NCBI GenBank assembly: GCA_016183425.1 | Contig: JACPEP010000007.1 | Span: 1-64,000, forward strand | Direction of reading: 5' to 3' | Source: Chloroflexota bacterium | GTDB lineage: Bacteria > Chloroflexota > Dehalococcoidia > JACPEP01 | DNA length: 64,000 bases | Shown: in pieces, positions 1 through 64,000 of the stretch | How positions within the stretch are numbered: the first letter of the stretch is position 1 | Layout of the letters: each line of letters opens with the position of its first letter | Notes under the pieces: model-generated | Seen by the model: the letters and a program-made list of their open reading frames with translations, nothing else | Told to the model about the DNA's origin: nothing | Databases searched by the model: none | Program-made: the position numbers and the translations under genes

Positions 1-9
1 GCTCAGGAT

Positions 10-60
10 GAGCGGGGAAGAAGGGTTTCCCCGCTCGTGGTGAGCCTGTCGAACCACGAA
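10..60. repeat. Dispersed palindromic repeat, two hairpins
   Basis: Bases 10-19 and 27-36 are perfect inverted copies (10 bp) around a 7-base loop. They are followed by a second imperfect hairpin whose arms are CGTGGT and ACCACG (about 37-58). The second half reads like a dispersed extragenic repeat with the core GAGCCTGTCGAACCACGA. It contains no coding signal. Only one copy is visible in the window. Confidence 0.55.
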
Positions 61-114
61 CCTATGGGTCGAGGACCCTGATTTATGGGATGTATTTTGG
101 AGACATGACACTAG

Positions 115-146
115 ATGTCGGTTTATTTAATCAATGACCATAAGCC
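115..146. repeat. Partial end of the GTCATTCTGA repeat family
   Basis: This stretch matches the right-hand end of the MITE-like element at 46271-46459: both read ATGTC(A/G)GTTTATTTA followed, a few bases later, by ATGACCATAA. The rest of the element is not visible here, so this is a remnant or a solo end. Confidence 0.5.
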
Positions 147-180
147 CGAGGCTTCCAGTTGCTTCTCCAGGGCCAGGGCT

Positions 181-321
181 TCAGCATGGGGTGCCTCCCC
201 CCATGACGCCGGCTCCCATCGGGGCAGGCCAGTGGGCTGCCCCAAAGGCAGCCAGGAAAACCAGGACCGGCAAGAACAGGAACACTCGGAGGGGAGTAAG
301 TCCAACAAACCTGAAGTTCAC
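181..321 (-). CDS. Small possible secreted protein (46 aa), unknown
   Basis: This is a short minus-strand frame starting at GTG (321), with a GGAGG Shine-Dalgarno about 7 bases upstream. The product opens with NFRFVG, then has a hydrophobic stretch of about 20 residues (VFLFLPVLVFLAAFGAA) typical of a signal peptide. It ends in a short Gly/Pro-rich tail (MGAGVMGGGTPC). No family is recognised. The stop lies close to the repeat remnant at 115-146, so the gene could be a truncated secreted protein. The strong Shine-Dalgarno plus signal-like segment is the only support. Confidence 0.35.
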   Translation of the reverse strand: MNFRFVGLTPLRVFLFLPVLVFLAAFGAAHWPAPMGAGVMGGGTPC

Positions 322-427
322 GGGATTACCTCCTGAAAAGATGGGGCAACGTTAGGAGAAGGATGTCACAATTGGATCACCTTTGTCAATGACCAAACCG
401 AAACCCCTGCCCCTTTATGGGAAAGCG

Positions 428-436
428 TGATATAAT
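428..436 (+). promoter_or_regulatory. Extended -10 promoter element upstream of thrS
   Basis: TGATATAAT is a perfect extended -10 box (TGnTATAAT). The -35 position about 17 bases upstream (TGCCCC) is weak, as is common with extended -10 promoters. It would start a transcript with a leader of about 105 bases before thrS. Confidence 0.6.
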
Positions 437-495
437 CTACATGAGCGTTAGGCCGGATGGGGTGCAGTCTCAACAAAAAGGGCAGCCAATCCGCG

Positions 496-530
496 GCCTC
501 CCGCCCCAGGGCGGGGCAGGGGGCTTCTTT
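496..530 (+). terminator. Terminator-like hairpin in the thrS leader
   Basis: CCCGCCC (500-506) pairs with GGGCGGG (509-515), or 6 bp with a 4-base loop. The outer GCC/GGC bases extend the pairing, and TTCTTT follows at 525-530. It lies between the extended -10 and the thrS GTG, so it could act as an attenuator. The sequence before it resembles a T-box antiterminator only loosely and lacks the UGGN bulge. Confidence 0.45.
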
Positions 531-547
531 ATGATTGGGAGCATTTA

Positions 548-2278
548 GTGCAGAGCCAGGATACCGATAAGCTGGGACCCATGCGCCACTCGGCGGCCCA
601 CGTCATGGCCGAGGCGGTGAGGCAGCTTTTCCCCGATGCCCAGTTCGGCATCGGCCCCACCATCCAGGACGGCTTCTACTACGATTTCGATCTCCCCCGC
701 CCCCTTACGCCCGAGGACCTGGCCGACATCGAGAGCAGTATGCGCGACATTATCGCCGCCGACTACCCCTTCCTTCGGGAGGAGGTGGACAAGGAAGCGG
801 CCCGGGAGCTCTTCGCCCACCAGATTTATAAGCTGGAGCTCATCCAGGAACTCCCCGAGCCGCGCCTTACGGTGTATCGTCAGGGCTCCTTCACCGACCT
901 GTGCCGGGGACCCCATGTGGCCTCCACCGGGCAGATAGGGCCTTTCAAGCTCCTCAGCGTCGCTGGCGCCTACTGGCGCGGGGACGAGAACCGCCCCATG
1001 CTCCAGCGCATCTATGGCACCGTCTTCGCCACCTCCCAGGAGCTGGCCGCTTACCTGACACGGCGGGAGGAGGCGGAGCGGCGAGACCATCGACGACTGG
1101 GCCGGGAACTGGATCTCTTTAGCCTCCAGGAGGCGGCCGGGCCGGGCCTGGTCTTTTGGCACCCCAAGGGGGCCCGCCTTCGCCGTCTCATCGAGGATTT
1201 CTGGGTCGCCGAGCATTACCAGCGGGGCTACCAACTGGTTTATACCCCCCACGTCGCCAAAACAGACCTGTGGCACACCAGCGGCCATTGGGAGCTGTAT
1301 CGAGAGAATATGTTTTCCCCCATGGACGTGGAGGGCCAGGAGTACATCATCAAGCCGATGAACTGCCCCGGCCACATCCTCATGTATCAGACCCACCTCC
1401 ATAGCTACCGGGAGCTGCCCCTCCGTTGGGCGGAGCTGGGCACCGTCTATCGCTACGAACGCTCCGGCGTGCTCCATGGCCTGACCCGGGTGCGGGGCTT
1501 CACCCAGGACGATGCCCATATCTTCTGCCGCCCCGACCAACTGGAATCCGAGGTGGTGGGAGTGGTGGAGTTGGCCCGCTACATGATGGAGACCTTCGGC
1601 TTCAAAGAGTACGAAATCCGACTTTCCACCCGCCCCGAGAAGTACGCCGGCACCCTGGAGGTATGGGAGGAGGCCACCGCCACCCTGGAGCGTGCCCTGG
1701 CCCAGTTAGCCCTCCCTTACGAGATAGACCCGGGGGAGGGCGTCTTCTACGGCCCCAAAATCGATGTCCGCATCAAGGATGCCCTGGGGCGCGCCTGGCA
1801 GGGGCCTACCATCCAGGTGGACTTCAACCTGCCCCTGCGTTTCCACGTCACCTACGTGGGCGAGGACGGCAAAGAGCACCTGGTGGTCATGGTGCATCGC
1901 ACCGTGCTGGGAAGCATAGAGCGTTTCCTGGGCTGCCTCATAGAACACTACGCCGGCGCCTTCCCCGTCTGGCTGGCTCCGGTACAGGCGGTGGTCATAC
2001 CCATCTCCGATCGCCACGAGGATTATGCCCGTCGTCTCGCCGAGGAGCTGAGACGGGAGGGGCTTCGGGTGGAGACCGACCTTCGCTCAGAGCGGATGAA
2101 CCTCAAGGTCAGGGAGGCCCAACTGAATAAAGTGCCTTATATGCTCATCGTGGGGGACAAGGAGGCCGCCGCCGGCAATCTGTCCCTTCGCTTGCGCAGC
2201 GGTCAGGACCTGGGCCCCCAAACAGTGGCCCAGTTCCTGACCCGAATCAGAGAGGATATTGCCCAAAAGGCTTCGTAA
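548..2278 (+). CDS. thrS: Threonine--tRNA ligase lacking the TGS domain
   Basis: A cytoplasmic class II aminoacyl-tRNA synthetase that charges tRNA-Thr. The 576-residue product starts directly with the second additional (editing) domain: HSAAH at residues 14-18 and CRGPH at 119-123 supply the usual metal-binding editing residues. The catalytic core follows, with the zinc-site NCPGH region, motif 2 (RYERSGVLHGLTRVRGF) and motif 3 near GSIERFLG. The C-terminal anticodon-binding domain begins near PVWLAPVQ. The usual enzyme is about 640 residues; the roughly 60-residue N-terminal TGS domain is missing and no in-frame upstream coding is seen. The GTG start has a GGGAG site about 7 bases upstream. 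A terminator-like hairpin in the leader suggests attenuation. Confidence 0.97.
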   Translation: MQSQDTDKLGPMRHSAAHVMAEAVRQLFPDAQFGIGPTIQDGFYYDFDLPRPLTPEDLADIESSMRDIIAADYPFLREEVDKEAARELFAHQIYKLELIQELPEPRLTVYRQGSFTDLCRGPHVASTGQIGPFKLLSVAGAYWRGDENRPMLQRIYGTVFATSQELAAYLTRREEAERRDHRRLGRELDLFSLQEAAGPGLVFWHPKGARLRRLIEDFWVAEHYQRGYQLVYTPHVAKTDLWHTSGHWELYRENMFSPMDVEGQEYIIKPMNCPGHILMYQTHLHSYRELPLRWAELGTVYRYERSGVLHGLTRVRGFTQDDAHIFCRPDQLESEVVGVVELARYMMETFGFKEYEIRLSTRPEKYAGTLEVWEEATATLERALAQLALPYEIDPGEGVFYGPKIDVRIKDALGRAWQGPTIQVDFNLPLRFHVTYVGEDGKEHLVVMVHRTVLGSIERFLGCLIEHYAGAFPVWLAPVQAVVIPISDRHEDYARRLAEELRREGLRVETDLRSERMNLKVREAQLNKVPYMLIVGDKEAAAGNLSLRLRSGQDLGPQTVAQFLTRIREDIAQKAS

Positions 2279-2304
2279 GGAGCGGGCTGTTAGCGGGGGA
2301 AAAG

Positions 2305-2898
2305 GTGAACAGAAAAGGATTCATTACCATACTGGTGCTGGCAGGGGCGGTGGTTATCGTAGCCCTGGTTGCCTTATACTTACTGGAGGGTGATTCGTCT
2401 CAGGCTATCGGTTCTTCCCGCCCCCTCTCCCTGGGGTCTCCCTCAGACGGCAATCCCTCTTCTTCCTTAACAGCGCCTCAGCTTGGCCGCCCTATCCCCG
2501 ATTTCACCCTTTCCACCCTGGACGGAGGCTCCCTGACCTTGAGCCAGCTTCGAGGGAAAACGGTGCTCATCAACTTCTGGGCCTCCTGGTGCCCGCCTTG
2601 TCGCGCCGAGATGCCTGACCTGCAAAAGGTCTACGAGGAGTATCGGGACAAGGACTTTGTGATCGTAGCCGTGAACATCCAGGAGGACCGGGATACGGCG
2701 GCCAACTTCATCAAGCGCATGGGGCTGACCTTCCCAGTGGCCCTGGACACCACCGGCCAGGTGACGGCCGGCTATCGCATAACCTACATCCCCACCACCT
2801 TCTTTGTGGACAAAGAGGGTATCGTGAGACAGGTGGCCGTGGGCCAGATGAACCGTGCCTCTATCCTCGCCAAGCTAAGGGCCACTACGGGACCGTAA
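2305..2898 (+). CDS. Membrane-anchored thioredoxin-like protein (ResA/TlpA type)
   Basis: A 197-residue thiol-disulfide oxidoreductase that is probably anchored to the outer face of the membrane. Residues about 7-27 form one transmembrane segment, followed by a Ser/Pro linker. The AhpC/TSA-thioredoxin fold then runs from about residue 60 (IPDFTLSTLDG), with the active-site WCPPC at residues 95-99 and the cis-proline loop in YIPTTF. It directly precedes resB with a 7-base gap, so a role in keeping apocytochrome c cysteines reduced (system II cytochrome c maturation) is the natural inference. The start is GTG behind a GGGG-rich site. A general periplasmic reductase role cannot be excluded. Confidence 0.88.
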   Translation: MNRKGFITILVLAGAVVIVALVALYLLEGDSSQAIGSSRPLSLGSPSDGNPSSSLTAPQLGRPIPDFTLSTLDGGSLTLSQLRGKTVLINFWASWCPPCRAEMPDLQKVYEEYRDKDFVIVAVNIQEDRDTAANFIKRMGLTFPVALDTTGQVTAGYRITYIPTTFFVDKEGIVRQVAVGQMNRASILAKLRATTGP

Positions 2899-2905
2899 GA
2901 TAACC

Positions 2906-4276
2906 ATGGATAGGGCGGCCACCACCGCGGCGGACGCCGAAAAAGGAAGCGGGGAGAACCTCTTCGCCTCCATCTGGCAGTTTTTTACCTCTCAGCGCAC
3001 CGCCGTCCTCATCATTATCTTCATTGCCCTGGCCTCTCTAGTGGGCGCTCTCATCGTACAGGTGCCCGCGGACATTGCCCAAAGCCCCGCCGACTACGCC
3101 TCCTGGTTGGAGTCCATGCGGGACAAATACGGCGCTCTCACCGGTGTCTTCCGCCTTCTAGATATCTTCAATATCTACAACAGCCTCTGGTACCGCATCG
3201 GCCTGGCTCTCCTGGGCATCAACATCATGGTGTGCACCGTAAACCGTTTCCCTCCCTTGTGGCGCTCCCTGGCTACCCCCCGCCTTCGCCTGGCGGACTC
3301 ATACTACCAGACGGCCCCCCACCATCTGGCCGTGCCGACACGAAAAGGAGAAAAACTGTCCCACGTCCTCAGGGGCAAGGGCTATCAGGTACGTCAGGTA
3401 CGAGAGGGCGACTCTCTCTATGTTTACGGCGACCGTTTTGGCTGGGCCAAGCTGGGTAGTATGGTGGGACACTTAGGATTGATACTGGTGGTGGTGGGTG
3501 CTCTTTGGACAAACATCGGCGGCTTTGAGGTGGATGCCGTTATCCCCGAAGGAAACACCACCCCCGTCTATCCCGTGCAGCACCCTCAGCAGATTCAGAT
3601 CCGCAACGATAAATTCGTGGCCGAGTTTTACCCCGATGGCCGTCCTAAAGACTTCTACAGCGACATCGTTCTCTTTCAGGGAGGCAGGGAGGTTAAGCGG
3701 GGGCGGGTGCGCGTCAACGAGTCCCTCTCCTACCAGGGGATCACCTTCCACCAGTCTTTCTATGGCCCGGCCGCCGCCCTGGAGGTTAAGAACGAGGAGG
3801 GACGGGTGCTGGTCTCGGATACGGTGGCCCTGACTGGGAATATGAACGGCATCCCTTACCAGTGGCTCTCCATCCCCCTTACCGACTATACCGTCTTCCT
3901 CAGCTTGATGCCCAGCAAAGAGTCGGGAAAGGAGCGCCTGGCCATCTTGGGCTATAAAGAAACCACTGGTGACTTCTCCCAGCCCGACCTTCAGCTCACC
4001 CTTCAGGCCGGAGAGGCAAAGAACGCGGGGGGGCTACAGTTCTCTTTCGAGGGGGCCAAACAGTACACTGGCTTGCGCGTGAGGAGGAATCCCGGGGGTA
4101 GCCTTATTTGGACCGCCAGCGGTCTCCTCATTTTGGGGCTCTCCATCGCTCTCTATTTTCCCCGCCGCCGCGTCTGGGCCCTGGTCACTACCTCCAGAAC
4201 CCACCTGGTGGCCATTGGCGACCGCTTTGTTGATGCGGACAAAGAGCTGAGGGCCATCGTCCAGGGGATGAAGTAG
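2906..4276 (+). CDS. resB: Cytochrome c biogenesis protein ResB
   Basis: A 456-residue ResB/Ccs1 family membrane protein, one half of the system II haem-delivery and ligation complex. Hydrophobic segments lie at about residues 34-53, 95-111, 185-205 and 406-424. A large extracytoplasmic domain sits between the third and fourth, the topology expected for ResB. It follows the ResA-like gene closely and is followed by an unknown gene rather than by resC/ccsA, whose product would be needed for function and must lie elsewhere. Start is the first ATG. The family assignment is firm from length, topology and gene pairing. Confidence 0.9.
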   Translation: MDRAATTAADAEKGSGENLFASIWQFFTSQRTAVLIIIFIALASLVGALIVQVPADIAQSPADYASWLESMRDKYGALTGVFRLLDIFNIYNSLWYRIGLALLGINIMVCTVNRFPPLWRSLATPRLRLADSYYQTAPHHLAVPTRKGEKLSHVLRGKGYQVRQVREGDSLYVYGDRFGWAKLGSMVGHLGLILVVVGALWTNIGGFEVDAVIPEGNTTPVYPVQHPQQIQIRNDKFVAEFYPDGRPKDFYSDIVLFQGGREVKRGRVRVNESLSYQGITFHQSFYGPAAALEVKNEEGRVLVSDTVALTGNMNGIPYQWLSIPLTDYTVFLSLMPSKESGKERLAILGYKETTGDFSQPDLQLTLQAGEAKNAGGLQFSFEGAKQYTGLRVRRNPGGSLIWTASGLLILGLSIALYFPRRRVWALVTTSRTHLVAIGDRFVDADKELRAIVQGMK

Positions 4277-4343
4277 TCTCACCCCTTTTTTCCTTGACAC
4301 CCCCTGGGAGTTGGTGATACATTGCCAGAAGCGAGGCGCAACC

Positions 4344-4826
4344 ATGGACATAATGCGCTACACTATCATTGATAAGCGGGGTGGGGTCAGCTTCATCGGG
4401 CGCTGCGAAGCCTTCCTGGCCCTGGTGGCCGCCTGTGCCCACAACCCCGATACCTTAGAAGGGTTCCTGGAGGCGGCGGATACCTACTACCGTTCCATCA
4501 AGGACTACGTCCTCAGCGGCCTGGCCGTCTTCGACGAGTGGAACGTAGAGGGAAACTACGCCGCCATTCATGGCGCGCTGAGGTTCTATCCTCCCCCGGA
4601 GCACCCCGTATTCCGCGTGGTGGACGAGGTTACCCGAGAGACCAGCTTGCGTCCCGTGAAGGCGGGAGTCATTCTCTTCAATCTCCTGGCCAAACGAATT
4701 GTCCAGATCCAGAACAGCTTTCAAGAGGTGGGGCGCAAAGGCCGCCTGAGGGTGTACGACGGCAATCGGGCCACGGATGAGGTTATGCAATACAACCTGC
4801 CCTCAGAGTGGTCGGTGGTGCCATGA
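4344..4826 (+). CDS. Conserved-looking hypothetical protein (160 aa)
   Basis: No family is recognised. The protein is soluble, mixed alpha/beta in appearance, opening MDIMRYTIIDKRGG, with aromatic-rich segments (ADTYYRSIKDYV, HGALRFYPPPEH) and no signal peptide, membrane segment or metal motif. The ATG at 4344 follows a GAGGCG site and is preferred over an in-frame GTG 33 bases upstream. Its TGA stop overlaps the alr start as ATGA, so the two are almost certainly translationally coupled. Confidence 0.75.
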   Translation: MDIMRYTIIDKRGGVSFIGRCEAFLALVAACAHNPDTLEGFLEAADTYYRSIKDYVLSGLAVFDEWNVEGNYAAIHGALRFYPPPEHPVFRVVDEVTRETSLRPVKAGVILFNLLAKRIVQIQNSFQEVGRKGRLRVYDGNRATDEVMQYNLPSEWSVVP

Positions 4827-6025
4827 GCCAGGATTTCCCTGTGGGGGGCGAGGTGTGGTTTGGGCGACCCGCCTGGGCGGAGGTCGACTTGGATGCCATC
4901 CAGCACAATGTGCGGGAGCTGCGGCGATGCATCGGCCCCCGGCCGGAAATGCTGGCGGTGGTCAAGGCCAATGCCTACGGCCACGGCGCTGTTCCGGTGG
5001 CGGAGACGGTTCTGGCGGCGGGGGCACAGCGCCTGGGGGTCTTCTGCGCCGATGAAGGGGTTCAGCTTCGCCAGGCGGGGATAGGGGTTCCCATCCATGT
5101 CCTGGGCTACACGCCGCCCTGGGAGGCGGAGAAGGTGGTGCGCCACCGCCTCACCCCCACCGTGAACAGCCGCCAGTTGGCTCTGGCCCTGGCCCGTTTC
5201 GCCGCCAAGGAGGGAGCGCCTCTCCCCGTTCACCTGAAGGTGGACACCGGCTTGAGCCGTTTTGGCCTCCCCCCTCAGGAGGTGGAGGACTTCGCTCGCT
5301 TCGTGGCCGCTCTGTCCAGCCTGGAGACGGAGGGGCTGTTCACCCACTTCGCCACCGCCGACGAGGCGGATAAGGCCTTCACCCGTAAGCAGTTCGCCGC
5401 CTTTCTCACCGTGGCCCAGCGCCTGCCCCCCATCCCCTTCCGCCACGTGGCCAACAGCGCCACCACCATGGACCTGCCGGAGATGGCCCTGGACATGGTG
5501 CGCCCGGGCATCGCCATCTACGGTGCCTACCCCTCGCCAGAGGTGGGCCGCTCCCTATCTCTGAAGCCGGCCCTGGCCCTCAAGAGCCGTATCGCCCGCC
5601 TGCACCGTCTGGCGCCGGGGGAGGGGGTAAGCTACGGCCTCACCTGGGTGGCCCAGCAACCCACCCACATCGCCCTCATTACCATCGGCTACGCCGACGG
5701 CCTGCCCCGCTGCCTGTCCAATCGGGGCGCCGTTCTCCTTCGGGGGCAGCGGGCACCCATCATAGGCCGCATCTGCATGGACCAGTGCGTGGTGGACGTG
5801 ACCCACATCCCCGATGTAAGTCTTAACGACCCGGTGGTGGTCATCGGGCGGCAGGGGGAGGCGGAGATCACTGCCGACGAGGTGGCCTCCCTGGCGGGCA
5901 CCATCAGCTACGAGATACTGTGTGGCATCTCCGCCCGGGTGCCCCGGGTCTATCTGAGGGGGGGTCGGGTGGTGCGGGTCACCACCCTGGTGGAGGAGGA
6001 AACCCCCGCTCCCTCACTCTCCTGA
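4823..6025 (+). CDS. alr: Alanine racemase
   Basis: A PLP-dependent interconversion of L- and D-alanine for peptidoglycan synthesis, cytoplasmic. The 400-residue length is near the family norm. The PLP lysine lies in the conserved VVKANAYGHG motif (about residues 45-54), and the second catalytic base, tyrosine, in GVSYG. The C-terminal beta domain carries GRICMDQCVVDVT. The start at ATG 4823 overlaps the previous stop (ATGA), which decides it over a GTG five codons upstream. A cell wall precursor enzyme argues against the host being one of the wall-less Dehalococcoides-type lineages (inference). Confidence 0.97.
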   Translation: MSQDFPVGGEVWFGRPAWAEVDLDAIQHNVRELRRCIGPRPEMLAVVKANAYGHGAVPVAETVLAAGAQRLGVFCADEGVQLRQAGIGVPIHVLGYTPPWEAEKVVRHRLTPTVNSRQLALALARFAAKEGAPLPVHLKVDTGLSRFGLPPQEVEDFARFVAALSSLETEGLFTHFATADEADKAFTRKQFAAFLTVAQRLPPIPFRHVANSATTMDLPEMALDMVRPGIAIYGAYPSPEVGRSLSLKPALALKSRIARLHRLAPGEGVSYGLTWVAQQPTHIALITIGYADGLPRCLSNRGAVLLRGQRAPIIGRICMDQCVVDVTHIPDVSLNDPVVVIGRQGEAEITADEVASLAGTISYEILCGISARVPRVYLRGGRVVRVTTLVEEETPAPSLS

Positions 6026-6073
6026 GCCTCTTCAGGATTACTCTGCACTGTTTAGCATTGTCCTATGCTAGAG

Positions 6074-6252
6074 CATAGCCCCTGGCTTATGGCTGTAAAC
6101 TAACTAATATGCCTCAAAGATAGGAGCCCATTGTCATTCTGATCCGCCAGTGGCGGAGAGAAATCTCCAAGGCTACGAAGAGATTCTTCGGTCGCTGCGC
6201 TCCCTCAGAATGACAAAATGTCATGTTATTTTGTTGATGACCATCATCCAAC
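6074..6252. mobile_element. MITE-like element, GTCATTCTGA family, copy A
   Basis: The core has inverted TGTCATTCTGA (about 6132-6142) and TCAGAATGACA (about 6205-6215) around a hairpin, with AGATTCTTCGGTCGCTGCGC inside. The flanks, CTTATGG...CTCAAA on the left and a TTGATGACCAT tail on the right, match the element at 46271-46459. This copy has lost the outer TGGGGTATC ends. It occupies most of the gap between alr and the antitoxin-like gene and has no coding capacity. Confidence 0.6.
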
Positions 6253-6255
6253 GGT

Positions 6256-6552
6256 CTAATCAGAATCCCCAGGGTCAAGCGCCAGAGCCCGCAGACTCTG
6301 AGCGCTGGTGACGTTGCCGCTAGCACCCAGACGCTCCAGCCTATTCATGGCCTCCCGCAGGGGCAGCTCCAGTAGCGCCGCCACTTCTCTTAGAGTAAGC
6401 TCCCCTTCCCGGTAGAGCTGGGCCACGTATCGTTCCAGCCCCATGTGAAGCAACTTGCGAGTGGCGGCCGAGGCATCCAGGGCCTCCCGTCGCTGTAACA
6501 ACTCTACCCCGCGTAACAGGGGGTCCGAGAGTCTGACTGCTTTGGCCTTCAC
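6256..6552 (-). CDS. UPF0175-like small antitoxin-type protein
   Basis: A 98-residue protein. The C-terminal half (QLYREGELTLREVAALLELPLREAMNRLERLG) matches the UPF0175 pattern of a helix-turn-helix-like unit found in VapB-like antitoxins. The N-terminal half (VRLSDPLLRGVELL...RKLLHMGLERYVA) looks like a ribbon-helix-helix or dimerisation part. Start is GTG with a GAGGAG site 8 bases upstream. No PIN-domain toxin gene is adjacent: the downstream side holds only a repeat element and the upstream side a 66-base palindrome. It may therefore be a solitary antitoxin or a regulator. Confidence 0.7.
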   Translation of the reverse strand: MKAKAVRLSDPLLRGVELLQRREALDASAATRKLLHMGLERYVAQLYREGELTLREVAALLELPLREAMNRLERLGASGNVTSAQSLRALALDPGDSD

Positions 6553-6630
6553 GGCTTACTCTCCTCGCTCCTCAGTGCCTCCAGGGCCAGGCGAGCGGTG
6601 ACGTATTCTTCAGAGCTCGCCCCTTCACTC

Positions 6631-6696
6631 CCCTGACCCTTTAGGTCGGTAGTCGGCCTCGTCCCTGAGGCCGACTACCGACCTAAAGGGTCAGGG
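6631..6696. repeat. 66-base perfect palindrome (30-bp stem)
   Basis: Bases 6631-6660 and 6667-6696 are exact reverse complements, 30 of 30, around the 6-base loop GTCCCT. The inner part (GTAGTCGG...CCGACTAC) is shared with palindromes at 21725-21755 and 46488-46545. It could form a very stable hairpin in either transcript. No T-tract follows, so it is classed as a repeat rather than a terminator. Confidence 0.8.
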
Positions 6697-6805
6697 ACGA
6701 CCCCGCCTACTGCTTAGCTGTTCACGGCCCCGCCAGAGGCGGAGGGGCGCCAGCGACCCTTACTCCGACCGGGGAGGGCTCAGGGTGACCGCCGGGGAGG
6801 GAGAA

Positions 6806-6879
6806 TCGGGGCGAGAGGATTTGAACCTCCGACCACCTGTACCCCATACAGGTGCGCTACCAGACTGCGCTACGCCCCG
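6806..6879 (-). tRNA. tRNA-Pro (anticodon GGG)
   Basis: A 74-base cloverleaf. The acceptor stem CGGGGCG/CGCCCCG has discriminator A. The anticodon stem CCTGT/ACAGG has loop ATGGGGT, giving anticodon GGG. The T-arm is GGAGG-TTCAAAT-CCTCT. The CCA end is not encoded. Confidence 0.95.
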
Positions 6880-7047
6880 ACCTACCGTATCCTACCACAG
6901 CCGCCCCCAGGTTTCAAGGCGAAGCCAGGGAAGATGCTGGCTACCAGGCCGGCCACTGTTGGGCCGTTCTCTTCCCTGGGCGTGGCCGGGGGCCGTGTCA
7001 CTGTAGGGGAGGGGAGAAGTAGGAGGGAAGAACATGAACGCCGCCTT

Positions 7048-8892
7048 TTACTTCTCAATGCAACGCAACAAGGCGGCCACCACCTGAGGATCGAAGTGAC
7101 TTCCCGCCCCCTTTTCGATCTCGGCGGTCGCCTCAGTGCTGGACACTGCTGGCTGGTAGGGTCGCCCCGAGGTGTTGGCGTCGTAAACGTCGGCCACCGC
7201 CATGATGCGAGCTTCCAGGGGGATGGCCTCCCCCTTCAGCCCCCTCGGGTAGCCGCTGCCATCGTAGCGCTCATGGTGGGCCTTCACGATGTCCACGGCT
7301 TCTTTCAAGAAGTCTAAATAGCGCAGCAGGTCTACCCCTCTTGATACGTGGAGACGCACCTCCGATGTCTCATGAGGGTCCAAGGGGCCCGGCTTGAGTA
7401 GGATACTATCGGGAACGCCTATCTTGCCCACGTCATGGAGGATGGCGGCAGTGTGGGCCGTCCGCCGCCTCTCTTCAGAGAGACCCATCTCCCGACATAT
7501 CATGTCGGTCATGAAAGCCACCCGCTCCGAGTGCCCCCTCAGGTGAAAATCGCGCGCCTCCAGCATGAGGACCAGGGTGCGCCCCATGTCCAGATAGGCC
7601 TCTTGCAGCCTTTGTCGGCTACCCTCTAGAACGGCTATACCATCCAGCACCCTTTCATGCTCCCTGGCCAGCGCCTCGGCCTTCTCTTTGATCTCCTGGT
7701 ATAAACGGAAGTTCACCACCGCCGTGGCTACCGGCCCCGCCAACTCCTGGAGGATATCCACCTCCTTCTTCCCGTAGGCATGGGGGAGGCGTCCGCCCAG
7801 GCTCAGAATGCCCAGGACCTCATTCTCGTAGAACAAGGGCACTCGCACGTAGGAGCGCCGTCCCTCCCGAAGGTGAAGGTCATCCAGGGGAAACTCCCGC
7901 TTCTCCATCAGATCGTAGGCCACATGAGGAGCTCTATGGGCAGCCACCCACTCCGATGGCGAGCCCTCCAGGGGGACTTCGTAGCCCTGGGGAAGCTCGG
8001 TAGCTGTCTCAGCGGCCAGGGTGAATACGTTCACCTTTCCTCTGGGCCTGTCTATGATGACGATGGCCGCCCGGTCAAAGTCCACCAACTGTTTCATCTG
8101 CTGGGTGAAGACGGCAAAGGTTTTCCGCGGGTCCAGCTTGGAGTTGATGATGGCTATCATCTGGTTTAAAGCGGCGTTGCGGCGCGCTGCCCATTCCTTA
8201 TCTCGATAGAGACGGGCCTTGCCCAGGGCCCCGGCCACCTGCTCCGCTATCGCTGCCAGCAGGGGCTCGGGCTCCTTTCCTCCGCACCATGCTTGCCCGC
8301 AAGAGATGCCCATGACACCCAAGATATCATTCCGCCACTTTAAGGGCAGAGCGCAGAGGCAAACTATCGCGGCCTTTTCCGCTATCTCCATGGTTTGACG
8401 CCTAAGCTGAGATAGTTCCTCGGTCAGCACGGCCTTCCCGCTTTCCACCCCCAGCACAGCCTCCCCCCCCTGGGCTGCCAGACCTATGGGCCCCTCCCCC
8501 ATTTTCCGCCTTTGTATCGAGGAGAAAAGAGGCGCCGCCGGCCCCGCCCGATGGAGCAAGACCAGCTCGTCTCCCTTCTCGGTCACCTCCCAGATGGAGA
8601 CCATTCTTATTTGGGGCAATACCTCCACAACCTTATCGGCGGCCGCCTGTGCCACCTCCATCGGCTCTAGGTACTGGTTGCAAACGGCGGCGATATGGGA
8701 GACCGCCTCCAGCTCTCGGTTGCGCTGTTCCAGCTCAGCCAGGGCTTGGGATCGGGAAGCCAGTATTTCTCGGGCCTGGCGGTTAAGGGCGGTCACCTCT
8801 CGGTTGCGTTTTTCCAGATCCTCCGCCAGCCGGCGGCTCTCTTCCAAGGCCCGCTGTAGTGCCTCAATACTTTTGGTGTTCTCTTCTCTCAT
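7048..8892 (-). CDS. GAF-domain HD-GYP phosphodiesterase
   Basis: A 614-residue cytoplasmic signalling protein, predicted to hydrolyse cyclic di-GMP. An N-terminal coiled coil (about residues 1-65) is followed by two GAF-type sensor domains (about 65-220 and 235-400), a short coiled linker, then an HD-GYP domain (about 425-614). The domain shows HDVGKIGVPD, then HHERYDGSGYPRGLKG and the ADVYDA segment; the metal-binding histidines and aspartate expected for an active enzyme are present. No membrane segment and no GGDEF partner lie nearby. The ligand of the GAF domains cannot be told from sequence. Start is ATG after GGGGGAC. Confidence 0.92.
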   Translation of the reverse strand: MREENTKSIEALQRALEESRRLAEDLEKRNREVTALNRQAREILASRSQALAELEQRNRELEAVSHIAAVCNQYLEPMEVAQAAADKVVEVLPQIRMVSIWEVTEKGDELVLLHRAGPAAPLFSSIQRRKMGEGPIGLAAQGGEAVLGVESGKAVLTEELSQLRRQTMEIAEKAAIVCLCALPLKWRNDILGVMGISCGQAWCGGKEPEPLLAAIAEQVAGALGKARLYRDKEWAARRNAALNQMIAIINSKLDPRKTFAVFTQQMKQLVDFDRAAIVIIDRPRGKVNVFTLAAETATELPQGYEVPLEGSPSEWVAAHRAPHVAYDLMEKREFPLDDLHLREGRRSYVRVPLFYENEVLGILSLGGRLPHAYGKKEVDILQELAGPVATAVVNFRLYQEIKEKAEALAREHERVLDGIAVLEGSRQRLQEAYLDMGRTLVLMLEARDFHLRGHSERVAFMTDMICREMGLSEERRRTAHTAAILHDVGKIGVPDSILLKPGPLDPHETSEVRLHVSRGVDLLRYLDFLKEAVDIVKAHHERYDGSGYPRGLKGEAIPLEARIMAVADVYDANTSGRPYQPAVSSTEATAEIEKGAGSHFDPQVVAALLRCIEK

Positions 8893-9193
8893 GGCCGTCC
8901 CCCTAAGAAGGGCTTTGCTTTTCAGTAGCCAAACCTAATCGCTGATAGAAACTACAGCCAAAGTCTAGAGTAGCACAGTTTTTGGGCTATGGATAGTAAA
9001 TGAAGCGGCCTTTGTTGACATTAACGGTAATTTCACGGTATCTTTACGAAATATTTATTATTTCATTTTGCTACTTCTCTTTACAGCGAAGTGCTTAGGT
9101 ACTCACCGCCGCAGCTAGTGCTGGGATGGCGGTGCCCTGGATGACGATAGAGTGGGGGATGACGGTGTATCTTTTGAGGAGGGCTGGCCTTTG
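8893..9193. other. Intergenic region, AT-rich, no gene seen
   Basis: About 300 bases between the HD-GYP gene start and the end of the molybdenum hydroxylase gene, both on the minus strand. The centre (about 8998-9075) is markedly AT-rich and probably holds the minus-strand promoter of the HD-GYP gene, but I cannot define -35 and -10 boxes with confidence. No repeat or small coding frame with a ribosome binding site is apparent. Confidence 0.4.
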
Positions 9194-11593
9194 TTAAAGG
9201 CCTGGGTCGCGCTGGGGGCCCCCTTGAATCAGCCTCAAGGTGCGCTCCGGGGCCAGATGGGTGTCGGTCAACTCCACACCGAAGGGGGCCAGGGCGTCGG
9301 ATACGGCGCTGATGGCGGCGATGAGGGGCGAGCCACCGCCCTCACCCATCCCTCGTGCCCCCAGGGGCGAGAATAGGGAGGGGGTCTCCACGAAATCTAC
9401 TTCAAAGTGGGGTATGTCTGCCGCCGTGGGCGCTAGGTAGTCCTTGAAGGTGGAGGTCACAAGCTGCCCCCCATCGTCGTAGTAAAGCTGCTCGTAGAGG
9501 GCGGCCCCCAACTGGTGACCGATCTGTCCGTGAATCTGCCCTTCCACGATAAGGGGGTTGATGCGAGTGCCACAATCGTCCACGTAGGCCATGCGTTTTA
9601 CCTTTACCTTGCCCGTCTCGCTGTCTACCTCCACCACCATGGCCACCACGCTGTAAGAATAGGTGAGAGAGAAGTTGCCCTGCTGGTCGTTCTTGGGGAG
9701 GTGGAAGGGGGGGCGGTAGATATGATGAGCGTAGAGCCCGGCCTCCAGGTCGTCTGGCAGGTTGGCCAGGTCTCGCCAGGCGAGATGGGCTACGTCCCGC
9801 AGTGTGAGGCTGGCCCCCGTCTCCTTGTCGATTACCTTTCCCTCGTTCAACTCCAGGCGAGACGGCTCCGATTCCAGGTTATGGGCGGCGATGCGCAGAA
9901 TCTTGTCCCTGATTTTAGCCGCCGCACCCAATACCGCTCCCACCCCCACAATGGCAAAGCGGCTGGCATAGGTGCCGGAATGGACGGTGCTGGGGTCCCG
10001 GGCCGAGTCCAGGCCAGGATTTACGTAGACATCGTCGGGGGTGACCCCCAACTCATCGGCTATGATTTGGGCGATGACCGTTTCGTGGCCTTGTCCCTGG
10101 GGCACCGAGCCACAGGCGGCCACGATGCGGCCCGTCTCGTCCATGCGGATCCAGGCGGCCTCGCTGTCGCCGGAGGCGCGGCTCTCCGGGGTGACCAGCC
10201 GAACGATGCCGGAGTTTACCGGGCAGGCGTCCATGCCCAGGGCGATACCGATGCCGATGTATCTGCCCTCTTGGCGCGCCGCCGCCTGCTCCTGGCGTAC
10301 TTTGGCGTAATCGATCATGGCCACGGCGCGGCGCATAGCCTGGGGGTAGTCGCCGCCGTCCAGGATGCAGCCTGAGGGGCTCTCGTAGGGCATCTCCTCC
10401 GGGGCAACGAAGTTCTTGAGCCTTATCTCCACAGGGTCCAGGCCCATCTCTCGAGCCGCCATGTCTATCAGCCGCTCCACCAGGAAGCATTGCTGCATCT
10501 TGCCGTAGGAGCGGTTGGGCCCCACGGGACACTTGTTGGTGACCACGGAGCTGAGCTCCATGCGCAGGTTCTGGAATCGGTAGCTCACCGTGGCGTGACG
10601 GATGAAGTTGATGACGCCGATGGGCTCGCGGCGGATGTAAGCCCCCTCGTCGTGGACGGCCCTGGCTCGCACGCCCAGGATGGTGCCGTCCTTTTTCATG
10701 GCTATCTCGCCGTCAAACTTGATCTCGCTGCCGTGGGCGCTGGCCTGGAGGTGCCCCGTTCTGTCCTCCACCCACTTCACGGGGCGGCCCGTTCTCAGAG
10801 CGAGGAGGCCTACCAAAATCATATAGGGGTATGAGTCGTTTTTGATGCCGAAGCCGCCCCCGATGTCGGGACAGATGAAGCGAAGACGCTCTTCGGGGAG
10901 GTTAAGGCCCCGGGCGATGAAGCGCCGATTGAAGACGGGGCGCTGGGAGTTGCTCCAGATGGTCAGCTCGTTCCGGGACGGGTCGTAATTGGCCATGATA
11001 ACGTTGGGCTCCATGGGGGCTGAGGTGAAGCGATGAAAGTGGAGTCGAGCCTTGGTGACGTGGTCTGCCTCTCGAAAGGCGGTCTCCACGTCTCCATAGT
11101 CGAAGACCTTGTGCCACACGTGGTTGGAAGGAACCTCCTCGTGGAGGAGAGGGGCATCCTTCTCCAGGGCCTTATCGGTATCCATCACCGCCGGTAGAGG
11201 CTCGTAGTCCACCTGGACAAGCTCCAGGGCGTCCTCGGCCTGGTACTTGGTCTCCGCTACCACCGCCGCCACCGCCTCCCCCACATAGCGCACCTTCTCG
11301 CCGGCCATGCAGAAGTCCTTGATAAGGTTGTATGGGGCCGCCAGCATATTGGGGGTGTGCTGGCCCAGGCGTCGCACCTCCTCCCCCGTCATTACATAGA
11401 CGACGCCCGGAGCGGCCAAAGCGGCGGAGGCGTCTATGCTCAGAATGCGGGCGTGGGCGTGGGGGCTGCGGAGGAGGGCGACGTGGAGCAGGCCGGGGAG
11501 CTTCAGGTCATCGGTGTAGGTGCCTTTTCCGGTGAGGAAGCGGGGATCCTCCTTGCGTTTCAGTGGCGTTCCCACCCATTTTCGTGCCGACAC
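9194..11593 (-). CDS. Xanthine dehydrogenase-family molybdenum subunit
   Basis: A 799-residue large subunit of the molybdenum hydroxylase family (CoxL/XdhB/aldehyde dehydrogenase type), binding molybdopterin cytosine dinucleotide in the cytoplasm. The order fits: N-terminal a/b hammerhead domain (RKEDPRFLTGKGTYTDD to about 120), the molybdopterin-binding region with PDIGGGFGIKND, PQGQGHET, and the catalytic glutamate motif GARGMGEGG near the C-terminus. The active-site loop reads GPNRSYGKMQ, not the AYRCSFR of form I CO dehydrogenase, so CO is an unlikely substrate. No FAD or 2Fe-2S subunit gene flanks it, so it is an orphan here. Start is GTG behind AGGGGGT. The substrate is unknown. Confidence 0.93.
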   Translation of the reverse strand: MSARKWVGTPLKRKEDPRFLTGKGTYTDDLKLPGLLHVALLRSPHAHARILSIDASAALAAPGVVYVMTGEEVRRLGQHTPNMLAAPYNLIKDFCMAGEKVRYVGEAVAAVVAETKYQAEDALELVQVDYEPLPAVMDTDKALEKDAPLLHEEVPSNHVWHKVFDYGDVETAFREADHVTKARLHFHRFTSAPMEPNVIMANYDPSRNELTIWSNSQRPVFNRRFIARGLNLPEERLRFICPDIGGGFGIKNDSYPYMILVGLLALRTGRPVKWVEDRTGHLQASAHGSEIKFDGEIAMKKDGTILGVRARAVHDEGAYIRREPIGVINFIRHATVSYRFQNLRMELSSVVTNKCPVGPNRSYGKMQQCFLVERLIDMAAREMGLDPVEIRLKNFVAPEEMPYESPSGCILDGGDYPQAMRRAVAMIDYAKVRQEQAAARQEGRYIGIGIALGMDACPVNSGIVRLVTPESRASGDSEAAWIRMDETGRIVAACGSVPQGQGHETVIAQIIADELGVTPDDVYVNPGLDSARDPSTVHSGTYASRFAIVGVGAVLGAAAKIRDKILRIAAHNLESEPSRLELNEGKVIDKETGASLTLRDVAHLAWRDLANLPDDLEAGLYAHHIYRPPFHLPKNDQQGNFSLTYSYSVVAMVVEVDSETGKVKVKRMAYVDDCGTRINPLIVEGQIHGQIGHQLGAALYEQLYYDDGGQLVTSTFKDYLAPTAADIPHFEVDFVETPSLFSPLGARGMGEGGGSPLIAAISAVSDALAPFGVELTDTHLAPERTLRLIQGGPQRDPGL

Positions 11594-11769
11594 TAGCGCA
11601 CCCCCTTTGTTTGCGAATGCCCACCGTCAAAATCGAGTTTACCATACTCCATTTAGGGGCGGCTGACAATCCCCTGGGCTGGGGCTACAGTATCTTTACG
11701 GTGGGTACCAAAACAGGGCGGGCAGTCTCTCGTTTATCCAGCGGGGGTCAGCACCTGCAATAGACTCGG

Positions 11770-12327
11770 TCAGGCGCTCCATGCGTTCTCTGGTTCCGGA
11801 GCCAGCGCCGCCGGATTCTCGCGATCTGTCTCCCAGCGTGCGGGGTTGTTGGTAATGTACTGGCGGATGCGGTGTAATGATGGTTCGTCGCGGATGATGT
11901 GCTCGTAGTAGTTGCGTTGCCACAATTTCGCGCCGGGTGTGGTTCGTATGTCGTTGATGTGTTTAGTGGACACGGTTTTGAATGCCCCGATCAAACGTCC
12001 CAACGGTTTGCGTTTTGATGTCACCGTAGGGGCGGTTCGCGAACCGCCCCTACAATCGGCAATGGTTACCATAATTCCGTGGATATGATTGGGCATCACC
12101 ACCCATTCATCCAAATGGATATAAGGATATTGCTCTGCCAACCATAACCAACAATCCGCCACCTTTCGCCCGTATTCATTCAGTTGCACTTCGCCGTTTA
12201 CCACTACCCCAAAGATGCACGCCCGGTCCTGGGTGCAGAGGGTAACGAAATAGGCTCCGGCTTGGGAGTAGTCGTAGCCCTTCAAGCGGATCGACCGCCG
12301 GTGATGTCGGGCTGGATCTTGAGCCAT
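11770..12327 (-). CDS. REP-associated tyrosine transposase (RAYT)
   Basis: A 185-residue Y1 HUH-superfamily transposase-like protein related to IS200/IS605 TnpA. The HUH motif is in VVMPNHIHGI (H81, H83), and the catalytic tyrosine lies in WQRNYYEHIIRDE (Y140 or Y141). Proteins of this family are thought to nick and mobilise REP palindromes. Residues about 91-101 (DCRGGSRTAPT) are encoded by a perfect 28-base palindrome inserted in frame between the HUH motif and the tyrosine. The gene is not flanked by obvious insertion sequence ends. A truncated gene lies immediately upstream. The protein appears intact and could be active. Confidence 0.9.
   Translation of the reverse strand: MAQDPARHHRRSIRLKGYDYSQAGAYFVTLCTQDRACIFGVVVNGEVQLNEYGRKVADCWLWLAEQYPYIHLDEWVVMPNHIHGIMVTIADCRGGSRTAPTVTSKRKPLGRLIGAFKTVSTKHINDIRTTPGAKLWQRNYYEHIIRDEPSLHRIRQYITNNPARWETDRENPAALAPEPENAWSA
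12026..12053. repeat. 28-base perfect palindrome inside the RAYT gene
   Basis: GTAGGGGCGGTTCG (12026-12039) is followed directly by its exact reverse complement (12040-12053). The sequence lies in frame within the transposase gene, adding about ten residues. It looks like a REP-type hairpin of the kind RAYT enzymes recognise. Confidence 0.85.
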
Positions 12328-12400
12328 CAGACGTGTCCACCGAGGATGCGCTCGCCGCCCTTCAGACGATACTTAACCGGATAGCAGCAGAGGACGCTTG

Positions 12401-12532
12401 TCAAGAGGTGCTGTTTTGATCTCCAGGGAGTAGATTGGGATACTTGGCCAGGAGGGTTTGCAGTAAGTCCTCGGAGTCGTAGGATTGCGCCCCCATTTCA
12501 ACAAGCTGCCCATTGTCCTGGATAAGAAACAT
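12401..12532 (-). pseudogene. N-terminal fragment of a truncated hypothetical gene
   Basis: A 43-residue minus-strand frame opens [20 protein letters not shown], continues EDLLQTLLAKYPNLLPGDQ, then ends at NSTS-stop. The composition and pattern resemble the start of a longer soluble protein (I recall similar openings in hypothetical nuclease-like proteins, without being able to verify it). It stops about 75 bases before the RAYT start. The most economical reading is that RAYT or repeat insertion, or a deletion, removed the rest of the gene. Confidence 0.5.
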
Positions 12533-12632
12533 CTGCCCTCAATTCCTCTAGATACTCGAACGGGCTTATGACTTGTCTATATCTTGTACGCTTCCGTGTC
12601 CATGTCAAGACCCTCCGCCGCCTGTGCTGTGC

Positions 12633-12661
12633 TTGTTTTGACCTTTCCTCTATGCTATCAT
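12633..12661 (+). promoter_or_regulatory. Candidate recA promoter
   Basis: TTGTTT (12633-12638) and TATCAT (12656-12661) are separated by 17 bases, about 55 bases before the recA ATG. No clear LexA-type operator (GAACnnnnGTTC) is visible here, so SOS control is not supported by what I see. Confidence 0.4.
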
Positions 12662-12717
12662 GCCGTTGTCAGTTTTATCTTAGAAGATGGGCTTTTGGGA
12701 CACTTTCAGGGGGGATA

Positions 12718-13740
12718 ATGGAATCAGAGAGACAAAGAGCTTTAGACATAGCCATCGGGCAGATTGAACGGCAGTTCGGCCGTGGTTCGGTGATGAGGCT
12801 GGGAGAGGCTTCGGCGGCCCTGGCGGTGGAGGCCATCCCCACGGGCTCCCTGTCTCTAGACCTGGCGCTGGGGGTGGGCGGCATTCCCCGGGGCCGGGTA
12901 ACCGAAATTTTTGGCCCGGAGTCCTCGGGCAAGTCCACTCTCGCTCAGCATGTCATCGCCGAGGCCCAAAAACGGGATGGTATGGCGGCCTACATCGACG
13001 TGGAACATGCCCTGGAACCCACCTACGCGGCCAAGTGCGGCGTTAAGGTAGACGACCTGCTCATTTCCCAACCCGATACGGGAGAGCAGGCCCTGGAGAT
13101 CGCCGAGGCTCTGGTACGCAGCGGGGCCGTGGACGTAGTAGTCATCGACAGCGTGGCTGCCCTGGTGCCGCGCGCCGAGCTGGAGGGGGATATGGGGGAT
13201 GCCCACGTGGGACTCCAGGCCCGCCTCATGTCTCAGGCACTGCGCAAGCTGACGGCGGCCATCAGCCGCTCTCGTACTGCGGTCATCTTCATTAACCAGC
13301 TTCGGGAGAAGGTGGGCATTGTCTTTGGCAACCCCGAAGTGACCCCCGGCGGTCGCGCCCTCAAGTTCTATAGCTCGGTACGCATCGACCTCAGACGCTC
13401 CGAGAGCATCAAACAGGGGACGGAGATCATCGGCAGCCGTGTCAGAGCCAAGGTGGTCAAAAACAAGGTGGCGCCGCCCTTCCGCGCCGCCGAATTCGAT
13501 ATCATGTTTGACCAGGGCATCAGCAAGGAGGGGGACATCCTGGATCTGGCCGTGGAGATGAGCATCGTCAAAAAAAGCGGCGCTTTTTTCAGCCACGGCG
13601 AGAAGCGCCTTGGCCAGGGACGAGAGAACGCCAAAGACTATCTGCGCCAACACCAAGATGTGGCCGGAGAGATAGAACGGCAGATTCGGGCCAGTGTCAG
13701 CCGCCTTCCCATTCCCACCGCGGGCGACGACTCCGACTAG
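12718..13740 (+). CDS. recA: Recombinase RecA
   Basis: A 340-residue DNA strand-exchange ATPase that also acts as co-protease in the SOS response. Walker A is GPESSGKST, followed by the [10 protein letters not shown] segment with the catalytic glutamate, the Walker [13 protein letters not shown], and the L1/L2 DNA-binding loops around EGDMGD and INQLREKVG. The C-terminal acidic tail is short (AGDDSD). The ATG at 12718 is chosen because it follows an AGGGGGG site and gives the standard N-terminus [17 protein letters not shown]; the frame is open further upstream but without family similarity. recX follows after 15 bases. Confidence 0.98.
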
Positions 13741-13755
13741 AGGCTCCCTTCGGCC

Positions 13756-14289
13756 ATGAGCCAATCCAGGGAAGGGCTTGCGGAAGGGGAGGCGTTCCGC
13801 CGCGCCTGGGAAGTGGCCCGGCGTTTCCTCCGCTATCGCCCTCGCAGTGAGGCCGAGGTACGTAGACGGTTGGCGCGCGACACCTTTCCCCCTCCGGTGG
13901 TGAGTTTGGTTATAGAGGGACTGCAGGAGGGAAGGTTGATAGACGATATCGCCTTCGCTCGCCTGTGGAGAGAAAATCGGGAGTCCTTCAACCCCCGAAG
14001 TCGGCGCCTTTTGGCCTGGGAAATGGCTGCCAAAGGGATACCTCCCTCTGTCATCGAAGATGCCTGTCATGATCTGGACGACGAGGTTAGCGCCTATCGG
14101 GCAGCCACCAAAAGGGTTCTTCGCCTCCCGGAGAAGGAAGACTATGCCGTCTTTATGACCCGGCTCTCCCCCTACCTTCGTCGGCGTGGGTTCGATTACG
14201 GAGTGATAGAAGCGGTGCTCCAGCGGCTGTGGCAGGAGCGGCGTCTTGCTTCGGGGCCGACTGAAGAGGAAACCAGCCTGGAAGAGTGA
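13756..14289 (+). CDS. recX: RecX regulatory protein
   Basis: A 177-residue RecX-family modulator of RecA filament growth. It is all-alpha with the expected three-helix repeats: AWEVARRFLRYRPRSEAEVRRRL near the N-terminus, then the GRLIDDIAFARLWRENR motif and the C-terminal YLRRRGFDYGVIEAVLQ repeat. Its position immediately after recA, as in many bacteria, supports the call. The two are probably co-transcribed and the next gene starts only 6 bases later, possibly in the same transcript. Confidence 0.93.
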   Translation: MSQSREGLAEGEAFRRAWEVARRFLRYRPRSEAEVRRRLARDTFPPPVVSLVIEGLQEGRLIDDIAFARLWRENRESFNPRSRRLLAWEMAAKGIPPSVIEDACHDLDDEVSAYRAATKRVLRLPEKEDYAVFMTRLSPYLRRRGFDYGVIEAVLQRLWQERRLASGPTEEETSLEE

Positions 14290-14295
14290 GGCGAG

Positions 14296-15654
14296 ATGGC
14301 GACTATAACGGAGAGCTTTGCTGCCGTGGCCACGGAGATGCACTTTGGAGACCTGCCCCAGGTGGTGGTCAGCCAGGCCAAGAGGGCCCTCCTGGATCTG
14401 GCAGGGGTGGCCATGGCTGGTGCGGCCATGCCCTTCCCTCGCATCGTGTGTGACTATTTTTGCCGCTGCGGGGGGCGGGGGGAGGCCACCGTGGTGGGAC
14501 AGCGCGGGCGGGTTCCTGCTGTCAATGCCGCCCTGACCAACGGGGTTTGCAGCCATGCCCTGGATATGGACGATGGGCACCGCTATGCCAGTGGGCACCC
14601 GGGTACAGCCATCATACCCGCTGCCCTGGCCGCCGGGGAAATGGTAGAGGGCAAGGGCAGAGACCTTTTGCTGGGGATAGTAATGGGCTACCAGGTTTTT
14701 GTTCGCCTGGCGGCGGCCATTAACCCCTCCCACCTGAACCGAGGCTTCCACACCACGGGCACCGTTGGCCCTCTGGGGGCGGCCGCCGCTGCCGGTGCCA
14801 TTCTGGGTCTAGGGCGCAAGGAGATGGCCTGGGCCTTAGGTCTGGCCGGTCTCCAGGGGGCGGGGCTGCTGGAGATCGTGGCCGACGGTCAGATGGCCAA
14901 GCCTCTCCAGTCCGGCCGGGCCGCCTCTGCCGGCCTGCTGGCCGCCCTGTTAGCGCAGCGGGGGGCCCAGGGGCCTCTCACCGTCCTGGAGGGCGAGAAG
15001 GGCTTTCTGCGGGCCATGACCGACCATGTAGACTCGGCCTTCCTTAACTGGGGAAACGACTGGGAGATCGGTCGTACTTACATAAAGCTCTATGCTGCCT
15101 GTCGTCATGTGCACTCGGCTATTGATGCCACCAGGGAGCTTTGCCGGCGCCACTCCATCAATCACCAACTCGTGGATAGCATATCGGTGGGCACCTACTC
15201 CGTGGCAGACCAGCTCACCGGTTCGATATACAAACCCGATTCCGTTTCTGCTGCCAAGTTCAGCCTGCCCTTCGCCGTGGCGCTAGCCATGGTTCGGGGG
15301 GGAGCTGGGGTTGACCAGTTCAGCGAGGAGAGTATAAGGGACGAGAGCATCCTGCGTCTGGCACAGAAGGTAACCGTAGTCGTGAACGCCGAGATGGAGA
15401 AGCGCTATCCGGGGGAGCGGGGAGCCAACCTGGAGATAAGGACCCGAGGCGGTGGCGTCTACCGCCATACCGTTCTTCTGCCGCGCGGAGAGCCGGAGAA
15501 CCCCGCCTCCGACGCCGATGTGGAAGCCAAATTCTATGCCAATGCCCGTTTCGCCGGTTGTCCCGAAGATAGGGCCCGGGCCATCCTGGGCTGCATCTCA
15601 GCCCTAGAGGAGCGCAACGTCTGCCAACTGACGGAGCTACTGGTGTGGGACTAA
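14296..15654 (+). CDS. MmgE/PrpD family protein
   Basis: A 452-residue protein of the 2-methylcitrate dehydratase (PrpD) / cis-aconitate decarboxylase / immune-responsive gene 1 fold, a cytoplasmic lyase family. Characteristic segments are ALTNGVCSHALDMDDGH (about residues 79-95), FHTTGTVGPLGAAAAA and the C-terminal YRHTVLLPRGEPENP stretch of the small domain. Several PrpD paralogues act on substrates other than methylcitrate, and no methylcitrate-cycle genes lie nearby, so the substrate is open. It follows recX with no real gap (ATG after GAGGCGAG). Its 3' end overlaps the convergent acetyltransferase gene by 18 bases. Confidence 0.9.
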   Translation: MATITESFAAVATEMHFGDLPQVVVSQAKRALLDLAGVAMAGAAMPFPRIVCDYFCRCGGRGEATVVGQRGRVPAVNAALTNGVCSHALDMDDGHRYASGHPGTAIIPAALAAGEMVEGKGRDLLLGIVMGYQVFVRLAAAINPSHLNRGFHTTGTVGPLGAAAAAGAILGLGRKEMAWALGLAGLQGAGLLEIVADGQMAKPLQSGRAASAGLLAALLAQRGAQGPLTVLEGEKGFLRAMTDHVDSAFLNWGNDWEIGRTYIKLYAACRHVHSAIDATRELCRRHSINHQLVDSISVGTYSVADQLTGSIYKPDSVSAAKFSLPFAVALAMVRGGAGVDQFSEESIRDESILRLAQKVTVVVNAEMEKRYPGERGANLEIRTRGGGVYRHTVLLPRGEPENPASDADVEAKFYANARFAGCPEDRARAILGCISALEERNVCQLTELLVWD

Positions 15655-16119
15655 GCTAATCCCCAGTACCACCGAGCTCTCCACCTGACGCCGAGGAACC
15701 TCCCAGTAGGCTGCCAGTAGCTCATCTTTGTTGGCCAGGAGGTGAAAGCCGTGCTTTTGATAGAAGTTTATCGCCCAGAAAGCGCTGGCCCACGTGCCCA
15801 CCAGAAGCCGCTCCGTAGTGCACAGGTCCTTTAAATGGTTTAGAAGGCGGCTGCCAATGCCCCGCCTCTGCCAGGCCCGTCGTACGTATGCATGGCGAAT
15901 GAGGGTAACGTCCGTCACTGGTTGAAAGCCCATAATCCCCACCAGCCCTCCCTCTTCCCAGCCGAAGAAGGTCATCCGCGTCATCTCTCGCTCCAGCTCC
16001 TCCAGGGGCATGTAGGGTTGATGAAGACAGTCATGGGGGACGAACCCCTGATACATGGCGGCGGCATCCTCGATGATGCCATGTATAATGTGGAGGTCCT
16101 GCGGGAGGCATTCTCTCAC
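15637..16119 (-). CDS. GNAT-family N-acetyltransferase
   Basis: A 160-residue acetyl-CoA-dependent N-acetyltransferase. The GNAT core is clear: N-terminal VRECLPQDLHIIHGII, the beta4 region MGFQPVTDVTLIRHAYV, and the acetyl-CoA loop RRAWQRRGIGSRLLNHL (Q/R-x-x-G-x-G/A). The C-terminal FYQKHGFHLL motif is also typical. The start is GTG; the frame remains open upstream, but the family N-terminus fits this position. The substrate is unknown. The 3' end overlaps that of the MmgE/PrpD gene. Confidence 0.88.
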   Translation of the reverse strand: MRECLPQDLHIIHGIIEDAAAMYQGFVPHDCLHQPYMPLEELEREMTRMTFFGWEEGGLVGIMGFQPVTDVTLIRHAYVRRAWQRRGIGSRLLNHLKDLCTTERLLVGTWASAFWAINFYQKHGFHLLANKDELLAAYWEVPRRQVESSVVLGISLVPHQ

Positions 16120-16232
16120 CTTTTCGCTCTCCCACCGGTAGCCATCCTCAGGATGCGCTGCCCTTTCCGGATGGCGACCACTTTTGGGGGGCGAAAAAAG
16201 ACAGCGAGGGGCGCCATGACAAGGCGGGCTGT

Positions 16233-16478
16233 TTAGGCAGCCCTGTTGTTCTCTTTGTTTAGCTCAGGGCTAATAACAGACGGAGCTACCTGGACTCCGG
16301 TAGGAGTTCGACCCAATCGCAACTGCCGCTCTTCCTCGGCCGAAAGCTCACGGCCACACTGGAAGCAATTTATATAGGAACCGTAGAGGTCATACTCCTC
16401 CACCAGGTCACCGCCGCATCGATGGCAGGCTTTGAGCCACCATAGCGTTTTCTTACTTAATTCCCTAGATATTGCCAT
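16233..16478 (-). CDS. Small zinc ribbon protein
   Basis: An 81-residue protein with two CxxC pairs (CHRCGGD and CFQCGREL, about residues 18-42), the four-cysteine pattern of a structural zinc ribbon. No enzymatic domain is seen and the remainder is polar. The ATG follows an excellent AGGAGG site at 7-8 bases, and a plausible promoter lies upstream, so it is likely expressed on its own. A role in nucleic acid or protein binding is possible but not shown. Confidence 0.8.
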   Translation of the reverse strand: MAISRELSKKTLWWLKACHRCGGDLVEEYDLYGSYINCFQCGRELSAEEERQLRLGRTPTGVQVAPSVISPELNKENNRAA

Positions 16479-16595
16479 TTGGCACCTCCTACGTGCCAGA
16501 GAAAACCTATTCTTTAAACCTTAGCGTTCCTCTGCCTGGGCCTGAGAACCGCTAACCATTGTCTAATATTTAAAATATAGTCTATTAGAACATTT

Positions 16596-16625
16596 ATTAT
16601 AACATAATAACCCACTAAGTGTCAC
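16596..16625 (-). promoter_or_regulatory. Candidate promoter of the zinc ribbon gene
   Basis: On the minus strand GTGACA (16620-16625) and TATAAT (16596-16601) are separated by 18 bases in an otherwise strongly AT-rich stretch. It would give a leader of about 110 bases before the zinc ribbon ATG. Confidence 0.5.
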
Positions 16626-16691
16626 TTATCCAGGGTAAAAACCCCTATTTTTTTTCAGGGAAACGCCTCCTCACATTGTTTGTTCAAGAAA

Positions 16692-16724
16692 GATGGCCCC
16701 CCCGCCTTTGGCGGGGGGGCCATC
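16692..16724 (-). terminator. groEL terminator
   Basis: A 15-bp perfect GC-rich stem (16692-16706 with 16710-16724) has a 3-base loop. On the minus strand it is followed by TTTCTTG. It begins about 20 bases past the groEL stop, as expected for a Rho-independent terminator. Confidence 0.85.
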
Positions 16725-16743
16725 AGTCGATACTCCGTGCTCT

Positions 16744-18384
<1,641 letters not shown>

Positions 18385-18678
18385 CTAGCGGTTTATTTTG
18401 GCCAGAACGTCGTTCTCTCTGAGGATGAGGAGCTCTTCTCCATTGAGCTTAACCTCAGTTCCTGAGTACTTGGCATAGATGATGCGGTCGCCCTTCTGGA
18501 TATCCATGGCGATACGTTTCCCATCGTCGGTAAGGCGCCCCGGCCCCACCGCGATGACCTCCGCCTCCTGGGGCTTCTCCTTGGCGGTATCAGGGATAAC
18601 GATGCCGGCCCTGGTCACCTCTTCCTGAACGATGTTGCGCACCACAATTCGGTCGCCCAAAGGCACTAATTCTGCCAC
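18385..18678 (-). CDS. groES: Co-chaperonin GroES
   Basis: A 97-residue lid of the GroEL chamber. PLGDRIVVR at the N-terminus, the mobile loop with [24 protein letters not shown], and the C-terminal [16 protein letters not shown] match the family throughout. Start is GTG behind a strong AGGAGG at 7 bases. It is the first gene of the groESL operon, with CIRCE between promoter and gene. Confidence 0.98.
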
Positions 18679-18739
18679 CAGCTACCTCCTTTCTTATAGC
18701 CTATTTTTAGCGATGTTAAAATTAACCCTTTTACCCTCG

Positions 18740-18766
18740 TTAGCACTCCCCCAAAGAGAGTGCTAA
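18740..18766. promoter_or_regulatory. CIRCE operator (HrcA binding site)
   Basis: TTAGCACTC, nine bases, GAGTGCTAA: an exact CIRCE inverted repeat. The pairing extends four further bases on each side (CTCG...CGAG). It lies directly downstream of the groES promoter on the minus strand, predicting heat-shock derepression through HrcA. hrcA itself is not in the window. Confidence 0.96.
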
Positions 18767-18770
18767 CGAG

Positions 18771-18799
18771 AATATATAACCTCTCGCCAGGGTTATCAA
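18771..18799 (-). promoter_or_regulatory. groES promoter
   Basis: On the minus strand TTGATA (18794-18799) and TATATT (18771-18776) are separated by exactly 17 bases, a near-consensus housekeeping sigma promoter adjoining CIRCE. Confidence 0.85.
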
Positions 18800-18928
18800 A
18801 CGGCGAAATGCCACTCTAGCGGCTAAAAAGGGTTCCAAAGAGCTATTTTTCGCCTTTTTTCTCATTCATACTCGCGATTTCTCTGTTTTTTAAGTGAGCA
18901 ATTCCTGGTATCTTCCCGAGCATTCCCG

Positions 18929-19489
18929 TCACCCCTGGTGGGCCGGTTTCCCTTTGGTTACCAACGCCGGGCGGCAGCCCCGGGGGTCGGTCAAGGCCCG
19001 GGGCCAGGCACCGGAGCCATACTTTTCCTTCAGTGTCTCCACAGGACCGGCGTCCAAGGCCCGCTGGGGGCAGGCGAGGATGCAGAGAGGCTTTTGCCCC
19101 GCCGCCTGTCGCTGGGAGCAGAAATCGCACATGGGCAAGGCCAGGCCTTGCTGGTCAAACTGAGGAACGCCGAAGGGGCATACCGCGGCGCAGCGACGAC
19201 AGTGGGGTCGGCACTTCTGGGGATCCAGGGTCACAATGCCGTCTCGGGGCCGTTTTTGAATGGCCCGGGGGAGACAGGCCCGAACACAAGGGGCATCCTC
19301 ACAGTGCAGGCAGGAGAGGGGAAAGAAAGCCACCGTCACCTGGGGAAACTGGCCCTGCTCCTGAGTGACGAGACGTCGCCAGGCCCCGGGACCGGGAGGC
19401 ACGTCGTTCCCATCGCTACAAGCCACGGCGCAGGTGGCGCAGCCCACGCATCGGGTCTCATCGAAGTGGAATCCTACCTGACCGTTCAT
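18929..19489 (-). CDS. Four-cluster ferredoxin subunit (DmsB type)
   Basis: A 186-residue electron-transfer subunit with four cysteine groups typical of DmsB/PhsB/NrfC proteins: CVGCATCAVAC (from residue 14), CLHCEDAPCVRAC, CRPHCRRCAAVC and MCDFC...CILAC. These would bind four [4Fe-4S] clusters and pass electrons to or from the molybdenum subunit encoded just upstream. The ATG at 19489 overlaps the stop of that gene as ATGA, which is why it is preferred to a GTG eight codons earlier. No membrane anchor gene (DmsC/NrfD) follows, so the partner for electrons is unknown. Confidence 0.93.
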   Translation of the reverse strand: MNGQVGFHFDETRCVGCATCAVACSDGNDVPPGPGAWRRLVTQEQGQFPQVTVAFFPLSCLHCEDAPCVRACLPRAIQKRPRDGIVTLDPQKCRPHCRRCAAVCPFGVPQFDQQGLALPMCDFCSQRQAAGQKPLCILACPQRALDAGPVETLKEKYGSGAWPRALTDPRGCRPALVTKGKPAHQG

Positions 19490-21603
19490 ATTGCCATTAC
19501 CTCCACGAGACAAGAATGGGTAGTCGCGCCATCCCCCAGGGGAGTATCCTCGTCCCGAGTGAGAACGTTGGCGCTGCCTCCCCGGTCAGTACCCTCCTGG
19601 TCGGGGGCGTACCACCGCCCCTGATCCAGGCTCACCACCCCGGGCATAATCCTTTCCGTCACCAAAGCCGAGGTTACCACCCTTCCCCGCCCGTTCCAGA
19701 TCTGCACCGGCTGGCCATTCTTGACCCCCCGTGGTGAGGCGTCTTGGGGGTGGATCCAGAGGGCGTGAGGCTCCAACTCCGCAAGCCAGGGGAGGTTGGT
19801 CAGGGTGGAGTGGGTGTACTGTTTGGTGTGGGGAGTTATCAGGGACAGGGGGTATTTGGCGGTCAGGGGGTCTTCTCGGCCCTCCCAGGGCGCGATGTAT
19901 TTGGGGATGGCGGGGATGGTTTCGGGCTGATTCAAGTCGGCCAGGGCCTGGGAGTAGATCTCTATTTTGCGAGACGGGGTGTTGAAGGGTTTGCCATCCT
20001 GAATCTGCTCTCGGAAGGCCACATAGGGCTGGGAACGGCGGAAGTGGTGCACGCCTCGGCGTCGAAACTCATCGAAGTCGCCGATTTCCGTCCCGGCCAC
20101 AAAGCTGCGCAGCCACTCCTCTTCGGTTTTGTCGTTGTAGCCCTCCAACCCCAGTCGCTGGGAGAGAAGGGTAAAGATCTCCAGGTCTGCCTTGCCCCCG
20201 TACAGGGGAGGGATGACCTGCTCCATATAGATAGCGTACTTTCCGGAGAGACAGATGTCGGACCTCTCGAACCAGGTGGTCACCGGCAGCAGGATGTCGG
20301 CGAACCGGGCGGTGGGGGTGAGAAACTGCTCGTGCACCACTAAGAAGTCCAGCTTCTTCAGGGCGGCCACCCCTTTGTTCATGGTGGGGACCTGGTTGAG
20401 GAGGTTACGACCCAGGGAATAGACGAGCTTGATGTCGCTTTCGTAGCCCCCTTCTTTTCCCCTCAGGATAGCGTCGGCCCATTTGTTGACGGGGATGGTG
20501 CTTTTGACGGGGTTGCTGCCCGCCTCCAGGCGGCCCAGTCCGCCACTGGTGGGCCAGGCGGGAACGGTAGCGTAATGGCCCCCCGGATTACCGCCCGGAA
20601 TGCCTATGTTGCCTGTCATGGCGGCCAGGGCGATGGCGGCGCGAACGGGCTGTTCGCCGTAGGCGGTGCGTTGCATACCCAGGCCGGGAAGGAGGGCGGC
20701 GGGCTTGAGGGTGGCGTAGTCCCGAGCCAGTTGAACTATGGTTGTCCGGGGCACGCCGGTGATGGCCTCGGCCCAGGCGGGGGTTTTGGCCGTACCGTCC
20801 TTTTGGCCCAGTACGTAATCCCGGAAGCGGTCAAAGCCTACCGTGTGGCGATCCAGAAAGGCCTTGTCCTGGAAGTTCTCGCCGATGATGACATAGGCCA
20901 TGGCCACCATAAGGGCGGCGTCGGTGCCGGGGTAGATGGGAATCCACTGGTCGGCCAGGGTAGCTATGGTCTCCGTTAATCGGGGGTCGACGCCTACCAG
21001 TCGGGCGCCGGCCTCTTTGGCCTGGGTGATGAACCACAGGGTGTTGGTGGTGTTGATGGTCTCCGCAGCGTTTTGAGACCAGAGGATAATGAGGCGGGAG
21101 TTGACCAGGTCCTCGGGGTCGTTGCCGGCGATGATACTGCCCAGGGTGTAGCGGCTGGCGGCTACGGTGGCCCCGTTGGACATGGAGCCGCGGAAGCGGG
21201 TACAGCCTCCCCAGAGATTTAAGAAGCGGGTTAGGACGCCGCCGGCGGTGTTGTGAAGAAGGGTCATGTTCCCCGGTCCCCCGGCATCCAGAATGGCCGA
21301 GTTGTCATAGCTCTCTTTGACCCGCTTCAACTCCTCGGCCACCTTATCCAGGGCCTCATCCCAGGAGATGCGCTCGAATTTTCCCTCCCCCCTTTCCCCC
21401 ACCCGCTTCAGGGGATACTTCAGCCGGTCGGGGTGGTAGATACGCTGCCGATAGGCCCGACCCCGGAGACAAGCCCGAAGCTGCGGCTCTTCCCCCTCAT
21501 CGGTGGTGATGCGCACCACCACCCCATCTTGAACATGGGCTTTGAGGACACATTTGCCGCCGCAATCGTGAACGCAACTGGTGGTAACTATCTTTTCTGC
21601 CAT
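19486..21603 (-). CDS. DMSO reductase-family molybdopterin oxidoreductase
   Basis: A 705-residue catalytic subunit binding bis-MGD and one [4Fe-4S] cluster. The N-terminal cluster cysteines are C10, C14, C18 and C45; the molybdenum-ligand region reads RGSMSNGA, in which a serine is the likely ligand, as in DmsA. MGD-binding segments include WSQNAAETIN, GLGMQRTAYGEQPVRA and the C-terminal dinucleotide-binding domain (LITPHTKQYTHSTLTNLPW). There is no twin-arginine signal: the protein begins MAEKIVTTSCVHDC, so it is probably cytoplasmic. It is translationally coupled to the ferredoxin subunit. The substrate cannot be assigned. Confidence 0.93.
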   Translation of the reverse strand: MAEKIVTTSCVHDCGGKCVLKAHVQDGVVVRITTDEGEEPQLRACLRGRAYRQRIYHPDRLKYPLKRVGERGEGKFERISWDEALDKVAEELKRVKESYDNSAILDAGGPGNMTLLHNTAGGVLTRFLNLWGGCTRFRGSMSNGATVAASRYTLGSIIAGNDPEDLVNSRLIILWSQNAAETINTTNTLWFITQAKEAGARLVGVDPRLTETIATLADQWIPIYPGTDAALMVAMAYVIIGENFQDKAFLDRHTVGFDRFRDYVLGQKDGTAKTPAWAEAITGVPRTTIVQLARDYATLKPAALLPGLGMQRTAYGEQPVRAAIALAAMTGNIGIPGGNPGGHYATVPAWPTSGGLGRLEAGSNPVKSTIPVNKWADAILRGKEGGYESDIKLVYSLGRNLLNQVPTMNKGVAALKKLDFLVVHEQFLTPTARFADILLPVTTWFERSDICLSGKYAIYMEQVIPPLYGGKADLEIFTLLSQRLGLEGYNDKTEEEWLRSFVAGTEIGDFDEFRRRGVHHFRRSQPYVAFREQIQDGKPFNTPSRKIEIYSQALADLNQPETIPAIPKYIAPWEGREDPLTAKYPLSLITPHTKQYTHSTLTNLPWLAELEPHALWIHPQDASPRGVKNGQPVQIWNGRGRVVTSALVTERIMPGVVSLDQGRWYAPDQEGTDRGGSANVLTRDEDTPLGDGATTHSCLVEVMAI

Positions 21604-21724
21604 GCAGCAATCCTATCTAGAATTTGTGTCGCTAAACGCGCCCTTTATCATCCCTGACGGACGTTTTGGGCACGAAAGCAAGTATATCACAAAGTGGGAG
21701 GGACTATGTAGCTTATTTGAGAAC

Positions 21725-21792
21725 AGTAGTCGGGGTCGTCTCGACCCCGACTACTGGGTGGGGATAGATATCGGGGTGTTCGTAAACACCCC
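21725..21792. repeat. Two adjacent REP-like palindromes
   Basis: AGTAGTCGGGGTCG (21725-21738) pairs exactly with 21742-21755 around a 3-base loop. GGGGTGTT (21773-21780) pairs with AACACCCC (21785-21792) around CGTA. They lie in the divergent gap between the molybdenum oxidoreductase and the following plus-strand gene. The first belongs to the GTAGTCGG...CCGACTAC set seen at 6631 and 46488. Confidence 0.7.
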
Positions 21793-21851
21793 CGCTCAAG
21801 GAAATTGACAACCCCAGGCCATTGTGCTACCCTGCCCACAGGTATACAGCT

Positions 21852-22973
21852 ATGAAACGAGTCACCTTTCCTCATATGGGCATGATTCATGTGCCCATGG
21901 AGGTATTGTTCCGCCAGTTGGGCATCGCCTATGTGGTACCGCCCCCTTGTACCAGCCGTTCTCTGGCTCTGGCCGCCCGCTACTCCCCGGAGACGGTGTG
22001 TATACCTTACAAGCTGGTGTTGGGCAACTTCCTGGAGGCCCTGGATCTGGGGGCCAACCACCTGATCCTCCTCGCCGGCCCCAACAACTGTCGCTTTGGC
22101 TACTACGCTAAGCTCCAGGAGATGGTGCTCCAGGAGCTGGGCTATGAGTGTCATATGCTTACCCCGCAGATCTCCAGCCGCACCATTAACGGCGTCACCG
22201 ATATCCTTCGCTATCTGACGGACTATCGTGCCTCCACCTGGGACTGCCTGCGCGCCCTTTTTCTGGCTATCTCTGTGCTGCGAGACCTGGACGAGGTGGA
22301 GCGTAAGATGCAGTGGGTGAGGGCCAGAGAGATGGAGGCGGGGGCCGCCGAAGCCCTTTTTCAGCAGGCAGGAGAGGCTCTGGCTCAGGTGGACAGCTTG
22401 GGTGCCCTGAAAGCAGCTAAAAAAGAGTTTCTGAAGAAGCTGGATGCGGTGCCTATGGAGAGAGACCGGAAGCCCCTTCGCGTCAGCTTGGTAGGTGAGA
22501 TATACGTGGTACATGAGCCTTACATTAACATGAACATCGAGCGGGAGCTGAGCCGCCGTCGGGTGGAGGTCTTCCGCTCGGAGCAACTCAGCCAGTGGCT
22601 GGTGCTGTCTCCGGCCTTGATACTGGAGGCGGCGGGATTGGGCCACGAGGCCCGCATCGCCCATGCGGCACGACCCTACCTGGAGCATATCCATGGCGAG
22701 ACGGTGGGACAGACCATCGTGGCGGAACGGGACGGTTTCCACGGCGTCATTCAGCTCACCCCCTTCACCTGCACCCCCGAGGTAGTCAACCAAAATGTCC
22801 TTTTTCGTCTCCGCCGAGAGCACGATATTCCGTTGATGACCATCATCCTGGACGAGCAGACGGGGCGATCCGGCTTTCTTACCCGATTGGAGGCTTTTAT
22901 CGACCTCTTGGAGCGGCGGCGAGGTGACACGGAGGTGCGGCCACGAAGACTCAGCCTCCCCATCTTCAGATAG
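21852..22973 (+). CDS. Activase-related acyl-CoA dehydratase-like protein (COG3581-like)
   Basis: A 373-residue protein related to the HgdB/BcrC and double-cubane-cluster family found with ASKHA ATPase activases. The diagnostic cysteine motifs are CIPYKLVLGNFLEAL (C50), NNCRFGYYAK (C80) and PFTCTPE (C307), likely iron-sulfur ligands. The closing LDEQTGRSGFLTRLEAFIDLL is shared with the paralogue encoded at 27233-28333. Start at ATG 21852 gives the paralogue's N-terminus (PHMGMIHVP). It heads a run with rnhB and yraN, and its activase is presumably the one at 26229-27209. Probably a cytoplasmic ATP-driven low-potential reductase component; substrate unknown. Confidence 0.82.
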   Translation: MKRVTFPHMGMIHVPMEVLFRQLGIAYVVPPPCTSRSLALAARYSPETVCIPYKLVLGNFLEALDLGANHLILLAGPNNCRFGYYAKLQEMVLQELGYECHMLTPQISSRTINGVTDILRYLTDYRASTWDCLRALFLAISVLRDLDEVERKMQWVRAREMEAGAAEALFQQAGEALAQVDSLGALKAAKKEFLKKLDAVPMERDRKPLRVSLVGEIYVVHEPYINMNIERELSRRRVEVFRSEQLSQWLVLSPALILEAAGLGHEARIAHAARPYLEHIHGETVGQTIVAERDGFHGVIQLTPFTCTPEVVNQNVLFRLRREHDIPLMTIILDEQTGRSGFLTRLEAFIDLLERRRGDTEVRPRRLSLPIFR

Positions 22974-23014
22974 AAGAGGGGCTGTGGGCGTCCGGCTATA
23001 ACCTGGTTGCTGGG

Positions 23015-23566
23015 GTGGATGAGGTGGGGCGGGGGCCTTTGGCCGGACCGGTGGTGGTGGCCGCCGTGATAATACCGCCGGGCAACTTCCCTCTCATGCT
23101 AGAGGGGGTGCGAGACAGCAAGGAGTTGACTCCCCAGGCGAGGGAGAGGCTTCTGGGCCCCATCTACCAGCAAGCCATAGCCTGGGGGGTGGGCATGGCT
23201 TCTCACCAGGAGGTGGACGACCGGGGGCTGGGAGTGGCGATCATAGAGGCGATATGCCGGGCAGTGGCGCAGCTTGACCCCTCCCCCCAGTTCCTCATCG
23301 TAGACGGGCGCCCTCTCCCTCGCCTCCCCTGGCCCCACCGAGGGGTGGTGGACGGGGACGCCTTGTCCCTCTCCATCGCCGCCGCATCTATAGTGGCCAA
23401 GGTGACCCGGGACCGCCTCATGGTGGAGATGGATAGGCAATATCCAGGCTACGCCTTTGCCCGAAACAAGGGCTACGGCACAGCGGAGCATCTGGCGTGT
23501 CTGCAACGCCTGGGGCCGTGCCCCATCCATCGCCGCTCCTTCGCTCCGGTGCAAGAGTGCCGCTGA
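23015..23566 (+). CDS. rnhB: Ribonuclease HII
   Basis: Degrades the RNA strand of RNA-DNA hybrids and removes misincorporated ribonucleotides. The catalytic carboxylates lie in [12 protein letters not shown], in DSKEL and in the later VVDGD segment; the family motif [15 protein letters not shown] is intact. Family similarity clearly extends upstream of the first usable start: codons from about 22976 read [15 protein letters not shown], but that stretch has no ATG, GTG or TTG. The GTG at 23015 is given here. CTG at 22982 is an attractive alternative because it restores the first beta strand. The upstream gene's stop lies at 22971-22973. yraN overlaps the 3' end (TGATG). Confidence 0.9.
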
Positions 23567-23952
23567 TGCCCAGTAGAAGGCAGGGGCTGGGCTCGGCGGG
23601 GGAGAACCAGGCCGCCCATTACCTGGAAAAGCGGGGATATTCCATACGGGAGCGAAATTGGCACTGTCCCTATGGGGAGATAGACATTGTGGCCGAGAAG
23701 GGGGACTGGCTGGTCTTTGTGGAGGTGAAAACGAGGCGGGGCGCTCAGTTCGGCTCCCCGGAGGAATCCATAACACCCTCAAAACGGCGCAAACTGGTGG
23801 CCGCCGCCCAGACCTATCTCCAGACCCTCGGGGGGGAACTGCCCACTCAGTGGCGACTGGATGTAGCCATTGTGGAGCTTTCCTCCGCAGGCAAGCTCCA
23901 GCGCCTAGAGGTGCTGGAAAACGCCATCCCTACGCCGGAGGATGGTTTCTAG
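23566..23952 (+). CDS. yraN: UPF0102 (YraN) family endonuclease-like protein
   Basis: A 128-residue protein with the restriction-endonuclease-like fold. The nuclease-type motif is GEIDIVAEKGDWLVFVEVKTR (E...D...E-x-K), preceded by GENQAAHYLEKRGYSIRERNW. Its biochemical role is not established in most bacteria; linkage to rnhB, as here, is common. The ATG at 23566 overlaps the rnhB stop and gives the standard family N-terminus. The 3' end overlaps the convergent ferredoxin-type gene by 23 bases. Confidence 0.9.
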   Translation: MPSRRQGLGSAGENQAAHYLEKRGYSIRERNWHCPYGEIDIVAEKGDWLVFVEVKTRRGAQFGSPEESITPSKRRKLVAAAQTYLQTLGGELPTQWRLDVAIVELSSAGKLQRLEVLENAIPTPEDGF

Positions 23953-24808
23953 CCAGGAGTTGGGTCGGTATTCCGGCCTCACAGGGAACGCGAGTCTGGC
24001 ATAGGCCACAACCGGAGATCTCCACATTGTAACGCTGCTTTAGAGGTGCCAACTCGCCGCGAATGTAGTCCTGGCACTTGTTCTTGTCGTGCCCTTTGGC
24101 AGTGATAGCCCCGGCCGGGCAGCGATCGATGCACTCGCCACAGGACCGGTTAACCAGGAAGGGGCAGTTGGCCACGTGACTGGCGTATGCCCTGGGGGTG
24201 GGGGGAAGGGGGAGATTGGTGACTACACTGCCACAGCGATGGGCGATGCCCCGAGGGGTTATGAAGCCATCGCTGAGGCCAAAGGTGCCCAATCCCGCCA
24301 CGTATGCCGCGTGGCGCTCTGACCAGTTGGAGGTGGGGCCATTGGGCATAGAGAGCCGCTTGAAAAAGGGAGCGGTGAAGGGAGCCACCGCGAGAAATCC
24401 CTCCTCTTTAAGAAAGGAAACCATATGGTCTCGCAGGGCAGTATTGAATTTTTCCCCCCAATGGCGGGTGTGGCACCAGCGGAGGGATGGTGAAAGCTCC
24501 CGCACCCGGTTGCTGCGCCGGGTCCTGCCCTCGATGGGCAGCACCCAGGAGATAACGCTTATGCTGTCCACCACTGCTTCCGGAAAGGCAGCCGACAGCG
24601 CCTCCCGGGGGGTGAAGTGGAAGTCCCCGATAATCTCTTTGTATTGGGAGAAGAGGGGGTCGTCCCCACTGGCAAAGGCTACCAGGGGCGACTGAAAGAT
24701 AACATCATCATCGATCTCTAGGAGCCTGTTTTCCCTATGGCCGGACACAAAGTTCTCAATATCTTCGACTATCCGGCGCGGGGTTTCCAAGTCAGCAACT
24801 CTGGCCAT
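23930..24808 (-). CDS. Epoxyqueuosine reductase-like 4Fe-4S protein
   Basis: A 292-residue protein of the QueG/COG1600-like group, which is related to the iron-sulfur part of reductive dehalogenases. The central GLGTFGLSDGFITPRGIAHRCGSVVTNLPL corresponds to the QueG cobalamin-side motif. The C-terminal ferredoxin region has CGECIDRCPAGAI, a later single C, then GCGLCQTRVPCE, enough for two [4Fe-4S] clusters. It is shorter than classical QueG (about 380 residues) and lacks the HEAT-repeat extension, so a substrate other than tRNA epoxyqueuosine is possible. No Tat signal, so cytoplasmic. The gene ends inside the convergent yraN gene. Confidence 0.8.
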   Translation of the reverse strand: MARVADLETPRRIVEDIENFVSGHRENRLLEIDDDVIFQSPLVAFASGDDPLFSQYKEIIGDFHFTPREALSAAFPEAVVDSISVISWVLPIEGRTRRSNRVRELSPSLRWCHTRHWGEKFNTALRDHMVSFLKEEGFLAVAPFTAPFFKRLSMPNGPTSNWSERHAAYVAGLGTFGLSDGFITPRGIAHRCGSVVTNLPLPPTPRAYASHVANCPFLVNRSCGECIDRCPAGAITAKGHDKNKCQDYIRGELAPLKQRYNVEISGCGLCQTRVPCEAGIPTQLLARNHPPA

Positions 24809-24864
24809 AAGATACTCCTTTATTGCCTTAAGGCTTTCCTTCCTGCTTTATTTAAAGGTTCACC

Positions 24865-25158
24865 CTAATATCCTGAGGTAGGCGACCCCGCCGGCCGGGT
24901 GGGCGTGGTTTGGGCGGCCGGGGTTCCCGCTGCCCTGGTGGGCGTAGCTTGTGCGGCCGGGGTTCCCGCTGGCCTGGTGGGCGTAGCTGCCCCCGCCGGT
25001 GCTCTAGTAGGCGTTGGTGTGGCCTTGCCCGTCTCAGTGCAAGCCAGTAGAGCTACACTGGCCAAGCTCAGGCCTACTCCACCAAATGCCCGTAGCACTC
25101 GCCGACGGGATAGTTGTCTCCCCAGAATGCTGGCGGTGATTCCTTCTCTTTTTACCAT
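24865..25158 (-). CDS. Twin-arginine lipoprotein with only a Pro/Thr linker (truncated?)
   Basis: A 97-residue product. The N-terminus carries a twin-arginine and lipobox signal (QLSRRRVLRAFGG..., lipidated C40 in ALLAC) of the type seen in the large binding proteins elsewhere in this window. After the cysteine there is only a low-complexity tail built of TPTRPAGTPAAQA-like repeats, 39-base DNA units between about 24898 and 25014, ending SGY-stop. No folded domain remains. It may be the preserved signal and linker of a decayed substrate-binding protein, or a small surface lipoprotein. A GAGG site precedes the ATG. Confidence 0.55.
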   Translation of the reverse strand: MVKREGITASILGRQLSRRRVLRAFGGVGLSLASVALLACTETGKATPTPTRAPAGAATPTRPAGTPAAQATPTRAAGTPAAQTTPTRPAGSPTSGY

Positions 25159-25254
25159 CCTTAAGCTACCTCATTTTCTCCACTGGCTAAAGAATGACCA
25201 GAGTATACTTGACCTTTTGTGATAGCACAAGAGAAAGCTCTCTAAGATTGAAAA

Positions 25255-26232
25255 CTAAATCCGGGCTCCTCTTAGAGCTTCCAGCATGTCCTTCTCCACC
25301 TCTTGTTTAGCTACCCGAATCGCATTCTTCACTGCCTTGGCATTGCTGCGCCCGTGGGCGATGACTACCACGCCGTTTACACCCAAAAGGGGTGCGCCAC
25401 CGTACTCAGCGTAGTCCAGACGCCTCTCCACCTCTTGCCACAGATTGTGCAGGGGAGAGGTGGCGGCGGGAAACTGAAGGGACAAAGCCTGATTCAGGAT
25501 GTCCATGAAGGTCTCGCTGACGCCCTCCAGCAACTTGATGACTATGTTGCCGGTAAAGCCGTCGCTGATCACCACGTGGGCTACGCCCCGGGGAATGTCC
25601 TTGCTCTCGATGTTGCCCAGGAAGTTTATGGGCGCCTGCTTGAGCAGCTCATGGGCCTCTCGAACCAGATGGTTGCCCTTCACGTACTCCTCGCCATTGC
25701 TCAAAAGGGCGATACGAGTATCCGCGATGCCGAAAACTCGCTCCATATACGCCTTGCCCAGGCGGGCGAATTCAGGGAAGAAAGAGGGTTTACAATCGGC
25801 GTTGGCCCCCACATCCAGAAGAAGAGTGGGGCCGGCTGGGGTGGCCAGGACGCTGCCCAAGGCAGGACGCTCCACTCCTTCTATCCGCCCCAAAACCATG
25901 AGGGCGGCCGCCATGGTGGCCCCCGTATTGCCGGCGGTGACAAAGGCCGCTGCCTTACCTGCCTTCACCAGATCAAGGCCCACCATGATAGACGATTTGG
26001 GCTTCTGGCGCAGGGCGTTGATGGGCGATTCCTCCATGACTACCACCTGGGGAGCATCCACGATGGTTATCGCATCCGGTGGGGAAGAATAACGGGCCAG
26101 CTCCACCTCCAGAAAGTGCTTGCCACCCACCAGCGCCACCTCCACCCCCAGGAGAGTAGCCGCATCCAGCGCCCCCCGCACGATCTCCCCGGGCGCGTGA
26201 TCCCCCCCCATGGCGTCCAGGGCTATCTTCAT
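25255..26232 (-). CDS. plsX: Phosphate acyltransferase PlsX
   Basis: Converts acyl-ACP to acyl-phosphate, the first step of the PlsX/PlsY route to phosphatidic acid; a peripheral cytoplasmic-membrane enzyme. The 325 residues begin MKIALDAMGGDHAP and include AGNTGATMAAALMVLGRIEGVERPAL and VVISDGFTGNIVIKLLEG, both family hallmarks. The ATG at 26232 overlaps the stop of the preceding activase gene (ATGA), which fixes the start and implies translational coupling. plsX normally sits with rpmF, fabD or fabH, so its place at the end of an activase operon is unusual. Confidence 0.96.
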   Translation of the reverse strand: MKIALDAMGGDHAPGEIVRGALDAATLLGVEVALVGGKHFLEVELARYSSPPDAITIVDAPQVVVMEESPINALRQKPKSSIMVGLDLVKAGKAAAFVTAGNTGATMAAALMVLGRIEGVERPALGSVLATPAGPTLLLDVGANADCKPSFFPEFARLGKAYMERVFGIADTRIALLSNGEEYVKGNHLVREAHELLKQAPINFLGNIESKDIPRGVAHVVISDGFTGNIVIKLLEGVSETFMDILNQALSLQFPAATSPLHNLWQEVERRLDYAEYGGAPLLGVNGVVVIAHGRSNAKAVKNAIRVAKQEVEKDMLEALRGARI

Positions 26233-27209
26233 GCTTGCTGCTCCACCGACGCCGATGTCCTCTCCCACATATCGCAGCGGCCACCCCAACGGGCCACTAC
26301 CTTACCGTCTCCCATTATCTGGGCGATCTCACATATGTTGGCACAGGCCTTACACTCGAAAGAGGAGGTGTGAAAACTCATGTCGCTGATGCCGAAGCCT
26401 CTGAACTGGGTCTCTCGGCGATGGCTCTCTATCTCTTCTTTGGCCAGGAGGGCGGCGCCAATAGCCCCCATTACCTCATGGTAAGGTGGAACGATGAGCT
26501 TGGTCTTTAGGGTGTCCTCGAAGGCGCGCACAATGCCAGGATTGAAGGCTACCCCGCCTTGGAAAACAACGGGGGGCAGTATTTCCTTGCCCAGCCCGAT
26601 GTTGTTGAGGTAGTTACGCACCAGGGCCTCGCACAGGCCGTAGAGAATATCCTCTGTACGATGCCCCATCTGCTGCTTATGAATCATGTCTGATTCGGCG
26701 AAGACGGTACACCGCCCGGCAATGCGCACCGGCATCTGGCTCTCCAGGGCTTGGCGGCCGAAGTCCTCTATTTTCATACTGAGGCGGGAAGCCTGCTGGT
26801 CAAGAAAGCTACCGGTGCCCGCAGCACATACGGTATTCATGGCGAAGTCCACCACTACTCCCTGGCGAAGGATGATGATCTTGGAGTCCTGGCCTCCGAT
26901 CTCAAAAATGGTTTGGACATCCGGAACGTAGTGGGTGGCACCCACGGCGTGAGCGGTGATCTCGTTCTTCACCACGTCGGCCCCCACCAGCACTCCCGCC
27001 AGGTAGCGAGCGCTGCCGGTAGTCCCCACCCCTCTTACCACCGCCCCCGCCGGTAGGCATTCCGCAATATCCCTCATGCCCTGCTGCACCATAACGATGG
27101 GCTTGCCCTGGGTGCGTAGATAAAGGCTGCCTACCAGCCCCTCATTTTCGTCTAGTGCCGCCAGCTTGGTGGTCACCGAGCCGACATCGACACCTAGATA
27201 AATTTCCAT
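26229..27209 (-). CDS. ASKHA ATPase activase (HgdC/BadF type) with Cys-rich tail
   Basis: A 326-residue BadF/BadG/BcrA/BcrD-family ATPase that couples ATP hydrolysis to injection of a low-potential electron into a 2-hydroxyacyl-CoA dehydratase-type or double-cubane protein. The ASKHA phosphate-1 loop is GVDVGSVTTKL. The homodimer [4Fe-4S] cysteines are C128 (NTVCAAGTGSFLDQQ) and C167 (AGRCTVFAESDMIH). Beyond the usual domain a tail carries C286, C289, C293 and C312, possibly a second cluster; similar cysteine segments join activase and DUF2229 domains in giant fused homologues (recalled, not checked). Its likely partners are encoded immediately upstream. The ATG has an AAGGAG site. Confidence 0.92.
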   Translation of the reverse strand: MEIYLGVDVGSVTTKLAALDENEGLVGSLYLRTQGKPIVMVQQGMRDIAECLPAGAVVRGVGTTGSARYLAGVLVGADVVKNEITAHAVGATHYVPDVQTIFEIGGQDSKIIILRQGVVVDFAMNTVCAAGTGSFLDQQASRLSMKIEDFGRQALESQMPVRIAGRCTVFAESDMIHKQQMGHRTEDILYGLCEALVRNYLNNIGLGKEILPPVVFQGGVAFNPGIVRAFEDTLKTKLIVPPYHEVMGAIGAALLAKEEIESHRRETQFRGFGISDMSFHTSSFECKACANICEIAQIMGDGKVVARWGGRCDMWERTSASVEQQA

Positions 27210-27232
27210 AATAGCTTCGTCTCCTTATTTTC

Positions 27233-28333
27233 TCACGGTACCAAGGCCGCCACTGCTAATCCCTTCCGCGCCCTCCTTCGTCGCAGTAGCTCTACGAAGG
27301 CCTCCAGCCGGGTAAGCATCCCTGCCCGCCCCATCTGCTCGTCACAGATGACGGTGAGCACGGGAATCCTGGTCTTAATGGCCGGGAAGATATTCTGAGC
27401 GATTATTTCCGGCCCGCAGGTAAAGGGGGCCACATGGATCAGGCCGTCGTAATCATGGCTGTGGAGGATAATGTCTCCCACGGACTCCCAGCCGTCACCC
27501 CCCACGTCCCGCCGCAGGTAGGGAGCCGCCGCCTGATGGATGCGGTCCTTCTCGCTGAGGCCGAAGGCATTGAGGAAGAGGCTGAACTTCATCCACTCCG
27601 AGACGAAGGTGGTTCGCCTCACCTCCGCCCCCAGCCGTCCCAGTTCCCTTTCCAGGTCCATGTTGCTGAATGGCTCCAGGACGACGTAAAACTCCCCCGT
27701 GATGCCCACCACCACCGGCTCTGTCTCCCCATCCCTTTCTACCTGTTGTAGCTTCATCAGGTACCTATTTTTTATTTCCTTCAGAGCCGCGCGGCTATCC
27801 GCCCCATCGATGGCCGCCAGCGCCTGCTGAAAGACCTGGTCGGCGCTTCCCTTTTCCGCCTCGGTGGCTCTGACCTGATGGAGCACCCTCTCCAGCTCAT
27901 CCAGGGTACCCAGCTTAGCGAGGCCGAAACGGATAGCGGCCAACACTTTCTGGGTGGGGGCACCGTTAGACAGGCGCTTCACCAGGTTGGCCACCCCCAT
28001 AAGCTTGCTCTCAAAAAGCTCCGTGGTGACCATCTCGAAGTGATAGCCTTGATCCCGGAGGATACGCTCTTGAATCTTAGCGTAGTAGCCGAAGCGACAC
28101 AGGCCCGGCCCGGCGGCCATGACCAGGGTATCGGCTCCCATCTCCAGGGCTTCGATAAAGTTGCCCAGGGTGAGCTTGAAGGGGATACACACGAACTCGG
28201 GGGAGTGCTTGGCCCCCAGGGTCAGGGTGCGGCGGCTGTTGAGGGGGGGCACCACCATCTCCACTCCCACCTCCCGGAAGAGGGTCCTGAGGGGCACGTA
28301 GATGTGGCCCATGTGGGGCATGGCTACCTTCAT
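27233..28333 (-). CDS. Activase-related cysteine-cluster protein (COG3581-like)
   Basis: A 366-residue paralogue of the protein encoded at 21852-22973, with the same motif order: PHMGHIYVPLRTLF, CIPFKLTLGNFIEAL (C49), GLCRFGYYAKIQ (C79), PFTCGPE (C306) and CDEQMGRAGMLTRLEAFVELL. The conserved cysteines are candidate iron-sulfur ligands, and the fold is expected to resemble one half of a 2-hydroxyacyl-CoA dehydratase or double-cubane protein. The ATG at 28333 overlaps the stop of the upstream gene as ATGA, so stoichiometric synthesis of a heteromer with that product is likely. The activase gene follows after 23 bases. Substrate unknown. Confidence 0.85.
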   Translation of the reverse strand: MKVAMPHMGHIYVPLRTLFREVGVEMVVPPLNSRRTLTLGAKHSPEFVCIPFKLTLGNFIEALEMGADTLVMAAGPGLCRFGYYAKIQERILRDQGYHFEMVTTELFESKLMGVANLVKRLSNGAPTQKVLAAIRFGLAKLGTLDELERVLHQVRATEAEKGSADQVFQQALAAIDGADSRAALKEIKNRYLMKLQQVERDGETEPVVVGITGEFYVVLEPFSNMDLERELGRLGAEVRRTTFVSEWMKFSLFLNAFGLSEKDRIHQAAAPYLRRDVGGDGWESVGDIILHSHDYDGLIHVAPFTCGPEIIAQNIFPAIKTRIPVLTVICDEQMGRAGMLTRLEAFVELLRRRRARKGLAVAALVP

Positions 28334-29319
28334 GCTTTGCCTTCCCACCCTTGTCTGCGGCGCAGCATGTCCATGAAGGCCTCGAGACGGGTCACTAAAC
28401 CGGCCTCGGCGGTGTGCTCGTCGATGGTAATGGCCATGAAAGGCTTGCTTACCCGTTGGGCATAGCGCTTGACCACGTCTATCATCACTGAGTCGGGGCC
28501 GCAGCCGAAGGCGATTATGGCGATGACTCCATCTACCTGGCTGTCTAGATAGTGACCCCCCGCTCCGGTTACTTCGTCCTCGTAAGTCCAGTAGGGCTTG
28601 CCAATGAGTCGGGTTACTCCTCTGTCCAGCTCCTGGATCTGAGCCATCTCTGGAGTGACCACCTGGGCCCCCAACTGACGGAGTCGCTGAAGGAAACGAT
28701 GGTTAATGTATTCATCATAAAGGACGTAGGGGTGACCGATGAGGGCGATGGTGGCAGAGGAAGGGTTTACCCCCTCCTCGTCGGAGGGCATCCCATCTTC
28801 CATTCGGCTCAGAGCGCAAGAGAGAGTGATGCCCTCCTCCCTCGTCTGGCTCTGAAAACGCATGTGGCACTGCCACGCTGCCTCGGCCGCCTCTTTTACC
28901 TTCAGGGGATTCCAGGTGAAGCGGCGGGCCAGGGCATAGATGGCCAGATAGAAACCTCGTTTGCCCTCCTTGCTGATGTCAATGTCCGGGTCCAGAAGGG
29001 GGGGACACTCGGGCACTACTGCTTTCACCACATCGGGCAGGCCCAGAAACTTAGAGCAGTTGTAGGCGTCCCTTTCGATGCTTCGGATACTGGGGACAAA
29101 GACATAGTCGCATTTGCCTACCAGGGAGATGACGTGGCCGCAGAAGACCTTTACCGGCAGGCAGGTCTCGGCTACCACCCGCGCCGAGCCCGAGGTCACC
29201 GTCCCCCTGGTAGTGGGGGGGCTGGTGACTACCTGGGCCCCCAGATGCTGGAAGAAGGTCTTCCACATGGGGTAATACTGGTAGTAAAGGAGAGCCTGGG
29301 GAATACCGACAGTGGTCAT
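28330..29319 (-). CDS. Activase-related cysteine-cluster protein (COG3580-like)
   Basis: A 329-residue protein with the same overall plan as its downstream neighbour but a distinct sequence: TCLPVKVFCGHV (C53, C60), YNCSKFLGLPDVVK (C88), and FGCGPDSVM (C273), then ITIDEHTAEAGLVTRLEAFMDML. The equal spacing of cysteine motifs and the shared C-terminal motif suggest an ancient duplication giving two halves of one complex. It follows the radical SAM gene after 18 bases and is translationally coupled to the next gene. ATG with a GGAAGG site. Annotated in many genomes as 2-hydroxyglutaryl-CoA dehydratase or CoA-protein activase; true reaction unknown. Confidence 0.83.
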   Translation of the reverse strand: MTTVGIPQALLYYQYYPMWKTFFQHLGAQVVTSPPTTRGTVTSGSARVVAETCLPVKVFCGHVISLVGKCDYVFVPSIRSIERDAYNCSKFLGLPDVVKAVVPECPPLLDPDIDISKEGKRGFYLAIYALARRFTWNPLKVKEAAEAAWQCHMRFQSQTREEGITLSCALSRMEDGMPSDEEGVNPSSATIALIGHPYVLYDEYINHRFLQRLRQLGAQVVTPEMAQIQELDRGVTRLIGKPYWTYEDEVTGAGGHYLDSQVDGVIAIIAFGCGPDSVMIDVVKRYAQRVSKPFMAITIDEHTAEAGLVTRLEAFMDMLRRRQGWEGKA

Positions 29320-29337
29320 AGTTCCTTCCGATGCCTC

Positions 29338-30819
29338 TTAGCTCAGGGGTTGGCAGCCTACCGGAGCGCTACAGCCGTTATTTTCATCTTCCACGGGCGG
29401 GAAACACCGGCTGGTGTAGTCAAAGGTCTTTTTCCAGGGCTCCGCCCAGGGGCGGTACTTCTCTTCCCAGATGGGATGGTAGAGCTGGTGAATTTGGGTG
29501 GAGTAGTCGTCCAGACCTTCGGATAGCCAGGTTACCAGGCTCTCTGCTCCCTCGTGAGTGGGATAGGCTCCCCACTTTTGCACTGCCATGCGCTGTATCT
29601 GGGGGTGGTCGATGAGGGGGCAGGGGAGAAGGGTATTGCCGCCATAGGGCTGGAGGCCGCGTAGGCCCTGGAGGAAAGGCGAGGTCAGGGCCTCGGCCAG
29701 AGAGCACTCCTTAATATTGTGGGTGGCGAAGTGATTGAAAACGCAGGGCTCCACGTCCCCCTTATGGTTGACGTGCAAGTAGATGCGGCCAGAGGCGATG
29801 CAGCCGCCGGTAAGGGCGGAATCCCCCCAGAAGTCGGCCAGAAGGATGGGCTTGGTACGCCGCATCCGCTCCACCGCCTGGCGAAGCTGGCTCCGCTGCT
29901 GGGGGGTGGGCATGTAGGATAGGTCGGGGTTACGGCCGATGGGCATGTACAGGAAGTACCAGCCGGTCATGGCCCCCTTCTCGATCATCAGGTCTATGAA
30001 CTCTTCGCCGCTGGCGATGTCGATGTTCTGTCGCGAAACCATGCAGCTAAAGGCGAAGATACCGCCCGCCTTGCTTAGGTTGTCCATAGCCCGTAGGCAA
30101 CGACCGAAAGCGCCCTGCCCTCTTCGCAAATCGGTATCCGACTGGAAGCCCTCGATGCTTATCTGGGGGGCCACGTTGCCCAACTCCACCAGCTTCTCCG
30201 CCATCCTCTCATCGATAAGAGAGCCGTTGGTGTACATCTGGAAGGCAGCATCGTCGTGCTTCTTAAACATTCTCAGGAGAGGCTCATAGACCAGGGGTTC
30301 GCCCCCGGTGAGGACGAAATAGCGGATGCCCATCTCCTTGGCCTCGGTAAGGAGACGGTCGAAGACATCTTCCGGCAGGTCATCCTTCTTGGTATACTGT
30401 CCCGCCCAACAACCCACGCAGCGATAATTGCACCTCATAGAGGGGGAAATAACCATAATGCCGGGAGGAGCGAAGCCGTGCTCTGCCTTGAAACGATTGC
30501 GCGCTCCCGGATCCCGGAAGAAAAGGTTGACGATAGTCTGGGCAATATATTTTTTGCGAACGTTGGGATGGATATTTTGGAATACCCTGTTAAGGAACTG
30601 AGACCCGGGGCTGCCGGGCGCCATCCACTCTCTGACCCAACCGGCGATTTGCCGCTGCTGCTCGTTGTGGGCCAGGTAAGCGAGCACGGTCGCCAGGCGA
30701 TAATGATTTTTTTCTGAGGAGTGCCCCAGCAGGTTTATGGCTTGACTTACCAGGTTCTCGGCCAGCTCCAACTTGGCTTTGGTGTAGAGGGCGCTGCCCC
30801 AAGTAGCCAGGGAAACCAT
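29338..30819 (-). CDS. Radical SAM protein
   Basis: A 493-residue radical SAM enzyme. An N-terminal helical region of about 130 residues without a recognised family precedes the barrel. The S-adenosylmethionine cluster motif is CNYRCVGCWAG (CxxxCxxC), followed by TGGEPLVYEPLLRMF, the usual GGE motif. The C-terminal region has cysteines in a SPASM-like arrangement (GGCIASGRIYLHVNHKGDVEPCVFNH, then LLPCPLID) and a cysteine-bearing tail (SRCFPP, GCSAPVGCQ). Start ATG 30819 follows AGGAGG and is chosen over a site 8 codons upstream. It is the first gene of the activase-plsX operon, so it may mature or modify a component. Confidence 0.9.
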   Translation of the reverse strand: MVSLATWGSALYTKAKLELAENLVSQAINLLGHSSEKNHYRLATVLAYLAHNEQQRQIAGWVREWMAPGSPGSQFLNRVFQNIHPNVRKKYIAQTIVNLFFRDPGARNRFKAEHGFAPPGIMVISPSMRCNYRCVGCWAGQYTKKDDLPEDVFDRLLTEAKEMGIRYFVLTGGEPLVYEPLLRMFKKHDDAAFQMYTNGSLIDERMAEKLVELGNVAPQISIEGFQSDTDLRRGQGAFGRCLRAMDNLSKAGGIFAFSCMVSRQNIDIASGEEFIDLMIEKGAMTGWYFLYMPIGRNPDLSYMPTPQQRSQLRQAVERMRRTKPILLADFWGDSALTGGCIASGRIYLHVNHKGDVEPCVFNHFATHNIKECSLAEALTSPFLQGLRGLQPYGGNTLLPCPLIDHPQIQRMAVQKWGAYPTHEGAESLVTWLSEGLDDYSTQIHQLYHPIWEEKYRPWAEPWKKTFDYTSRCFPPVEDENNGCSAPVGCQPLS

Positions 30820-30959
30820 TTTAGCCTCCTTTCTACCTGTCACTGTCGCCGCCGCGGGCCTTCACCCCCTGGGCGGCCGCCCCCCCGTCCTCCCTTTTTG
30901 AAAATACAGTCCAAAGTTTACCACACAAAAAGCAATTTGCAAATTCTGGTTTTTGGCTT

Positions 30960-31550
30960 TCAGCCCGCCGTACCTAAGACGAAAAGGCTCATCGCCGCCG
31001 CCGATAGCAACGGGACTCGCAGATTGTCGTCTGTGGGCAAGGGCAAAACCTCGAAGAGGGCAGCGGCTACCGCCCCCATCCCCACTACCTCCAGGCTTAC
31101 ATCTAGCCAAACCAGGCTGATTAGGGTCCCTATCCCCAGGGAAGCGGCCAGCCCTCCCAAGCTCCCCTCCAGGGTTTTGCTGCCCAGCCGCATCTTTCCC
31201 CACCCCTCCCCAACGAAAGCCGCCGTGGGATCGCCCACGGCGGAGTAGGCAATGGCTAGGGTGGATATGGCTCCTGGGAAGATAAGCAGTGCCAGGAAGG
31301 AAGCTATGATAAGGTTAGTAGCTCCCGTGAGGTGAAAGCTCTCCTCTCTCTTCATGGCCGGAGCGGCGTAGCGAAAGAGCCATCTCCCCACGGAGGGGAT
31401 CCGAAAGCGAGCTATCTCGATGCCTAAGGCGATGACAGCGACCGCGCCCACAAAAGGCAACACAAACCATGACGGCAGGGTCAGTGCCAGAAAAACGATG
31501 GTGAGACCGCCAACGATGTGGATCAGTCTCCTGACGATTTTACCCCTCAT
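30960..31550 (-). CDS. Diacylglycerol/polyprenol kinase-family membrane protein
   Basis: A 196-residue integral membrane protein with about six hydrophobic segments. The conserved GDPTAAFVGEGWGK...LGSKTLEGSLGGL motif (about residues 108-135) is that of the dolichol kinase / CTP-dependent diacylglycerol kinase / phytol kinase group. The reaction is probably phosphorylation of a prenyl alcohol or diacylglycerol, but which one cannot be told. The ATG overlaps the end of the upstream M20 gene by 11 bases, suggesting co-transcription. Confidence 0.82.
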   Translation of the reverse strand: MRGKIVRRLIHIVGGLTIVFLALTLPSWFVLPFVGAVAVIALGIEIARFRIPSVGRWLFRYAAPAMKREESFHLTGATNLIIASFLALLIFPGAISTLAIAYSAVGDPTAAFVGEGWGKMRLGSKTLEGSLGGLAASLGIGTLISLVWLDVSLEVVGMGAVAAALFEVLPLPTDDNLRVPLLSAAAMSLFVLGTAG

Positions 31551-32772
31551 CCTCCCCTTCCCCAGGAATCCCGCCGGGACGGCCTTTGTAGAACTCCTCC
31601 CTTACCTTTGCCAGGGCCTCCGGCTGAAGCACCAGGTCCACCCAGGTCATGGCCAGGGCACGGGAGCCATCCAGGAGGCCTTTGAGACCATCCGAGGAAG
31701 CGGCGGCGGCAGCAAACTCGGGAGTGTGGCCCAATACTGTCTTGGGGGCGATAGCCACTGAGGGGTGGATGCTGGGCACCAACTGACTGACATTTCCCAT
31801 GTCCGTGCTGCCCATGCCGCCCAGACCCCCATCGGAAGGAATAACCCTTCGGCCCAGGGACTCCAGGTTGTGGGCGAATAGTCGAGCCAGGGAGTGGTTG
31901 GTGCGCATAGGGGCGTAGCGCACCGCCGACCAGCGGTGCTCCAGGCGGGCGCCCGTGGCCAGGGAGGCCGCCCGGAAGCAGTTGAGGACCTTTTCCATCA
32001 GCTCTTCCAAATAGTGGTCGTCCTCGGCCCGAACCAGGAAGGTGGCGGCGCTGTGGGCAGGGACGATGTTGGGAGCCTGCCCCCCGTGGGTGATGATGCC
32101 ATGTATCCGGGCCCGATCCTTGGTGTGCTGCCGGAGAGAGTTGATGTTGTTGAAGGACAGGATGAGGGCTTCCAGGGCATTGACCCCCTCCTGGGGCCGG
32201 GCAGCGGCGTGGGCCGCCTTGCCGTAGAACTCTACCTGAAGCTCGATGCAGGCCAAAGAACGGGCGAATACGGCGTTCCTCACTCCAGGGTGAATCATCA
32301 GGGCGGCATCGAGACCCTGGAAGGCCATGCGCTGGGCCATGATGGCTTTGCCTCCCATTACCTCCTCGGCGGGGGTGCCGATGACCAGCACCTTGCCTCC
32401 CCATTGGGCCGCGGCCTCTCGTACCGCCACCGCAGCTCCCACCGCGGCGGCGGCGATGATGTTGTGGCCGCAGGCGTGGCCCAGCCCGGGCAGGGCGTCG
32501 TACTCAGCGATGAAGGCCACCGCCGGCTCGCCGTTGCCGTAGACGGCCCGAAAGGCGGTCTCCAACTGGCAATAGCCTCGCTCTACGGCGAAGGCCTTGC
32601 CTTCCAGGTATTCCGTCAGCCACGCCGCCGCTTTGAATTCCTGGAAACCCGTTTCGGGGTGAGCGTGGAGGCGTAGGCTCAGGGCCATCAGTTCCTCGCG
32701 CTGCGCCTCCACAGCGGTCGCCACCTTATCTTTCCAAATCCTTACCCCTGGGTCTTCAGCCCCTGGCGGCAC
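31540..32772 (-). CDS. M20-family amidohydrolase
   Basis: A 410-residue metal-dependent hydrolase of the M20D group, similar to p-aminobenzoyl-glutamate hydrolase subunit B and aminoacylase-type enzymes. Metal ligands and the catalytic glutamate are visible in GHACGHN (about residue 100) and PAEE (about 134). The dimerisation lid domain includes GKAAHAAARPQEGVNALEA, and the C-terminal STDMGNVS and LGHTPEF segments complete the fold. No signal peptide, so cytoplasmic. Start is GTG behind AGGGGAG. It overlaps the lipid-kinase-like gene by 11 bases. The substrate is an N-acyl amino acid or similar by family inference only. Confidence 0.9.
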   Translation of the reverse strand: MPPGAEDPGVRIWKDKVATAVEAQREELMALSLRLHAHPETGFQEFKAAAWLTEYLEGKAFAVERGYCQLETAFRAVYGNGEPAVAFIAEYDALPGLGHACGHNIIAAAAVGAAVAVREAAAQWGGKVLVIGTPAEEVMGGKAIMAQRMAFQGLDAALMIHPGVRNAVFARSLACIELQVEFYGKAAHAAARPQEGVNALEALILSFNNINSLRQHTKDRARIHGIITHGGQAPNIVPAHSAATFLVRAEDDHYLEELMEKVLNCFRAASLATGARLEHRWSAVRYAPMRTNHSLARLFAHNLESLGRRVIPSDGGLGGMGSTDMGNVSQLVPSIHPSVAIAPKTVLGHTPEFAAAAASSDGLKGLLDGSRALAMTWVDLVLQPEALAKVREEFYKGRPGGIPGEGEDEG

Positions 32773-32802
32773 TGTCTCCCCTGTCCTCCCCCCTACCCTT
32801 AA

Positions 32803-33174
32803 CTATCGGCCCCGGACGTATAGAGTGAGAAACTCCGCCAACCCCAGCATAGCCACCAGCACGATGCCCATCCCCAGGGTGAGCACGCGCAGGCTTTGCA
32901 GCCAAACCGCTGCGCTAACTACCAATGCCAGGGGAAGCCCCTGGAGAAGGGCTGATCCCCACCAACCCTGATGGCGGCGCAGGGAGAAGACTCGGAAGCT
33001 GAGGCCGTAGGCCGCCAGGGACGCAGAGCCCAGAAGGGCAACGAAGAGGGACAGAAAGAAGAGGGCTCTATTGACATCACTCCCCGGGTCTTCTCGGAAA
33101 AGGATGTAGCCGAACCCTCCCCAGGCCCCTGTTGCCATCAGTATCACGAAAAGGAAAGCGGGTGCACGAAGCAT
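32803..33174 (-). CDS. Small integral membrane protein, unknown
   Basis: About 123 residues with four hydrophobic segments (starting at FLFVILMATGAWGG, FFLSLFVALLGSAS, LPLALVVSAAVWL and LTLGMGIVLVAML). It shows no recognisable family and no catalytic motif. ATG 33174 gives a first membrane segment near the N-terminus; an in-frame ATG 18 bases upstream (33192) is an alternative. It lies 30 bases upstream of the M20 gene on the same strand, so it may head that transcript. Confidence 0.65.
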   Translation of the reverse strand: MLRAPAFLFVILMATGAWGGFGYILFREDPGSDVNRALFFLSLFVALLGSASLAAYGLSFRVFSLRRHQGWWGSALLQGLPLALVVSAAVWLQSLRVLTLGMGIVLVAMLGLAEFLTLYVRGR

Positions 33175-33321
33175 GGTCGAACAAGTCCTCATTATAGCTC
33201 ATCAATTGCTTCTCTCCAAGGGACTGGGCTCGTCCAGTACATTAGTGACACCTGCCTCCTCTCTTAAAAGTCTTGTGATGGCCCACTCCGCATAGTTCCT
33301 TTTTTTATCAAAAAAACGTTG

Positions 33322-35268
33322 TCACACATTGTTACAGTCTTTGGGGTCTCGTCCCAGTGCACGGAGAGCTGACGCCACCAGCTCGCCTCCGTCTGGCAGC
33401 GCGTCGCGGGCTCGCCAGGCGCGGCACAGAGAGGCCACCGCTTCCTGGCTGCGTCCCAACTGCCCCAGCCTCACCCCTTTGTTGAACAGGGCCTGGGCTA
33501 CCTGTTCCCGCAGGGCCGGAGCGCTGTCCTCTCCAAATCGCCTCACAACCTCGTCGTAGACGGCCACCGCTTCCTGGCTGCGTCCCAACTGCCCCAGCCT
33601 CACCCCTTTGTTGAACAGGGCCTTAGCTACCGGCTCCCGCAGGGCCGGGGCGCTGTCCTCTCCAAATCGCCTCACAACCTCGTCGTAGACGGCCACCGCT
33701 TCTTCGCTGCGTCCCAGTTGCCCCAGGGCCACCCCTTTGTTGAACAGGGCCTTAGCTACCGGTTCCCGCAGGGCCGGGGCGCTGTCCTCTCCAAATCGCC
33801 TCACAACCTCGTCGTAGACGGCCACCTCTTCCTGGCTGCGTCCCAGTTGCCCCAGGGCCACCCCTTTGTTGACCAGGGCCTCTGGGAACGAAGGCCGTAT
33901 GGCCAGGGCGCATTGAAAGCAGTCCAGGGCCTCCTTGTGTTGCTGGAAGCCGAGGGCGTAGGTTACCCCTAAAGAGAATAGGCCCTCGTGGTCAGCCAAT
34001 TTCTGCATCGAGTCAGCCACGATAGGGAAGTGGTCATGAGGTGTGCTGCTGTGGAGATAGGGAACTACCGGCTTCTCCAGCCTCAAGCTAAGGTACGCTG
34101 CCTCAGGCCATACCGGGTCTCGGTCTCCAGGATAATGCAAGAAAGCCAGTGTGGCCAGGTGTTCCAAACCATCGCGGAGATGGATGTCTTCACATTGGAA
34201 CACATCGGCGAGGATCTGGCGGATGCGAGAATGCGTAAACGGCACGACGCCTGCCGCTCCCAGAAGCTGCATCGCCCGCAAGCAGTCCTTCTCAGGACCA
34301 GACAGGCGGCGGTCGAATCGCTCGCGCATGTCTTTGAAAGCATCCTCCAGGATGATGCTTCCCACGGTGGGAAACTCCCAGCTCGAATCGGTAGGCAACG
34401 ATTTTCCGATACCGGTGGCGACACGCTGCTTTTCTTCATCGGTAAGCGGCTGCAAGGTAAATTTTGGCAGGATGTCTTCATAGACCTTGTGGAGTGTTTT
34501 ACTAGTCGCTTGGCGAATGCCGTCCAGCTCCGTCCCGTCCTTACATGCGGCGGCCACCGCCCACTTGCATCCTTTTTGGCGATTCAACTCATCGCATAAT
34601 TGCAGCAGGTCTACCTCTGCGTCGACGTAAAAGTTCAGATCGTCCAGAAGCAGAATCACCGCTTTGCCTGACACAAGGGACAACGCATCCTTAGAAGGGT
34701 GATGATTTCTTTTTGGCCGGATGACGGTATGACCGCGCAGGCCATGCACAACCTCATACAGTGTCCGGCTCTTCCCGTCCGTAGGCTGCCCTACCAGGAT
34801 AAAACTTTTCCCTTGGCATAGCTCACTGCGGAGACGATCCTCGTCATAAATCGGGATCGCCGTCGTCTGCCCTCTCAGCTCGAACGGGACGGCACGCCGC
34901 TTGACGTAGACCGGGTGATATGGACGATATTGACGGTCTGGCGGCTCATCACCTTGCACTACCTGAAACCGCAGGTCACGGGGCACCAGCTTTTCGGTTG
35001 TCTTGAAGAGGTCGAACTCCTCCTGCCAGGTTCTCCGGCGGTCTTGGTTCTCCTTATCGCGCCATGATAACCCTGACCATAGAGAGACCAGCGCTAAGAA
35101 AACAACCGCTAACACAAGTGCCCACCAGTAGCGGTGAAGAAAAAGATCTACCTCGGGGAGGAGGGATGCAAACAGCCGGTTTACGAGTATGCCAATGCCC
35201 GCGGCGACCAGAACGGTCGCCCACACCCATTTAAGCGCTGGCCAGATACGCCACATCTTTCTGGTCAT
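33322..35268 (-). CDS. Membrane-anchored P-loop NTPase with TPR-like repeats
   Basis: A 648-residue protein. Two transmembrane helices near the N-terminus (about residues 13-31 and 47-64) are followed by a linker and a P-loop domain: Walker A GQPTDGKS (160-167) and Walker B AVILLLDDLN (203-212). The C-terminal third is TPR-like (from about residue 435), with 43-residue units LGQLGRS-x-E-x-VAVYDEVVRRFGED that are almost identical to one another. The layout (P-loop switch plus fast-evolving repeats) resembles STAND-type signalling or conflict proteins, but no effector domain is recognised. It stands alone between repeat-rich gaps. ATG 35268 lies very close to its AGGAGG site; ATG 35256 is also possible. 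Confidence 0.8.
   Translation of the reverse strand: MTRKMWRIWPALKWVWATVLVAAGIGILVNRLFASLLPEVDLFLHRYWWALVLAVVFLALVSLWSGLSWRDKENQDRRRTWQEEFDLFKTTEKLVPRDLRFQVVQGDEPPDRQYRPYHPVYVKRRAVPFELRGQTTAIPIYDEDRLRSELCQGKSFILVGQPTDGKSRTLYEVVHGLRGHTVIRPKRNHHPSKDALSLVSGKAVILLLDDLNFYVDAEVDLLQLCDELNRQKGCKWAVAAACKDGTELDGIRQATSKTLHKVYEDILPKFTLQPLTDEEKQRVATGIGKSLPTDSSWEFPTVGSIILEDAFKDMRERFDRRLSGPEKDCLRAMQLLGAAGVVPFTHSRIRQILADVFQCEDIHLRDGLEHLATLAFLHYPGDRDPVWPEAAYLSLRLEKPVVPYLHSSTPHDHFPIVADSMQKLADHEGLFSLGVTYALGFQQHKEALDCFQCALAIRPSFPEALVNKGVALGQLGRSQEEVAVYDEVVRRFGEDSAPALREPVAKALFNKGVALGQLGRSEEAVAVYDEVVRRFGEDSAPALREPVAKALFNKGVRLGQLGRSQEAVAVYDEVVRRFGEDSAPALREQVAQALFNKGVRLGQLGRSQEAVASLCRAWRARDALPDGGELVASALRALGRDPKDCNNV
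33433..33870. repeat. 129-base tandem repeat within the P-loop/TPR gene
   Basis: The GGCCACC...TCTT/TTCCTGGCTGCG segment recurs at 33433, 33562, 33691 and 33820, exactly 129 bases apart, giving three full units and one partial. The units are close to identical at DNA level, which implies recent duplication or gene conversion. Confidence 0.9.
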
Positions 35269-35391
35269 CCCCTCCTGACTGACAGGTCTGAACCGTCGTG
35301 AGCGACAAAAAATGCCGGCTTCCCCAGGCGAATATAATCAATCTTTACCGCTATGTCTAGTCCGCCCGAACAACGATACCAGGGCCTCAAC

Positions 35392-35536
35392 AGAGACTGT
35401 TTAACAACGGGGGTTACAAAGGGGCGAAGCCCCTTTGGCAAGGGGATCGGGGGATGTGCCCCCGAATAAATATTAACCCCGAAGGGGTTCCTTGAACCCC
35501 CTCATGGGGGTTTGGGGGTGATATTAAACAGTCTCT
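35392..35536. mobile_element. 145-bp MITE-like element with 13-bp terminal inverted repeats
   Basis: AGAGACTGTTTAA (35392-35404) and TTAAACAGTCTCT (35524-35536) are perfect inverted ends. The interior contains further short palindromes (GGGGCGAAGCCCC, CCCCGAAGGGG, CCCCTCATGGGGG) and no coding frame. It sits in the gap of about 360 bases between the P-loop/TPR gene and the FmdB-type gene. Size, ends and lack of coding fit a non-autonomous transposon. Confidence 0.75.
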
Positions 35537-35632
35537 CAAAAAGGCTCTTGCCCAAGGAGGGGTTTTTACTGTAAAATTAGCTTTAGCATCATTTGCTTAC
35601 CCTGTTTAGAAGGAGGTTCATCAAAGTCTGCA

Positions 35633-35941
35633 GTGCCTATCTATGAATATGAGTGTAGCCAATGCCGAGCCCGGTTTGAGGTGAAGCAGAGCTTTTTTGA
35701 CACTCCTTTTAGCACCTGTCCCCATTGCCAAAGCTCGGCGCATCGTGTTTTTCATCCGGTGGGCATCGTTTTCAAAGGGAGCGGCTTCTACTCCACAGAT
35801 AACAGAAGGAGTAACGGCAACGCGTCGTCCTCTCGGGCATCGGGAAATGATGCTTCCGAGAAGGAGGATACGAAGGCTGAAAAGGTAGAGAAGCCGGGGA
35901 AGCCGGAAACAAAGGTGGGGGCGGAGGCACCCTCCCAATAG
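35633..35941 (+). CDS. FmdB-family zinc ribbon protein
   Basis: A 102-residue protein opening MPIYEYECSQCRARFEV, with a second pair CPHC near residue 30: the standard four-cysteine FmdB-type putative regulatory zinc ribbon. The C-terminal half is a charged, Lys/Glu-rich low-complexity tail, as in many homologues. Start is GTG; the AGGAGG site is about 16 bases upstream, longer than usual, but the family N-terminus fixes this start. dtd follows one base after its stop, so they are co-transcribed. Confidence 0.85.
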   Translation: MPIYEYECSQCRARFEVKQSFFDTPFSTCPHCQSSAHRVFHPVGIVFKGSGFYSTDNRRSNGNASSSRASGNDASEKEDTKAEKVEKPGKPETKVGAEAPSQ

Positions 35942-35942
35942 G

Positions 35943-36395
35943 GTGCGCTTACTTCTCCAAAGGGTAAGCGAGGCTTCGGTAGCCGTCAGGGGGGAGGAGT
36001 TGGCCCGTATCGGGCCCGGCCTGGTGGCTTTGGTGGGGGTGGAGCGGGGGGATGGCGAGGCCGATGTTGAATATCTGGCTCAGAAGACGGTCTCGCTGCG
36101 TCTTTTCGCTGATGAAGGGGGACATTTTAATCGGTCTCTTCTGGATACCGGGGGCGAGCTCCTGATAGTCAGCCAATTTACCCTACTAGCCGATGTGGGA
36201 AAGGGGCGCCGGCCCAGCTTCGACCGGGCGGCGCCACCGGAGGAAGCCCAGCCACTCATTGAGCGTTACGTGGAACTGGTGAGGCAAAGGAAAGTCTCGG
36301 TGGGCACCGGCCGCTTTGGGGAGACCATGCAGGTGGAGATTCACAATCAGGGGCCAGTGACGATATTTCTGGACAGCCGGCAGAAAGAGGTCTAA
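35943..36395 (+). CDS. dtd: D-aminoacyl-tRNA deacylase
   Basis: A 150-residue cytoplasmic proofreading enzyme that removes D-amino acids (and glycine mischarged on tRNA-Ala) from tRNA. The two signature motifs are present: SQFTL near residue 77, and NQGPVT (the Gly-cisPro element) near residue 137. Length and N-terminus (MRLLLQRVSEASV) are standard. Start is GTG one base after the upstream stop. The 3' end overlaps convergent nadC by 4 bases. Confidence 0.96.
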   Translation: MRLLLQRVSEASVAVRGEELARIGPGLVALVGVERGDGEADVEYLAQKTVSLRLFADEGGHFNRSLLDTGGELLIVSQFTLLADVGKGRRPSFDRAAPPEEAQPLIERYVELVRQRKVSVGTGRFGETMQVEIHNQGPVTIFLDSRQKEV

Positions 36396-37267
36396 GACCC
36401 TTCTGATTTCTCCATGTAGAGCTCCAGACCGATGTCCAGAGATTTTGCGGAGTGGGTGATGGCACCCACGGCGATGAGGCTCACCCCGGTTTCCGCTACC
36501 TGACGGACGTTATTCAGAGTGACCCCCCCGGAGGCCTCTGTTACCGCCCGCCCCGCCACCCAGGATACGGTGCGGGAAATCTCCGGTACGGGCATGTTAT
36601 CCATCATGATGATGTCCGCCCCTGCCTCCACAGCCTCCTGAGCCTCTGAAAAGCTCTCCACCTCCACCTCTATCTTCACCGTGTGAGAGGCTTCCTGCCG
36701 CGCGCGGCGCACCGCCTCCCCCAGCCCCACCCCCTGAGAGCGCAGGGCCACCAGGTGGTTGTCTTTGATGAGGATGCCATCTTCCAGGTTCTGGCGGTGA
36801 TTGTAGGCGCCCCCCATGCGCACGGCGTGTTTCTCCAGAAGGCGCAGGCCGGGGGTGGTCTTTCGAGTGTCGATGATGCGGCAGGGCAAGTCGGCCACGG
36901 CGGCCACATAGCGGGCCGTTTCCGTGGCCACGCCGCTCATCTGCTGGAGGAAATTGAGGGCTACCCGCTCGCCTTTGAGGATGGCGGTCACCCTCCCGTG
37001 CACCCGGGCCACAATGTCGCCGGGGTGAACCCGGTCGCCGTCTTTGGCCAACGCCTGGAACTTTAGAGAGGGGTCGATCTCGTTGAACAACAAGGCCATC
37101 ACGGGCAGGCCGGCCAACACCCCTTCACTTTTGACCAAGAAGTCACCCCACCCTTGCATCTCGGGGTGGATAAGGATGTCGGTGGTGGGGTCGCCCAAAC
37201 CCAGGTCTTCCTCCAGGGCTATCTGAACAATCCTGCGGATTTGGGGTATGGCTAGATCCAGTTCCAT
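36392..37267 (-). CDS. nadC: Nicotinate-nucleotide pyrophosphorylase
   Basis: A 291-residue quinolinate phosphoribosyltransferase that makes nicotinate mononucleotide in de novo NAD synthesis. Family motifs: DPTTDIL, GERVALNFLQQMSGVAT, DTRKTTPGLRLLEKHAVRMGG, HRQNLEDGILIKDNH and IEVEVES. The C-terminal SGGVTLNNV and the LIAVGAITHSAKSLDIGLEL segment are also conserved. ATG 37267 follows AGGAGG at 8 bases and is preferred to an in-frame start 10 codons upstream. nadA and nadB are not nearby. It lies 33 bases downstream of miaB on the same strand. Confidence 0.96.
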   Translation of the reverse strand: MELDLAIPQIRRIVQIALEEDLGLGDPTTDILIHPEMQGWGDFLVKSEGVLAGLPVMALLFNEIDPSLKFQALAKDGDRVHPGDIVARVHGRVTAILKGERVALNFLQQMSGVATETARYVAAVADLPCRIIDTRKTTPGLRLLEKHAVRMGGAYNHRQNLEDGILIKDNHLVALRSQGVGLGEAVRRARQEASHTVKIEVEVESFSEAQEAVEAGADIIMMDNMPVPEISRTVSWVAGRAVTEASGGVTLNNVRQVAETGVSLIAVGAITHSAKSLDIGLELYMEKSEGS

Positions 37268-37300
37268 TAATAATACCTCCTTTTCCGGGAGTGCCACCGT

Positions 37301-38566
37301 TTAGTAGCCAACGAGGCTGCCCTGGAGGGACCACGGCCCGGATTTTTCTATCTCCACGGCCACGATCTTGCCCAGAAGCTCTCCCGGCGCACTGAAAAAC
37401 ACCTGTTTGTAGCTTGGGGTTCTGCCCCACCACTTCCCCCCCTTTTTGCCCTCCACCAGAACGGAAAGCTGACGCCCCAAGTATTGGGCGTTGATGAGGG
37501 AGGCGGTTCGCTCCTGGAGCTGTTCTACCCTTTCCCGCCGCTCTCTCTTCACCAGGGGAGGCACGTCATCGGGAAGACGGGCGGCGCGAGTGCCGGGTCG
37601 CGGAGAGTAAGCGGCCACATGCACGGTATCGAACCTGGTCTCTTCCAGGAGCTCAATGGTATTGTGGAACCGCTCCTCACCCTCCCCGGGGAAGCCCACG
37701 ATGACATCGGTGCTGAGGGCCACCTGGGGTATGGCGGCCCGGATGTGTTCCACCAAATGGACATATTCCTCCCTGGTGTAACCTCGGCCCATGGCCCCCA
37801 GTATGGCGTTGTCCCCGGATTGGAGGGGCAAGTTGATGTGCTCGCACACCTTGGGCAGCCGGGTCACCGCCTGGATGAGCCGCTGGTTCATATCCTTAGG
37901 GTGGGAGGTGAGGAAACGGATTCGTTCCAGGCCAGGGATAGGTTCCAATTCTTCTAAAAGGTAGGCCAGGTCGGGCTTATCAGGGAGATCGTGGCCGTAG
38001 GAATCCACATTCTGCCCCAGAAGGATAACCTCCTTCGTCCCCCGGGCCACCAGGCACTTGACCTCCTCCACCACCTCCGCCACCTCTCGGCTGCGCTCCC
38101 GTCCACGACGGTAAGGGACGATGCAGTAGGCGCAAAACTTGTCGCAGCCTTGGGCGATGGGGACGTAGGCAGAGATGTCTGCTAGGGAAGGAGAGATAAG
38201 GTCTACCCTGTCTTCGGAACCAGTAAGGCCAGCCAAGCGAAGCACCGTTTGTATATCCCCCGGGCGCACGAAGGAGTCTACGTAGGGAAAACGCTGCTGA
38301 AGCTCCTGAAGGTTGGAGTCTACCATACAGCCCATAAGGATGAGGGTGGCTTCTCTTCCCCTTTTGAGGAAGCGGAGGGAGCTCAACCTGGCCACCACCC
38401 GATCTTCCGCCTTCTGACGCACAGTGCAGCTATTGAGCACGATGAAGTCCGCCTGCTCCGGCTGGGGCACCTGGTGGTAGCCCAGGGCCTCCAGGCCCTG
38501 GGCTAAACGGAGAGACTCCGCCTTGTTCATCTGACAGCCGACTGTCCAGAGGTAGTAGCCCTTCAT
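37301..38566 (-). CDS. miaB: tRNA-2-methylthio-N6-dimethylallyladenosine synthase MiaB
   Basis: A 421-residue radical SAM methylthiotransferase acting on A37 of tRNAs. N-terminal UPF0004 cysteines are C11, C47 and C80 (auxiliary [4Fe-4S]); the radical SAM cluster motif is CDKFCAYC (C141, C145, C148). The C-terminal TRAM domain (from about residue 360) ends SLVGY. The ATG at 38566 gives the canonical start (MKGYYLWTVGCQMNKAES), so the longer upstream frame is rejected. The ribosome site is weak (TAGAAATGA). MiaB is favoured over MtaB or RimO by the YVPIAQGCDKFC and SGDNAILGAMGRGY segments. Confidence 0.92.
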   Translation of the reverse strand: MKGYYLWTVGCQMNKAESLRLAQGLEALGYHQVPQPEQADFIVLNSCTVRQKAEDRVVARLSSLRFLKRGREATLILMGCMVDSNLQELQQRFPYVDSFVRPGDIQTVLRLAGLTGSEDRVDLISPSLADISAYVPIAQGCDKFCAYCIVPYRRGRERSREVAEVVEEVKCLVARGTKEVILLGQNVDSYGHDLPDKPDLAYLLEELEPIPGLERIRFLTSHPKDMNQRLIQAVTRLPKVCEHINLPLQSGDNAILGAMGRGYTREEYVHLVEHIRAAIPQVALSTDVIVGFPGEGEERFHNTIELLEETRFDTVHVAAYSPRPGTRAARLPDDVPPLVKRERRERVEQLQERTASLINAQYLGRQLSVLVEGKKGGKWWGRTPSYKQVFFSAPGELLGKIVAVEIEKSGPWSLQGSLVGY

Positions 38567-38698
38567 TTCATTTCTATGGGATGATGCCCCGAAAGCCCCC
38601 TTCTCACCAAGGATTTGTAGAACACGGTGCCCCCACTCGCTAAGGAGTGAAGGATTTTTAGGCATGAAACAGATGATGGTGGAGCACTGCATTCAAGC

Positions 38699-38790
38699 TG
38701 GCGGAGGGAATGGGATTCGAACCCATGACCCCGATTTCTCAGGGTAACCGCTTAGCAGGCGGCCGCACTCGACCACTATGCGATCCCTCC
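38699..38790 (-). tRNA. tRNA-Ser (anticodon GCU)
   Basis: A 92-base class II tRNA. The acceptor is GGAGGGA/TCCCTCC with discriminator G and encoded CCA. The anticodon loop CTGCTAA gives GCT. A long variable arm (TACCCTGAGAAATCGGGGTC) is present, and the T-loop is GTTCGAATC. Confidence 0.95.
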
Positions 38791-38822
38791 CTGTTCCCTG
38801 GAGAGCCAAACCAAGTCTACCA

Positions 38823-39581
38823 CTAAGCACGCCGAGCTTCAAGAGCCAGGGCTCGTATCTCCCCGGGAAAGCTTATCCGCGTCTCGTATTCTTGAAAAGC
38901 GAGCTTAAGGCCCGGAAGACTCAAGTCTGGCACTCTGAGGTAGCAGGGGCGCCGCCCCATCTCAAAGGGGGCATGGGCATCTGACCCCTGAATACAGGCG
39001 CGCCCCAGAGAGAAGTGGGGGAAAAGGCCGCGATTCCAGCGCTCCTTGTCCCGGGCATCGGTGATCTCCAGGGCGCTGAGGTAGGGGCTGTGGTAGATAC
39101 GCACCTTGTCCTCAGTGGAGATGTCGGAAACTACCAACCCCCGGGGCTGGCGGTCCACATGACAGGCGATGGCCACCCCTCCTGCCTGATGGATGGTGAT
39201 GAAAACCTCGTCCATCCATTGGGAAAGCTGGTAGTAGCCGTCGCCCCATTGCTCTTCAGGCATGTCCAGGTGATGCAGAAGCTCTCGCAGGCGCTCCGTG
39301 GGCGTTTCCACATCGAAGATGGCCAGCATATGGCCTCCCTTTGTGCTCAACTCCATACCGGGGAAGATCACCAGGCCATTTCCTTTGGCCGCCCTGCGAA
39401 TGTCGTCTATTCCCTCGGCGCTGTTATGGTCGGTAATGGCGATGGCCTCAAGCCCTGCTTCCACGGCGCTATCGATCACTCTCTGGGGGGTGGTGAAGAA
39501 CTGGGGAGTAAGGTGGTCCTCGTAGCAAGCGGAAACTGGGGTATGGATGTGGAGGTCTACCTTTCGATATTCTGAGGTCAA
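38823..39581 (-). CDS. PHP-domain phosphoesterase
   Basis: A 252-residue PHP-superfamily metallo-phosphoesterase. The first motif VDLHIHTPVSACYED supplies the HxH ligands and ITDHNS the next; FPGMELSTKGGHML, ACHVDR and QGSDAHAP carry the remaining metal-binding histidines and aspartates. The TTG at 39581 is chosen because it follows an AGGAGC site and starts the PHP domain. The longer frame would run into the tRNA-Pro gene upstream. An RNase AM or nucleoside 3',5'-bisphosphate phosphatase-like role is possible by family, not shown. Confidence 0.85.
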   Translation of the reverse strand: MTSEYRKVDLHIHTPVSACYEDHLTPQFFTTPQRVIDSAVEAGLEAIAITDHNSAEGIDDIRRAAKGNGLVIFPGMELSTKGGHMLAIFDVETPTERLRELLHHLDMPEEQWGDGYYQLSQWMDEVFITIHQAGGVAIACHVDRQPRGLVVSDISTEDKVRIYHSPYLSALEITDARDKERWNRGLFPHFSLGRACIQGSDAHAPFEMGRRPCYLRVPDLSLPGLKLAFQEYETRISFPGEIRALALEARRA

Positions 39582-39631
39582 GACCCGCTCCTGTCTCTGT
39601 CTGCCCCCCGCCTTTGGCGGGGGTAAGAAAG

Positions 39632-39706
39632 TCGGGGTGCCCAGATTTGAACTGGGGGCCTCATGGTCCCAAACCATGCGCTCTAGCCAAACTGAGCTAC
39701 ACCCCG
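39632..39706 (-). tRNA. tRNA-Pro (anticodon UGG)
   Basis: A 75-base cloverleaf with acceptor CGGGGTG/CACCCCG and discriminator A. The anticodon stem CATGG/CCATG has loop TTTGGGA, giving TGG. The T-arm contains GTTCAAATC. CCA is not encoded. It is the second proline tRNA in the window. Confidence 0.95.
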
Positions 39707-39784
39707 AAAGCCCATAGCTAACTAGTATCTACGCTCCAATATAATGACACAAAGGGGGTAAGCAATCAACCCTCTCGCCTCCAG

Positions 39785-40045
39785 CTAGCTCACTGGCGTG
39801 GTTGCTGCGGGAGGGTTCGTGGGTGGCGGGGGCAGCTCTCTCGGGGCGCAGAAGGTGAGGATGGTGCTTCCCACCAAGGCTATCAGCCCGATGATGTACA
39901 AGAGGCGAAGGCTCATAAAAGAGGAGAGCTTGAGGCCTTTTCGTCGCTTTGTTTTCTGGCCTTTAGCGGGTTTTCGCCCTTTGCCCGGGCGGGCGTCACC
40001 AGATGTTGATTTGCCCAGGGATGGCCAACGGAGAGATAGCGGCAT
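39785..40045 (-). CDS. Small basic single-pass membrane protein, unknown
   Basis: An 86-residue product with a strongly basic N-terminal half (GKGRKPAKGQKTKRRKG), one hydrophobic helix (LLYIIGLIALVGSTILTFCA, about residues 49-68) and a short Pro-rich tail. The topology would be N-in by the positive-inside rule. No family is recognised. It lies between two tRNA genes on the same strand, which lowers confidence. Confidence 0.5.
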   Translation of the reverse strand: MPLSLRWPSLGKSTSGDARPGKGRKPAKGQKTKRRKGLKLSSFMSLRLLYIIGLIALVGSTILTFCAPRELPPPPTNPPAATTPVS

Positions 40046-40069
40046 AACTAAAAATATCCTTCATAAAGC

Positions 40070-40144
<75 letters not shown>

Positions 40145-40515
40145 TCGCCCTCATGATAATCTCCCCGCCATCTAAATTCAATACCCTGTACTCGTTCGTT
40201 GCGGTTGTCATCACCCGCCAAGATGGTGGCAGGGGTATGATCAGTGGCGTGGAGAAGCAGAGGGATGGCTCTGTTATTTTGGCCTTGAAAGGGTGTACCT
40301 GACATACCTTCACTGTGCGCCCATTCCTCTAAGGTGCTTTCAGGCTCTTGAGTTGGTCTCTTTATTTCGATAATTTGTTGTACAATATCTGCGTTATATG
40401 GGCCAATTCAAGATAGTTAACCGCTGCTATTGTGCCACCTCATAAGAGCCAGTACCTTCGCTACCCAGAAATCGGGGTAGGGCCGATCCACGGTGTAGCT
40501 AATCGGGTGGGGTGA
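40145..40515. other. Intergenic region before the MFS gene
   Basis: About 370 bases between tRNA-Arg (minus) and the MFS gene (plus). The part from 40345 to 40400 is AT-rich and contains TACAAT (40381-40386), a fair -10 element, but no convincing -35 at 16-18 bases. No coding frame with a ribosome site and no repeat known from elsewhere in the window is seen. Confidence 0.4.
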
Positions 40516-41766
40516 GTGAAGCCCTCCAGAGCCTTCCTGGGAAACCGGGGGCTCGTCTTTCTCTGCCTCACTACGGCTATTTGCATGATGGGCAATGGCA
40601 TTGCCACTCCCCTATTGCCTCTTTTCGCCCAAACCTTCGATATAACGGTAGCACAAATAGGGAGCATCATCAGTGCCTTCGCCTTCGCCCGCATTCTGAT
40701 CAATGTCCCCGCCGGCTATTTCTCGGAACGTTTCGGGCGCCGTCTGTTGCTGGTTGGGGGGCCTTTGATTATGGGGATTGCCTCTCTTCTCACTGGTGTA
40801 GCGGGGGATATAGGGCAATTGGTGGGGTACCGCTTTATGACTGGAATCGGTTCGGCCATGTTCACCACGGGTGCCATGGCCTATCTAGCTGACATAAGCC
40901 TGCCCGAGAACCGGGGGCAGATAATCGGCTACTATCAGATCAGTTTCCTGGTCGGGGTGAGCTTTGGTCCCATGGTGGGGGGGCTGGTGGCCGACCGCTG
41001 GAACTACCCCACTGCCTTCTTCCTGGTTGGCTTCTTGTCTCTGGTTAGTGCCATATGGGCCTTCTTCCGTATACCAGAAACACGGGGGCCTGGAGTGACG
41101 GTCTCTTCGGGGGAGGTGCCTCACCAGACCCTAGAGGGGGGGCAGACATGGCAAGGTGTGGTTTTGCTTCTGGGGAACCCGAATTTTCTTCTCATAAGCT
41201 TCCTTACCATAGGCTACTTCTTCACTCGAACCGGCTCCCAGCATGGCCTGGTTCCTCTCCTGGGGCATAACCGTTTAGGCCTCACCCCTGGCCAGCTAGG
41301 AGCTATTTTCACCGCCAGCGCCATTACAAACCTGGCCGGGCTCCTGGTGTCTAATGCCATCACCGACCGGATCGGCCGGAAACGGGTCATTATTCCCAGC
41401 ACACTTATATGCATCATAGGATTGGTGCTCTATGTCTTCAGCGGCAGTTGGTGGGTTTTCCTGGTAGCTACCTTGGTATCCGATCTAGGCAGCGGGCTAT
41501 CTGGCCCCGCCCCGGCTGCCTACGTTACCGACCTCACCCCTCGAGGCCTTTATGGTGTCAGCATGGGGATATACCGAACTTTCGGAGACCTGGGCTTCGT
41601 CCTCGGGCCGGTGCTCCTGGGCTGGATAGCGGACCTGACCGGCAGCCTGGAGACGGCCATCCTGGCCAATGCTTTTCTACTCACCTCTGTCATAGCCATC
41701 TTCGCCTTCATGTCCAAGGAGAGGCCCCGTCTCCCATCTCCGGAAGCGGAGGTGTCTCTTCCTTAG
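40516..41766 (+). CDS. Major facilitator superfamily transporter
   Basis: A 416-residue inner-membrane transporter with about 12 hydrophobic segments. The MFS loop 2-3 motif appears as GYFSERFGRRLLL and its C-half counterpart as NAITDRIGRKRVI. The motif C-like segment FLVGVSFGPMVGGLVAD in helix 5 is characteristic of drug/proton antiporters, so export of a small hydrophobic compound is a reasonable inference. Start is GTG behind GGTGGGGTG. It stands alone. Confidence 0.9.
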   Translation: MKPSRAFLGNRGLVFLCLTTAICMMGNGIATPLLPLFAQTFDITVAQIGSIISAFAFARILINVPAGYFSERFGRRLLLVGGPLIMGIASLLTGVAGDIGQLVGYRFMTGIGSAMFTTGAMAYLADISLPENRGQIIGYYQISFLVGVSFGPMVGGLVADRWNYPTAFFLVGFLSLVSAIWAFFRIPETRGPGVTVSSGEVPHQTLEGGQTWQGVVLLLGNPNFLLISFLTIGYFFTRTGSQHGLVPLLGHNRLGLTPGQLGAIFTASAITNLAGLLVSNAITDRIGRKRVIIPSTLICIIGLVLYVFSGSWWVFLVATLVSDLGSGLSGPAPAAYVTDLTPRGLYGVSMGIYRTFGDLGFVLGPVLLGWIADLTGSLETAILANAFLLTSVIAIFAFMSKERPRLPSPEAEVSLP

Positions 41767-42062
41767 AAAGCGCCCTCGATGATCAAAGGTTTAGGCGGCA
41801 AGCCCCAAAACCGTAGAAAAATGGCTGTGTTTGCGTTGGTATCTTTTGAGCAAGGCGTGAGTGCACTGGGGTAGCGCCGTAACTTGTTTGGGAACCCCAG
41901 TTCTTATCCTCTCCAACATCACACCAAGTTCAGTAATTTTCGCACTATAATTTTTGGAAACAACGTGGTATTTGAATTGATGCAACATGTGAGAGCGAAT
42001 GCATCGGCCTTGAAGACGTATAAGAATTTTCCCATCCTTAATCAGGTGCCGGAGGTTAGATG

Positions 42063-43706
42063 ATGGTTCCATCTTGGCATACCCCTCGCCGGCTCCTCCT
42101 TGTTACGCTAGCCTGGGCAGCCCTCACCGTTGTTACCTCTAGCTCTTTAAATGCCATTAATGAAACGGCTCCCAACCCAGATTTACCTGTTGCCGGCAAT
42201 ACTGCCTTAAGAGAGTACCCCGCCATTACGGACAATCTTCCGCGTCCCTTTAACCCCAGAGAGTCCGTGGAAGGACTCTCACGAGGATGGGATGGCGGTT
42301 CGTTGCGCAACGCCTTGAGCACAGGAACTACTCTTTTTGTGGCTGCTGCAAACAGTTCCCCCGAAGCGAAAGCGCAAGCAAATTACGTTGCTGATGGAAC
42401 TGCTGACGATGTCGAGATCCAAGCTGCCATCAACGTTGTGTCAGCCAGCGGAGGTACCGTAAAACTGGCCCAGGGAACTTATAATACAATTAGTACTATT
42501 GTCCTAACTGCTGCCACGGTAAGATTGGTGGGGAGCGGTTGGAGTACGCAAGTTAATTGTTCCGCTGATAATTGTATTCGGATGGGAAATCTGGGTGCCA
42601 TAGCTAATGACATAAAGATAGCAAATCTGAGCCTGAGTAACGCCATGCCTTTTGGCAATGGCATCTCTATCCGAGGAACGGGGCTTAGATCTGTCGAACA
42701 GGTGCGAATTAATACTGAGCACGATGGCATTGAAGTATATCGTGCCCGAGGCCCAACTTATATTAAGGGGAGTGAGCTTTTAAACAATGGTTTTTCCGGT
42801 ATACGTATATACGGTTACTCTGGCATCTACATATCCGAAGTGTATGTCCACCACAACAGCTTAGCTGGAATTCGGGCGGAAAGCGCATACGGTGGGCCTC
42901 CCAGAGGGGTTCTCATTGAAAACAGTCTCATCGCTTATAACGGCCACCACGGTAGTGACGCTGATGGCAAGTGCAGCGAAATAAATGTTTGTATTGGCCA
43001 CGACGGGGTTCTAATGACTGGCGATGCTTCAGACTGGTATTTTAACAAAGTTATATTTATGGGCAATAACGAACATGGTCTTTATGCCCAAGGCTCAAAT
43101 GTTCAAATAAGCAATTCTAAGTTTTCCGGCAATTATAGTGGCGGACTTCGGGCGGCGGTCACCGCGTTACGGGTAACCGATTCTGTGGCAGAGTCGAATA
43201 AGGGACCGGGTTTTCACCTAGAGGGCACGAGCACCGCCTATTTAGCCAACCTTGTCGCTCAATCCAACGGCGCTGACGGCTTCAGCACCACCGCCGGGCA
43301 GATATCCCCTCACGATTCCGCTGGGATTAACCTGGTCGCTATCGATAATGGACAAAACGGCTTTCGCTTGCCCGGAGTAATTAATTTCACTTGTACAAAC
43401 TGTTCCGCTATTGGCAATGGCAGAGCTGGCGTCTATAGTGAGGATAATGGCATTCGCCTTTTTGGCACTGGGAATAACTTCTGGGTAACGGGAGGAACGG
43501 TCAAGGATAACTCGGGGTGGGGTATAATCTCACAAGCCTTTTACGTTGGTGTCTATATTGATAATGTCAACCTGAGCGGAAACCGCAATGGAGACGTCTC
43601 CCTTTATGGCTCCAACAACTTAGCAGTCACCCGAGCGAGCAGCGATCTGGAGATCAAGAAAAAGGCGAAGGTTGGGGAGCCAATCTTCTGGGATGGATCT
43701 GAGTAA
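42063..43706 (+). CDS. Secreted right-handed beta-helix protein
   Basis: A 547-residue secreted protein: basic N-terminus and hydrophobic signal (RRLLLVTLAWAALTVVTSSSLNA), then a pectate-lyase-superfamily start (YVADGTADDVEIQAAIN...GGTVKLAQGTYN, about residues 107-141). A long run of parallel beta-helix rungs follows, with NN/GI/SG patterns (LLNNGFSGIRIYG, HHNSLAGIRAES, SGNYSGGLRAA). No lyase catalytic residues can be assigned. The coding sequence is visibly richer in A and T than the flanking genes and uses different codons, a sign of recent transfer. The second ATG (42063) is better spaced from GGAGG than the first (42060). Confidence 0.82.
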   Translation: MVPSWHTPRRLLLVTLAWAALTVVTSSSLNAINETAPNPDLPVAGNTALREYPAITDNLPRPFNPRESVEGLSRGWDGGSLRNALSTGTTLFVAAANSSPEAKAQANYVADGTADDVEIQAAINVVSASGGTVKLAQGTYNTISTIVLTAATVRLVGSGWSTQVNCSADNCIRMGNLGAIANDIKIANLSLSNAMPFGNGISIRGTGLRSVEQVRINTEHDGIEVYRARGPTYIKGSELLNNGFSGIRIYGYSGIYISEVYVHHNSLAGIRAESAYGGPPRGVLIENSLIAYNGHHGSDADGKCSEINVCIGHDGVLMTGDASDWYFNKVIFMGNNEHGLYAQGSNVQISNSKFSGNYSGGLRAAVTALRVTDSVAESNKGPGFHLEGTSTAYLANLVAQSNGADGFSTTAGQISPHDSAGINLVAIDNGQNGFRLPGVINFTCTNCSAIGNGRAGVYSEDNGIRLFGTGNNFWVTGGTVKDNSGWGIISQAFYVGVYIDNVNLSGNRNGDVSLYGSNNLAVTRASSDLEIKKKAKVGEPIFWDGSE

Positions 43707-43736
43707 GGGGAGAAGGGGCTATCTTGAAATGAGCAG

Positions 43737-43818
43737 CCCCCTCGCTGGAAAACAGCGAGGGGGAAAGTGGAATAGGCGATGCTAAGTAAGGGGGGCTGGG
43801 TCTTAACCCAGCCCCCCT
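43737..43818. terminator. Two hairpins between convergent genes
   Basis: CCCCCTCGCTG (43737-43747) pairs with CAGCGAGGGGG (43753-43763), 11 bp. AGGGGGGCTGGGT (43789-43801) pairs with 43806-43818, 13 bp with a 4-base loop. They sit between the ends of the beta-helix gene and the convergent binding-protein gene and could stop transcription from both sides. Neither is followed by a good T-tract. Confidence 0.5.
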
Positions 43819-43897
43819 CGCAAAAAACCTAAGTGAGTATTCAGCGTCCTGCCCGGTGCGACCTCGCTGCTTCGGGTTGAGGCATCACCTTGAACAA

Positions 43898-45577
43898 TCA
43901 GGCGACCTCGATGTCCCAGGGAGATAGAAGAAAGCCGTGGGGACGAAAGGTCTTGATTTTTTTCTTGTTGTAGCCTGTGTTGTAGGTCAGGGCCCACAAA
44001 GGTATAGCATAGGCCTCTTCGTTGATGCGCCGTAGAGCCTGGTTGAACAGCTTCCGCCTTGCCTCCGGGTCCACGGTGGTTTTGGTGGCCATGATGATTT
44101 TGTCCAGTTCCCCGTCTTCTATATATAGGTGGTTTCCCGTGGCATCCTTTTGGTTCCAGTTGATGAAGTAGGCTCCCAGCACTTCATCCAGGTCGAAGAA
44201 GCTGCCGCAAGACTGGCCTGTATGGTAGATCCCCTCGGGCCCCCTGTTCTCCATTCGCAGCCCCCGGGCCCAGACCGAGGCCGAATCTGTGTCCGGCTTA
44301 ATGGTGGCCTTGACCCCTATCTCGGCCCAATAGTTGGCCAGGGCCTGAGTGTATTCCTTGTACTTGGGATAGGCCACCGCTGGGGTAGTGAACACCACTT
44401 CAAATCCATTTGGATAGCCCGCCTCGGCCAGAAGCTGTTTGGCCTTCTTGGGGTCGTAAGGGTAACTCTCAATAGCGGCGTCGTAGCCAAAACAAAGGGG
44501 ATTTGAGACCACTTTCATCACCTGGTAGAGGTCACCGAAGAGCTCCTTGACGATGGTCTTGAGGTCGAGGGCATAGCCAAGAGCCTGCCGCACCCGCTTG
44601 TCCCGCAAGGGTCCCTCTTTGAAAAGGCTGATCGAGATGTAAAGAACGCTGCTGGCAGGTTGGACAGTTATACCCAGATTGGGGTCGGCAGTCACCTCTT
44701 TTGTCAGATCGGGGGCGATGTTCCAGATGATATCAGCGGCGCCCGTCTTTAGAGCAGCGATTCGGGCGCTTTCCGTCGGTATCACCTTGAAGATGATCTT
44801 TTTGGCAGGTGGGTTAGCGACTCGCCAATGGCTGACGCCAGCCCACTCCATCTCAATACTGTCGTCTTTCGCCCATTTGACAAACTTGTAGGGACCAGTG
44901 CCCATGGGCTTCTCGTTCATGACCTTGTCGCCATTCTCCAGGATGTATCGCCGAGGAACCGCGTTAACGACGCCTAATCGGTTCGGCAACAAGGGAGAGG
45001 GCTCTTTATAGATGATACGCACCGTGTCTTTAGCCAGAACCTCGACCCCAACGTCTTTCCAGAAGATGAACTGATTGGATTTCAGCTCCGGCTTTTGGAT
45101 CCTTTCGATACTGAACTTCACCGCCTCGGCGTCGAACTCCTCGCCGTTGTGGAATTTCACCCCTGTCCTCAGCTTGACCTCCCACACTTTGCCGTCGGAA
45201 CTGGACTTCCAACTGGTGGCCAGGCCAGGGGCGAGTTTCAAGTCCCGGTCTCTAGTAGTCAGGGGATCATAGATCAGGTCGTTGAGGTTTGCGCCCTCCA
45301 CATGGGTCGGCTGGACATTGCCATCAAGGGTCGGGACGTCTCGAGGGAATGCCAGGACAAGCTGGTCCAGAACCTTGACCGTCGGCGTCGGCGTTATCCG
45401 GGGTGCCGGCGTCGCCGTCGCCCCCGGGGCAGGTGCCCTGGCAGGAGTGGGGGTAGCTGCAGGGGCGGCAGCGCACCCCACCAGAGAAACCCCCACCAAA
45501 CCGGCCGCCGTCCCAATAACCCTTCGCCGCGAAATCTGCGCGCGAAGTACCTTGTGCCAGTATGCTTCTCTCACCAT
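43898..45577 (-). CDS. Family 5 substrate-binding lipoprotein (oligopeptide type)
   Basis: A 559-residue extracellular solute-binding protein of ABC transporter family 5 (OppA/DppA-like). The N-terminus AYWHKVLRAQISRRRV combines a twin-arginine signal with a lipobox (SLVGC, C35), then a Pro/Thr/Ala linker to about residue 70. Family segments: LVLAFPRDVPTLDGN, LRTGVKFHNGEEFDAEAVKFSIERI, MGTGPYKFVKW and VRQALGYALD. Ligands of the family include peptides, nickel, sugars and opines, so the substrate is open. No permease or ATPase gene is adjacent. ATG after AGGAGGAGAC. Confidence 0.92.
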   Translation of the reverse strand: MVREAYWHKVLRAQISRRRVIGTAAGLVGVSLVGCAAAPAATPTPARAPAPGATATPAPRITPTPTVKVLDQLVLAFPRDVPTLDGNVQPTHVEGANLNDLIYDPLTTRDRDLKLAPGLATSWKSSSDGKVWEVKLRTGVKFHNGEEFDAEAVKFSIERIQKPELKSNQFIFWKDVGVEVLAKDTVRIIYKEPSPLLPNRLGVVNAVPRRYILENGDKVMNEKPMGTGPYKFVKWAKDDSIEMEWAGVSHWRVANPPAKKIIFKVIPTESARIAALKTGAADIIWNIAPDLTKEVTADPNLGITVQPASSVLYISISLFKEGPLRDKRVRQALGYALDLKTIVKELFGDLYQVMKVVSNPLCFGYDAAIESYPYDPKKAKQLLAEAGYPNGFEVVFTTPAVAYPKYKEYTQALANYWAEIGVKATIKPDTDSASVWARGLRMENRGPEGIYHTGQSCGSFFDLDEVLGAYFINWNQKDATGNHLYIEDGELDKIIMATKTTVDPEARRKLFNQALRRINEEAYAIPLWALTYNTGYNKKKIKTFRPHGFLLSPWDIEVA

Positions 45578-45739
45578 GTCTCCTCCTTTCTTAAATGGCC
45601 CTTCGAAACGGCTACCCTATAGCTCTCGGATGCACCGGTAAATACTCCATATAGACACCCCCCGTACTAATAAGAACTCTGGCCAGCGATAGTGCCTTTC
45701 ATTTGGGCGAGGGCAGCCCAAGTCACGGGATTAGGCTGT

Positions 45740-46006
45740 CTATGCCTTGCGCATGCTTGTAATTGCCCAATCCACTATGACCGCCACGATAGAGCCAATG
45801 ACCGCCGAGAGCAGATGAACTTCGCCAAACTTTGGATCGAAGGTCAAGCTAGGAGCCAGAAGACCCTCAGCGGCCCAGATGCCCAGGAAGGGGTAAGCAG
45901 CCACCCTCCAGACCCTGTCCGGGACGTTTCCCTGAAGAAGGCTGTACCACAAGATGCCGAGACCGTAGGCAAGACCCACGATGAATAAAAGCGTTCCAAT
46001 TTCCAC
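45740..46006 (-). CDS. Small membrane protein, unknown (88 aa)
   Basis: Three hydrophobic segments (about residues 4-21, 34-52 and 64-82) in an 88-residue product, with no recognised family. The GTG start is well supported by GGAGGGCAG upstream. It lies about 160 bases upstream of the binding-protein gene on the same strand, and could be a small accessory membrane protein. Confidence 0.65.
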   Translation of the reverse strand: MEIGTLLFIVGLAYGLGILWYSLLQGNVPDRVWRVAAYPFLGIWAAEGLLAPSLTFDPKFGEVHLLSAVIGSIVAVIVDWAITSMRKA

Positions 46007-46227
46007 TTAACTGCCCTCCGAGAAGATACTGTTAGTAACCCGCCCTCCGATAGATGCCAAACTATAGGCTGCCCTCGCCTAAGTCGATAGCATAGCACTT
46101 TGGCAACCGATTGTCATCACTCGTAGTTGAGAGTGTTTGGCAACTTTTTCGACCGTCTCCCGGGCCCCCGTCAAATTTCCTTGCCCTGCCCTGTTGGTCT
46201 TTAACAAAATAAGCGATCAGTCGGAGG

Positions 46228-46459
46228 ATACCCCACAATTATGGTGTTAAACAAAATAAAGTGGTAACTGGATACCCCACACTTATGGTCATCAAGTAAT
46301 TATTATGTCTCAAAAGCGGCAGGCTTCGTTGTCATTCTGAGCCCGCCCGGAGGCGGGCGAAGAATCTCTGGAAGCACATGGAGATTCTTCGGTCGCTGCG
46401 CTCCCTCAGAATGACATGATGTCAGTTTATTTAGTTTATGACCATAATTGTGGGGTATC
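46228..46459. mobile_element. MITE-like element, GTCATTCTGA family, copy B, with extra left end
   Basis: The element 46271-46459 has inverted ends GATACCCCACACTTATGGTCAT and its complement-like ATGACCATAATTGTGGGGTATC, and an inner inverted pair GTCATTCTGA / TCAGAATGAC. A second left end, GATACCCCACAATTATGG, occurs at 46228-46245, implying a nested or repeated insertion. There is no coding capacity. The related copy is at 6074-6252. Confidence 0.72.
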
Positions 46460-46487
46460 GATAACACGCAACTGCTGAACCACCCAT

Positions 46488-46545
46488 GTAGTCGGGGTCG
46501 TCCCTGACCCTGACCGTCGGCATCGGGGACGATGCCGACTACCGT
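46488..46545. repeat. GTAGTCGG palindromic repeat
   Basis: This contains GTCGGCATCG (46516-46525) and its exact complement (46530-46539) around GGGA, inside a longer GTAGTCGG...CCGACTAC frame shared with 6631-6696. Together with the MITE-like element it fills most of the gap of about 720 bases between the small membrane protein gene (start 46006) and the end of the Pht5-like gene (46732). The remainder of that gap (46546-46731) shows no supported gene. Confidence 0.65.
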
Positions 46546-46731
46546 CAAGGGAGACTAGCGCAGACGAAGCTTAATGTTGAGCTACTTCGTCAACCGCCCT
46601 AAGGGCAGGGCTATAGGTTCTCTCTCAGGCCCGCCTATTAGGGCGGCGCGGCGACACTAATCAAAACCCTCGTAATGGCAATCCAATATGGTAAGAAGAA
46701 TAAAGAAGTCCCCAATGTGTCCTTCATTGTC

Positions 46732-47721
46732 TTAGATTCGCGAAGGGCGTACTGTACTGGGGGCGAACATTTCAGCTGGATCAAAGACCTTTTCGATCAA
46801 GTACATATCCTTCAGGTAGGACATGAAGGTCTCTATGGTAAAACGGTTCGCCTCCAGACCGTAGGGGAAAGGATCGGGGCCAAAAACCTCTTCTTGCTCT
46901 TCCACCGCCGGTATCAACCAGGGCAGGCTATAGCGCAGGGCGGCGGTGATGCCCATCTGCTGAAGGCAGCGTTGCTTGGCTTCCTCCAAAGCCTTGAAGA
47001 GGCTTTGCGCTACCCAGGGGTGTTCTTCATGGATGTCACGGCGGATGACCACCGTGTGCATAATGGGAAAGATGCGGCTTCTTCGGTAATATTCCACTTC
47101 CTCCTTCTTGTAATCGGGCCAAAGTCGTTTTATCTTAGGCGATCGCCTCACAAAGCAGGACGGTGCCCGAGCACTGCAGACGGCGTCCAAATCCCCTGTC
47201 TCCAGCATTGCCGAAAGGACTCGATCACGCACGTTTCGAAAACTGACCTGGGACGGCAACGTGATCTGGACCTTGTCTTCGCGGCCGGGCTCCTCCAACC
47301 CGGCCTGGAACCAATGGATGCTCTCGATGTCCACCCCATAGTAATCCCGGAGAGCCCCTCGTATCCAGATGCCCGCTGAATGGGCGTATCCGGGCAGGCC
47401 TATCCTTTTGCCTTCCAGGTCTTTCGGTGTGTCGATCCCCGATTCGATGTTTAAATAGACGCTAGCGTGGCGGAAGCTTCGGGAGGGGAAGACGGGTATA
47501 GCGATAAGATCTCGCTTTCCCTGTGCCCAACGGCTGACGTAGGTTCCGAAAGACATCTCCGAGACGTGGAACTCGCCATAGTGCACCATGCGCCAGAAGG
47601 CCTCCTCCGGCTCCAGGGTCAGATAGTTGAGTTTGATGCCCTCGGGTTGGACGTCCCCCAGGCGCAGGGCCATGGTGCGGTCGTAGGGGCCCATTGCCAT
47701 AGTGAGGTGGAGTTTTTCCAT
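46732..47721 (-). CDS. 4,5-dihydroxyphthalate decarboxylase-like (Pht5) protein
   Basis: A 329-residue soluble protein related to Pht5/4,5-dihydroxyphthalate decarboxylase, a family with a periplasmic-binding-protein-like fold but no signal peptide. Typical features are the opening LHLTMAMGPYDRTMAL, LEPEEAFWRMVHYGEFHVSEMS, GIDTPKDLEGKRIGLPGYAHSAGIWIRG and the HTVVIRRDIHEEHPW segment. ATG 47721 follows AAGGAGAAGAG and is chosen over an in-frame ATG 19 codons upstream. The family includes both decarboxylases and orphan binding-like proteins, so enzymatic activity is inferred only. It lies among binding proteins and possible aromatic or amide catabolic genes. Confidence 0.82.
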   Translation of the reverse strand: MEKLHLTMAMGPYDRTMALRLGDVQPEGIKLNYLTLEPEEAFWRMVHYGEFHVSEMSFGTYVSRWAQGKRDLIAIPVFPSRSFRHASVYLNIESGIDTPKDLEGKRIGLPGYAHSAGIWIRGALRDYYGVDIESIHWFQAGLEEPGREDKVQITLPSQVSFRNVRDRVLSAMLETGDLDAVCSARAPSCFVRRSPKIKRLWPDYKKEEVEYYRRSRIFPIMHTVVIRRDIHEEHPWVAQSLFKALEEAKQRCLQQMGITAALRYSLPWLIPAVEEQEEVFGPDPFPYGLEANRFTIETFMSYLKDMYLIEKVFDPAEMFAPSTVRPSRI

Positions 47722-47850
47722 ACTCTTCTCCTTTTCATAGAGGGTGGTGTCGATGCGACGCACTGCCATGATCCGCAATTCCTTATATCAGACCCTTTGA
47801 GGTTATGCAAGATGGCGCCCTGGATGAGAGAGTGTAGTGAGACCTGGTGT

Positions 47851-48618
47851 CTACAGCGATAAGGGGGAGGGCACCGTAGCTAGAAACATCGCAACGGCGC
47901 CGGCCAGGAACAGAACGCCAAAGGCCCGGCTCAGGGCCACCCCGCGAACGATAACCTTTTCGATGTAGAATATGAGGGCCAAGCCCAGCATCCATGCCAG
48001 GTTGGTGACTCCCACCCCGAACATGAGCAGCATTAAGGCCCAGCAGCAGCCCAAACAGAAAAGGCCGTGGCGCAGCCCCAGGGAGAGAGCGCCGGGCAGC
48101 CCGGGCCGCCAATAACGCACCAGGAAGCCAATGGGCGATTGACATTGAGAGAGGCACGCCTCCTTGAGGGGGCTAAACTGGTAAGCCCCCGCCAGGAGCA
48201 ACACTCCACCCCCGATGAATGGCGTTACCCTATCCAGGGGCTCTAAGGTCTCCACCAGCCAGTGCAGCACCAGGTCGCCGGCGAAGGCAGCCAGGCCAAA
48301 AGTACCCCAGACCGCCAGGTAGCCGCCGATGAACAGGGCCATCATGAGGAAGAAAGCCCTCGGCGGTTGGGTCCCTGCTGCATGGGCAAAACGATCCAAT
48401 ACGGGCCAGACGGTGGGGAGCATCATCGCCGCCGACATCACTACCCAGGCAGCCACGAAGAGAGGAACGGCCACCGCCCAGGGCTGGGCCCGAGCCCCCA
48501 GTAGGGCGTGGTGGCCCAGTTGCTGCCCCCAGGAGGAGCCCAACGAGGCGTAGGCCACGGCAACCCAGGCGAGCCCCGTCAAAAGAATCAGAAAAGCGAC
48601 AAGAAGTAGCCTGGTCAA
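47851..48618 (-). CDS. DUF2182 membrane protein
   Basis: A 255-residue integral membrane protein with about seven hydrophobic segments. The WVVMSAAMMLPTVWP motif (about residues 58-72) and the later CLSQCQSPIGFL and GLFCLGCCWALMLLMF segments, with paired cysteines and methionines, are characteristic of DUF2182, a predicted metal-binding membrane family. It follows the DUF1326 gene after about 80 bases. This DUF1326-DUF2182 pairing recurs widely, suggesting joint function, possibly in copper or other metal handling (inference). Confidence 0.88.
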   Translation of the reverse strand: MTRLLLVAFLILLTGLAWVAVAYASLGSSWGQQLGHHALLGARAQPWAVAVPLFVAAWVVMSAAMMLPTVWPVLDRFAHAAGTQPPRAFFLMMALFIGGYLAVWGTFGLAAFAGDLVLHWLVETLEPLDRVTPFIGGGVLLLAGAYQFSPLKEACLSQCQSPIGFLVRYWRPGLPGALSLGLRHGLFCLGCCWALMLLMFGVGVTNLAWMLGLALIFYIEKVIVRGVALSRAFGVLFLAGAVAMFLATVPSPLSL

Positions 48619-48697
48619 AAGTTACACACTTACACCAGACTTCCCTGGCCGGCCTGGCAAGGGAATGCCCCAGGCGGTGGCAATGGGCCTAAGGCAG

Positions 48698-49288
48698 CTA
48701 TCCCTTCAATTCGAAGGGGCCGGTCCACATGCCGGAGCCGCTAAGGTCGAAGTTCATACCCTGGGCGTTGGCCTTGACCTTGGAGGATTTGCCGGCAGTG
48801 ACATTGGGCAGCGGGTAGTTGGTATTGGAGACCTGGATTTCAGCCTTGCCCTGGAGATCTTTCAGCGTCTCGCCAGCGCCCTCCACCAAATCTCCCGCTT
48901 TGACCGACAGCTTGCCGGCCGCAAAGGTGATAGAGATAGGAGCGGTGGCCACGCCCTTGAAATCGCCGATGAGGGCAGCAATCTGGGCCGCGTCTCCCTT
49001 CATCTCGCCGGTGAAGATGCCTTGCAGGGCATCCCTCTGTTGCTTACTAGCCTGAGAATCCAGGATAAGGGCAGCCGTCCAGTTGCCCTTGCTCCAAATC
49101 CCGGGAAACTCCGAGGCCACAATGGCCTTGGTTCCAGCTAGACTCACTGCGTCGGCGTTGCCCTCCTGTATTTCAAAGACCATCAACCCTCGGCACCGGC
49201 CGCCCGTGGGGGCCTGGCCAAAGGCACAGGGACACGGGGCATTACAGGAGCACAGCTCTGTGGCCCGCCCGGCAATTCGGTAAGCCAT
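48698..49288 (-). CDS. DUF1326 protein
   Basis: A 196-residue soluble protein whose N-terminus has the cysteine-rich DUF1326 signature LCSCNAPCPCAFGQAPTGGRC (residues about 12-32), followed by the all-beta body. No signal peptide or membrane segment is seen. It is paired with the DUF2182 gene. ATG follows a GGAGG site. The cysteines may bind metal, which would fit the membrane partner; biochemical function is unknown. Confidence 0.88.
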   Translation of the reverse strand: MAYRIAGRATELCSCNAPCPCAFGQAPTGGRCRGLMVFEIQEGNADAVSLAGTKAIVASEFPGIWSKGNWTAALILDSQASKQQRDALQGIFTGEMKGDAAQIAALIGDFKGVATAPISITFAAGKLSVKAGDLVEGAGETLKDLQGKAEIQVSNTNYPLPNVTAGKSSKVKANAQGMNFDLSGSGMWTGPFELKG

Positions 49289-49701
49289 TTGTTTCCCTCC
49301 TTCTCTAATTTCCCTCTAATTTCCCTGAAGGAGCAACCCGCCAGCACCAGGGCCATCAGGTTGGCACCTCCGTCGAGTGTCCGCCACCGTCCACTCACCC
49401 ACTCCACGATATCACGATCTTGTGTTACTAAATGTTAAGACAATTTTGTCATGAGAGTATAAACAAGCGGCCTTTGAATGTGACGAGTTTGTGAAAAAAA
49501 TAAATGCGCTCCTCTGGACTCCCCATTGCTAAACAACCCTGTGGAAGCTCATTTACACACCTATTGACTGAAGCTCATTTCTTGTGGCAGATGAGCAACA
49601 TCTTGTACCAGGCTCGCCCCGCTGTGAAGACTTTTCGGGCTTTATCGCGAAATGTGCGCAGGCCTTCTTCTCTATCAACCCAAAGGGTTCGGTCGGCAGT
49701 A
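49289..49701. other. Intergenic region, no supported gene
   Basis: About 410 bases between the end of the flavoprotein array and the DUF1326 start, both on the minus strand. It holds a short direct duplication (CTCTAATTTCCCTCTAATTTCCCT, described by its 12-base unit TCTAATTTCCCT near 49305-49328). An AT-rich stretch at about 49425-49500 probably contains the DUF1326 promoter. A plus-strand open frame at 49504-49734 has no ribosome site or family resemblance. Confidence 0.4.
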
Positions 49702-50955
49702 CTAGATTGGCCTTTGGCCAAAAAGACCCAGTAATCCGACTCGGTTCATTCGCTCATGGATCCTGTCCGGCTCCATAACATCCAGTCCGACATCCAAGTA
49801 TCGCCGATCCACGGGCGATCCAGGGGGATAATCGCTAAGGCTATAGCCCTTCTTGATTTCCCATAAAAAAAACCCCATCATGGTTGTCTTGGGGAATGTT
49901 ACTAGCTCAGTTATTCCCAGGGCGGTTCTCGCTGCGTTGTGGCCGGCTAAATCTCCCGTATAGATACTTTCGACCAAAGATGAAAAGTCACCGCTTCTCA
50001 ACCCGGAACAGAACAGATTCGCCAGCCCCAACACGCGCATAGTTTCGTCATGGGGAGCCCCTGGACTAGTTTTTACACAATTGCCCGTCTGGGCCATAGG
50101 GCTTATTACATAGGCATCTTCGAAGCCGGGAAACTGGTGCAGGATGTCCATAGGAATGGTGGATACAAACAGTTTCACGAAGGGCATAAGGTAAATAAGC
50201 CGCTCACGCCCGAGATTGTTCTTGACCGGGCGGTCTTTGCGGGGCCAGTAGCTGGTGAAATCGTGGTTTTGCCAAGGTTCAGGAACCTGGTAGTAGAAGT
50301 AACCAGACTCCTCCTCTTGAATGCTCCTTAGAAGCCACGGTGCAATGCTGCTGGGGTGAATATAGGTACAAACATAGTAGCTAGCCGTTTTAGGAAGGTC
50401 CGGTACTCCCGCCGCTTCAGAAAGACCCACCCGGTCGCCGAAAACGGTACACTTCTGGCTGCAACCGACACAGCCCACTCCCCATTCTGCGCAAACTGGG
50501 ATTCCTCCCGTGGAGCCGGTAGCGTCAACAAAGGCGTCTCCTTCCAGCCTGGCACCGTTCTCCAGCACTACGCGGTGGATTTTGTTTCCCTCCTTCTCCA
50601 CGCCTACGACCCGACTTCTCAATATCACTTCAACCCCAGCTTTTTCTACTGTGGTCAGCATCGCTTTCTCGATTTTAGTGGTATCGAAGATGCAGCTTAC
50701 TTGGTGCCCAAACTCTCTTTGAGGAAAGATGCTTAAGCCCTCCAGGGCTTCTATGACCTCTTTACCGCCGCCATCGAGCAGTTTTGTTTCCATTCGGGCG
50801 ACATATTGAACCAGATGGCCGGTCAGTGGTCCGGTGCCCGATAGGGTGTCCATGCGCTCCACCAGAACGCTCTCCAGGCCAGCTTTGGCGACGGCGATAG
50901 CGGCGCTGCATCCGGCAACGCCGCCACCGACCACGATGACCCTTTTTGCTCCCAT
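49702..50955 (-). CDS. FAD-dependent oxidoreductase with four-Cys motif (paralogue 1)
   Basis: A 417-residue flavoprotein of the GidA/FAD_oxidored-like superfamily. The dinucleotide-binding motif VVGGGVAGCSAA lies at residues 8-19 and the second FAD motif DATG at 145-148. The C-terminal FAD contact is GLANLFCSGLRSGDFSSLVESIYTGDLAGHNAA. Immediately after DATG come C155, C162, C165 and C169 (C-x6-C-x2-C-x3-C), a likely [4Fe-4S] site. It is the most divergent of four paralogues and the last gene of an eight-gene minus-strand array. The gap to the next gene upstream is 30 bases. No signal peptide. Substrate unknown. Confidence 0.88.
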   Translation of the reverse strand: MGAKRVIVVGGGVAGCSAAIAVAKAGLESVLVERMDTLSGTGPLTGHLVQYVARMETKLLDGGGKEVIEALEGLSIFPQREFGHQVSCIFDTTKIEKAMLTTVEKAGVEVILRSRVVGVEKEGNKIHRVVLENGARLEGDAFVDATGSTGGIPVCAEWGVGCVGCSQKCTVFGDRVGLSEAAGVPDLPKTASYYVCTYIHPSSIAPWLLRSIQEEESGYFYYQVPEPWQNHDFTSYWPRKDRPVKNNLGRERLIYLMPFVKLFVSTIPMDILHQFPGFEDAYVISPMAQTGNCVKTSPGAPHDETMRVLGLANLFCSGLRSGDFSSLVESIYTGDLAGHNAARTALGITELVTFPKTTMMGFFLWEIKKGYSLSDYPPGSPVDRRYLDVGLDVMEPDRIHERMNRVGLLGLFGQRPI

Positions 50956-50985
50956 GATACCCCCTAACCTATGTCGTCCGAGGGT

Positions 50986-52239
50986 TTAACTTAACGGTTT
51001 GCTGTAGAGACCGATCATGCCGCCATCGCCCAAACGAGCTTTGATCTTCCACATGTCGGTGGTAACGAGACCTTTCTCGTAATATCTTTGGTCTATCTTT
51101 CGGTCTGAAGGCCAATCGGAGGGCGTCATGCCGTTTTTGGCTTCGTTTATAAAGAACCCGGTTAGAGTTGAAGATGGCAGTTCCATGGGGCTCATTTTCA
51201 AGGCTTGCCGCGTCGCGTTGTACCCGGCCAGGTCTCCTGTGAAGAGCACTTCTACGAATCCCTGGATGTCTCCTGTTTTCAACCCAGCAGCGAAAAGATT
51301 CTCAAGCCCGCTCACCCTTAGGGTGTTATCTCGGGGCGCCACAGCCCCCATTCTTAAGGGTTGGCCCCCGCCGCCAACAAGGGGATTCACTATCCATGCG
51401 TTTTCAAAGCCCTGGATCTGCCTGATGAACTTTGTGGGAACGTTCAGCCAGGTTTTGGCAAAGGGCATATGGATTATTTGTATTGGCTTTGCCCCCAGCT
51501 TTCTGGTAACAGGGCGGCTGGGGTATCTCCACTCTTCTGTAAAGTCATACTGCTGGAGATGGTCAGGAACGTCGATATAGGTGTAGCCCGACGGGGACGT
51601 TTCTATCCGTTCGCGAAGCTCTGGTGAAAGGCTTTCAGTGGCAATGAGAACACAGGACATATAGCTGGGTCGTTCTTTTTTCTCGTCGGGAGCCTCCGCC
51701 GCTTCCGTGATGCTCACTCGGTCACCAAATAGGGGACACATAAGCATACAGAGGACGCAGCCCTGGCCGAGGCGCTCACATTCCTCAACGCCGCTCATTT
51801 GTCCCGTGGCATCTACAAAGGCATCGCCATAGACCTGGGACCCATCCTGGAGCACTACCGAGACCACTTTCCTTTCTTTTACTGTTACCGACACCACCCG
51901 TTTCTGTAGCAGAATCTGAACTCCCGATTCCGTGAGCAGCTTGCGACATCCTTCAGGCACTTTGGTTACATCAAAGCAAACGCTTCCGGAGGGAACCCCC
52001 AGTTCAGGCCACCGATGCAGGGCCAGGGATTCCAGCATCTGGATTATCTCCCCGGCGCCCCCATCCATCAACAGAGCTTCTTGACGAGCGATCCATCCGG
52101 ATAGATGCCCCGTCCAGGGGGCCAGGCCAGACAGACGGTTCATTTTCTCAATCAGTGTGACCTCTACCCCGGCCTTGGCCGCCGTCAACGCCGCCGCGCA
52201 GCCACCGAAGCCGCCGCCAACAACAATCACCCTGGCCAT
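50986..52239 (-). CDS. FAD-dependent oxidoreductase with four-Cys motif (paralogue 2)
   Basis: A 417-residue flavoprotein closely similar to the paralogue at 55751-57001. FAD motifs: VVGGGFGGCAAA (residues 6-17), DATG (143-146) and GLENLFAAGLKTGDIQGFVEVLFTGDLAGYNA. The conserved cysteines are C154, C161, C164 and C168 in ECERLGQGCVLCMLMCPLFG. The N-terminal sequence PWTGHLSGWIARQEALL is shared by paralogues 2-4. It lies between paralogue 1 and the VOC gene, all on one strand with short gaps, so co-transcription is expected. Cytoplasmic, catalytic role undetermined. Confidence 0.88.
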   Translation of the reverse strand: MARVIVVGGGFGGCAAALTAAKAGVEVTLIEKMNRLSGLAPWTGHLSGWIARQEALLMDGGAGEIIQMLESLALHRWPELGVPSGSVCFDVTKVPEGCRKLLTESGVQILLQKRVVSVTVKERKVVSVVLQDGSQVYGDAFVDATGQMSGVEECERLGQGCVLCMLMCPLFGDRVSITEAAEAPDEKKERPSYMSCVLIATESLSPELRERIETSPSGYTYIDVPDHLQQYDFTEEWRYPSRPVTRKLGAKPIQIIHMPFAKTWLNVPTKFIRQIQGFENAWIVNPLVGGGGQPLRMGAVAPRDNTLRVSGLENLFAAGLKTGDIQGFVEVLFTGDLAGYNATRQALKMSPMELPSSTLTGFFINEAKNGMTPSDWPSDRKIDQRYYEKGLVTTDMWKIKARLGDGGMIGLYSKPLS

Positions 52240-52270
52240 AGAGGTCTTTCAGACAAGAAGTCGGAAACCT

Positions 52271-52735
52271 TTACTTTGATTCAGGGGCCGCCTCGCTTAG
52301 GGGCACTATGTTTCCATCGGGGTCGTAGGCCAGGACATTGGCGCCGCCCCCAGGCCGCTTAGCAGGAGGGGCTACGAATCTAACGCCTTTCTTTGACAGC
52401 TCTTCATAAGCCGCGTCCACACTCTCGACCCTGAATATCATCCTCATGAACCCTATGTCCGTCAGGGTCCAGTTTTCTGGGCGCGGTTTCGAAGGCGGCG
52501 AAATAAACTGGACTAGCTGAAGTTTCACGGGTGTGGTCTTGTCAACCAGGTTAGCACCCAGAAAGTGTAGATTGGACATGTTGAAGAGCTTTTCATGAAA
52601 TCGAACGGATTCGAGACGATCCTTAGTGTCGAACTGGTCTACCACCTTCAGACCCAGCAGATCCCGATAAAAATGGAGCGACCTTTCTAGGTCTTGCACG
52701 CACACCACCGTCCAAGAATATCCCTCGACTTCCAT
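52271..52735 (-). CDS. VOC-family (glyoxalase-like) protein
   Basis: A 154-residue vicinal-oxygen-chelate fold protein with one betaalphabetabetabeta pair: YSWTVVCVQDLERSLHFYRDLLGLKVV at the N-terminus and RMIFRVESVDAAYEELSKKGVRFVAPP...LAYDPDGNIVPLSE at the C-terminus. The usual N-terminal metal histidine is replaced (VVCV), so metal binding may be incomplete. It sits between the binding-protein gene and flavoprotein paralogue 2. VOC proteins include dioxygenases, epimerases and lyases; the reaction is not predictable here. Confidence 0.85.
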   Translation of the reverse strand: MEVEGYSWTVVCVQDLERSLHFYRDLLGLKVVDQFDTKDRLESVRFHEKLFNMSNLHFLGANLVDKTTPVKLQLVQFISPPSKPRPENWTLTDIGFMRMIFRVESVDAAYEELSKKGVRFVAPPAKRPGGGANVLAYDPDGNIVPLSEAAPESK

Positions 52736-52771
52736 TGCTGAAGGACCTCCTTTCGTCGCTTCTCTGTCTAT

Positions 52772-54397
52772 CTACGCCGTTTTCCACACGCTCTCAAAGA
52801 ACCAGCGGGGCACTTCGATCCCGGGAACGTAGTTGCTCACTTGCTTGCGATAGGCCAACATAATGCTCTCCCAGACTACGGGAATGTTGTAGTAGACCTC
52901 TTCGATGATGCTCCGTTCCAACTGGTTATAGATTCGGCCCCGCTCCTCTTTGTCGTAGGTTTGTTCCCCTTTCTCCATGAGTTGTCTTAGTTCAGGGAAG
53001 TCAGCGGAAACAGCGGCAGCATAGGGTGCCTTGATGGGATGAAGATTGTAGGCCACATGCCAGGCGGGGTCCGGGCCGGTATTGGTACGGCTGAACCTCA
53101 TCTTGTAGCGTCCTTGTTTGGATAGGTCCAAGAACTTGGCCCATTCGATATTCTGTATTTTTAGTTTCATCCCCACTTTCGCCACCTGAGCCTGGACCGC
53201 CTCCGCCATTTCCACGAGTTGGGGGTAGTTTGGGCTAGTAAGGGCTTCGATCTCGAGGCCATCGGGATAGCCGCCCTCAGCCAACTTCGCCTTAGCTTTT
53301 GCCGGATCGTAGGGATAGCCCTTGAGACTCGGGTCGTAGAACCAGTAGACGGGGCTGAACTGGCCATGGGCCATTGTATTCAGCCCCTGGAAGACGCTTT
53401 TTTGGATGGCTTCTTTATCGATAGCGTAGGCTAAAGCCTGCCGAACCGCCTTGTTATTAAAGGGTGGCTCCTTGCTATTAATAAAGATTGCCGAGATCCC
53501 CGCAGCCGGCTTGATGACCACCTCTATGTCTTGACTCCTCCTCAAATCTTCGATGAACTTCCCTTCAACTTCACTTAGGAAATCGATCTCTCCCGTCTTC
53601 AGCATGGTGGTTTGCACCACCGTGTCGGGTATGATCTTAGCCACCACCGAGTCCAGATAAGGTAACCCCTTTTTCCAGTACCCATCGAACCTCTTCATGG
53701 TGACGTGATCGTCTTGCAACCACTCCTGGTGCTGGAAGGGGCCCGTGCCCACGCCGTATTTGGTGAGGTCATTGTTGTATTTTTTTGCCGCTTCCGGAGA
53801 CACCATGGCGCACATGCTGTCATTGGCTACACCAGCCAAAAAACCTCCGTAGGGCCCTGTCAGGTTGTAACGGACGGTGTAGTCGTCTATCACCTCCATG
53901 CTTTTCACCGCTTGCTGGAGCCTGCTCTTGCGGTCAGCGAAGGCGGGGGTATCTATGATGCGTTGATAGTTGAACCTGACGACAGAGGCGTTGAAATCCA
54001 CGCCATCGTGGAACTGGATACTCTTGCGGAGCCTGAAGATGAATTTATCCGGCTCTGGTATTTCCCAGGACTCCGCCAACTGATCATTCACCGGATTGGC
54101 CTTGTTGTCCAGCCCAACCAGGGTGTTGTAGAGCTGGTTTCGTGCCATATTGTCGAAATTACCCCCCAGGCTCTTATGGGGTTCCTCGCCGATAGTGCCC
54201 TTGGAAGCGACCCTCAAGATGCCGCCATAAACCGGCCCTGCCTTGGCCGGAGTGGGTGGAGCCTTGGGTGCGGGAGCGCAGCCCGCCAAATAAAGGCCTG
54301 CCAAGCCCAAAGCGCCCGAAACTGCCGACCTTAGAGCCTGGCGACGGGATACCTGTTTAGAAAGAAGCCTACTCCAATAGTGACTTTGGCCTTCCAT
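52772..54397 (-). CDS. Family 5 substrate-binding lipoprotein
   Basis: A 541-residue solute-binding lipoprotein. The signal SHYWSRLLSKQVSRRQALR joins a twin-arginine motif and a lipobox (YLAGC, C40). Family 5 segments include YGGILRVASKGTIGEEPHKSLGG, LRKSIQFHDGVDFNASVVRFNYQRI, GTGPFQHQEW and VRQALAYAIDKEAIQ. It is more like the protein at 57083-58717 (shared PAKAGPVYGG/MGGRLRIAS opening and NFDNMARNQLYN/NLDGVVRNNMYD) than the one at 43898, supporting module duplication. No permease or ATPase is near. ATG behind GGAGGGG. Confidence 0.92.
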   Translation of the reverse strand: MEGQSHYWSRLLSKQVSRRQALRSAVSGALGLAGLYLAGCAPAPKAPPTPAKAGPVYGGILRVASKGTIGEEPHKSLGGNFDNMARNQLYNTLVGLDNKANPVNDQLAESWEIPEPDKFIFRLRKSIQFHDGVDFNASVVRFNYQRIIDTPAFADRKSRLQQAVKSMEVIDDYTVRYNLTGPYGGFLAGVANDSMCAMVSPEAAKKYNNDLTKYGVGTGPFQHQEWLQDDHVTMKRFDGYWKKGLPYLDSVVAKIIPDTVVQTTMLKTGEIDFLSEVEGKFIEDLRRSQDIEVVIKPAAGISAIFINSKEPPFNNKAVRQALAYAIDKEAIQKSVFQGLNTMAHGQFSPVYWFYDPSLKGYPYDPAKAKAKLAEGGYPDGLEIEALTSPNYPQLVEMAEAVQAQVAKVGMKLKIQNIEWAKFLDLSKQGRYKMRFSRTNTGPDPAWHVAYNLHPIKAPYAAAVSADFPELRQLMEKGEQTYDKEERGRIYNQLERSIIEEVYYNIPVVWESIMLAYRKQVSNYVPGIEVPRWFFESVWKTA

Positions 54398-54475
54398 TTT
54401 TCCCCTCCCTCTTGCTTAAAAAGCTGCTTTCTTGATGTTATCGGGTCTTTTATTCTCGCCCATTGCCGAGCATCC

Positions 54476-55723
54476 TCACGCCAAACGTTTGGCGAAGATT
54501 CCCTCCATTCCAGCGGCTCTGACCCGCTCTTTTATTTTCTGGTAATCGGTGGTATCGAAGCCGGCATTTTTGTAGGTAGGATCGCTCAGGGGAGTGCCGC
54601 TCCACTCGTTAGGCGTCTGGCCCGTCTTCACTACCGACAGAAAATAACCCATCAGGGTGGAGATGGGCATCGGCAGGGGTGTCATACCCAAGGCCGTTCG
54701 AGCGGCGTTCCAACCGGCCACGTCGCCGGCAAACATGGCTTCGATGAAGCCACTATAGCGACCGGCCCGAAGGCCAGCGGCAAAAAGGTTGGCCATTCCG
54801 GTTACCCGCAGAGTATCATCGTGGGAAGCGTAGAAGCCGGTGCCCACCGTTTGTCCCTCGGCATCGAGAGGCTGCATCATCCAGGCATTTTCAAACCCGG
54901 GGATCCGTTGCAGCCACTTCAAGGGCAGGTTGAGCTTCGTCTTGGCGAAGGGAACGTGGACCACATTGACCAAAGTTCCTTTGATCTTTGCGGTTACCGG
55001 CCGATCGGGGCGGCGCCACTCTTTGGTAAAGTCCATACTCAACAGGTCTTCTGGGATGGGAAAGTAGGAATAGCCACTCTCTTCGTCTTCGATTTTTTGG
55101 CGCAAATCCGGTGAGAGGCTCTCCATGGCGATGAGGCTCATGGGGAAATAGTTCCAGCGATCCTCCTGGTCCGGGACATCCACCAGCGCCGAGAGGCTGA
55201 TACGGTCTCCGAAAAGGGGGCAGTTTAGGAGACATAACGCGCAACCTTGGCCCAGACGGTCGCACCATTCCACGCCGCCGGTACGACCGGTGGCGTCCAC
55301 GAAGGCATCGCCCTCGATTCGAGTCCCGTCTTCGGTGATAACGGCCCTCACCTTGTTTTCTGACCTGTCGATCTGGGTAACTCTGCTTTTAAGCCTGAAC
55401 TTTATGCCCGACTTTTCAATCAGCTTTGCTATGGCGTTGGCGATCCTGGTTACATCGAAGGTTATGTTGCCGTCTTTCACCCCGAACTCGGTAGTTCTAT
55501 GAATGGATAGGCTTTCCATCACCGCGACTATATCAGCGGTGCCGCTTTCCATGAGCCTAGTTTCAGTCCGGGATACCCAGGTCAGTATCTGGCCGGTCCA
55601 CGGGGCGAGGCCGGACAAGAAATCCATTCTTTCTACGATCTCCACCTGGACTCCGGCTTTCCGAGCCGTCAAGGCGGCGGTGCATCCCCCCAAGCCCCCT
55701 CCGATAACAACCACTTTTGCCAT
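54476..55723 (-). CDS. FAD-dependent oxidoreductase with four-Cys motif (paralogue 3)
   Basis: A 415-residue flavoprotein of the same set: VIGGGLGGCTAA (residues 6-17), DATG (143-146), then C154, C161, C164 and C168 in WCDRLGQGCALCLLNCPLFG, and the C-terminal GMANLFAAGLRAGRYSGFIEAMFAGDVAGWNAA. ATG 55723 follows GAGG at 7 bases; an adjacent GTG (55726) is an alternative. It begins 27 bases after the stop of paralogue 4, and the two likely form a pair. The product may be an iron-sulfur flavoprotein; electron partner unknown. Confidence 0.88.
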   Translation of the reverse strand: MAKVVVIGGGLGGCTAALTARKAGVQVEIVERMDFLSGLAPWTGQILTWVSRTETRLMESGTADIVAVMESLSIHRTTEFGVKDGNITFDVTRIANAIAKLIEKSGIKFRLKSRVTQIDRSENKVRAVITEDGTRIEGDAFVDATGRTGGVEWCDRLGQGCALCLLNCPLFGDRISLSALVDVPDQEDRWNYFPMSLIAMESLSPDLRQKIEDEESGYSYFPIPEDLLSMDFTKEWRRPDRPVTAKIKGTLVNVVHVPFAKTKLNLPLKWLQRIPGFENAWMMQPLDAEGQTVGTGFYASHDDTLRVTGMANLFAAGLRAGRYSGFIEAMFAGDVAGWNAARTALGMTPLPMPISTLMGYFLSVVKTGQTPNEWSGTPLSDPTYKNAGFDTTDYQKIKERVRAAGMEGIFAKRLA

Positions 55724-55750
55724 CACTTTGCCTCTTTTCTATTCAAGAAT

Positions 55751-57001
55751 CTAGCTCAACGGCTTCTGATAGATTCCCATCATACCCGCTTCCTTGATCC
55801 GTTCCTTAATAGTGTTTAGGTCAGTGGAGACCAAACCTTGTTCATGGTATTTAGGGTCTATCTTGCGGTCTCGGGGCCAGTCCGAGGGGGTCATGCCATC
55901 TCTTATTTCGGCGATAAAGAAGCCGATGAGTGTCTTGGGCGAAAGCACAATGGGTTCTTTGCCCAGGGCGACCCTGGTGGCATTGTATCCTGCCAAATCA
56001 GCGGTGAACATAACCTCCACAAAGCCGGCGATGTGGCCCGTCTTGAGGCCAGCCACAAAAAGATTTTCAAATCCCTTCACCCGTAGGCTATTCTCTCGAG
56101 GGGCAACCGCTCCCATGCGCAGGGGCTGGCCCGTGCCGCCGGCCAATGGGTTCACCAGCCAGGCATTCTCAAAACCAGGCAGCCTCCTCAAATAGTTCAA
56201 AGGGATGTTAGCATAGGTTTTGGCGAAGGGTATGTGAATTATCTGGATTACTTTTCCCAGGTGGCGGGTAACCGGACGCTCGGGGTGAGGCCACTGACCG
56301 GTGAAGTCTATGTCCTGGAACTCCTGGGGAACCGGGAGATAAAAATACCCAGATTCTTCCGCCTCTATCTTTTTACGTAGGTCCGGGGAGAAACTCTCCA
56401 TGGCGATGAGAGAGCAAGACATATAGCTAGGGCTACCCCGCTTTTCGTCAGCCACGCCCGCCTTTGCCGTAATACTGATTCGGCTCCCGAAGATAGGACA
56501 CTGCACCATGCAAAGAACGCACCCCTGGCCGTACTGCTCACACTCCTCTATGGTGCTGATCTGGCCCGTGGCGTCAACGAAGGCATCCCCTTCTATCCGA
56601 GAGCCATCTTCCAAAACTATTGTTTCGACGCGCCTGTCTCTCGTCTCAACGTCGATGGCTCGGCTCCGCAGCCTTACTTTGACGCCAGCCTCTTCTAGCA
56701 GGTGGCGCATTCCCTCGGCGAGCCTCGTTACATCGAAAACGATGCTCCCACCGGGGACGCCCATCTCGTAGTAGCGATGGATGGCCAAGGAGTCCAAAAG
56801 ATTTAAGATCTGGGCGCCCCCGCCCCCGGTTAGTAGCACCTCTTGTCGGGCGATCCAGGTGAGAAGCTGCCCCGTCCACGGACCCAAACCGGAAAGCTGA
56901 TCCATCTTTTCGATAAGAACAACTTCCATTCCGGCCTGGCGCGCCGTAAGCGCTGCCGCACAGCCCGCAAAACCTCCCCCCACCACCACGACTTGCCGCA
57001 T
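55751..57001 (-). CDS. FAD-dependent oxidoreductase with four-Cys motif (paralogue 4)
   Basis: A 416-residue flavoprotein: VVGGGFAGCAAA (residues 6-17), DATG (143-146), C154, C161, C164 and C168 in ECEQYGQGCVLCMVQCPIFG, and GFENLFVAGLKTGHIAGFVEVMFTADLAGYNA. It is the closest match to paralogue 2 (both end ...YxKPLS), while paralogue 3 is the closest neighbour in the genome, so duplication occurred as a pair. ATG 57001 gives the family N-terminus; the frame extends upstream to a GTG at 57028 without a better ribosome site. Confidence 0.88.
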   Translation of the reverse strand: MRQVVVVGGGFAGCAAALTARQAGMEVVLIEKMDQLSGLGPWTGQLLTWIARQEVLLTGGGGAQILNLLDSLAIHRYYEMGVPGGSIVFDVTRLAEGMRHLLEEAGVKVRLRSRAIDVETRDRRVETIVLEDGSRIEGDAFVDATGQISTIEECEQYGQGCVLCMVQCPIFGSRISITAKAGVADEKRGSPSYMSCSLIAMESFSPDLRKKIEAEESGYFYLPVPQEFQDIDFTGQWPHPERPVTRHLGKVIQIIHIPFAKTYANIPLNYLRRLPGFENAWLVNPLAGGTGQPLRMGAVAPRENSLRVKGFENLFVAGLKTGHIAGFVEVMFTADLAGYNATRVALGKEPIVLSPKTLIGFFIAEIRDGMTPSDWPRDRKIDPKYHEQGLVSTDLNTIKERIKEAGMMGIYQKPLS

Positions 57002-57082
57002 ATTATAACTCGCCGAAAGACTCACCAAGCTACGAAAGGTGCCTCTTCAAAGCATTCCTGAGCCGATTTTGTCTTACCGGGC

Positions 57083-58717
57083 TTATTTTACCTTCCACAC
57101 CCCCTCGAAGTACCAGCGATTGTCCGTCATGGCGGGAACATAACCTTGAACCTTGGTGCTGTGGGCCACATAGTTAGCTCCATGCATAATGGGAAGCATC
57201 CAGTAGACGTCCTCCACCATCTTCCGATTCAGCTCGTTGTAGATGCGGCCCCGCTCCGTGGCGTCGTAGGTGGCATCGGCTTTTTTCATCAGGGCGTCGA
57301 ACTCGGGATTGGGAACCATTTGGTTGTTATAAGGGGCGCTGCTCAACGTATCGTAAATGGAGTAATAGTAGGGATCGACGCCGGTACTGGTGCGACCAAT
57401 GAGGGCCTGGAAATCGCCTTTCTTCCAACTGTCCAAAAAGACGGCATATTCCACTGTCTTAAGCTTAATCTTTATGCCCACTTTTGCTAGCTGACCCTGG
57501 ACTGCCTCACCCAGAGGGATGAGGTCGGGCACGCCACCGCTGACCAAAGCCTCCACCTCGAAACCGTCGGGAGAGCCCCCCTCCTTGAGCTTGGCCCTGG
57601 CCTTGTCCAGGTCGAAGCGGTACATCTGCTCAATGGCGGGGTCGTAGAACCAATAGCTGGGGCTATAGTGGCCGTAAGCCACTGGAGCCAGCCCCAAATA
57701 CACTCCCTGCTGTATGGCCTCTCGGTCTATGGCGTAGGCAGCCGCCTGGCGCAGCGCCTTATTGTTAAAAGGCGCTTTCTTCGAGTTTATCGAAAGGCCT
57801 CTGAGAACCGGGACGGGCCCCCCGGGCACCTTGATGTTAGGATCGTTCTTTAGCTCCAAGACGTCTTTCGACTGCATTTGGGCCATGAAATCGATCTCCC
57901 CGGTACGGAGCATGGTTATGGACACAGTTGGATCTGGGATCACCTTTACATACAGCTCATCCAGGTAGGGCACCCCGCTCTTCCAGTACCCGGCAAATTT
58001 TCGTAACGTGATGTGATCATCCTGGAACCATTCGCTGTGCTGGAAAGATCCCGTCCCCACCCCGTTCCGTTTCAAATCGTTGTTGAACTTTTTTACCGCC
58101 TCTGGGGATACCGGTGAGACGAAGTGGTCGCCGGCCACGATGGCCAAGAACCCCGCTGAAGGCGCCGGCAGTTTATAGGCCACGGTATATTCGTCAACCG
58201 GCTCCACAGACTTGACGGACTGGCCTACAAAAGGAGCGCTGGTGGCCTTTGTGGCGGGATCCATTATCCGCTCATAGTTGAACTTCATGAGCTGGGCATT
58301 CAAAGGGACCCCATCGTGGAGTTTCACCCCTTTACGAAGTTTAAAAACCACCCGGTCTGGCTCCGGGATCTCCCACGACTCTGCCAGGGATGGAACGTGC
58401 TTGCCTTTAGGATCGATCCAGATGAGGTTGTCATACATATTGTTCCGGACTACGCCATCCAGGTTGCCACCCAACTGGAGAAGAGGGTCCTCCGACAAAG
58501 TGGCTGTAGAAGCAATCCGCAACCTGCCTCCCATAACAGGCTGAAGCGACGGGGTGGGGGAACCAGGGACGGCGGCCGGTTTTGTAGGGGCCGGTTTGGG
58601 CGCTGCCGGAGCGCAACCCAGGAGCGCCACCGTGCCTACACCAGCCAGTGTGCCTCGAATGAGACGCCGGCGAGACAGACGGCGCCGCAACAGGGTGTCC
58701 CAATAGTTCTCTTTCAT
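57083..58717 (-). CDS. Family 5 substrate-binding lipoprotein
   Basis: A 544-residue solute-binding lipoprotein. The signal NYWDTLLRRRLSRRRLIRG with lipobox ALLGC (C35) is followed by a Pro/Lys/Ala linker. Family segments: GGRLRIASTATLSEDPLLQLGG, LRKGVKLHDGVPLNAQLMKFNYERI, GTGSFQHSEW and LRQAAAYAIDREAIQ. ATG 58717 is preceded by AAAGGA and fixes the start; the upstream open frame overlaps the VOC gene and is not coding. It lies 18 bases downstream of the double-VOC gene and 82 bases upstream of flavoprotein paralogue 4. Confidence 0.92.
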   Translation of the reverse strand: MKENYWDTLLRRRLSRRRLIRGTLAGVGTVALLGCAPAAPKPAPTKPAAVPGSPTPSLQPVMGGRLRIASTATLSEDPLLQLGGNLDGVVRNNMYDNLIWIDPKGKHVPSLAESWEIPEPDRVVFKLRKGVKLHDGVPLNAQLMKFNYERIMDPATKATSAPFVGQSVKSVEPVDEYTVAYKLPAPSAGFLAIVAGDHFVSPVSPEAVKKFNNDLKRNGVGTGSFQHSEWFQDDHITLRKFAGYWKSGVPYLDELYVKVIPDPTVSITMLRTGEIDFMAQMQSKDVLELKNDPNIKVPGGPVPVLRGLSINSKKAPFNNKALRQAAAYAIDREAIQQGVYLGLAPVAYGHYSPSYWFYDPAIEQMYRFDLDKARAKLKEGGSPDGFEVEALVSGGVPDLIPLGEAVQGQLAKVGIKIKLKTVEYAVFLDSWKKGDFQALIGRTSTGVDPYYYSIYDTLSSAPYNNQMVPNPEFDALMKKADATYDATERGRIYNELNRKMVEDVYWMLPIMHGANYVAHSTKVQGYVPAMTDNRWYFEGVWKVK

Positions 58718-58734
58718 TTGTCCTTTTCCTCTTT

Positions 58735-59637
58735 CTAGAGACGTTGCACTAACTCTACGAAGTTTCCCTCCGGGTCTCGGCAGATGCAAGCCTTCCAGGA
58801 TGGACCCGGGACCGGTGGCGAGACGAAGCTGACCCCTTGGCTCACCAATTCCCGATAAACTGCTTCCAGGTCCGCCACAACGAGACCGGGCCACTTTACG
58901 CCTATATCCCAGAGCCTGAGGGGCTCTGCCAGGGGCCTTCCCACTGGATACTCCCATTTGGCGATGTCGATACGTCCGTTGCGAGCCTCCAGCTGAGTGT
59001 CGGCGAAAAGGAACCAGAAGTCTACCTTCGGTCTGGGCAAGGAAAACCAGGTCATCAGGGCCTTCTGCCGCTCTTCTGGGGGTTCTGGTGGGCCGGGGGG
59101 GCCCGGGGAGGCGGTGGCCGGGTTGAGCCCCAGGGTGTCCCGGTAAAAGGCGAATACTCTTTCTTGGTCTATGGTGTTGATGTTCAGGTGGTTGTTGTTG
59201 GTGAGCTCCACGAAGGTGCCGTCGGGGTCTCGACAGAAGGCGACTACGTGGGTGGGGCTGCGACGAAGGGGTGGCGACAGAAAGCGGTGGTAGAGGGAGG
59301 AAGGCTGGTTGGCGTAGAGGGTATCCAGGCCTCGAATGGGGATGCCTATCCAGGTGAAGGCCTGGTCGCAGGCATCCATACTGAAGGGTCTCCCCGGGGG
59401 GAAATGCCATTGAATGAGCTCGAGAAGCCGTTTCGTTGGCTCCCGGGGAGGCTCGGTTTCGAGAAGAACGCTCCTAAGCTGCACTCCCTCCGCTCCGTAG
59501 AGTCGATCGTATAGCTCTCCGGCTCGTTCTTTATCAGATCTTACTTTCAAACCCAGATAGTCTCGGTAGAACGCCAGGGATTTATCCATATCGCTCACCG
59601 AAAGGGCGGTGTGGTTAAACTCCTGTATCCTCACCAT
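58735..59637 (-). CDS. Double VOC-domain protein
   Basis: A 300-residue protein with two vicinal-oxygen-chelate units. The first (about residues 1-150) begins MVRIQEFNHTALSVSDMDKSLAFYRDYLGL and ends FCRDPDGTFVELTN. The second continues HLNINTIDQERVFAFYRDTLGL and ends ICRDPEGNFVELVQRL. Histidine and the two terminal glutamates are retained in metal-ligand positions, unlike the single-domain VOC protein in the array. The size and two-module build resemble extradiol dioxygenases or 4-hydroxyphenylpyruvate dioxygenase-like enzymes, but this is only a fold-level analogy. ATG 59637 follows AGGAGG. It heads the eight-gene array. Confidence 0.85.
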   Translation of the reverse strand: MVRIQEFNHTALSVSDMDKSLAFYRDYLGLKVRSDKERAGELYDRLYGAEGVQLRSVLLETEPPREPTKRLLELIQWHFPPGRPFSMDACDQAFTWIGIPIRGLDTLYANQPSSLYHRFLSPPLRRSPTHVVAFCRDPDGTFVELTNNNHLNINTIDQERVFAFYRDTLGLNPATASPGPPGPPEPPEERQKALMTWFSLPRPKVDFWFLFADTQLEARNGRIDIAKWEYPVGRPLAEPLRLWDIGVKWPGLVVADLEAVYRELVSQGVSFVSPPVPGPSWKACICRDPEGNFVELVQRL

Positions 59638-59770
59638 TAGAGCCTCCTTTCCTGCCTCCGTTGCTGCCTCACTGCGGCCGTTTGTAAAGGGTAATAATAG
59701 CATAGCCCCCCCCTCTGTCAAGGCCCTGTACCCCTCCGGCACAGTAGTGACGCCGGCCTCCCTCGGGAGG

Positions 59771-60604
59771 TCACACCGGGCCGGGTATGGGGTGGCGTGA
59801 GCAGAAGTCTGCCAGGGCCTCGGCCATACCACGTGCCGCAGCTTGGTTCTCAAGATGCAGGAAGTGCGTAGCGCCGGGGAGGACAAACCCTTCGGCGTGC
59901 GGCAGCCAGTCCAGCAGGAGTCGGTACGTCTCCTCGAACCGGGGAGAGAGGGCGACGCTCTCGCTGCCGAGCACGGCGAGGACTGGTTGGGTGATACGTC
60001 GTGCCTCCGCCTCGCCGAAGCTCCAGTCCAGCCATCCTGGTAGTTCCAGCTCGAACGAGGTCGCCGCATCTGTCACCGCCTGCACGAAGGCCCCCGGCAG
60101 GATCCGGTCGAGGACGGCGCGGTACCCCGGCCAACGTGCCTGCAGGAAATCGTCTACGATAACCGCTGCGGGTCCCTCCCGGTACCGTTGTTGGCCGCGC
60201 ACCAGCGAGTCTCGGTAGGACTGAGCGCTGGCTCCGACTATCAGCGCCGGCTCTAGCAAGGCCAGCGAGTGGACGACCTCCGGGTCGCCCAGCGCGAGCT
60301 GGAGGGCGATGCAGCCGCCTAAGGAGTGCCCGATGATATGCGCCTGCTCCACGTCTAGATGACGCAGCAGCGCACGGCAATCAGTAGCCTGCCGAGCGAT
60401 GCTAACGGTACCGGGCTTGTGGCTGCTGCCCATGTAGCCCCGGCGGCGGTAGGTGATAAGCCGGTAACCATGGGCCAAGCTGGGCTCGGCCAACAGGGGC
60501 CGGAAAGAGTCCGCGATGAGCGCACCGTGGATAAAAACCACCGGCTCACCTGAGCCGGAGACTTCGTACTCTAGCGTGATGCCGTTGACAACTGCCTTTT
60601 CCAC
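59771..60604 (-). CDS. Alpha/beta-hydrolase
   Basis: A 277-residue soluble alpha/beta-hydrolase fold protein. The nucleophile elbow is GHSLGG (serine near residue 93), the oxyanion motif HG in VVFIHGALIADSF, and the catalytic histidine in GATHFLHLEN near the C-terminus. Esterase, lactonase or C-C hydrolase activity is possible. Start is GTG with AGGAGG upstream; it overlaps the upstream small membrane protein gene by 34 bases. It lies 133 bases before the double-VOC gene on the same strand and could belong to the same pathway. Confidence 0.88.
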   Translation of the reverse strand: MEKAVVNGITLEYEVSGSGEPVVFIHGALIADSFRPLLAEPSLAHGYRLITYRRRGYMGSSHKPGTVSIARQATDCRALLRHLDVEQAHIIGHSLGGCIALQLALGDPEVVHSLALLEPALIVGASAQSYRDSLVRGQQRYREGPAAVIVDDFLQARWPGYRAVLDRILPGAFVQAVTDAATSFELELPGWLDWSFGEAEARRITQPVLAVLGSESVALSPRFEETYRLLLDWLPHAEGFVLPGATHFLHLENQAAARGMAEALADFCSRHPIPGPV

Positions 60605-60903
60605 ATGTCCTCCTCATTGGCCGATAAAACAAGCCACCGGGGACTACCATCATCGGAACCTAGTCCTTGCTGGCCCGACGTCGGGAGGGTAACCCATCTG
60701 CGGATTATGATACCTGTCCCGGTGATGGCCAAGGAGATAACGAGATCGCCCCACACGTAGAGGTCACCCCACCCGCTGATCTCGTCGGTGAGGATGGCGA
60801 CCAGGCCGAATCCGATAGCTGCGGCGAGGGCAGTTACTATCAACGCCCAAGGTCGCCCTATCACCAGCCCGACAATCAATCCCAAAAGAGGCAGCAGGTT
60901 CAT
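60571..60903 (-). CDS. Small membrane protein, unknown (110 aa)
   Basis: Two to three hydrophobic segments (LLPLLGLIVGLVIG, ALIVTALAAAIGFGLVAIL, LVISLAITGTGIIIRR) in the first 70 residues, then a polar tail of about 40 residues. No family is recognised. The 3' end overlaps the hydrolase gene by 34 bases, suggesting translational coupling if real. Confidence 0.5.
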   Translation of the reverse strand: MNLLPLLGLIVGLVIGRPWALIVTALAAAIGFGLVAILTDEISGWGDLYVWGDLVISLAITGTGIIIRRWVTLPTSGQQGLGSDDGSPRWLVLSANEEDMWKRQLSTASR

Positions 60904-60980
60904 GATGAGGCCATTCTAACAGGCTTGCGGGGTATGGGCAACTTTTTTGCCGTGGCCAATACTGGCTCACCATTCAGTTT

Positions 60981-61044
60981 GTAGAGTGGGGGGAACCCAC
61001 CTTCACTTTTTGTGATGGGTTTCGTTTCGCTTCACCCACCCTAC
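60981..61044. repeat. GTAG(A/G)GTGGG...CACCCTAC palindromic repeat, copy 1
   Basis: GTAGAGTGGGGGGAACCCAC ... TTCACCCACCCTAC forms an imperfect long hairpin. Two further copies are at 61936-62028 and 62255-62318. The gap 60904-61242 otherwise shows no supported gene. Confidence 0.7.
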
Positions 61045-61242
61045 GGCTGGAGACGGCTATGAGCCGGTATAACGCCTGACACGGACCGTGGACAAACGTC
61101 GCCTGGTCAGCTTCCGAAGCTCACTGCCCTCGCCATACCTTGCCCAGGTGAACAAGGCGCTGAAGATCCACCTGAACTTGAAATAGGGCGCTTGGTGCAT
61201 TGAGCCTGGGGTATCGCGAGCTAGCGACCTATTACAGAGATC

Positions 61243-61280
61243 CCCGGGCTAACGGCGCAGAGAACACTCGTGTGGGATAG
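61243..61280. repeat. Left direct repeat flanking hicBA
   Basis: This 38-base segment beginning CCCGGGCTAACG and ending GTGTGGGATAG matches 61872-61909 at 33 of 38 positions in the same orientation. The two bracket the hicBA pair. Confidence 0.65.
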
Positions 61281-61375
61281 GGAAAGACTGCATATGCGCC
61301 GGATATCCAAGGGGCACATCAAACTGATTCCAGCGTAGGAGGGCAATCCGAGCCGAGGAAGAATACCTACAGGAA

Positions 61376-61610
61376 TTATCTTCGACCCACAGCTTGTAAG
61401 AATTCCTCTTCGCCAATCTCAAGCTGCTTGATAATATCTGAAAGCAGGTAGGGGCTGATAGTTTTAGCAGGATGAATCGGGATGGGGGGCCCGACGGCAA
61501 TCCTCACGGTGAAATATAGCGTGGCTGCCCTTTTGTCGAACCCTCTCGAAACCCAATGTCTGGAGACCTCTAACTACCTCCTTCGCCTTAAGAGAAGGCA
61601 GTCTGGTCAT
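61376..61610 (-). pseudogene. hicA: HicA-type toxin gene with a frameshift
   Basis: The frame from ATG 61610 reads MTRLPSLKAKEVVRGLQTLG, then FERVRQKGSHAIFHRED, a standard double-stranded-RNA-binding-like HicA mRNA interferase with the active histidine in GSH. At the run of six G (plus strand 61484-61489) the frame shifts to an early stop. One base fewer restores PIPIHPAKTISPYLL, SDIIKQLEIGEEEFLQAVGRR and a stop at 61376, the rest of a normal HicA. So the gene is inactivated by a one-base insertion in a homopolymer, is phase-variable, or reflects a sequencing error. The ATG overlaps the hicB stop (ATGA). Confidence 0.8.
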
Positions 61611-61819
61611 ATAGCAACTGTGACCTTCTTCGCATCAATTTCCTCCGGGATCTCCTCACCCCGCTCTTTGCGGTACTCGAGGCAAAGCTCAAGCACCTCT
61701 TTGATATTGGCTAGGCACTCCTCATAAGTCTCGCCCTGAGCATGGGCTTCCGGGATAAGAGGGCAATTGGCTATATGAAATCCGTCTGGTGCTTTTCTCA
61801 CGACAACCGTATACTCCAT
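61607..61819 (-). CDS. hicB: HicB-family antitoxin
   Basis: A 70-residue antitoxin of the short HicB type. MEYTVVVRKAPDGFHIANCPLIPEAHAQGETYEECLANIKEVLELCLEYR is the degraded RNase H-like fold found in HicB, without a C-terminal DNA-binding domain. ATG 61819 follows AGGAGG at about 7 bases. It precedes and overlaps hicA by 4 bases, the antitoxin-first order seen in many hicBA loci. Expected to neutralise the HicA toxin. Confidence 0.88.
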   Translation of the reverse strand: MEYTVVVRKAPDGFHIANCPLIPEAHAQGETYEECLANIKEVLELCLEYRKERGEEIPEEIDAKKVTVAI

Positions 61820-61871
61820 CCCTTTCCTCCTGACCAACCCCATTATAGCACACTCTCTGAAGAACCCTGTT

Positions 61872-61909
61872 CCCGGGCTAACGACGCAGAGAATCCGGGT
61901 GTGGGATAG
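61872..61909. repeat. Right direct repeat flanking hicBA
   Basis: Matches 61243-61280 (33 of 38 bases, same orientation). It is immediately followed by copy 2 of the GTAGGGTGGG palindromic repeat. Confidence 0.65.
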
Positions 61910-61935
61910 ACTCAGGATTAGCATAGCAAGAGTAT

Positions 61936-62028
61936 GTAGGGTGGGTGGAGCGCAGCGGAACCCACCTTCACTTTTTGTGGTGGGTTTCGTTTCCTCCAGA
62001 GGCGGACAGGTCACTTCACCCAACCTAC
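61936..62028. repeat. GTAG(A/G)GTGGG...CACCCTAC palindromic repeat, copy 2
   Basis: Begins GTAGGGTGGGTGGAGCGCAG and ends TTCACCCAACCTAC, sharing AACCCACCTTCACTTTTTGT with copy 1 but carrying an extra internal segment (CCTCCAGAGGCGGACAGG). The gap 61820-62320 holds this, the two hairpins at 62178-62242 and copy 3, and no gene. Confidence 0.7.
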
Positions 62029-62177
62029 GATCTGGCAACAACCGTGTTTAGCACCGTGTGCGGCTATGGTGCAAAGAGGGGCCGCCTGTCTTTGACATTC
62101 GTGGTGACAAGGTAAGGGAATCCTTCATTAGGATAACGCTGAAAATCCGGCATCCTGTCCCCTCAGGAACATTCGGC

Positions 62178-62242
62178 AGGTCGGGTTAGGAAACCCGACC
62201 TACTTAACTTAACTATCAAGTAGGGCAGGTTTCCCAACCTGC
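62178..62242. repeat. Pair of short REP-like hairpins
   Basis: AGGTCGGGTT (62178-62187) pairs with AACCCGACCT (62192-62201). GCAGGTT (62225-62231) pairs with AACCTGC (62236-62242). They lie between copies 2 and 3 of the GTAGGGTGGG repeat. Confidence 0.6.
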
Positions 62243-62254
62243 TCTGCCCAGTTT

Positions 62255-62318
62255 GTAGAGTGGGGGGAACCCCCCTTCACTGTTTGTGGTGGGTTTCGTT
62301 TCACTTCACCCACCCTAC
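62255..62318. repeat. GTAG(A/G)GTGGG...CACCCTAC palindromic repeat, copy 3
   Basis: Almost identical to copy 1 (60981-61044), including the preceding CAGTTT. It ends just before the stop of the nitrilase-family gene. Confidence 0.7.
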
Positions 62319-62320
62319 GG

Positions 62321-63181
62321 CTACCCCTCCTCCCCTATCCTCCGGTACATGCCGGGCACCCGCCACCTGGGGAGGTAAAAGAGGCTTTGGGCCTCTTTCT
62401 CGATCTCTTCCGCCACCGCTATGGTAGCCACTGCCAGCCCCTCCGCCTCGTCCCCCGTCTCGGCCACGATGTGGCCCCGGGGGTCGACGATGAGGCTGTG
62501 GCCGTAGTAGTCCGTCTCTCCTTGGTCGCAGAGGCCCACCTGGTTAGAGGCGATGAACCAACGGCGGTTCTCCAGGGCCCGAGTGCGGCTGAAAAGGTCG
62601 TAGAAGTAGCTTGTCGTCTTGCCCCGGGCGGTGGGCATGACCAGGATTTGGGCGCCGGCCAGGGTCAGCTCCCGCGTTGACTCCGGGAAGGCCTGGTCCC
62701 AGCAGATGAGGAGCCCCACCCGGCCCAGGGGGGTGCTGACCACCTCCCAGGACCGGCCGGGGCGGAATATGTTCCGCTCGTCTCCAGGGAGGTGCACCTT
62801 GCGGTAGACGGCGGCCAACCCCTCCGGCCCCACCATCACCGCCGAGTTGAAGAGGGTAGGTACATGGTTGGCCGGCCCCACCTCCGTCATGCCAAAGACG
62901 ATATACATCCCCTTTTCGCGGGCTTGCTCTGTGAGAAGCTGGGTGCTCTCTCCCGGCACCGGCTCGGCGTTGCGGTGATGATACTCCAACTCCTCCGGGG
63001 TGAACTGGTGGTCCAGGCTGTAGAGATACCCCTGGAGGGACTGCTCCGGAAAGACCACCAGGCGAGCCCCCTTCTCCGCCGCCTCCTCCAGGAACTCCAG
63101 ATACCGTTTCAGGTTCCTCCCTTTGTCGTGGACAACTCGCATGGCCGCGGCGGCCACTGTGACCGGCCCTTTCTCCGCCAT
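62321..63181 (-). CDS. Carbon-nitrogen hydrolase (nitrilase superfamily)
   Basis: A 286-residue cytoplasmic amidohydrolase. The catalytic triad is visible: glutamate in VVFPEQSLQGYL (about residue 46), lysine in VYRKVHLPGDE and cysteine in LLICWDQAFPE. The C-terminal GHSLIVDPRGHIVAETG strand is typical. N-carbamoyl amino acid amidase, beta-ureidopropionase and aliphatic amidase are all possible. ATG follows GGGAGCTACCT. It is separated from the hydrolase/VOC cluster by the repeat-rich hicBA segment, so a link to that pathway is only suggestive. The divergent binding-protein gene begins 268 bases away. Confidence 0.92.
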   Translation of the reverse strand: MAEKGPVTVAAAAMRVVHDKGRNLKRYLEFLEEAAEKGARLVVFPEQSLQGYLYSLDHQFTPEELEYHHRNAEPVPGESTQLLTEQAREKGMYIVFGMTEVGPANHVPTLFNSAVMVGPEGLAAVYRKVHLPGDERNIFRPGRSWEVVSTPLGRVGLLICWDQAFPESTRELTLAGAQILVMPTARGKTTSYFYDLFSRTRALENRRWFIASNQVGLCDQGETDYYGHSLIVDPRGHIVAETGDEAEGLAVATIAVAEEIEKEAQSLFYLPRWRVPGMYRRIGEEG

Positions 63182-63448
63182 AGGTAGCTCCCTTCTCCAA
63201 TAAGGCTGTCAGGCTGCCATGATAGCACGCATGTCGTGGTTCAATCAATATATTGTTGTACGGGTAGCGTCTCAACGATTCATGCTTTAGTTTAGGGCTT
63301 GCCTTCGGTGCGGAGACTTTGGTCTTTGTGACTATACCACGTGCAACACCCTCTTGACAGTAGTCGCGGACTGGTAGTACATTCGGCTCATCTCGGTGCT
63401 CACGCAGCACTGGGGAAAATTAGGTTTTGAAGGAGTTTGGAGATTTAG

Positions 63449-64000
63449 ATGGCACAGGAAAACAACTACTGGACGGAGGTTTTTCACAAAAGAATATCCC
63501 GTCGGCGAGCGCTAGGGGTGGCTGCCCGGGCCAGTCTGGGCGTAGCGGGAGCGGCCCTTTTAGGGTGCGCCGCCACCCCTGCCCCCACGCCCACTAAGGC
63601 CCTGGCAGTCTCACCGGCCGCCGCTACCCCCACTCTCAGACCAGCTGTTACTTCTACGCCGGTGGCAAAAACCTTAGATAAGCTTGTGATAGCCCATACC
63701 AGGGACATACCCAGTCTTGACCCGCAAGTACAGTCGGGAAATATCTCACAAGGCGGATACTGGGATATGCTCACCGACACCCTGGTGACTTTGGCTCGGG
63801 AGGAAGAGAGCCTCAAACTGGTGCCCGGTTTAGCCACCAGTTGGAAGGTCATGGAGGACGACCCCAGGACCTGGGAGTTCAAGCTGAGGCAGGGGGTAAA
63901 GTTCCACAACGGGGAAGAGTTTGACGCCGACACGGTGGTCTATAACATCGATCGCAACAAAGACCCGGTGCTCAAGCTTAACATGATGCCATATGTTAAG
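63449..64000 (+). CDS. Family 5 substrate-binding lipoprotein, N-terminal part (cut by window end)
   Basis: The first 184 codons of an open frame running off the window. The signal NNYWTEVFHKRISRRRALG with lipobox ALLGC (C40) is followed by a Pro/Thr/Ala linker (to about residue 72) and family 5 segments KLVIAHTRDIPSLDPQ and KLRQGVKFHNGEEFDADTVVYNI. The linker and RDIPSLDP/RDVPTLDG match make it closest to the protein at 43898-45577, not to the two in the flavoprotein array. It is transcribed rightward, so permease and ATPase genes may follow beyond 64000. AGGAG lies 14 bases upstream and GGAG closer. Confidence 0.9.
   Translation, partial: MAQENNYWTEVFHKRISRRRALGVAARASLGVAGAALLGCAATPAPTPTKALAVSPAAATPTLRPAVTSTPVAKTLDKLVIAHTRDIPSLDPQVQSGNISQGGYWDMLTDTLVTLAREEESLKLVPGLATSWKVMEDDPRTWEFKLRQGVKFHNGEEFDADTVVYNIDRNKDPVLKLNMMPYVK

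Follow-up and report, generated by a model that had tools for sequence, protein, structure and literature searches.

Lineage-specific amplification of several catabolic families has been described in the SAR202 bacteria (class Dehalococcoidia), where expansions of the enolase superfamily (COG4948), flavin-dependent monooxygenases (COG2141) and dehydrogenases are inferred to serve parallel pathways on diverse organic compounds (PMC10444878). Expansions of solute-binding proteins are known from the TTT/Bug proteins of Rhodoplanes and Bordetella, in which tens to hundreds of binding proteins of one family per genome are dispersed or gathered in small arrays, with transport membrane components and regulators found nearby (PMC5994714). 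The array studied here lies in a window of 64,000 nucleotides from the 2.7 Mb genome of a deep-branching member of the Chloroflexota, apparently of the same class as SAR202. As in SAR202, a catabolic family is amplified within a single lineage, namely 25 flavoproteins in one clade. However, the amplified families are different ones (a GidA-fold four-cysteine flavoprotein, SBP_bac_5 binding proteins, fused Mo-hydroxylase, ADI-like, cupin and M20), and the amplification extends to binding proteins, which are physically linked to enzymes, whereas the SAR202 work stresses MFS transporters (PMC10444878). Compared to TTT/Bug, the solute-binding proteins (SBPs) are SBP_bac_5 proteins of ABC transporters and not TctC, occur in another phylum and have recurrent enzyme partners.

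The reading that we favour, with moderate confidence, is that the array is a catabolic capture-and-convert island that feeds shared permeases, with about a dozen such islands in the genome drawing on the same expanded families. Two SBP_bac_5 lipoproteins, exported probably by Tat, would capture small organic solutes on the cell surface. Neither has a permease of its own, and the solutes probably pass to an Opp/Dpp-type permease that is encoded elsewhere and shared. Four GidA-fold cytoplasmic flavoproteins, each predicted to hold FAD and a cluster on C-x6-C-x2-C-x3-C, would oxidise or reduce the substrate by two electrons, with the VOC proteins in a binding or assisting role rather than in ring cleavage. 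The paralogues probably differ in substrate. The overall picture suggests a genome-wide toolkit for the capture and chemical processing of many unusual small organic molecules. Catabolic paralogue expansion, as conceived for Dehalococcoidia-like bacteria, would then also take in binding proteins that are physically linked to enzymes. If true, the picture would give handles on the dissolved organic compounds consumed by such bacteria.

Organization and ancestry of the array

The array (49702-59637) consists of eight tightly packed genes on the minus strand, with intergenic gaps of 17-81 bases, in the transcription order double VOC, SBP 1, F1, F2, SBP 2, single VOC, F3 and F4 (Table 1). The gene-by-gene coordinates and the Pfam families (SBP_bac_5, Glyoxalase and GIDA/FAD_oxidored) agree with the genes, coordinates and order given by the sequence-only reading. 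The promoter-like site scores 11/12, the best among 14 such matches between 46.5 and 63.5 kb, and is the likely start of the transcription unit as judged from its consensus. Translation of F1 could begin at TTG 57028 or at ATG 57001, the latter being more likely.

Table 1. Features of the array and its upstream region
Feature	Coordinates	Strand	Remarks
Promoter-like site TTGACA-16-TATTAT	59694..59721	-	57 bases upstream of first gene; consensus match only
Two-domain (double) VOC protein, 300 aa	58735..59637	-	Pfam Glyoxalase 6e-24
SBP_bac_5 lipoprotein 1 (SBP 1)	57083..58717	-	Pfam PF00496 1e-85
Flavoprotein F1	55751..57028	-	FAD/GidA-like by Pfam
F1 four-cysteine motif CEQYGQGCVLCMVQC	56498..56542	-	predicted Fe-S ligand set
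Flavoprotein F2	54476..55726	-	four-Cys motif at 55220-55264
SBP_bac_5 lipoprotein 2 (SBP 2)	52772..54397	-	Pfam PF00496 8e-87
Single VOC-fold protein	52271..52735	-	Pfam Glyoxalase 1e-19
Flavoprotein F3	50986..52239	-	four-Cys motif at 51736-51780
Flavoprotein F4	49702..50955	-	four-Cys motif at 50449-50493

The two halves of the array had been taken for a duplicated block, a view that holds for the SBP and one flavoprotein and fails for the remaining parts. F1 and F3, whose cross-match had been noticed as that of the second and fourth flavoproteins in coordinate order, are indeed sisters in the tree (63% identity, support 100/100). The two SBPs, also said to match each other, are near-sisters at 49% identity, but a third paralogue from contig C11 falls between them, nested with one of the two (96/87). 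F2 and F4 are 41% identical and belong to separate, well-supported clades: F2 is the sister of a tandem-array clade on contig C26 (100/99), while F4 groups with copies on C17 and C35 (100/99), being 62% identical to the latter. The VOC pair likewise occupies different branches, each protein being nearer to VOC genes of other contigs. The closest paralogue of the single VOC, C26:57637 (52%), is likewise degenerate and likewise beside a flavoprotein locus; those of the double VOC are found in a VOC array on C46 (47%). A clean block duplication is ruled out by the flavoprotein and SBP trees, and at the DNA level similarity is limited to four patches (43-120 bases, 73-84% identity). Nor do the trees present the halves as unrelated acquisitions. 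The island may have grown by local duplication of an SBP and one flavoprotein, together with recruitment of further paralogues from the genome-wide pool.

Flavoproteins and VOC proteins

GidA/MnmG and TrmFO are the nearest sequence and fold matches of the flavoprotein (3cp8 profile 2e-17; TM 0.68 by query length) and have in common with its family a C-terminal FAD-binding region. The predicted structure of F1 (pLDDT 91) matches GidA/MnmG with a Foldseek E value of 1e-19; the model comprises the protein chain, with FAD and cluster assigned from sequence only. PF01134 is matched at 75-82 bits by F1-F3 and at 64 bits by F4, against a cut-off of 22.1. However, identity to GidA/MnmG and TrmFO is about 15-18%, the flavoprotein is much shorter than GidA (417 versus ~620 aa), and the four-cysteine motif and the catabolic-island setting belong to the family described here. 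A function in tRNA modification, as in MnmG/TrmFO proper, was rejected: scores reach at most 44 bits for the curated TrmFO equivalog models (cut-offs 262 and 429) and at most 35 bits for mnmG_gidA (525), and the gene context is catabolic. A close solved relative was also sought, and the structure matches are generic FAD proteins only.

The four cysteines are invariant in all 25 paralogues of the genome. Among distant homologues the motif is exact in 87 of 95 and carries one inserted residue in seven more, 94 in total. Together with the FAD fold, this invariance gives good support to the prediction of an iron-sulfur flavoprotein made in the sequence-only reading. Such a set of four cysteines is what would be looked for in a [4Fe-4S]-binding FAD oxidoreductase. 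The distant homologues occur mostly in Firmicutes and Thermotogota lineages, largely anaerobic, and at 18 Firmicutes loci they adjoin a PyrK/NfnI-like electron-transfer gene at a median spacing of 12 bases, an arrangement that recalls the PyrK/NfnI-paired Fe-S flavoproteins of anaerobes. Since the subunit beside the Firmicutes homologue is an NAD(P)H-oxidising PyrK-like one, the flavoprotein is probably an Fe-S flavin oxidoreductase. This genome differs from those pairs in that a search for a PyrK-like partner came back empty, an outcome that carries little weight. Other neighbours of outside homologues include TRAP, Ssu-type or Opp transporters and UbiD genes. It is noted that a literature search found nothing direct on this uncharacterised, widespread family with its probable Fe-S cluster; the presence of 25 paralogues in one small genome makes its function directly testable.

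The flavoproteins could instead be oxygen-using FAD monooxygenases that form, with the VOC proteins, an aerobic route of aromatic-ring degradation. Foldseek matches below GidA/TrmFO do include aromatic hydroxylases such as MHPCO, the genome carries a COX1 heme-copper oxidase, and a single-copy, full-length homologue of 4,5-dihydroxyphthalate decarboxylase (9jp7) lies about 2 kb downstream of the array in the same orientation (46732-47778). We consider this quite unlikely, however: the best fold match is to GidA/MnmG, and the hits to hydroxylases, at 14-15% identity, are those that the FAD domain gives in general. The mostly Firmicutes and Thermotogota homologues, from largely anaerobic lineages, also keep the four cysteines, which to our knowledge are absent from FAD monooxygenases. 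DUF1326 and PpoB2 genes lie between the decarboxylase gene and the array, and no other phthalate-pathway genes are recognisable in the array; a phthalate link is a lead only.

The VOC proteins also speak against an aerobic ring-degradation route. In an alignment of the ligand columns, all four usual metal-ligand positions of the single VOC are substituted, which argues against ring chemistry, and this protein is probably not a metalloenzyme. Each domain of the double VOC keeps H, E/D and E, the second histidine ligand being missing in both. Neither protein has the H/E/H/E set or the extradiol H/H/E set of VOC metalloenzymes. Extradiol or glyoxalase chemistry thus finds no support in the ligand columns, and the ring or C-C chemistry once ascribed to these proteins was not upheld.

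Binding proteins and permeases

Both SBPs match PF00496 over their full length (288.5 and 292.2 bits; cut-off 32.4). Their N-termini each carry a YW motif, a twin-arginine stretch and a lipobox (SRRRLI and LLGC in SBP 1; SRRQAL and LAGC in SBP 2); among the SBPs of the genome, 51 of 59 have a twin-arginine-like motif and 50 of 59 a lipobox. The closest solved relatives of SBP 2 are YliB/GsiB (7e-60) and DppA (8e-51). In the peptide-site region the window SBPs have GPDPAW and GVDPYY in place of the DppA-like motif DPDN[WF]. Only two SBPs, both adjacent to permeases, keep such a motif, C15_74571 (DPDNW) and C39_50256 (DPQNF); it has been lost from the expanded clades.

A cognate permease and ATPase alongside are usual for SBP_bac_5 systems, though not required for family membership; none is present beside the SBPs in the array. 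The genome has 58 SBP_bac_5 loci versus 13 BPD_transp_1 genes, eight of which form four DppBC (Opp/Dpp) pairs. As the assembly comprises 52 contigs and is about 95% complete, a few permeases may be missing, though not some fifty. Each of two expanded SBP clades contains one member linked to a permease pair, on C52 in the clade of the window SBPs and at C15:42.6-44.5 kb in the other; the proposed sharing of permeases is deduced solely from this clade membership. We tentatively put forward a bolder possibility, in which the flavoprotein would represent an unrecognised class of GidA-fold Fe-S flavoenzymes for broad-substrate catabolism, co-amplified with permease-less SBPs, and in which dozens of interchangeable SBPs would deliver to one or two hub permeases, each island contributing a matched set of redox enzymes. 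Such hubs would serve about 27 binding proteins per permease, an unusual prediction that is simple to test. The literature searched held nothing direct on an SBP_bac_5 expansion in Chloroflexota.

The excess of 58 SBPs over four Dpp-type permease pairs could also mean that the SBPs serve as sensors or as antennae for scavenging and act via other partners, the flavoproteins belonging to a separate and merely co-located pathway. The neighbours of TTT binding proteins in Rhodoplanes include histidine kinases and regulators, besides membrane components from several transport systems (PMC5994714). However, at the examined loci the families that recur beside SBPs are catabolic enzymes and not histidine kinases or chemoreceptors, and one permease-linked member is kept per expanded clade, so that we regard this alternative as unlikely.

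Recurrence of the pairing across the genome

About a dozen islands in the genome pair SBP lipoproteins with the flavoprotein family, whose 25 members form a single clade (100/100) against 45 outside homologues. An SBP lies within 2.5 kb at 9 of 12 flavoprotein loci, compared to 12% for random positions (p about 1e-6); the two loci on C35 and C24 lack an SBP even within 9 kb. Mo-hydroxylase, AOR, UbiD, cyclase, M20, RidA and isochorismatase genes are carried by other islands. The capture and redox processing proposed from sequence is supported by the SBP lipoproteins, by the FAD fold with its four invariant cysteines, and by the flavoprotein's co-occurrence elsewhere with genes for SBPs, Mo-hydroxylase, AOR, UbiD, cyclase and M20. 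Other families are amplified too: the fetched regions contain 16 ADI-like and 13 Mo-hydroxylase copies, 10 of cupin and 7 of M20. The genome-wide counts are based on searches and fetched stretches of contigs, and among the amplified enzyme families the tree with outside homologues covers the flavoproteins.

The expected co-occurrence of the genes was thus seen within this genome, but outside it the flavoprotein and SBP_bac_5 are paired at only 2 of the 95 loci examined. Among the relatives searched for the same gene set, none shares the genus, family or order of this genome. Of 393 genomes of the class, this one included, 7 have a flavoprotein match at E<=1e-40; of 399 others sampled from the phylum, one has a match at E<=1e-60. 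Being almost limited to this genome, the pairing may reflect a peculiarity of the lineage and not a functional unit.

The mosaic ancestry of the parts and the GC content of the array, 55.0% compared to 59.2% elsewhere in the window, would also fit a neutral accumulation of genes that are mobile or readily duplicated and share no function. We give this explanation very little credence, considering that all frames are open, that the conserved residues are intact in all 25 flavoproteins, and that the genes have operon-like spacing behind one good promoter-like site. The co-location of SBP and flavoprotein recurs in the genome as described above, and the GC3 of the flavoproteins is that of other genes.

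Gene order and duplication history

The eight genes of the array are all present on the minus strand (see the table), as described in the sequence-only reading; the intergenic gaps are short, at 17-81 bases. Their transcription order is double VOC, binding protein (SBP), F1, F2, SBP, VOC, F3 and F4, F1-F4 being flavoproteins. A promoter-like TTGACA-16-TATTAT sequence, matching 11 of 12 consensus positions and the top match within 17 kb, is located 57 bases upstream of the first start codon, between the double VOC gene and an alpha/beta-hydrolase gene. Judged from the tight same-strand spacing and this best promoter-like match before the first gene, the array is likely a single transcription unit.

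Features of the array, its surroundings and related loci (G000, this genome; C, its contigs; L, examined loci; bare coordinates refer to the window)
Feature	Position	Strand	Remark
Alpha/beta hydrolase	59771-60604	-	weakly PcaD-like; directly upstream of the promoter-like site
Double VOC	58735-59637	-	
SBP 1	57083-58717	-	
F1	55751-57001/57028	-	
F2	54476-55726	-	
SBP 2	52772-54397	-	
Single VOC	52271-52735	-	
F3	50986-52239	-	
F4	49702-50955	-	
PpoB2-type copper chaperone and DUF1326, adjoining	47851-48618 and 48698-49288	-	PF09948 and PF07040; between decarboxylase homologue and array
4,5-Dihydroxyphthalate decarboxylase homologue	46732-47778	-	full length (9jp7, 3e-73)
Further window SBPs	43898-45577; 63449-64000 (to 65155 on C31)		in the other SBP clade, not the array's
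Six tandem flavoprotein paralogues	G000:C26:7612-15346 (L011)		preceded by one SBP, a Dabb-domain gene and a fused Mo-hydroxylase
Arginine-deiminase-like paralogues	G000:C33:110392-120845; C39:52053-60311; C40 (L134, L140, L132)		PF02274, about 355 aa
Tandem VOC genes	G000:C46:359-6306 (L143)		
Orphan SBP with NifH-like genes	G000:C1:36915-43000 (L130)		

The array had been proposed to derive from a duplicated block followed by rearrangement. In a maximum-likelihood tree of the 25 flavoproteins of this genome and 45 outside homologues, all 25 form one clade (support 100/100). Within it F1 pairs with F3 (100/100), the C26 tandem clade is the sister group of F2 (100/99) and F4 clusters with copies from C17 and C35 (100/99). 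In the SBP tree, a single copy from C11 clusters with the two array SBPs (98/93) and, within this clade, pairs with SBP 1 (96/87). For each VOC gene the best match lies on another contig. Two similar sets are thus present, but given these placements a common local event accounts only for the SBP and one flavoprotein; the remaining genes are, from their sequence relationships, recruits from the genome-wide paralogue pool.

Array proteins and a proposed role

Both array SBPs match PF00496 (288-292 bits), and their N-termini carry a YW motif, a twin-arginine-like motif and a lipobox. F1-F4 match the GIDA and FAD_oxidored profiles, and no curated equivalog model matched them. The AlphaFold2 model of F1 (mean pLDDT 91) has GidA/MnmG as the nearest solved folds, at 15-18% identity. 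The enzyme family at the centre of the array is uncharacterised. Four cysteines, C-x6-C-x2-C-x3-C, are conserved in 25 of 25 paralogues of this genome; among distant homologues the spacing is exact in 87 of 95, with one inserted residue in 7 more. We infer that these cysteines bind a cluster. The ring or C-C chemistry previously suggested for the VOC proteins is not supported, since metal-ligand residues are substituted or missing: in the single VOC, W, Q, M and P replace the H, E, H and E of metal-binding paralogues, and the second His is absent from both domains of the double VOC.

Most likely, the lipoproteins would bind organic solutes outside the cell, a shared permease would import them, and the flavoproteins would catalyse a two-electron reaction in the cytoplasm, FAD and the predicted cluster relaying the electrons. 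Although this genome encodes a COX1 oxidase, the flavoproteins are less likely to be oxygenases, since their homologues are found mostly in largely anaerobic lineages. These homologues (28-37% identity) come mainly from Firmicutes, with a few from Thermotogota, Synergistota and other Chloroflexota. At 18 outside loci the gene adjoining the flavoprotein homologue, a median of 12 bases away, belongs to one family; the member that was tested is an NAD(P)H electron-transfer protein similar to PyrK/NfnI. Other outside loci place the homologue near genes for TRAP, Ssu-type or Opp transporters and for UbiD decarboxylases; apart from Opp, these families were identified by inspecting the sequences. On L099, a Bacillota contig from groundwater, a Mo-hydroxylase gene lies together with two flavoprotein genes, an Ssu-type transporter, a cyclase and a UbiD-like gene. 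Outside this genome, flavoprotein and SBP_bac_5 genes adjoin at 2 of 95 loci, a minimum figure because many of these loci are short.

About 2 kb downstream of the array lies the 4,5-dihydroxyphthalate decarboxylase homologue, single-copy in the genome. It hints at aromatic acids as possible substrates, a lead and not evidence.

Expanded families in this genome and its relatives

The genome to which the window belongs, on contig C31 (2.7 Mb in total, 52 contigs, about 95% complete), encodes 25 flavoproteins, including the C26 tandem, and 58 SBP_bac_5 loci (split matches joined). Only 13 BPD_transp_1 genes are present, eight of which make up four DppBC pairs. An SBP lies within 2.5 kb at 9 of 12 flavoprotein loci, against 12% expected (binomial about 1e-6). 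The SBP tree splits into two large clades, each with 27 members among the rows used, and an outlying pair (C15_74571, C39_50256) that adjoins DppBC and retains a DppA-like DPDNW or DPQNF motif, lost from both expanded clades. That each of these clades has one DppBC-adjacent member (C52_20336 in the clade of the array SBPs, C15_44597 in the other) suggests that a single hub permease may serve many SBPs.

Parallel sets of catabolic paralogues have been described in SAR202 (PMC10444878), and an SBP expansion of 434 members, in a family other than SBP_bac_5, in Rhodoplanes (PMC5994714). The present genome combines both expansion ideas, in different families.

A strong flavoprotein match occurs in 7 of 393 same-class genomes, this one included; none of the relatives searched belongs to its genus, family or order. 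Another genome of the class (G026, 5.0 Mb; L144-L149) has 368 first-look SBP_bac_5 candidates (36 scored, all significant) versus 59 permease genes, and in six stretches of ~20 kb SBPs alternate with CoA-transferase-like, MmgE/PrpD-like and mutase-like genes. This candidate set could represent an ABC-type equivalent of the TTT expansion in Rhodoplanes.

Other families in the islands were counted as single-linkage clusters within the fetched regions, with one or few members each checked against Pfam. They comprise arginine-deiminase-like proteins (16 copies), fused molybdenum hydroxylases (13), cupin-family proteins (ten), M20-like proteins (seven), RidA, cyclase and isochorismatase (six each), UbiD (three), GRDB and MTTB (two each) and aldehyde:ferredoxin oxidoreductase (one). 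The base composition of these families agrees with that of the remaining fetched genes, which argues against a mixed assembly. The arginine-deiminase-like genes are interspersed with orphan SBPs and M20-like genes, and their loci on C33, C39 and C40 are another expanded enzyme-SBP island type. On C46, eight VOC genes lie in tandem, about half of them two-domain and some with intact metal-ligand sets. On C1, an orphan SBP adjoins two NifH-like genes and a nitrogenase-component-1-type protein (PF00148).
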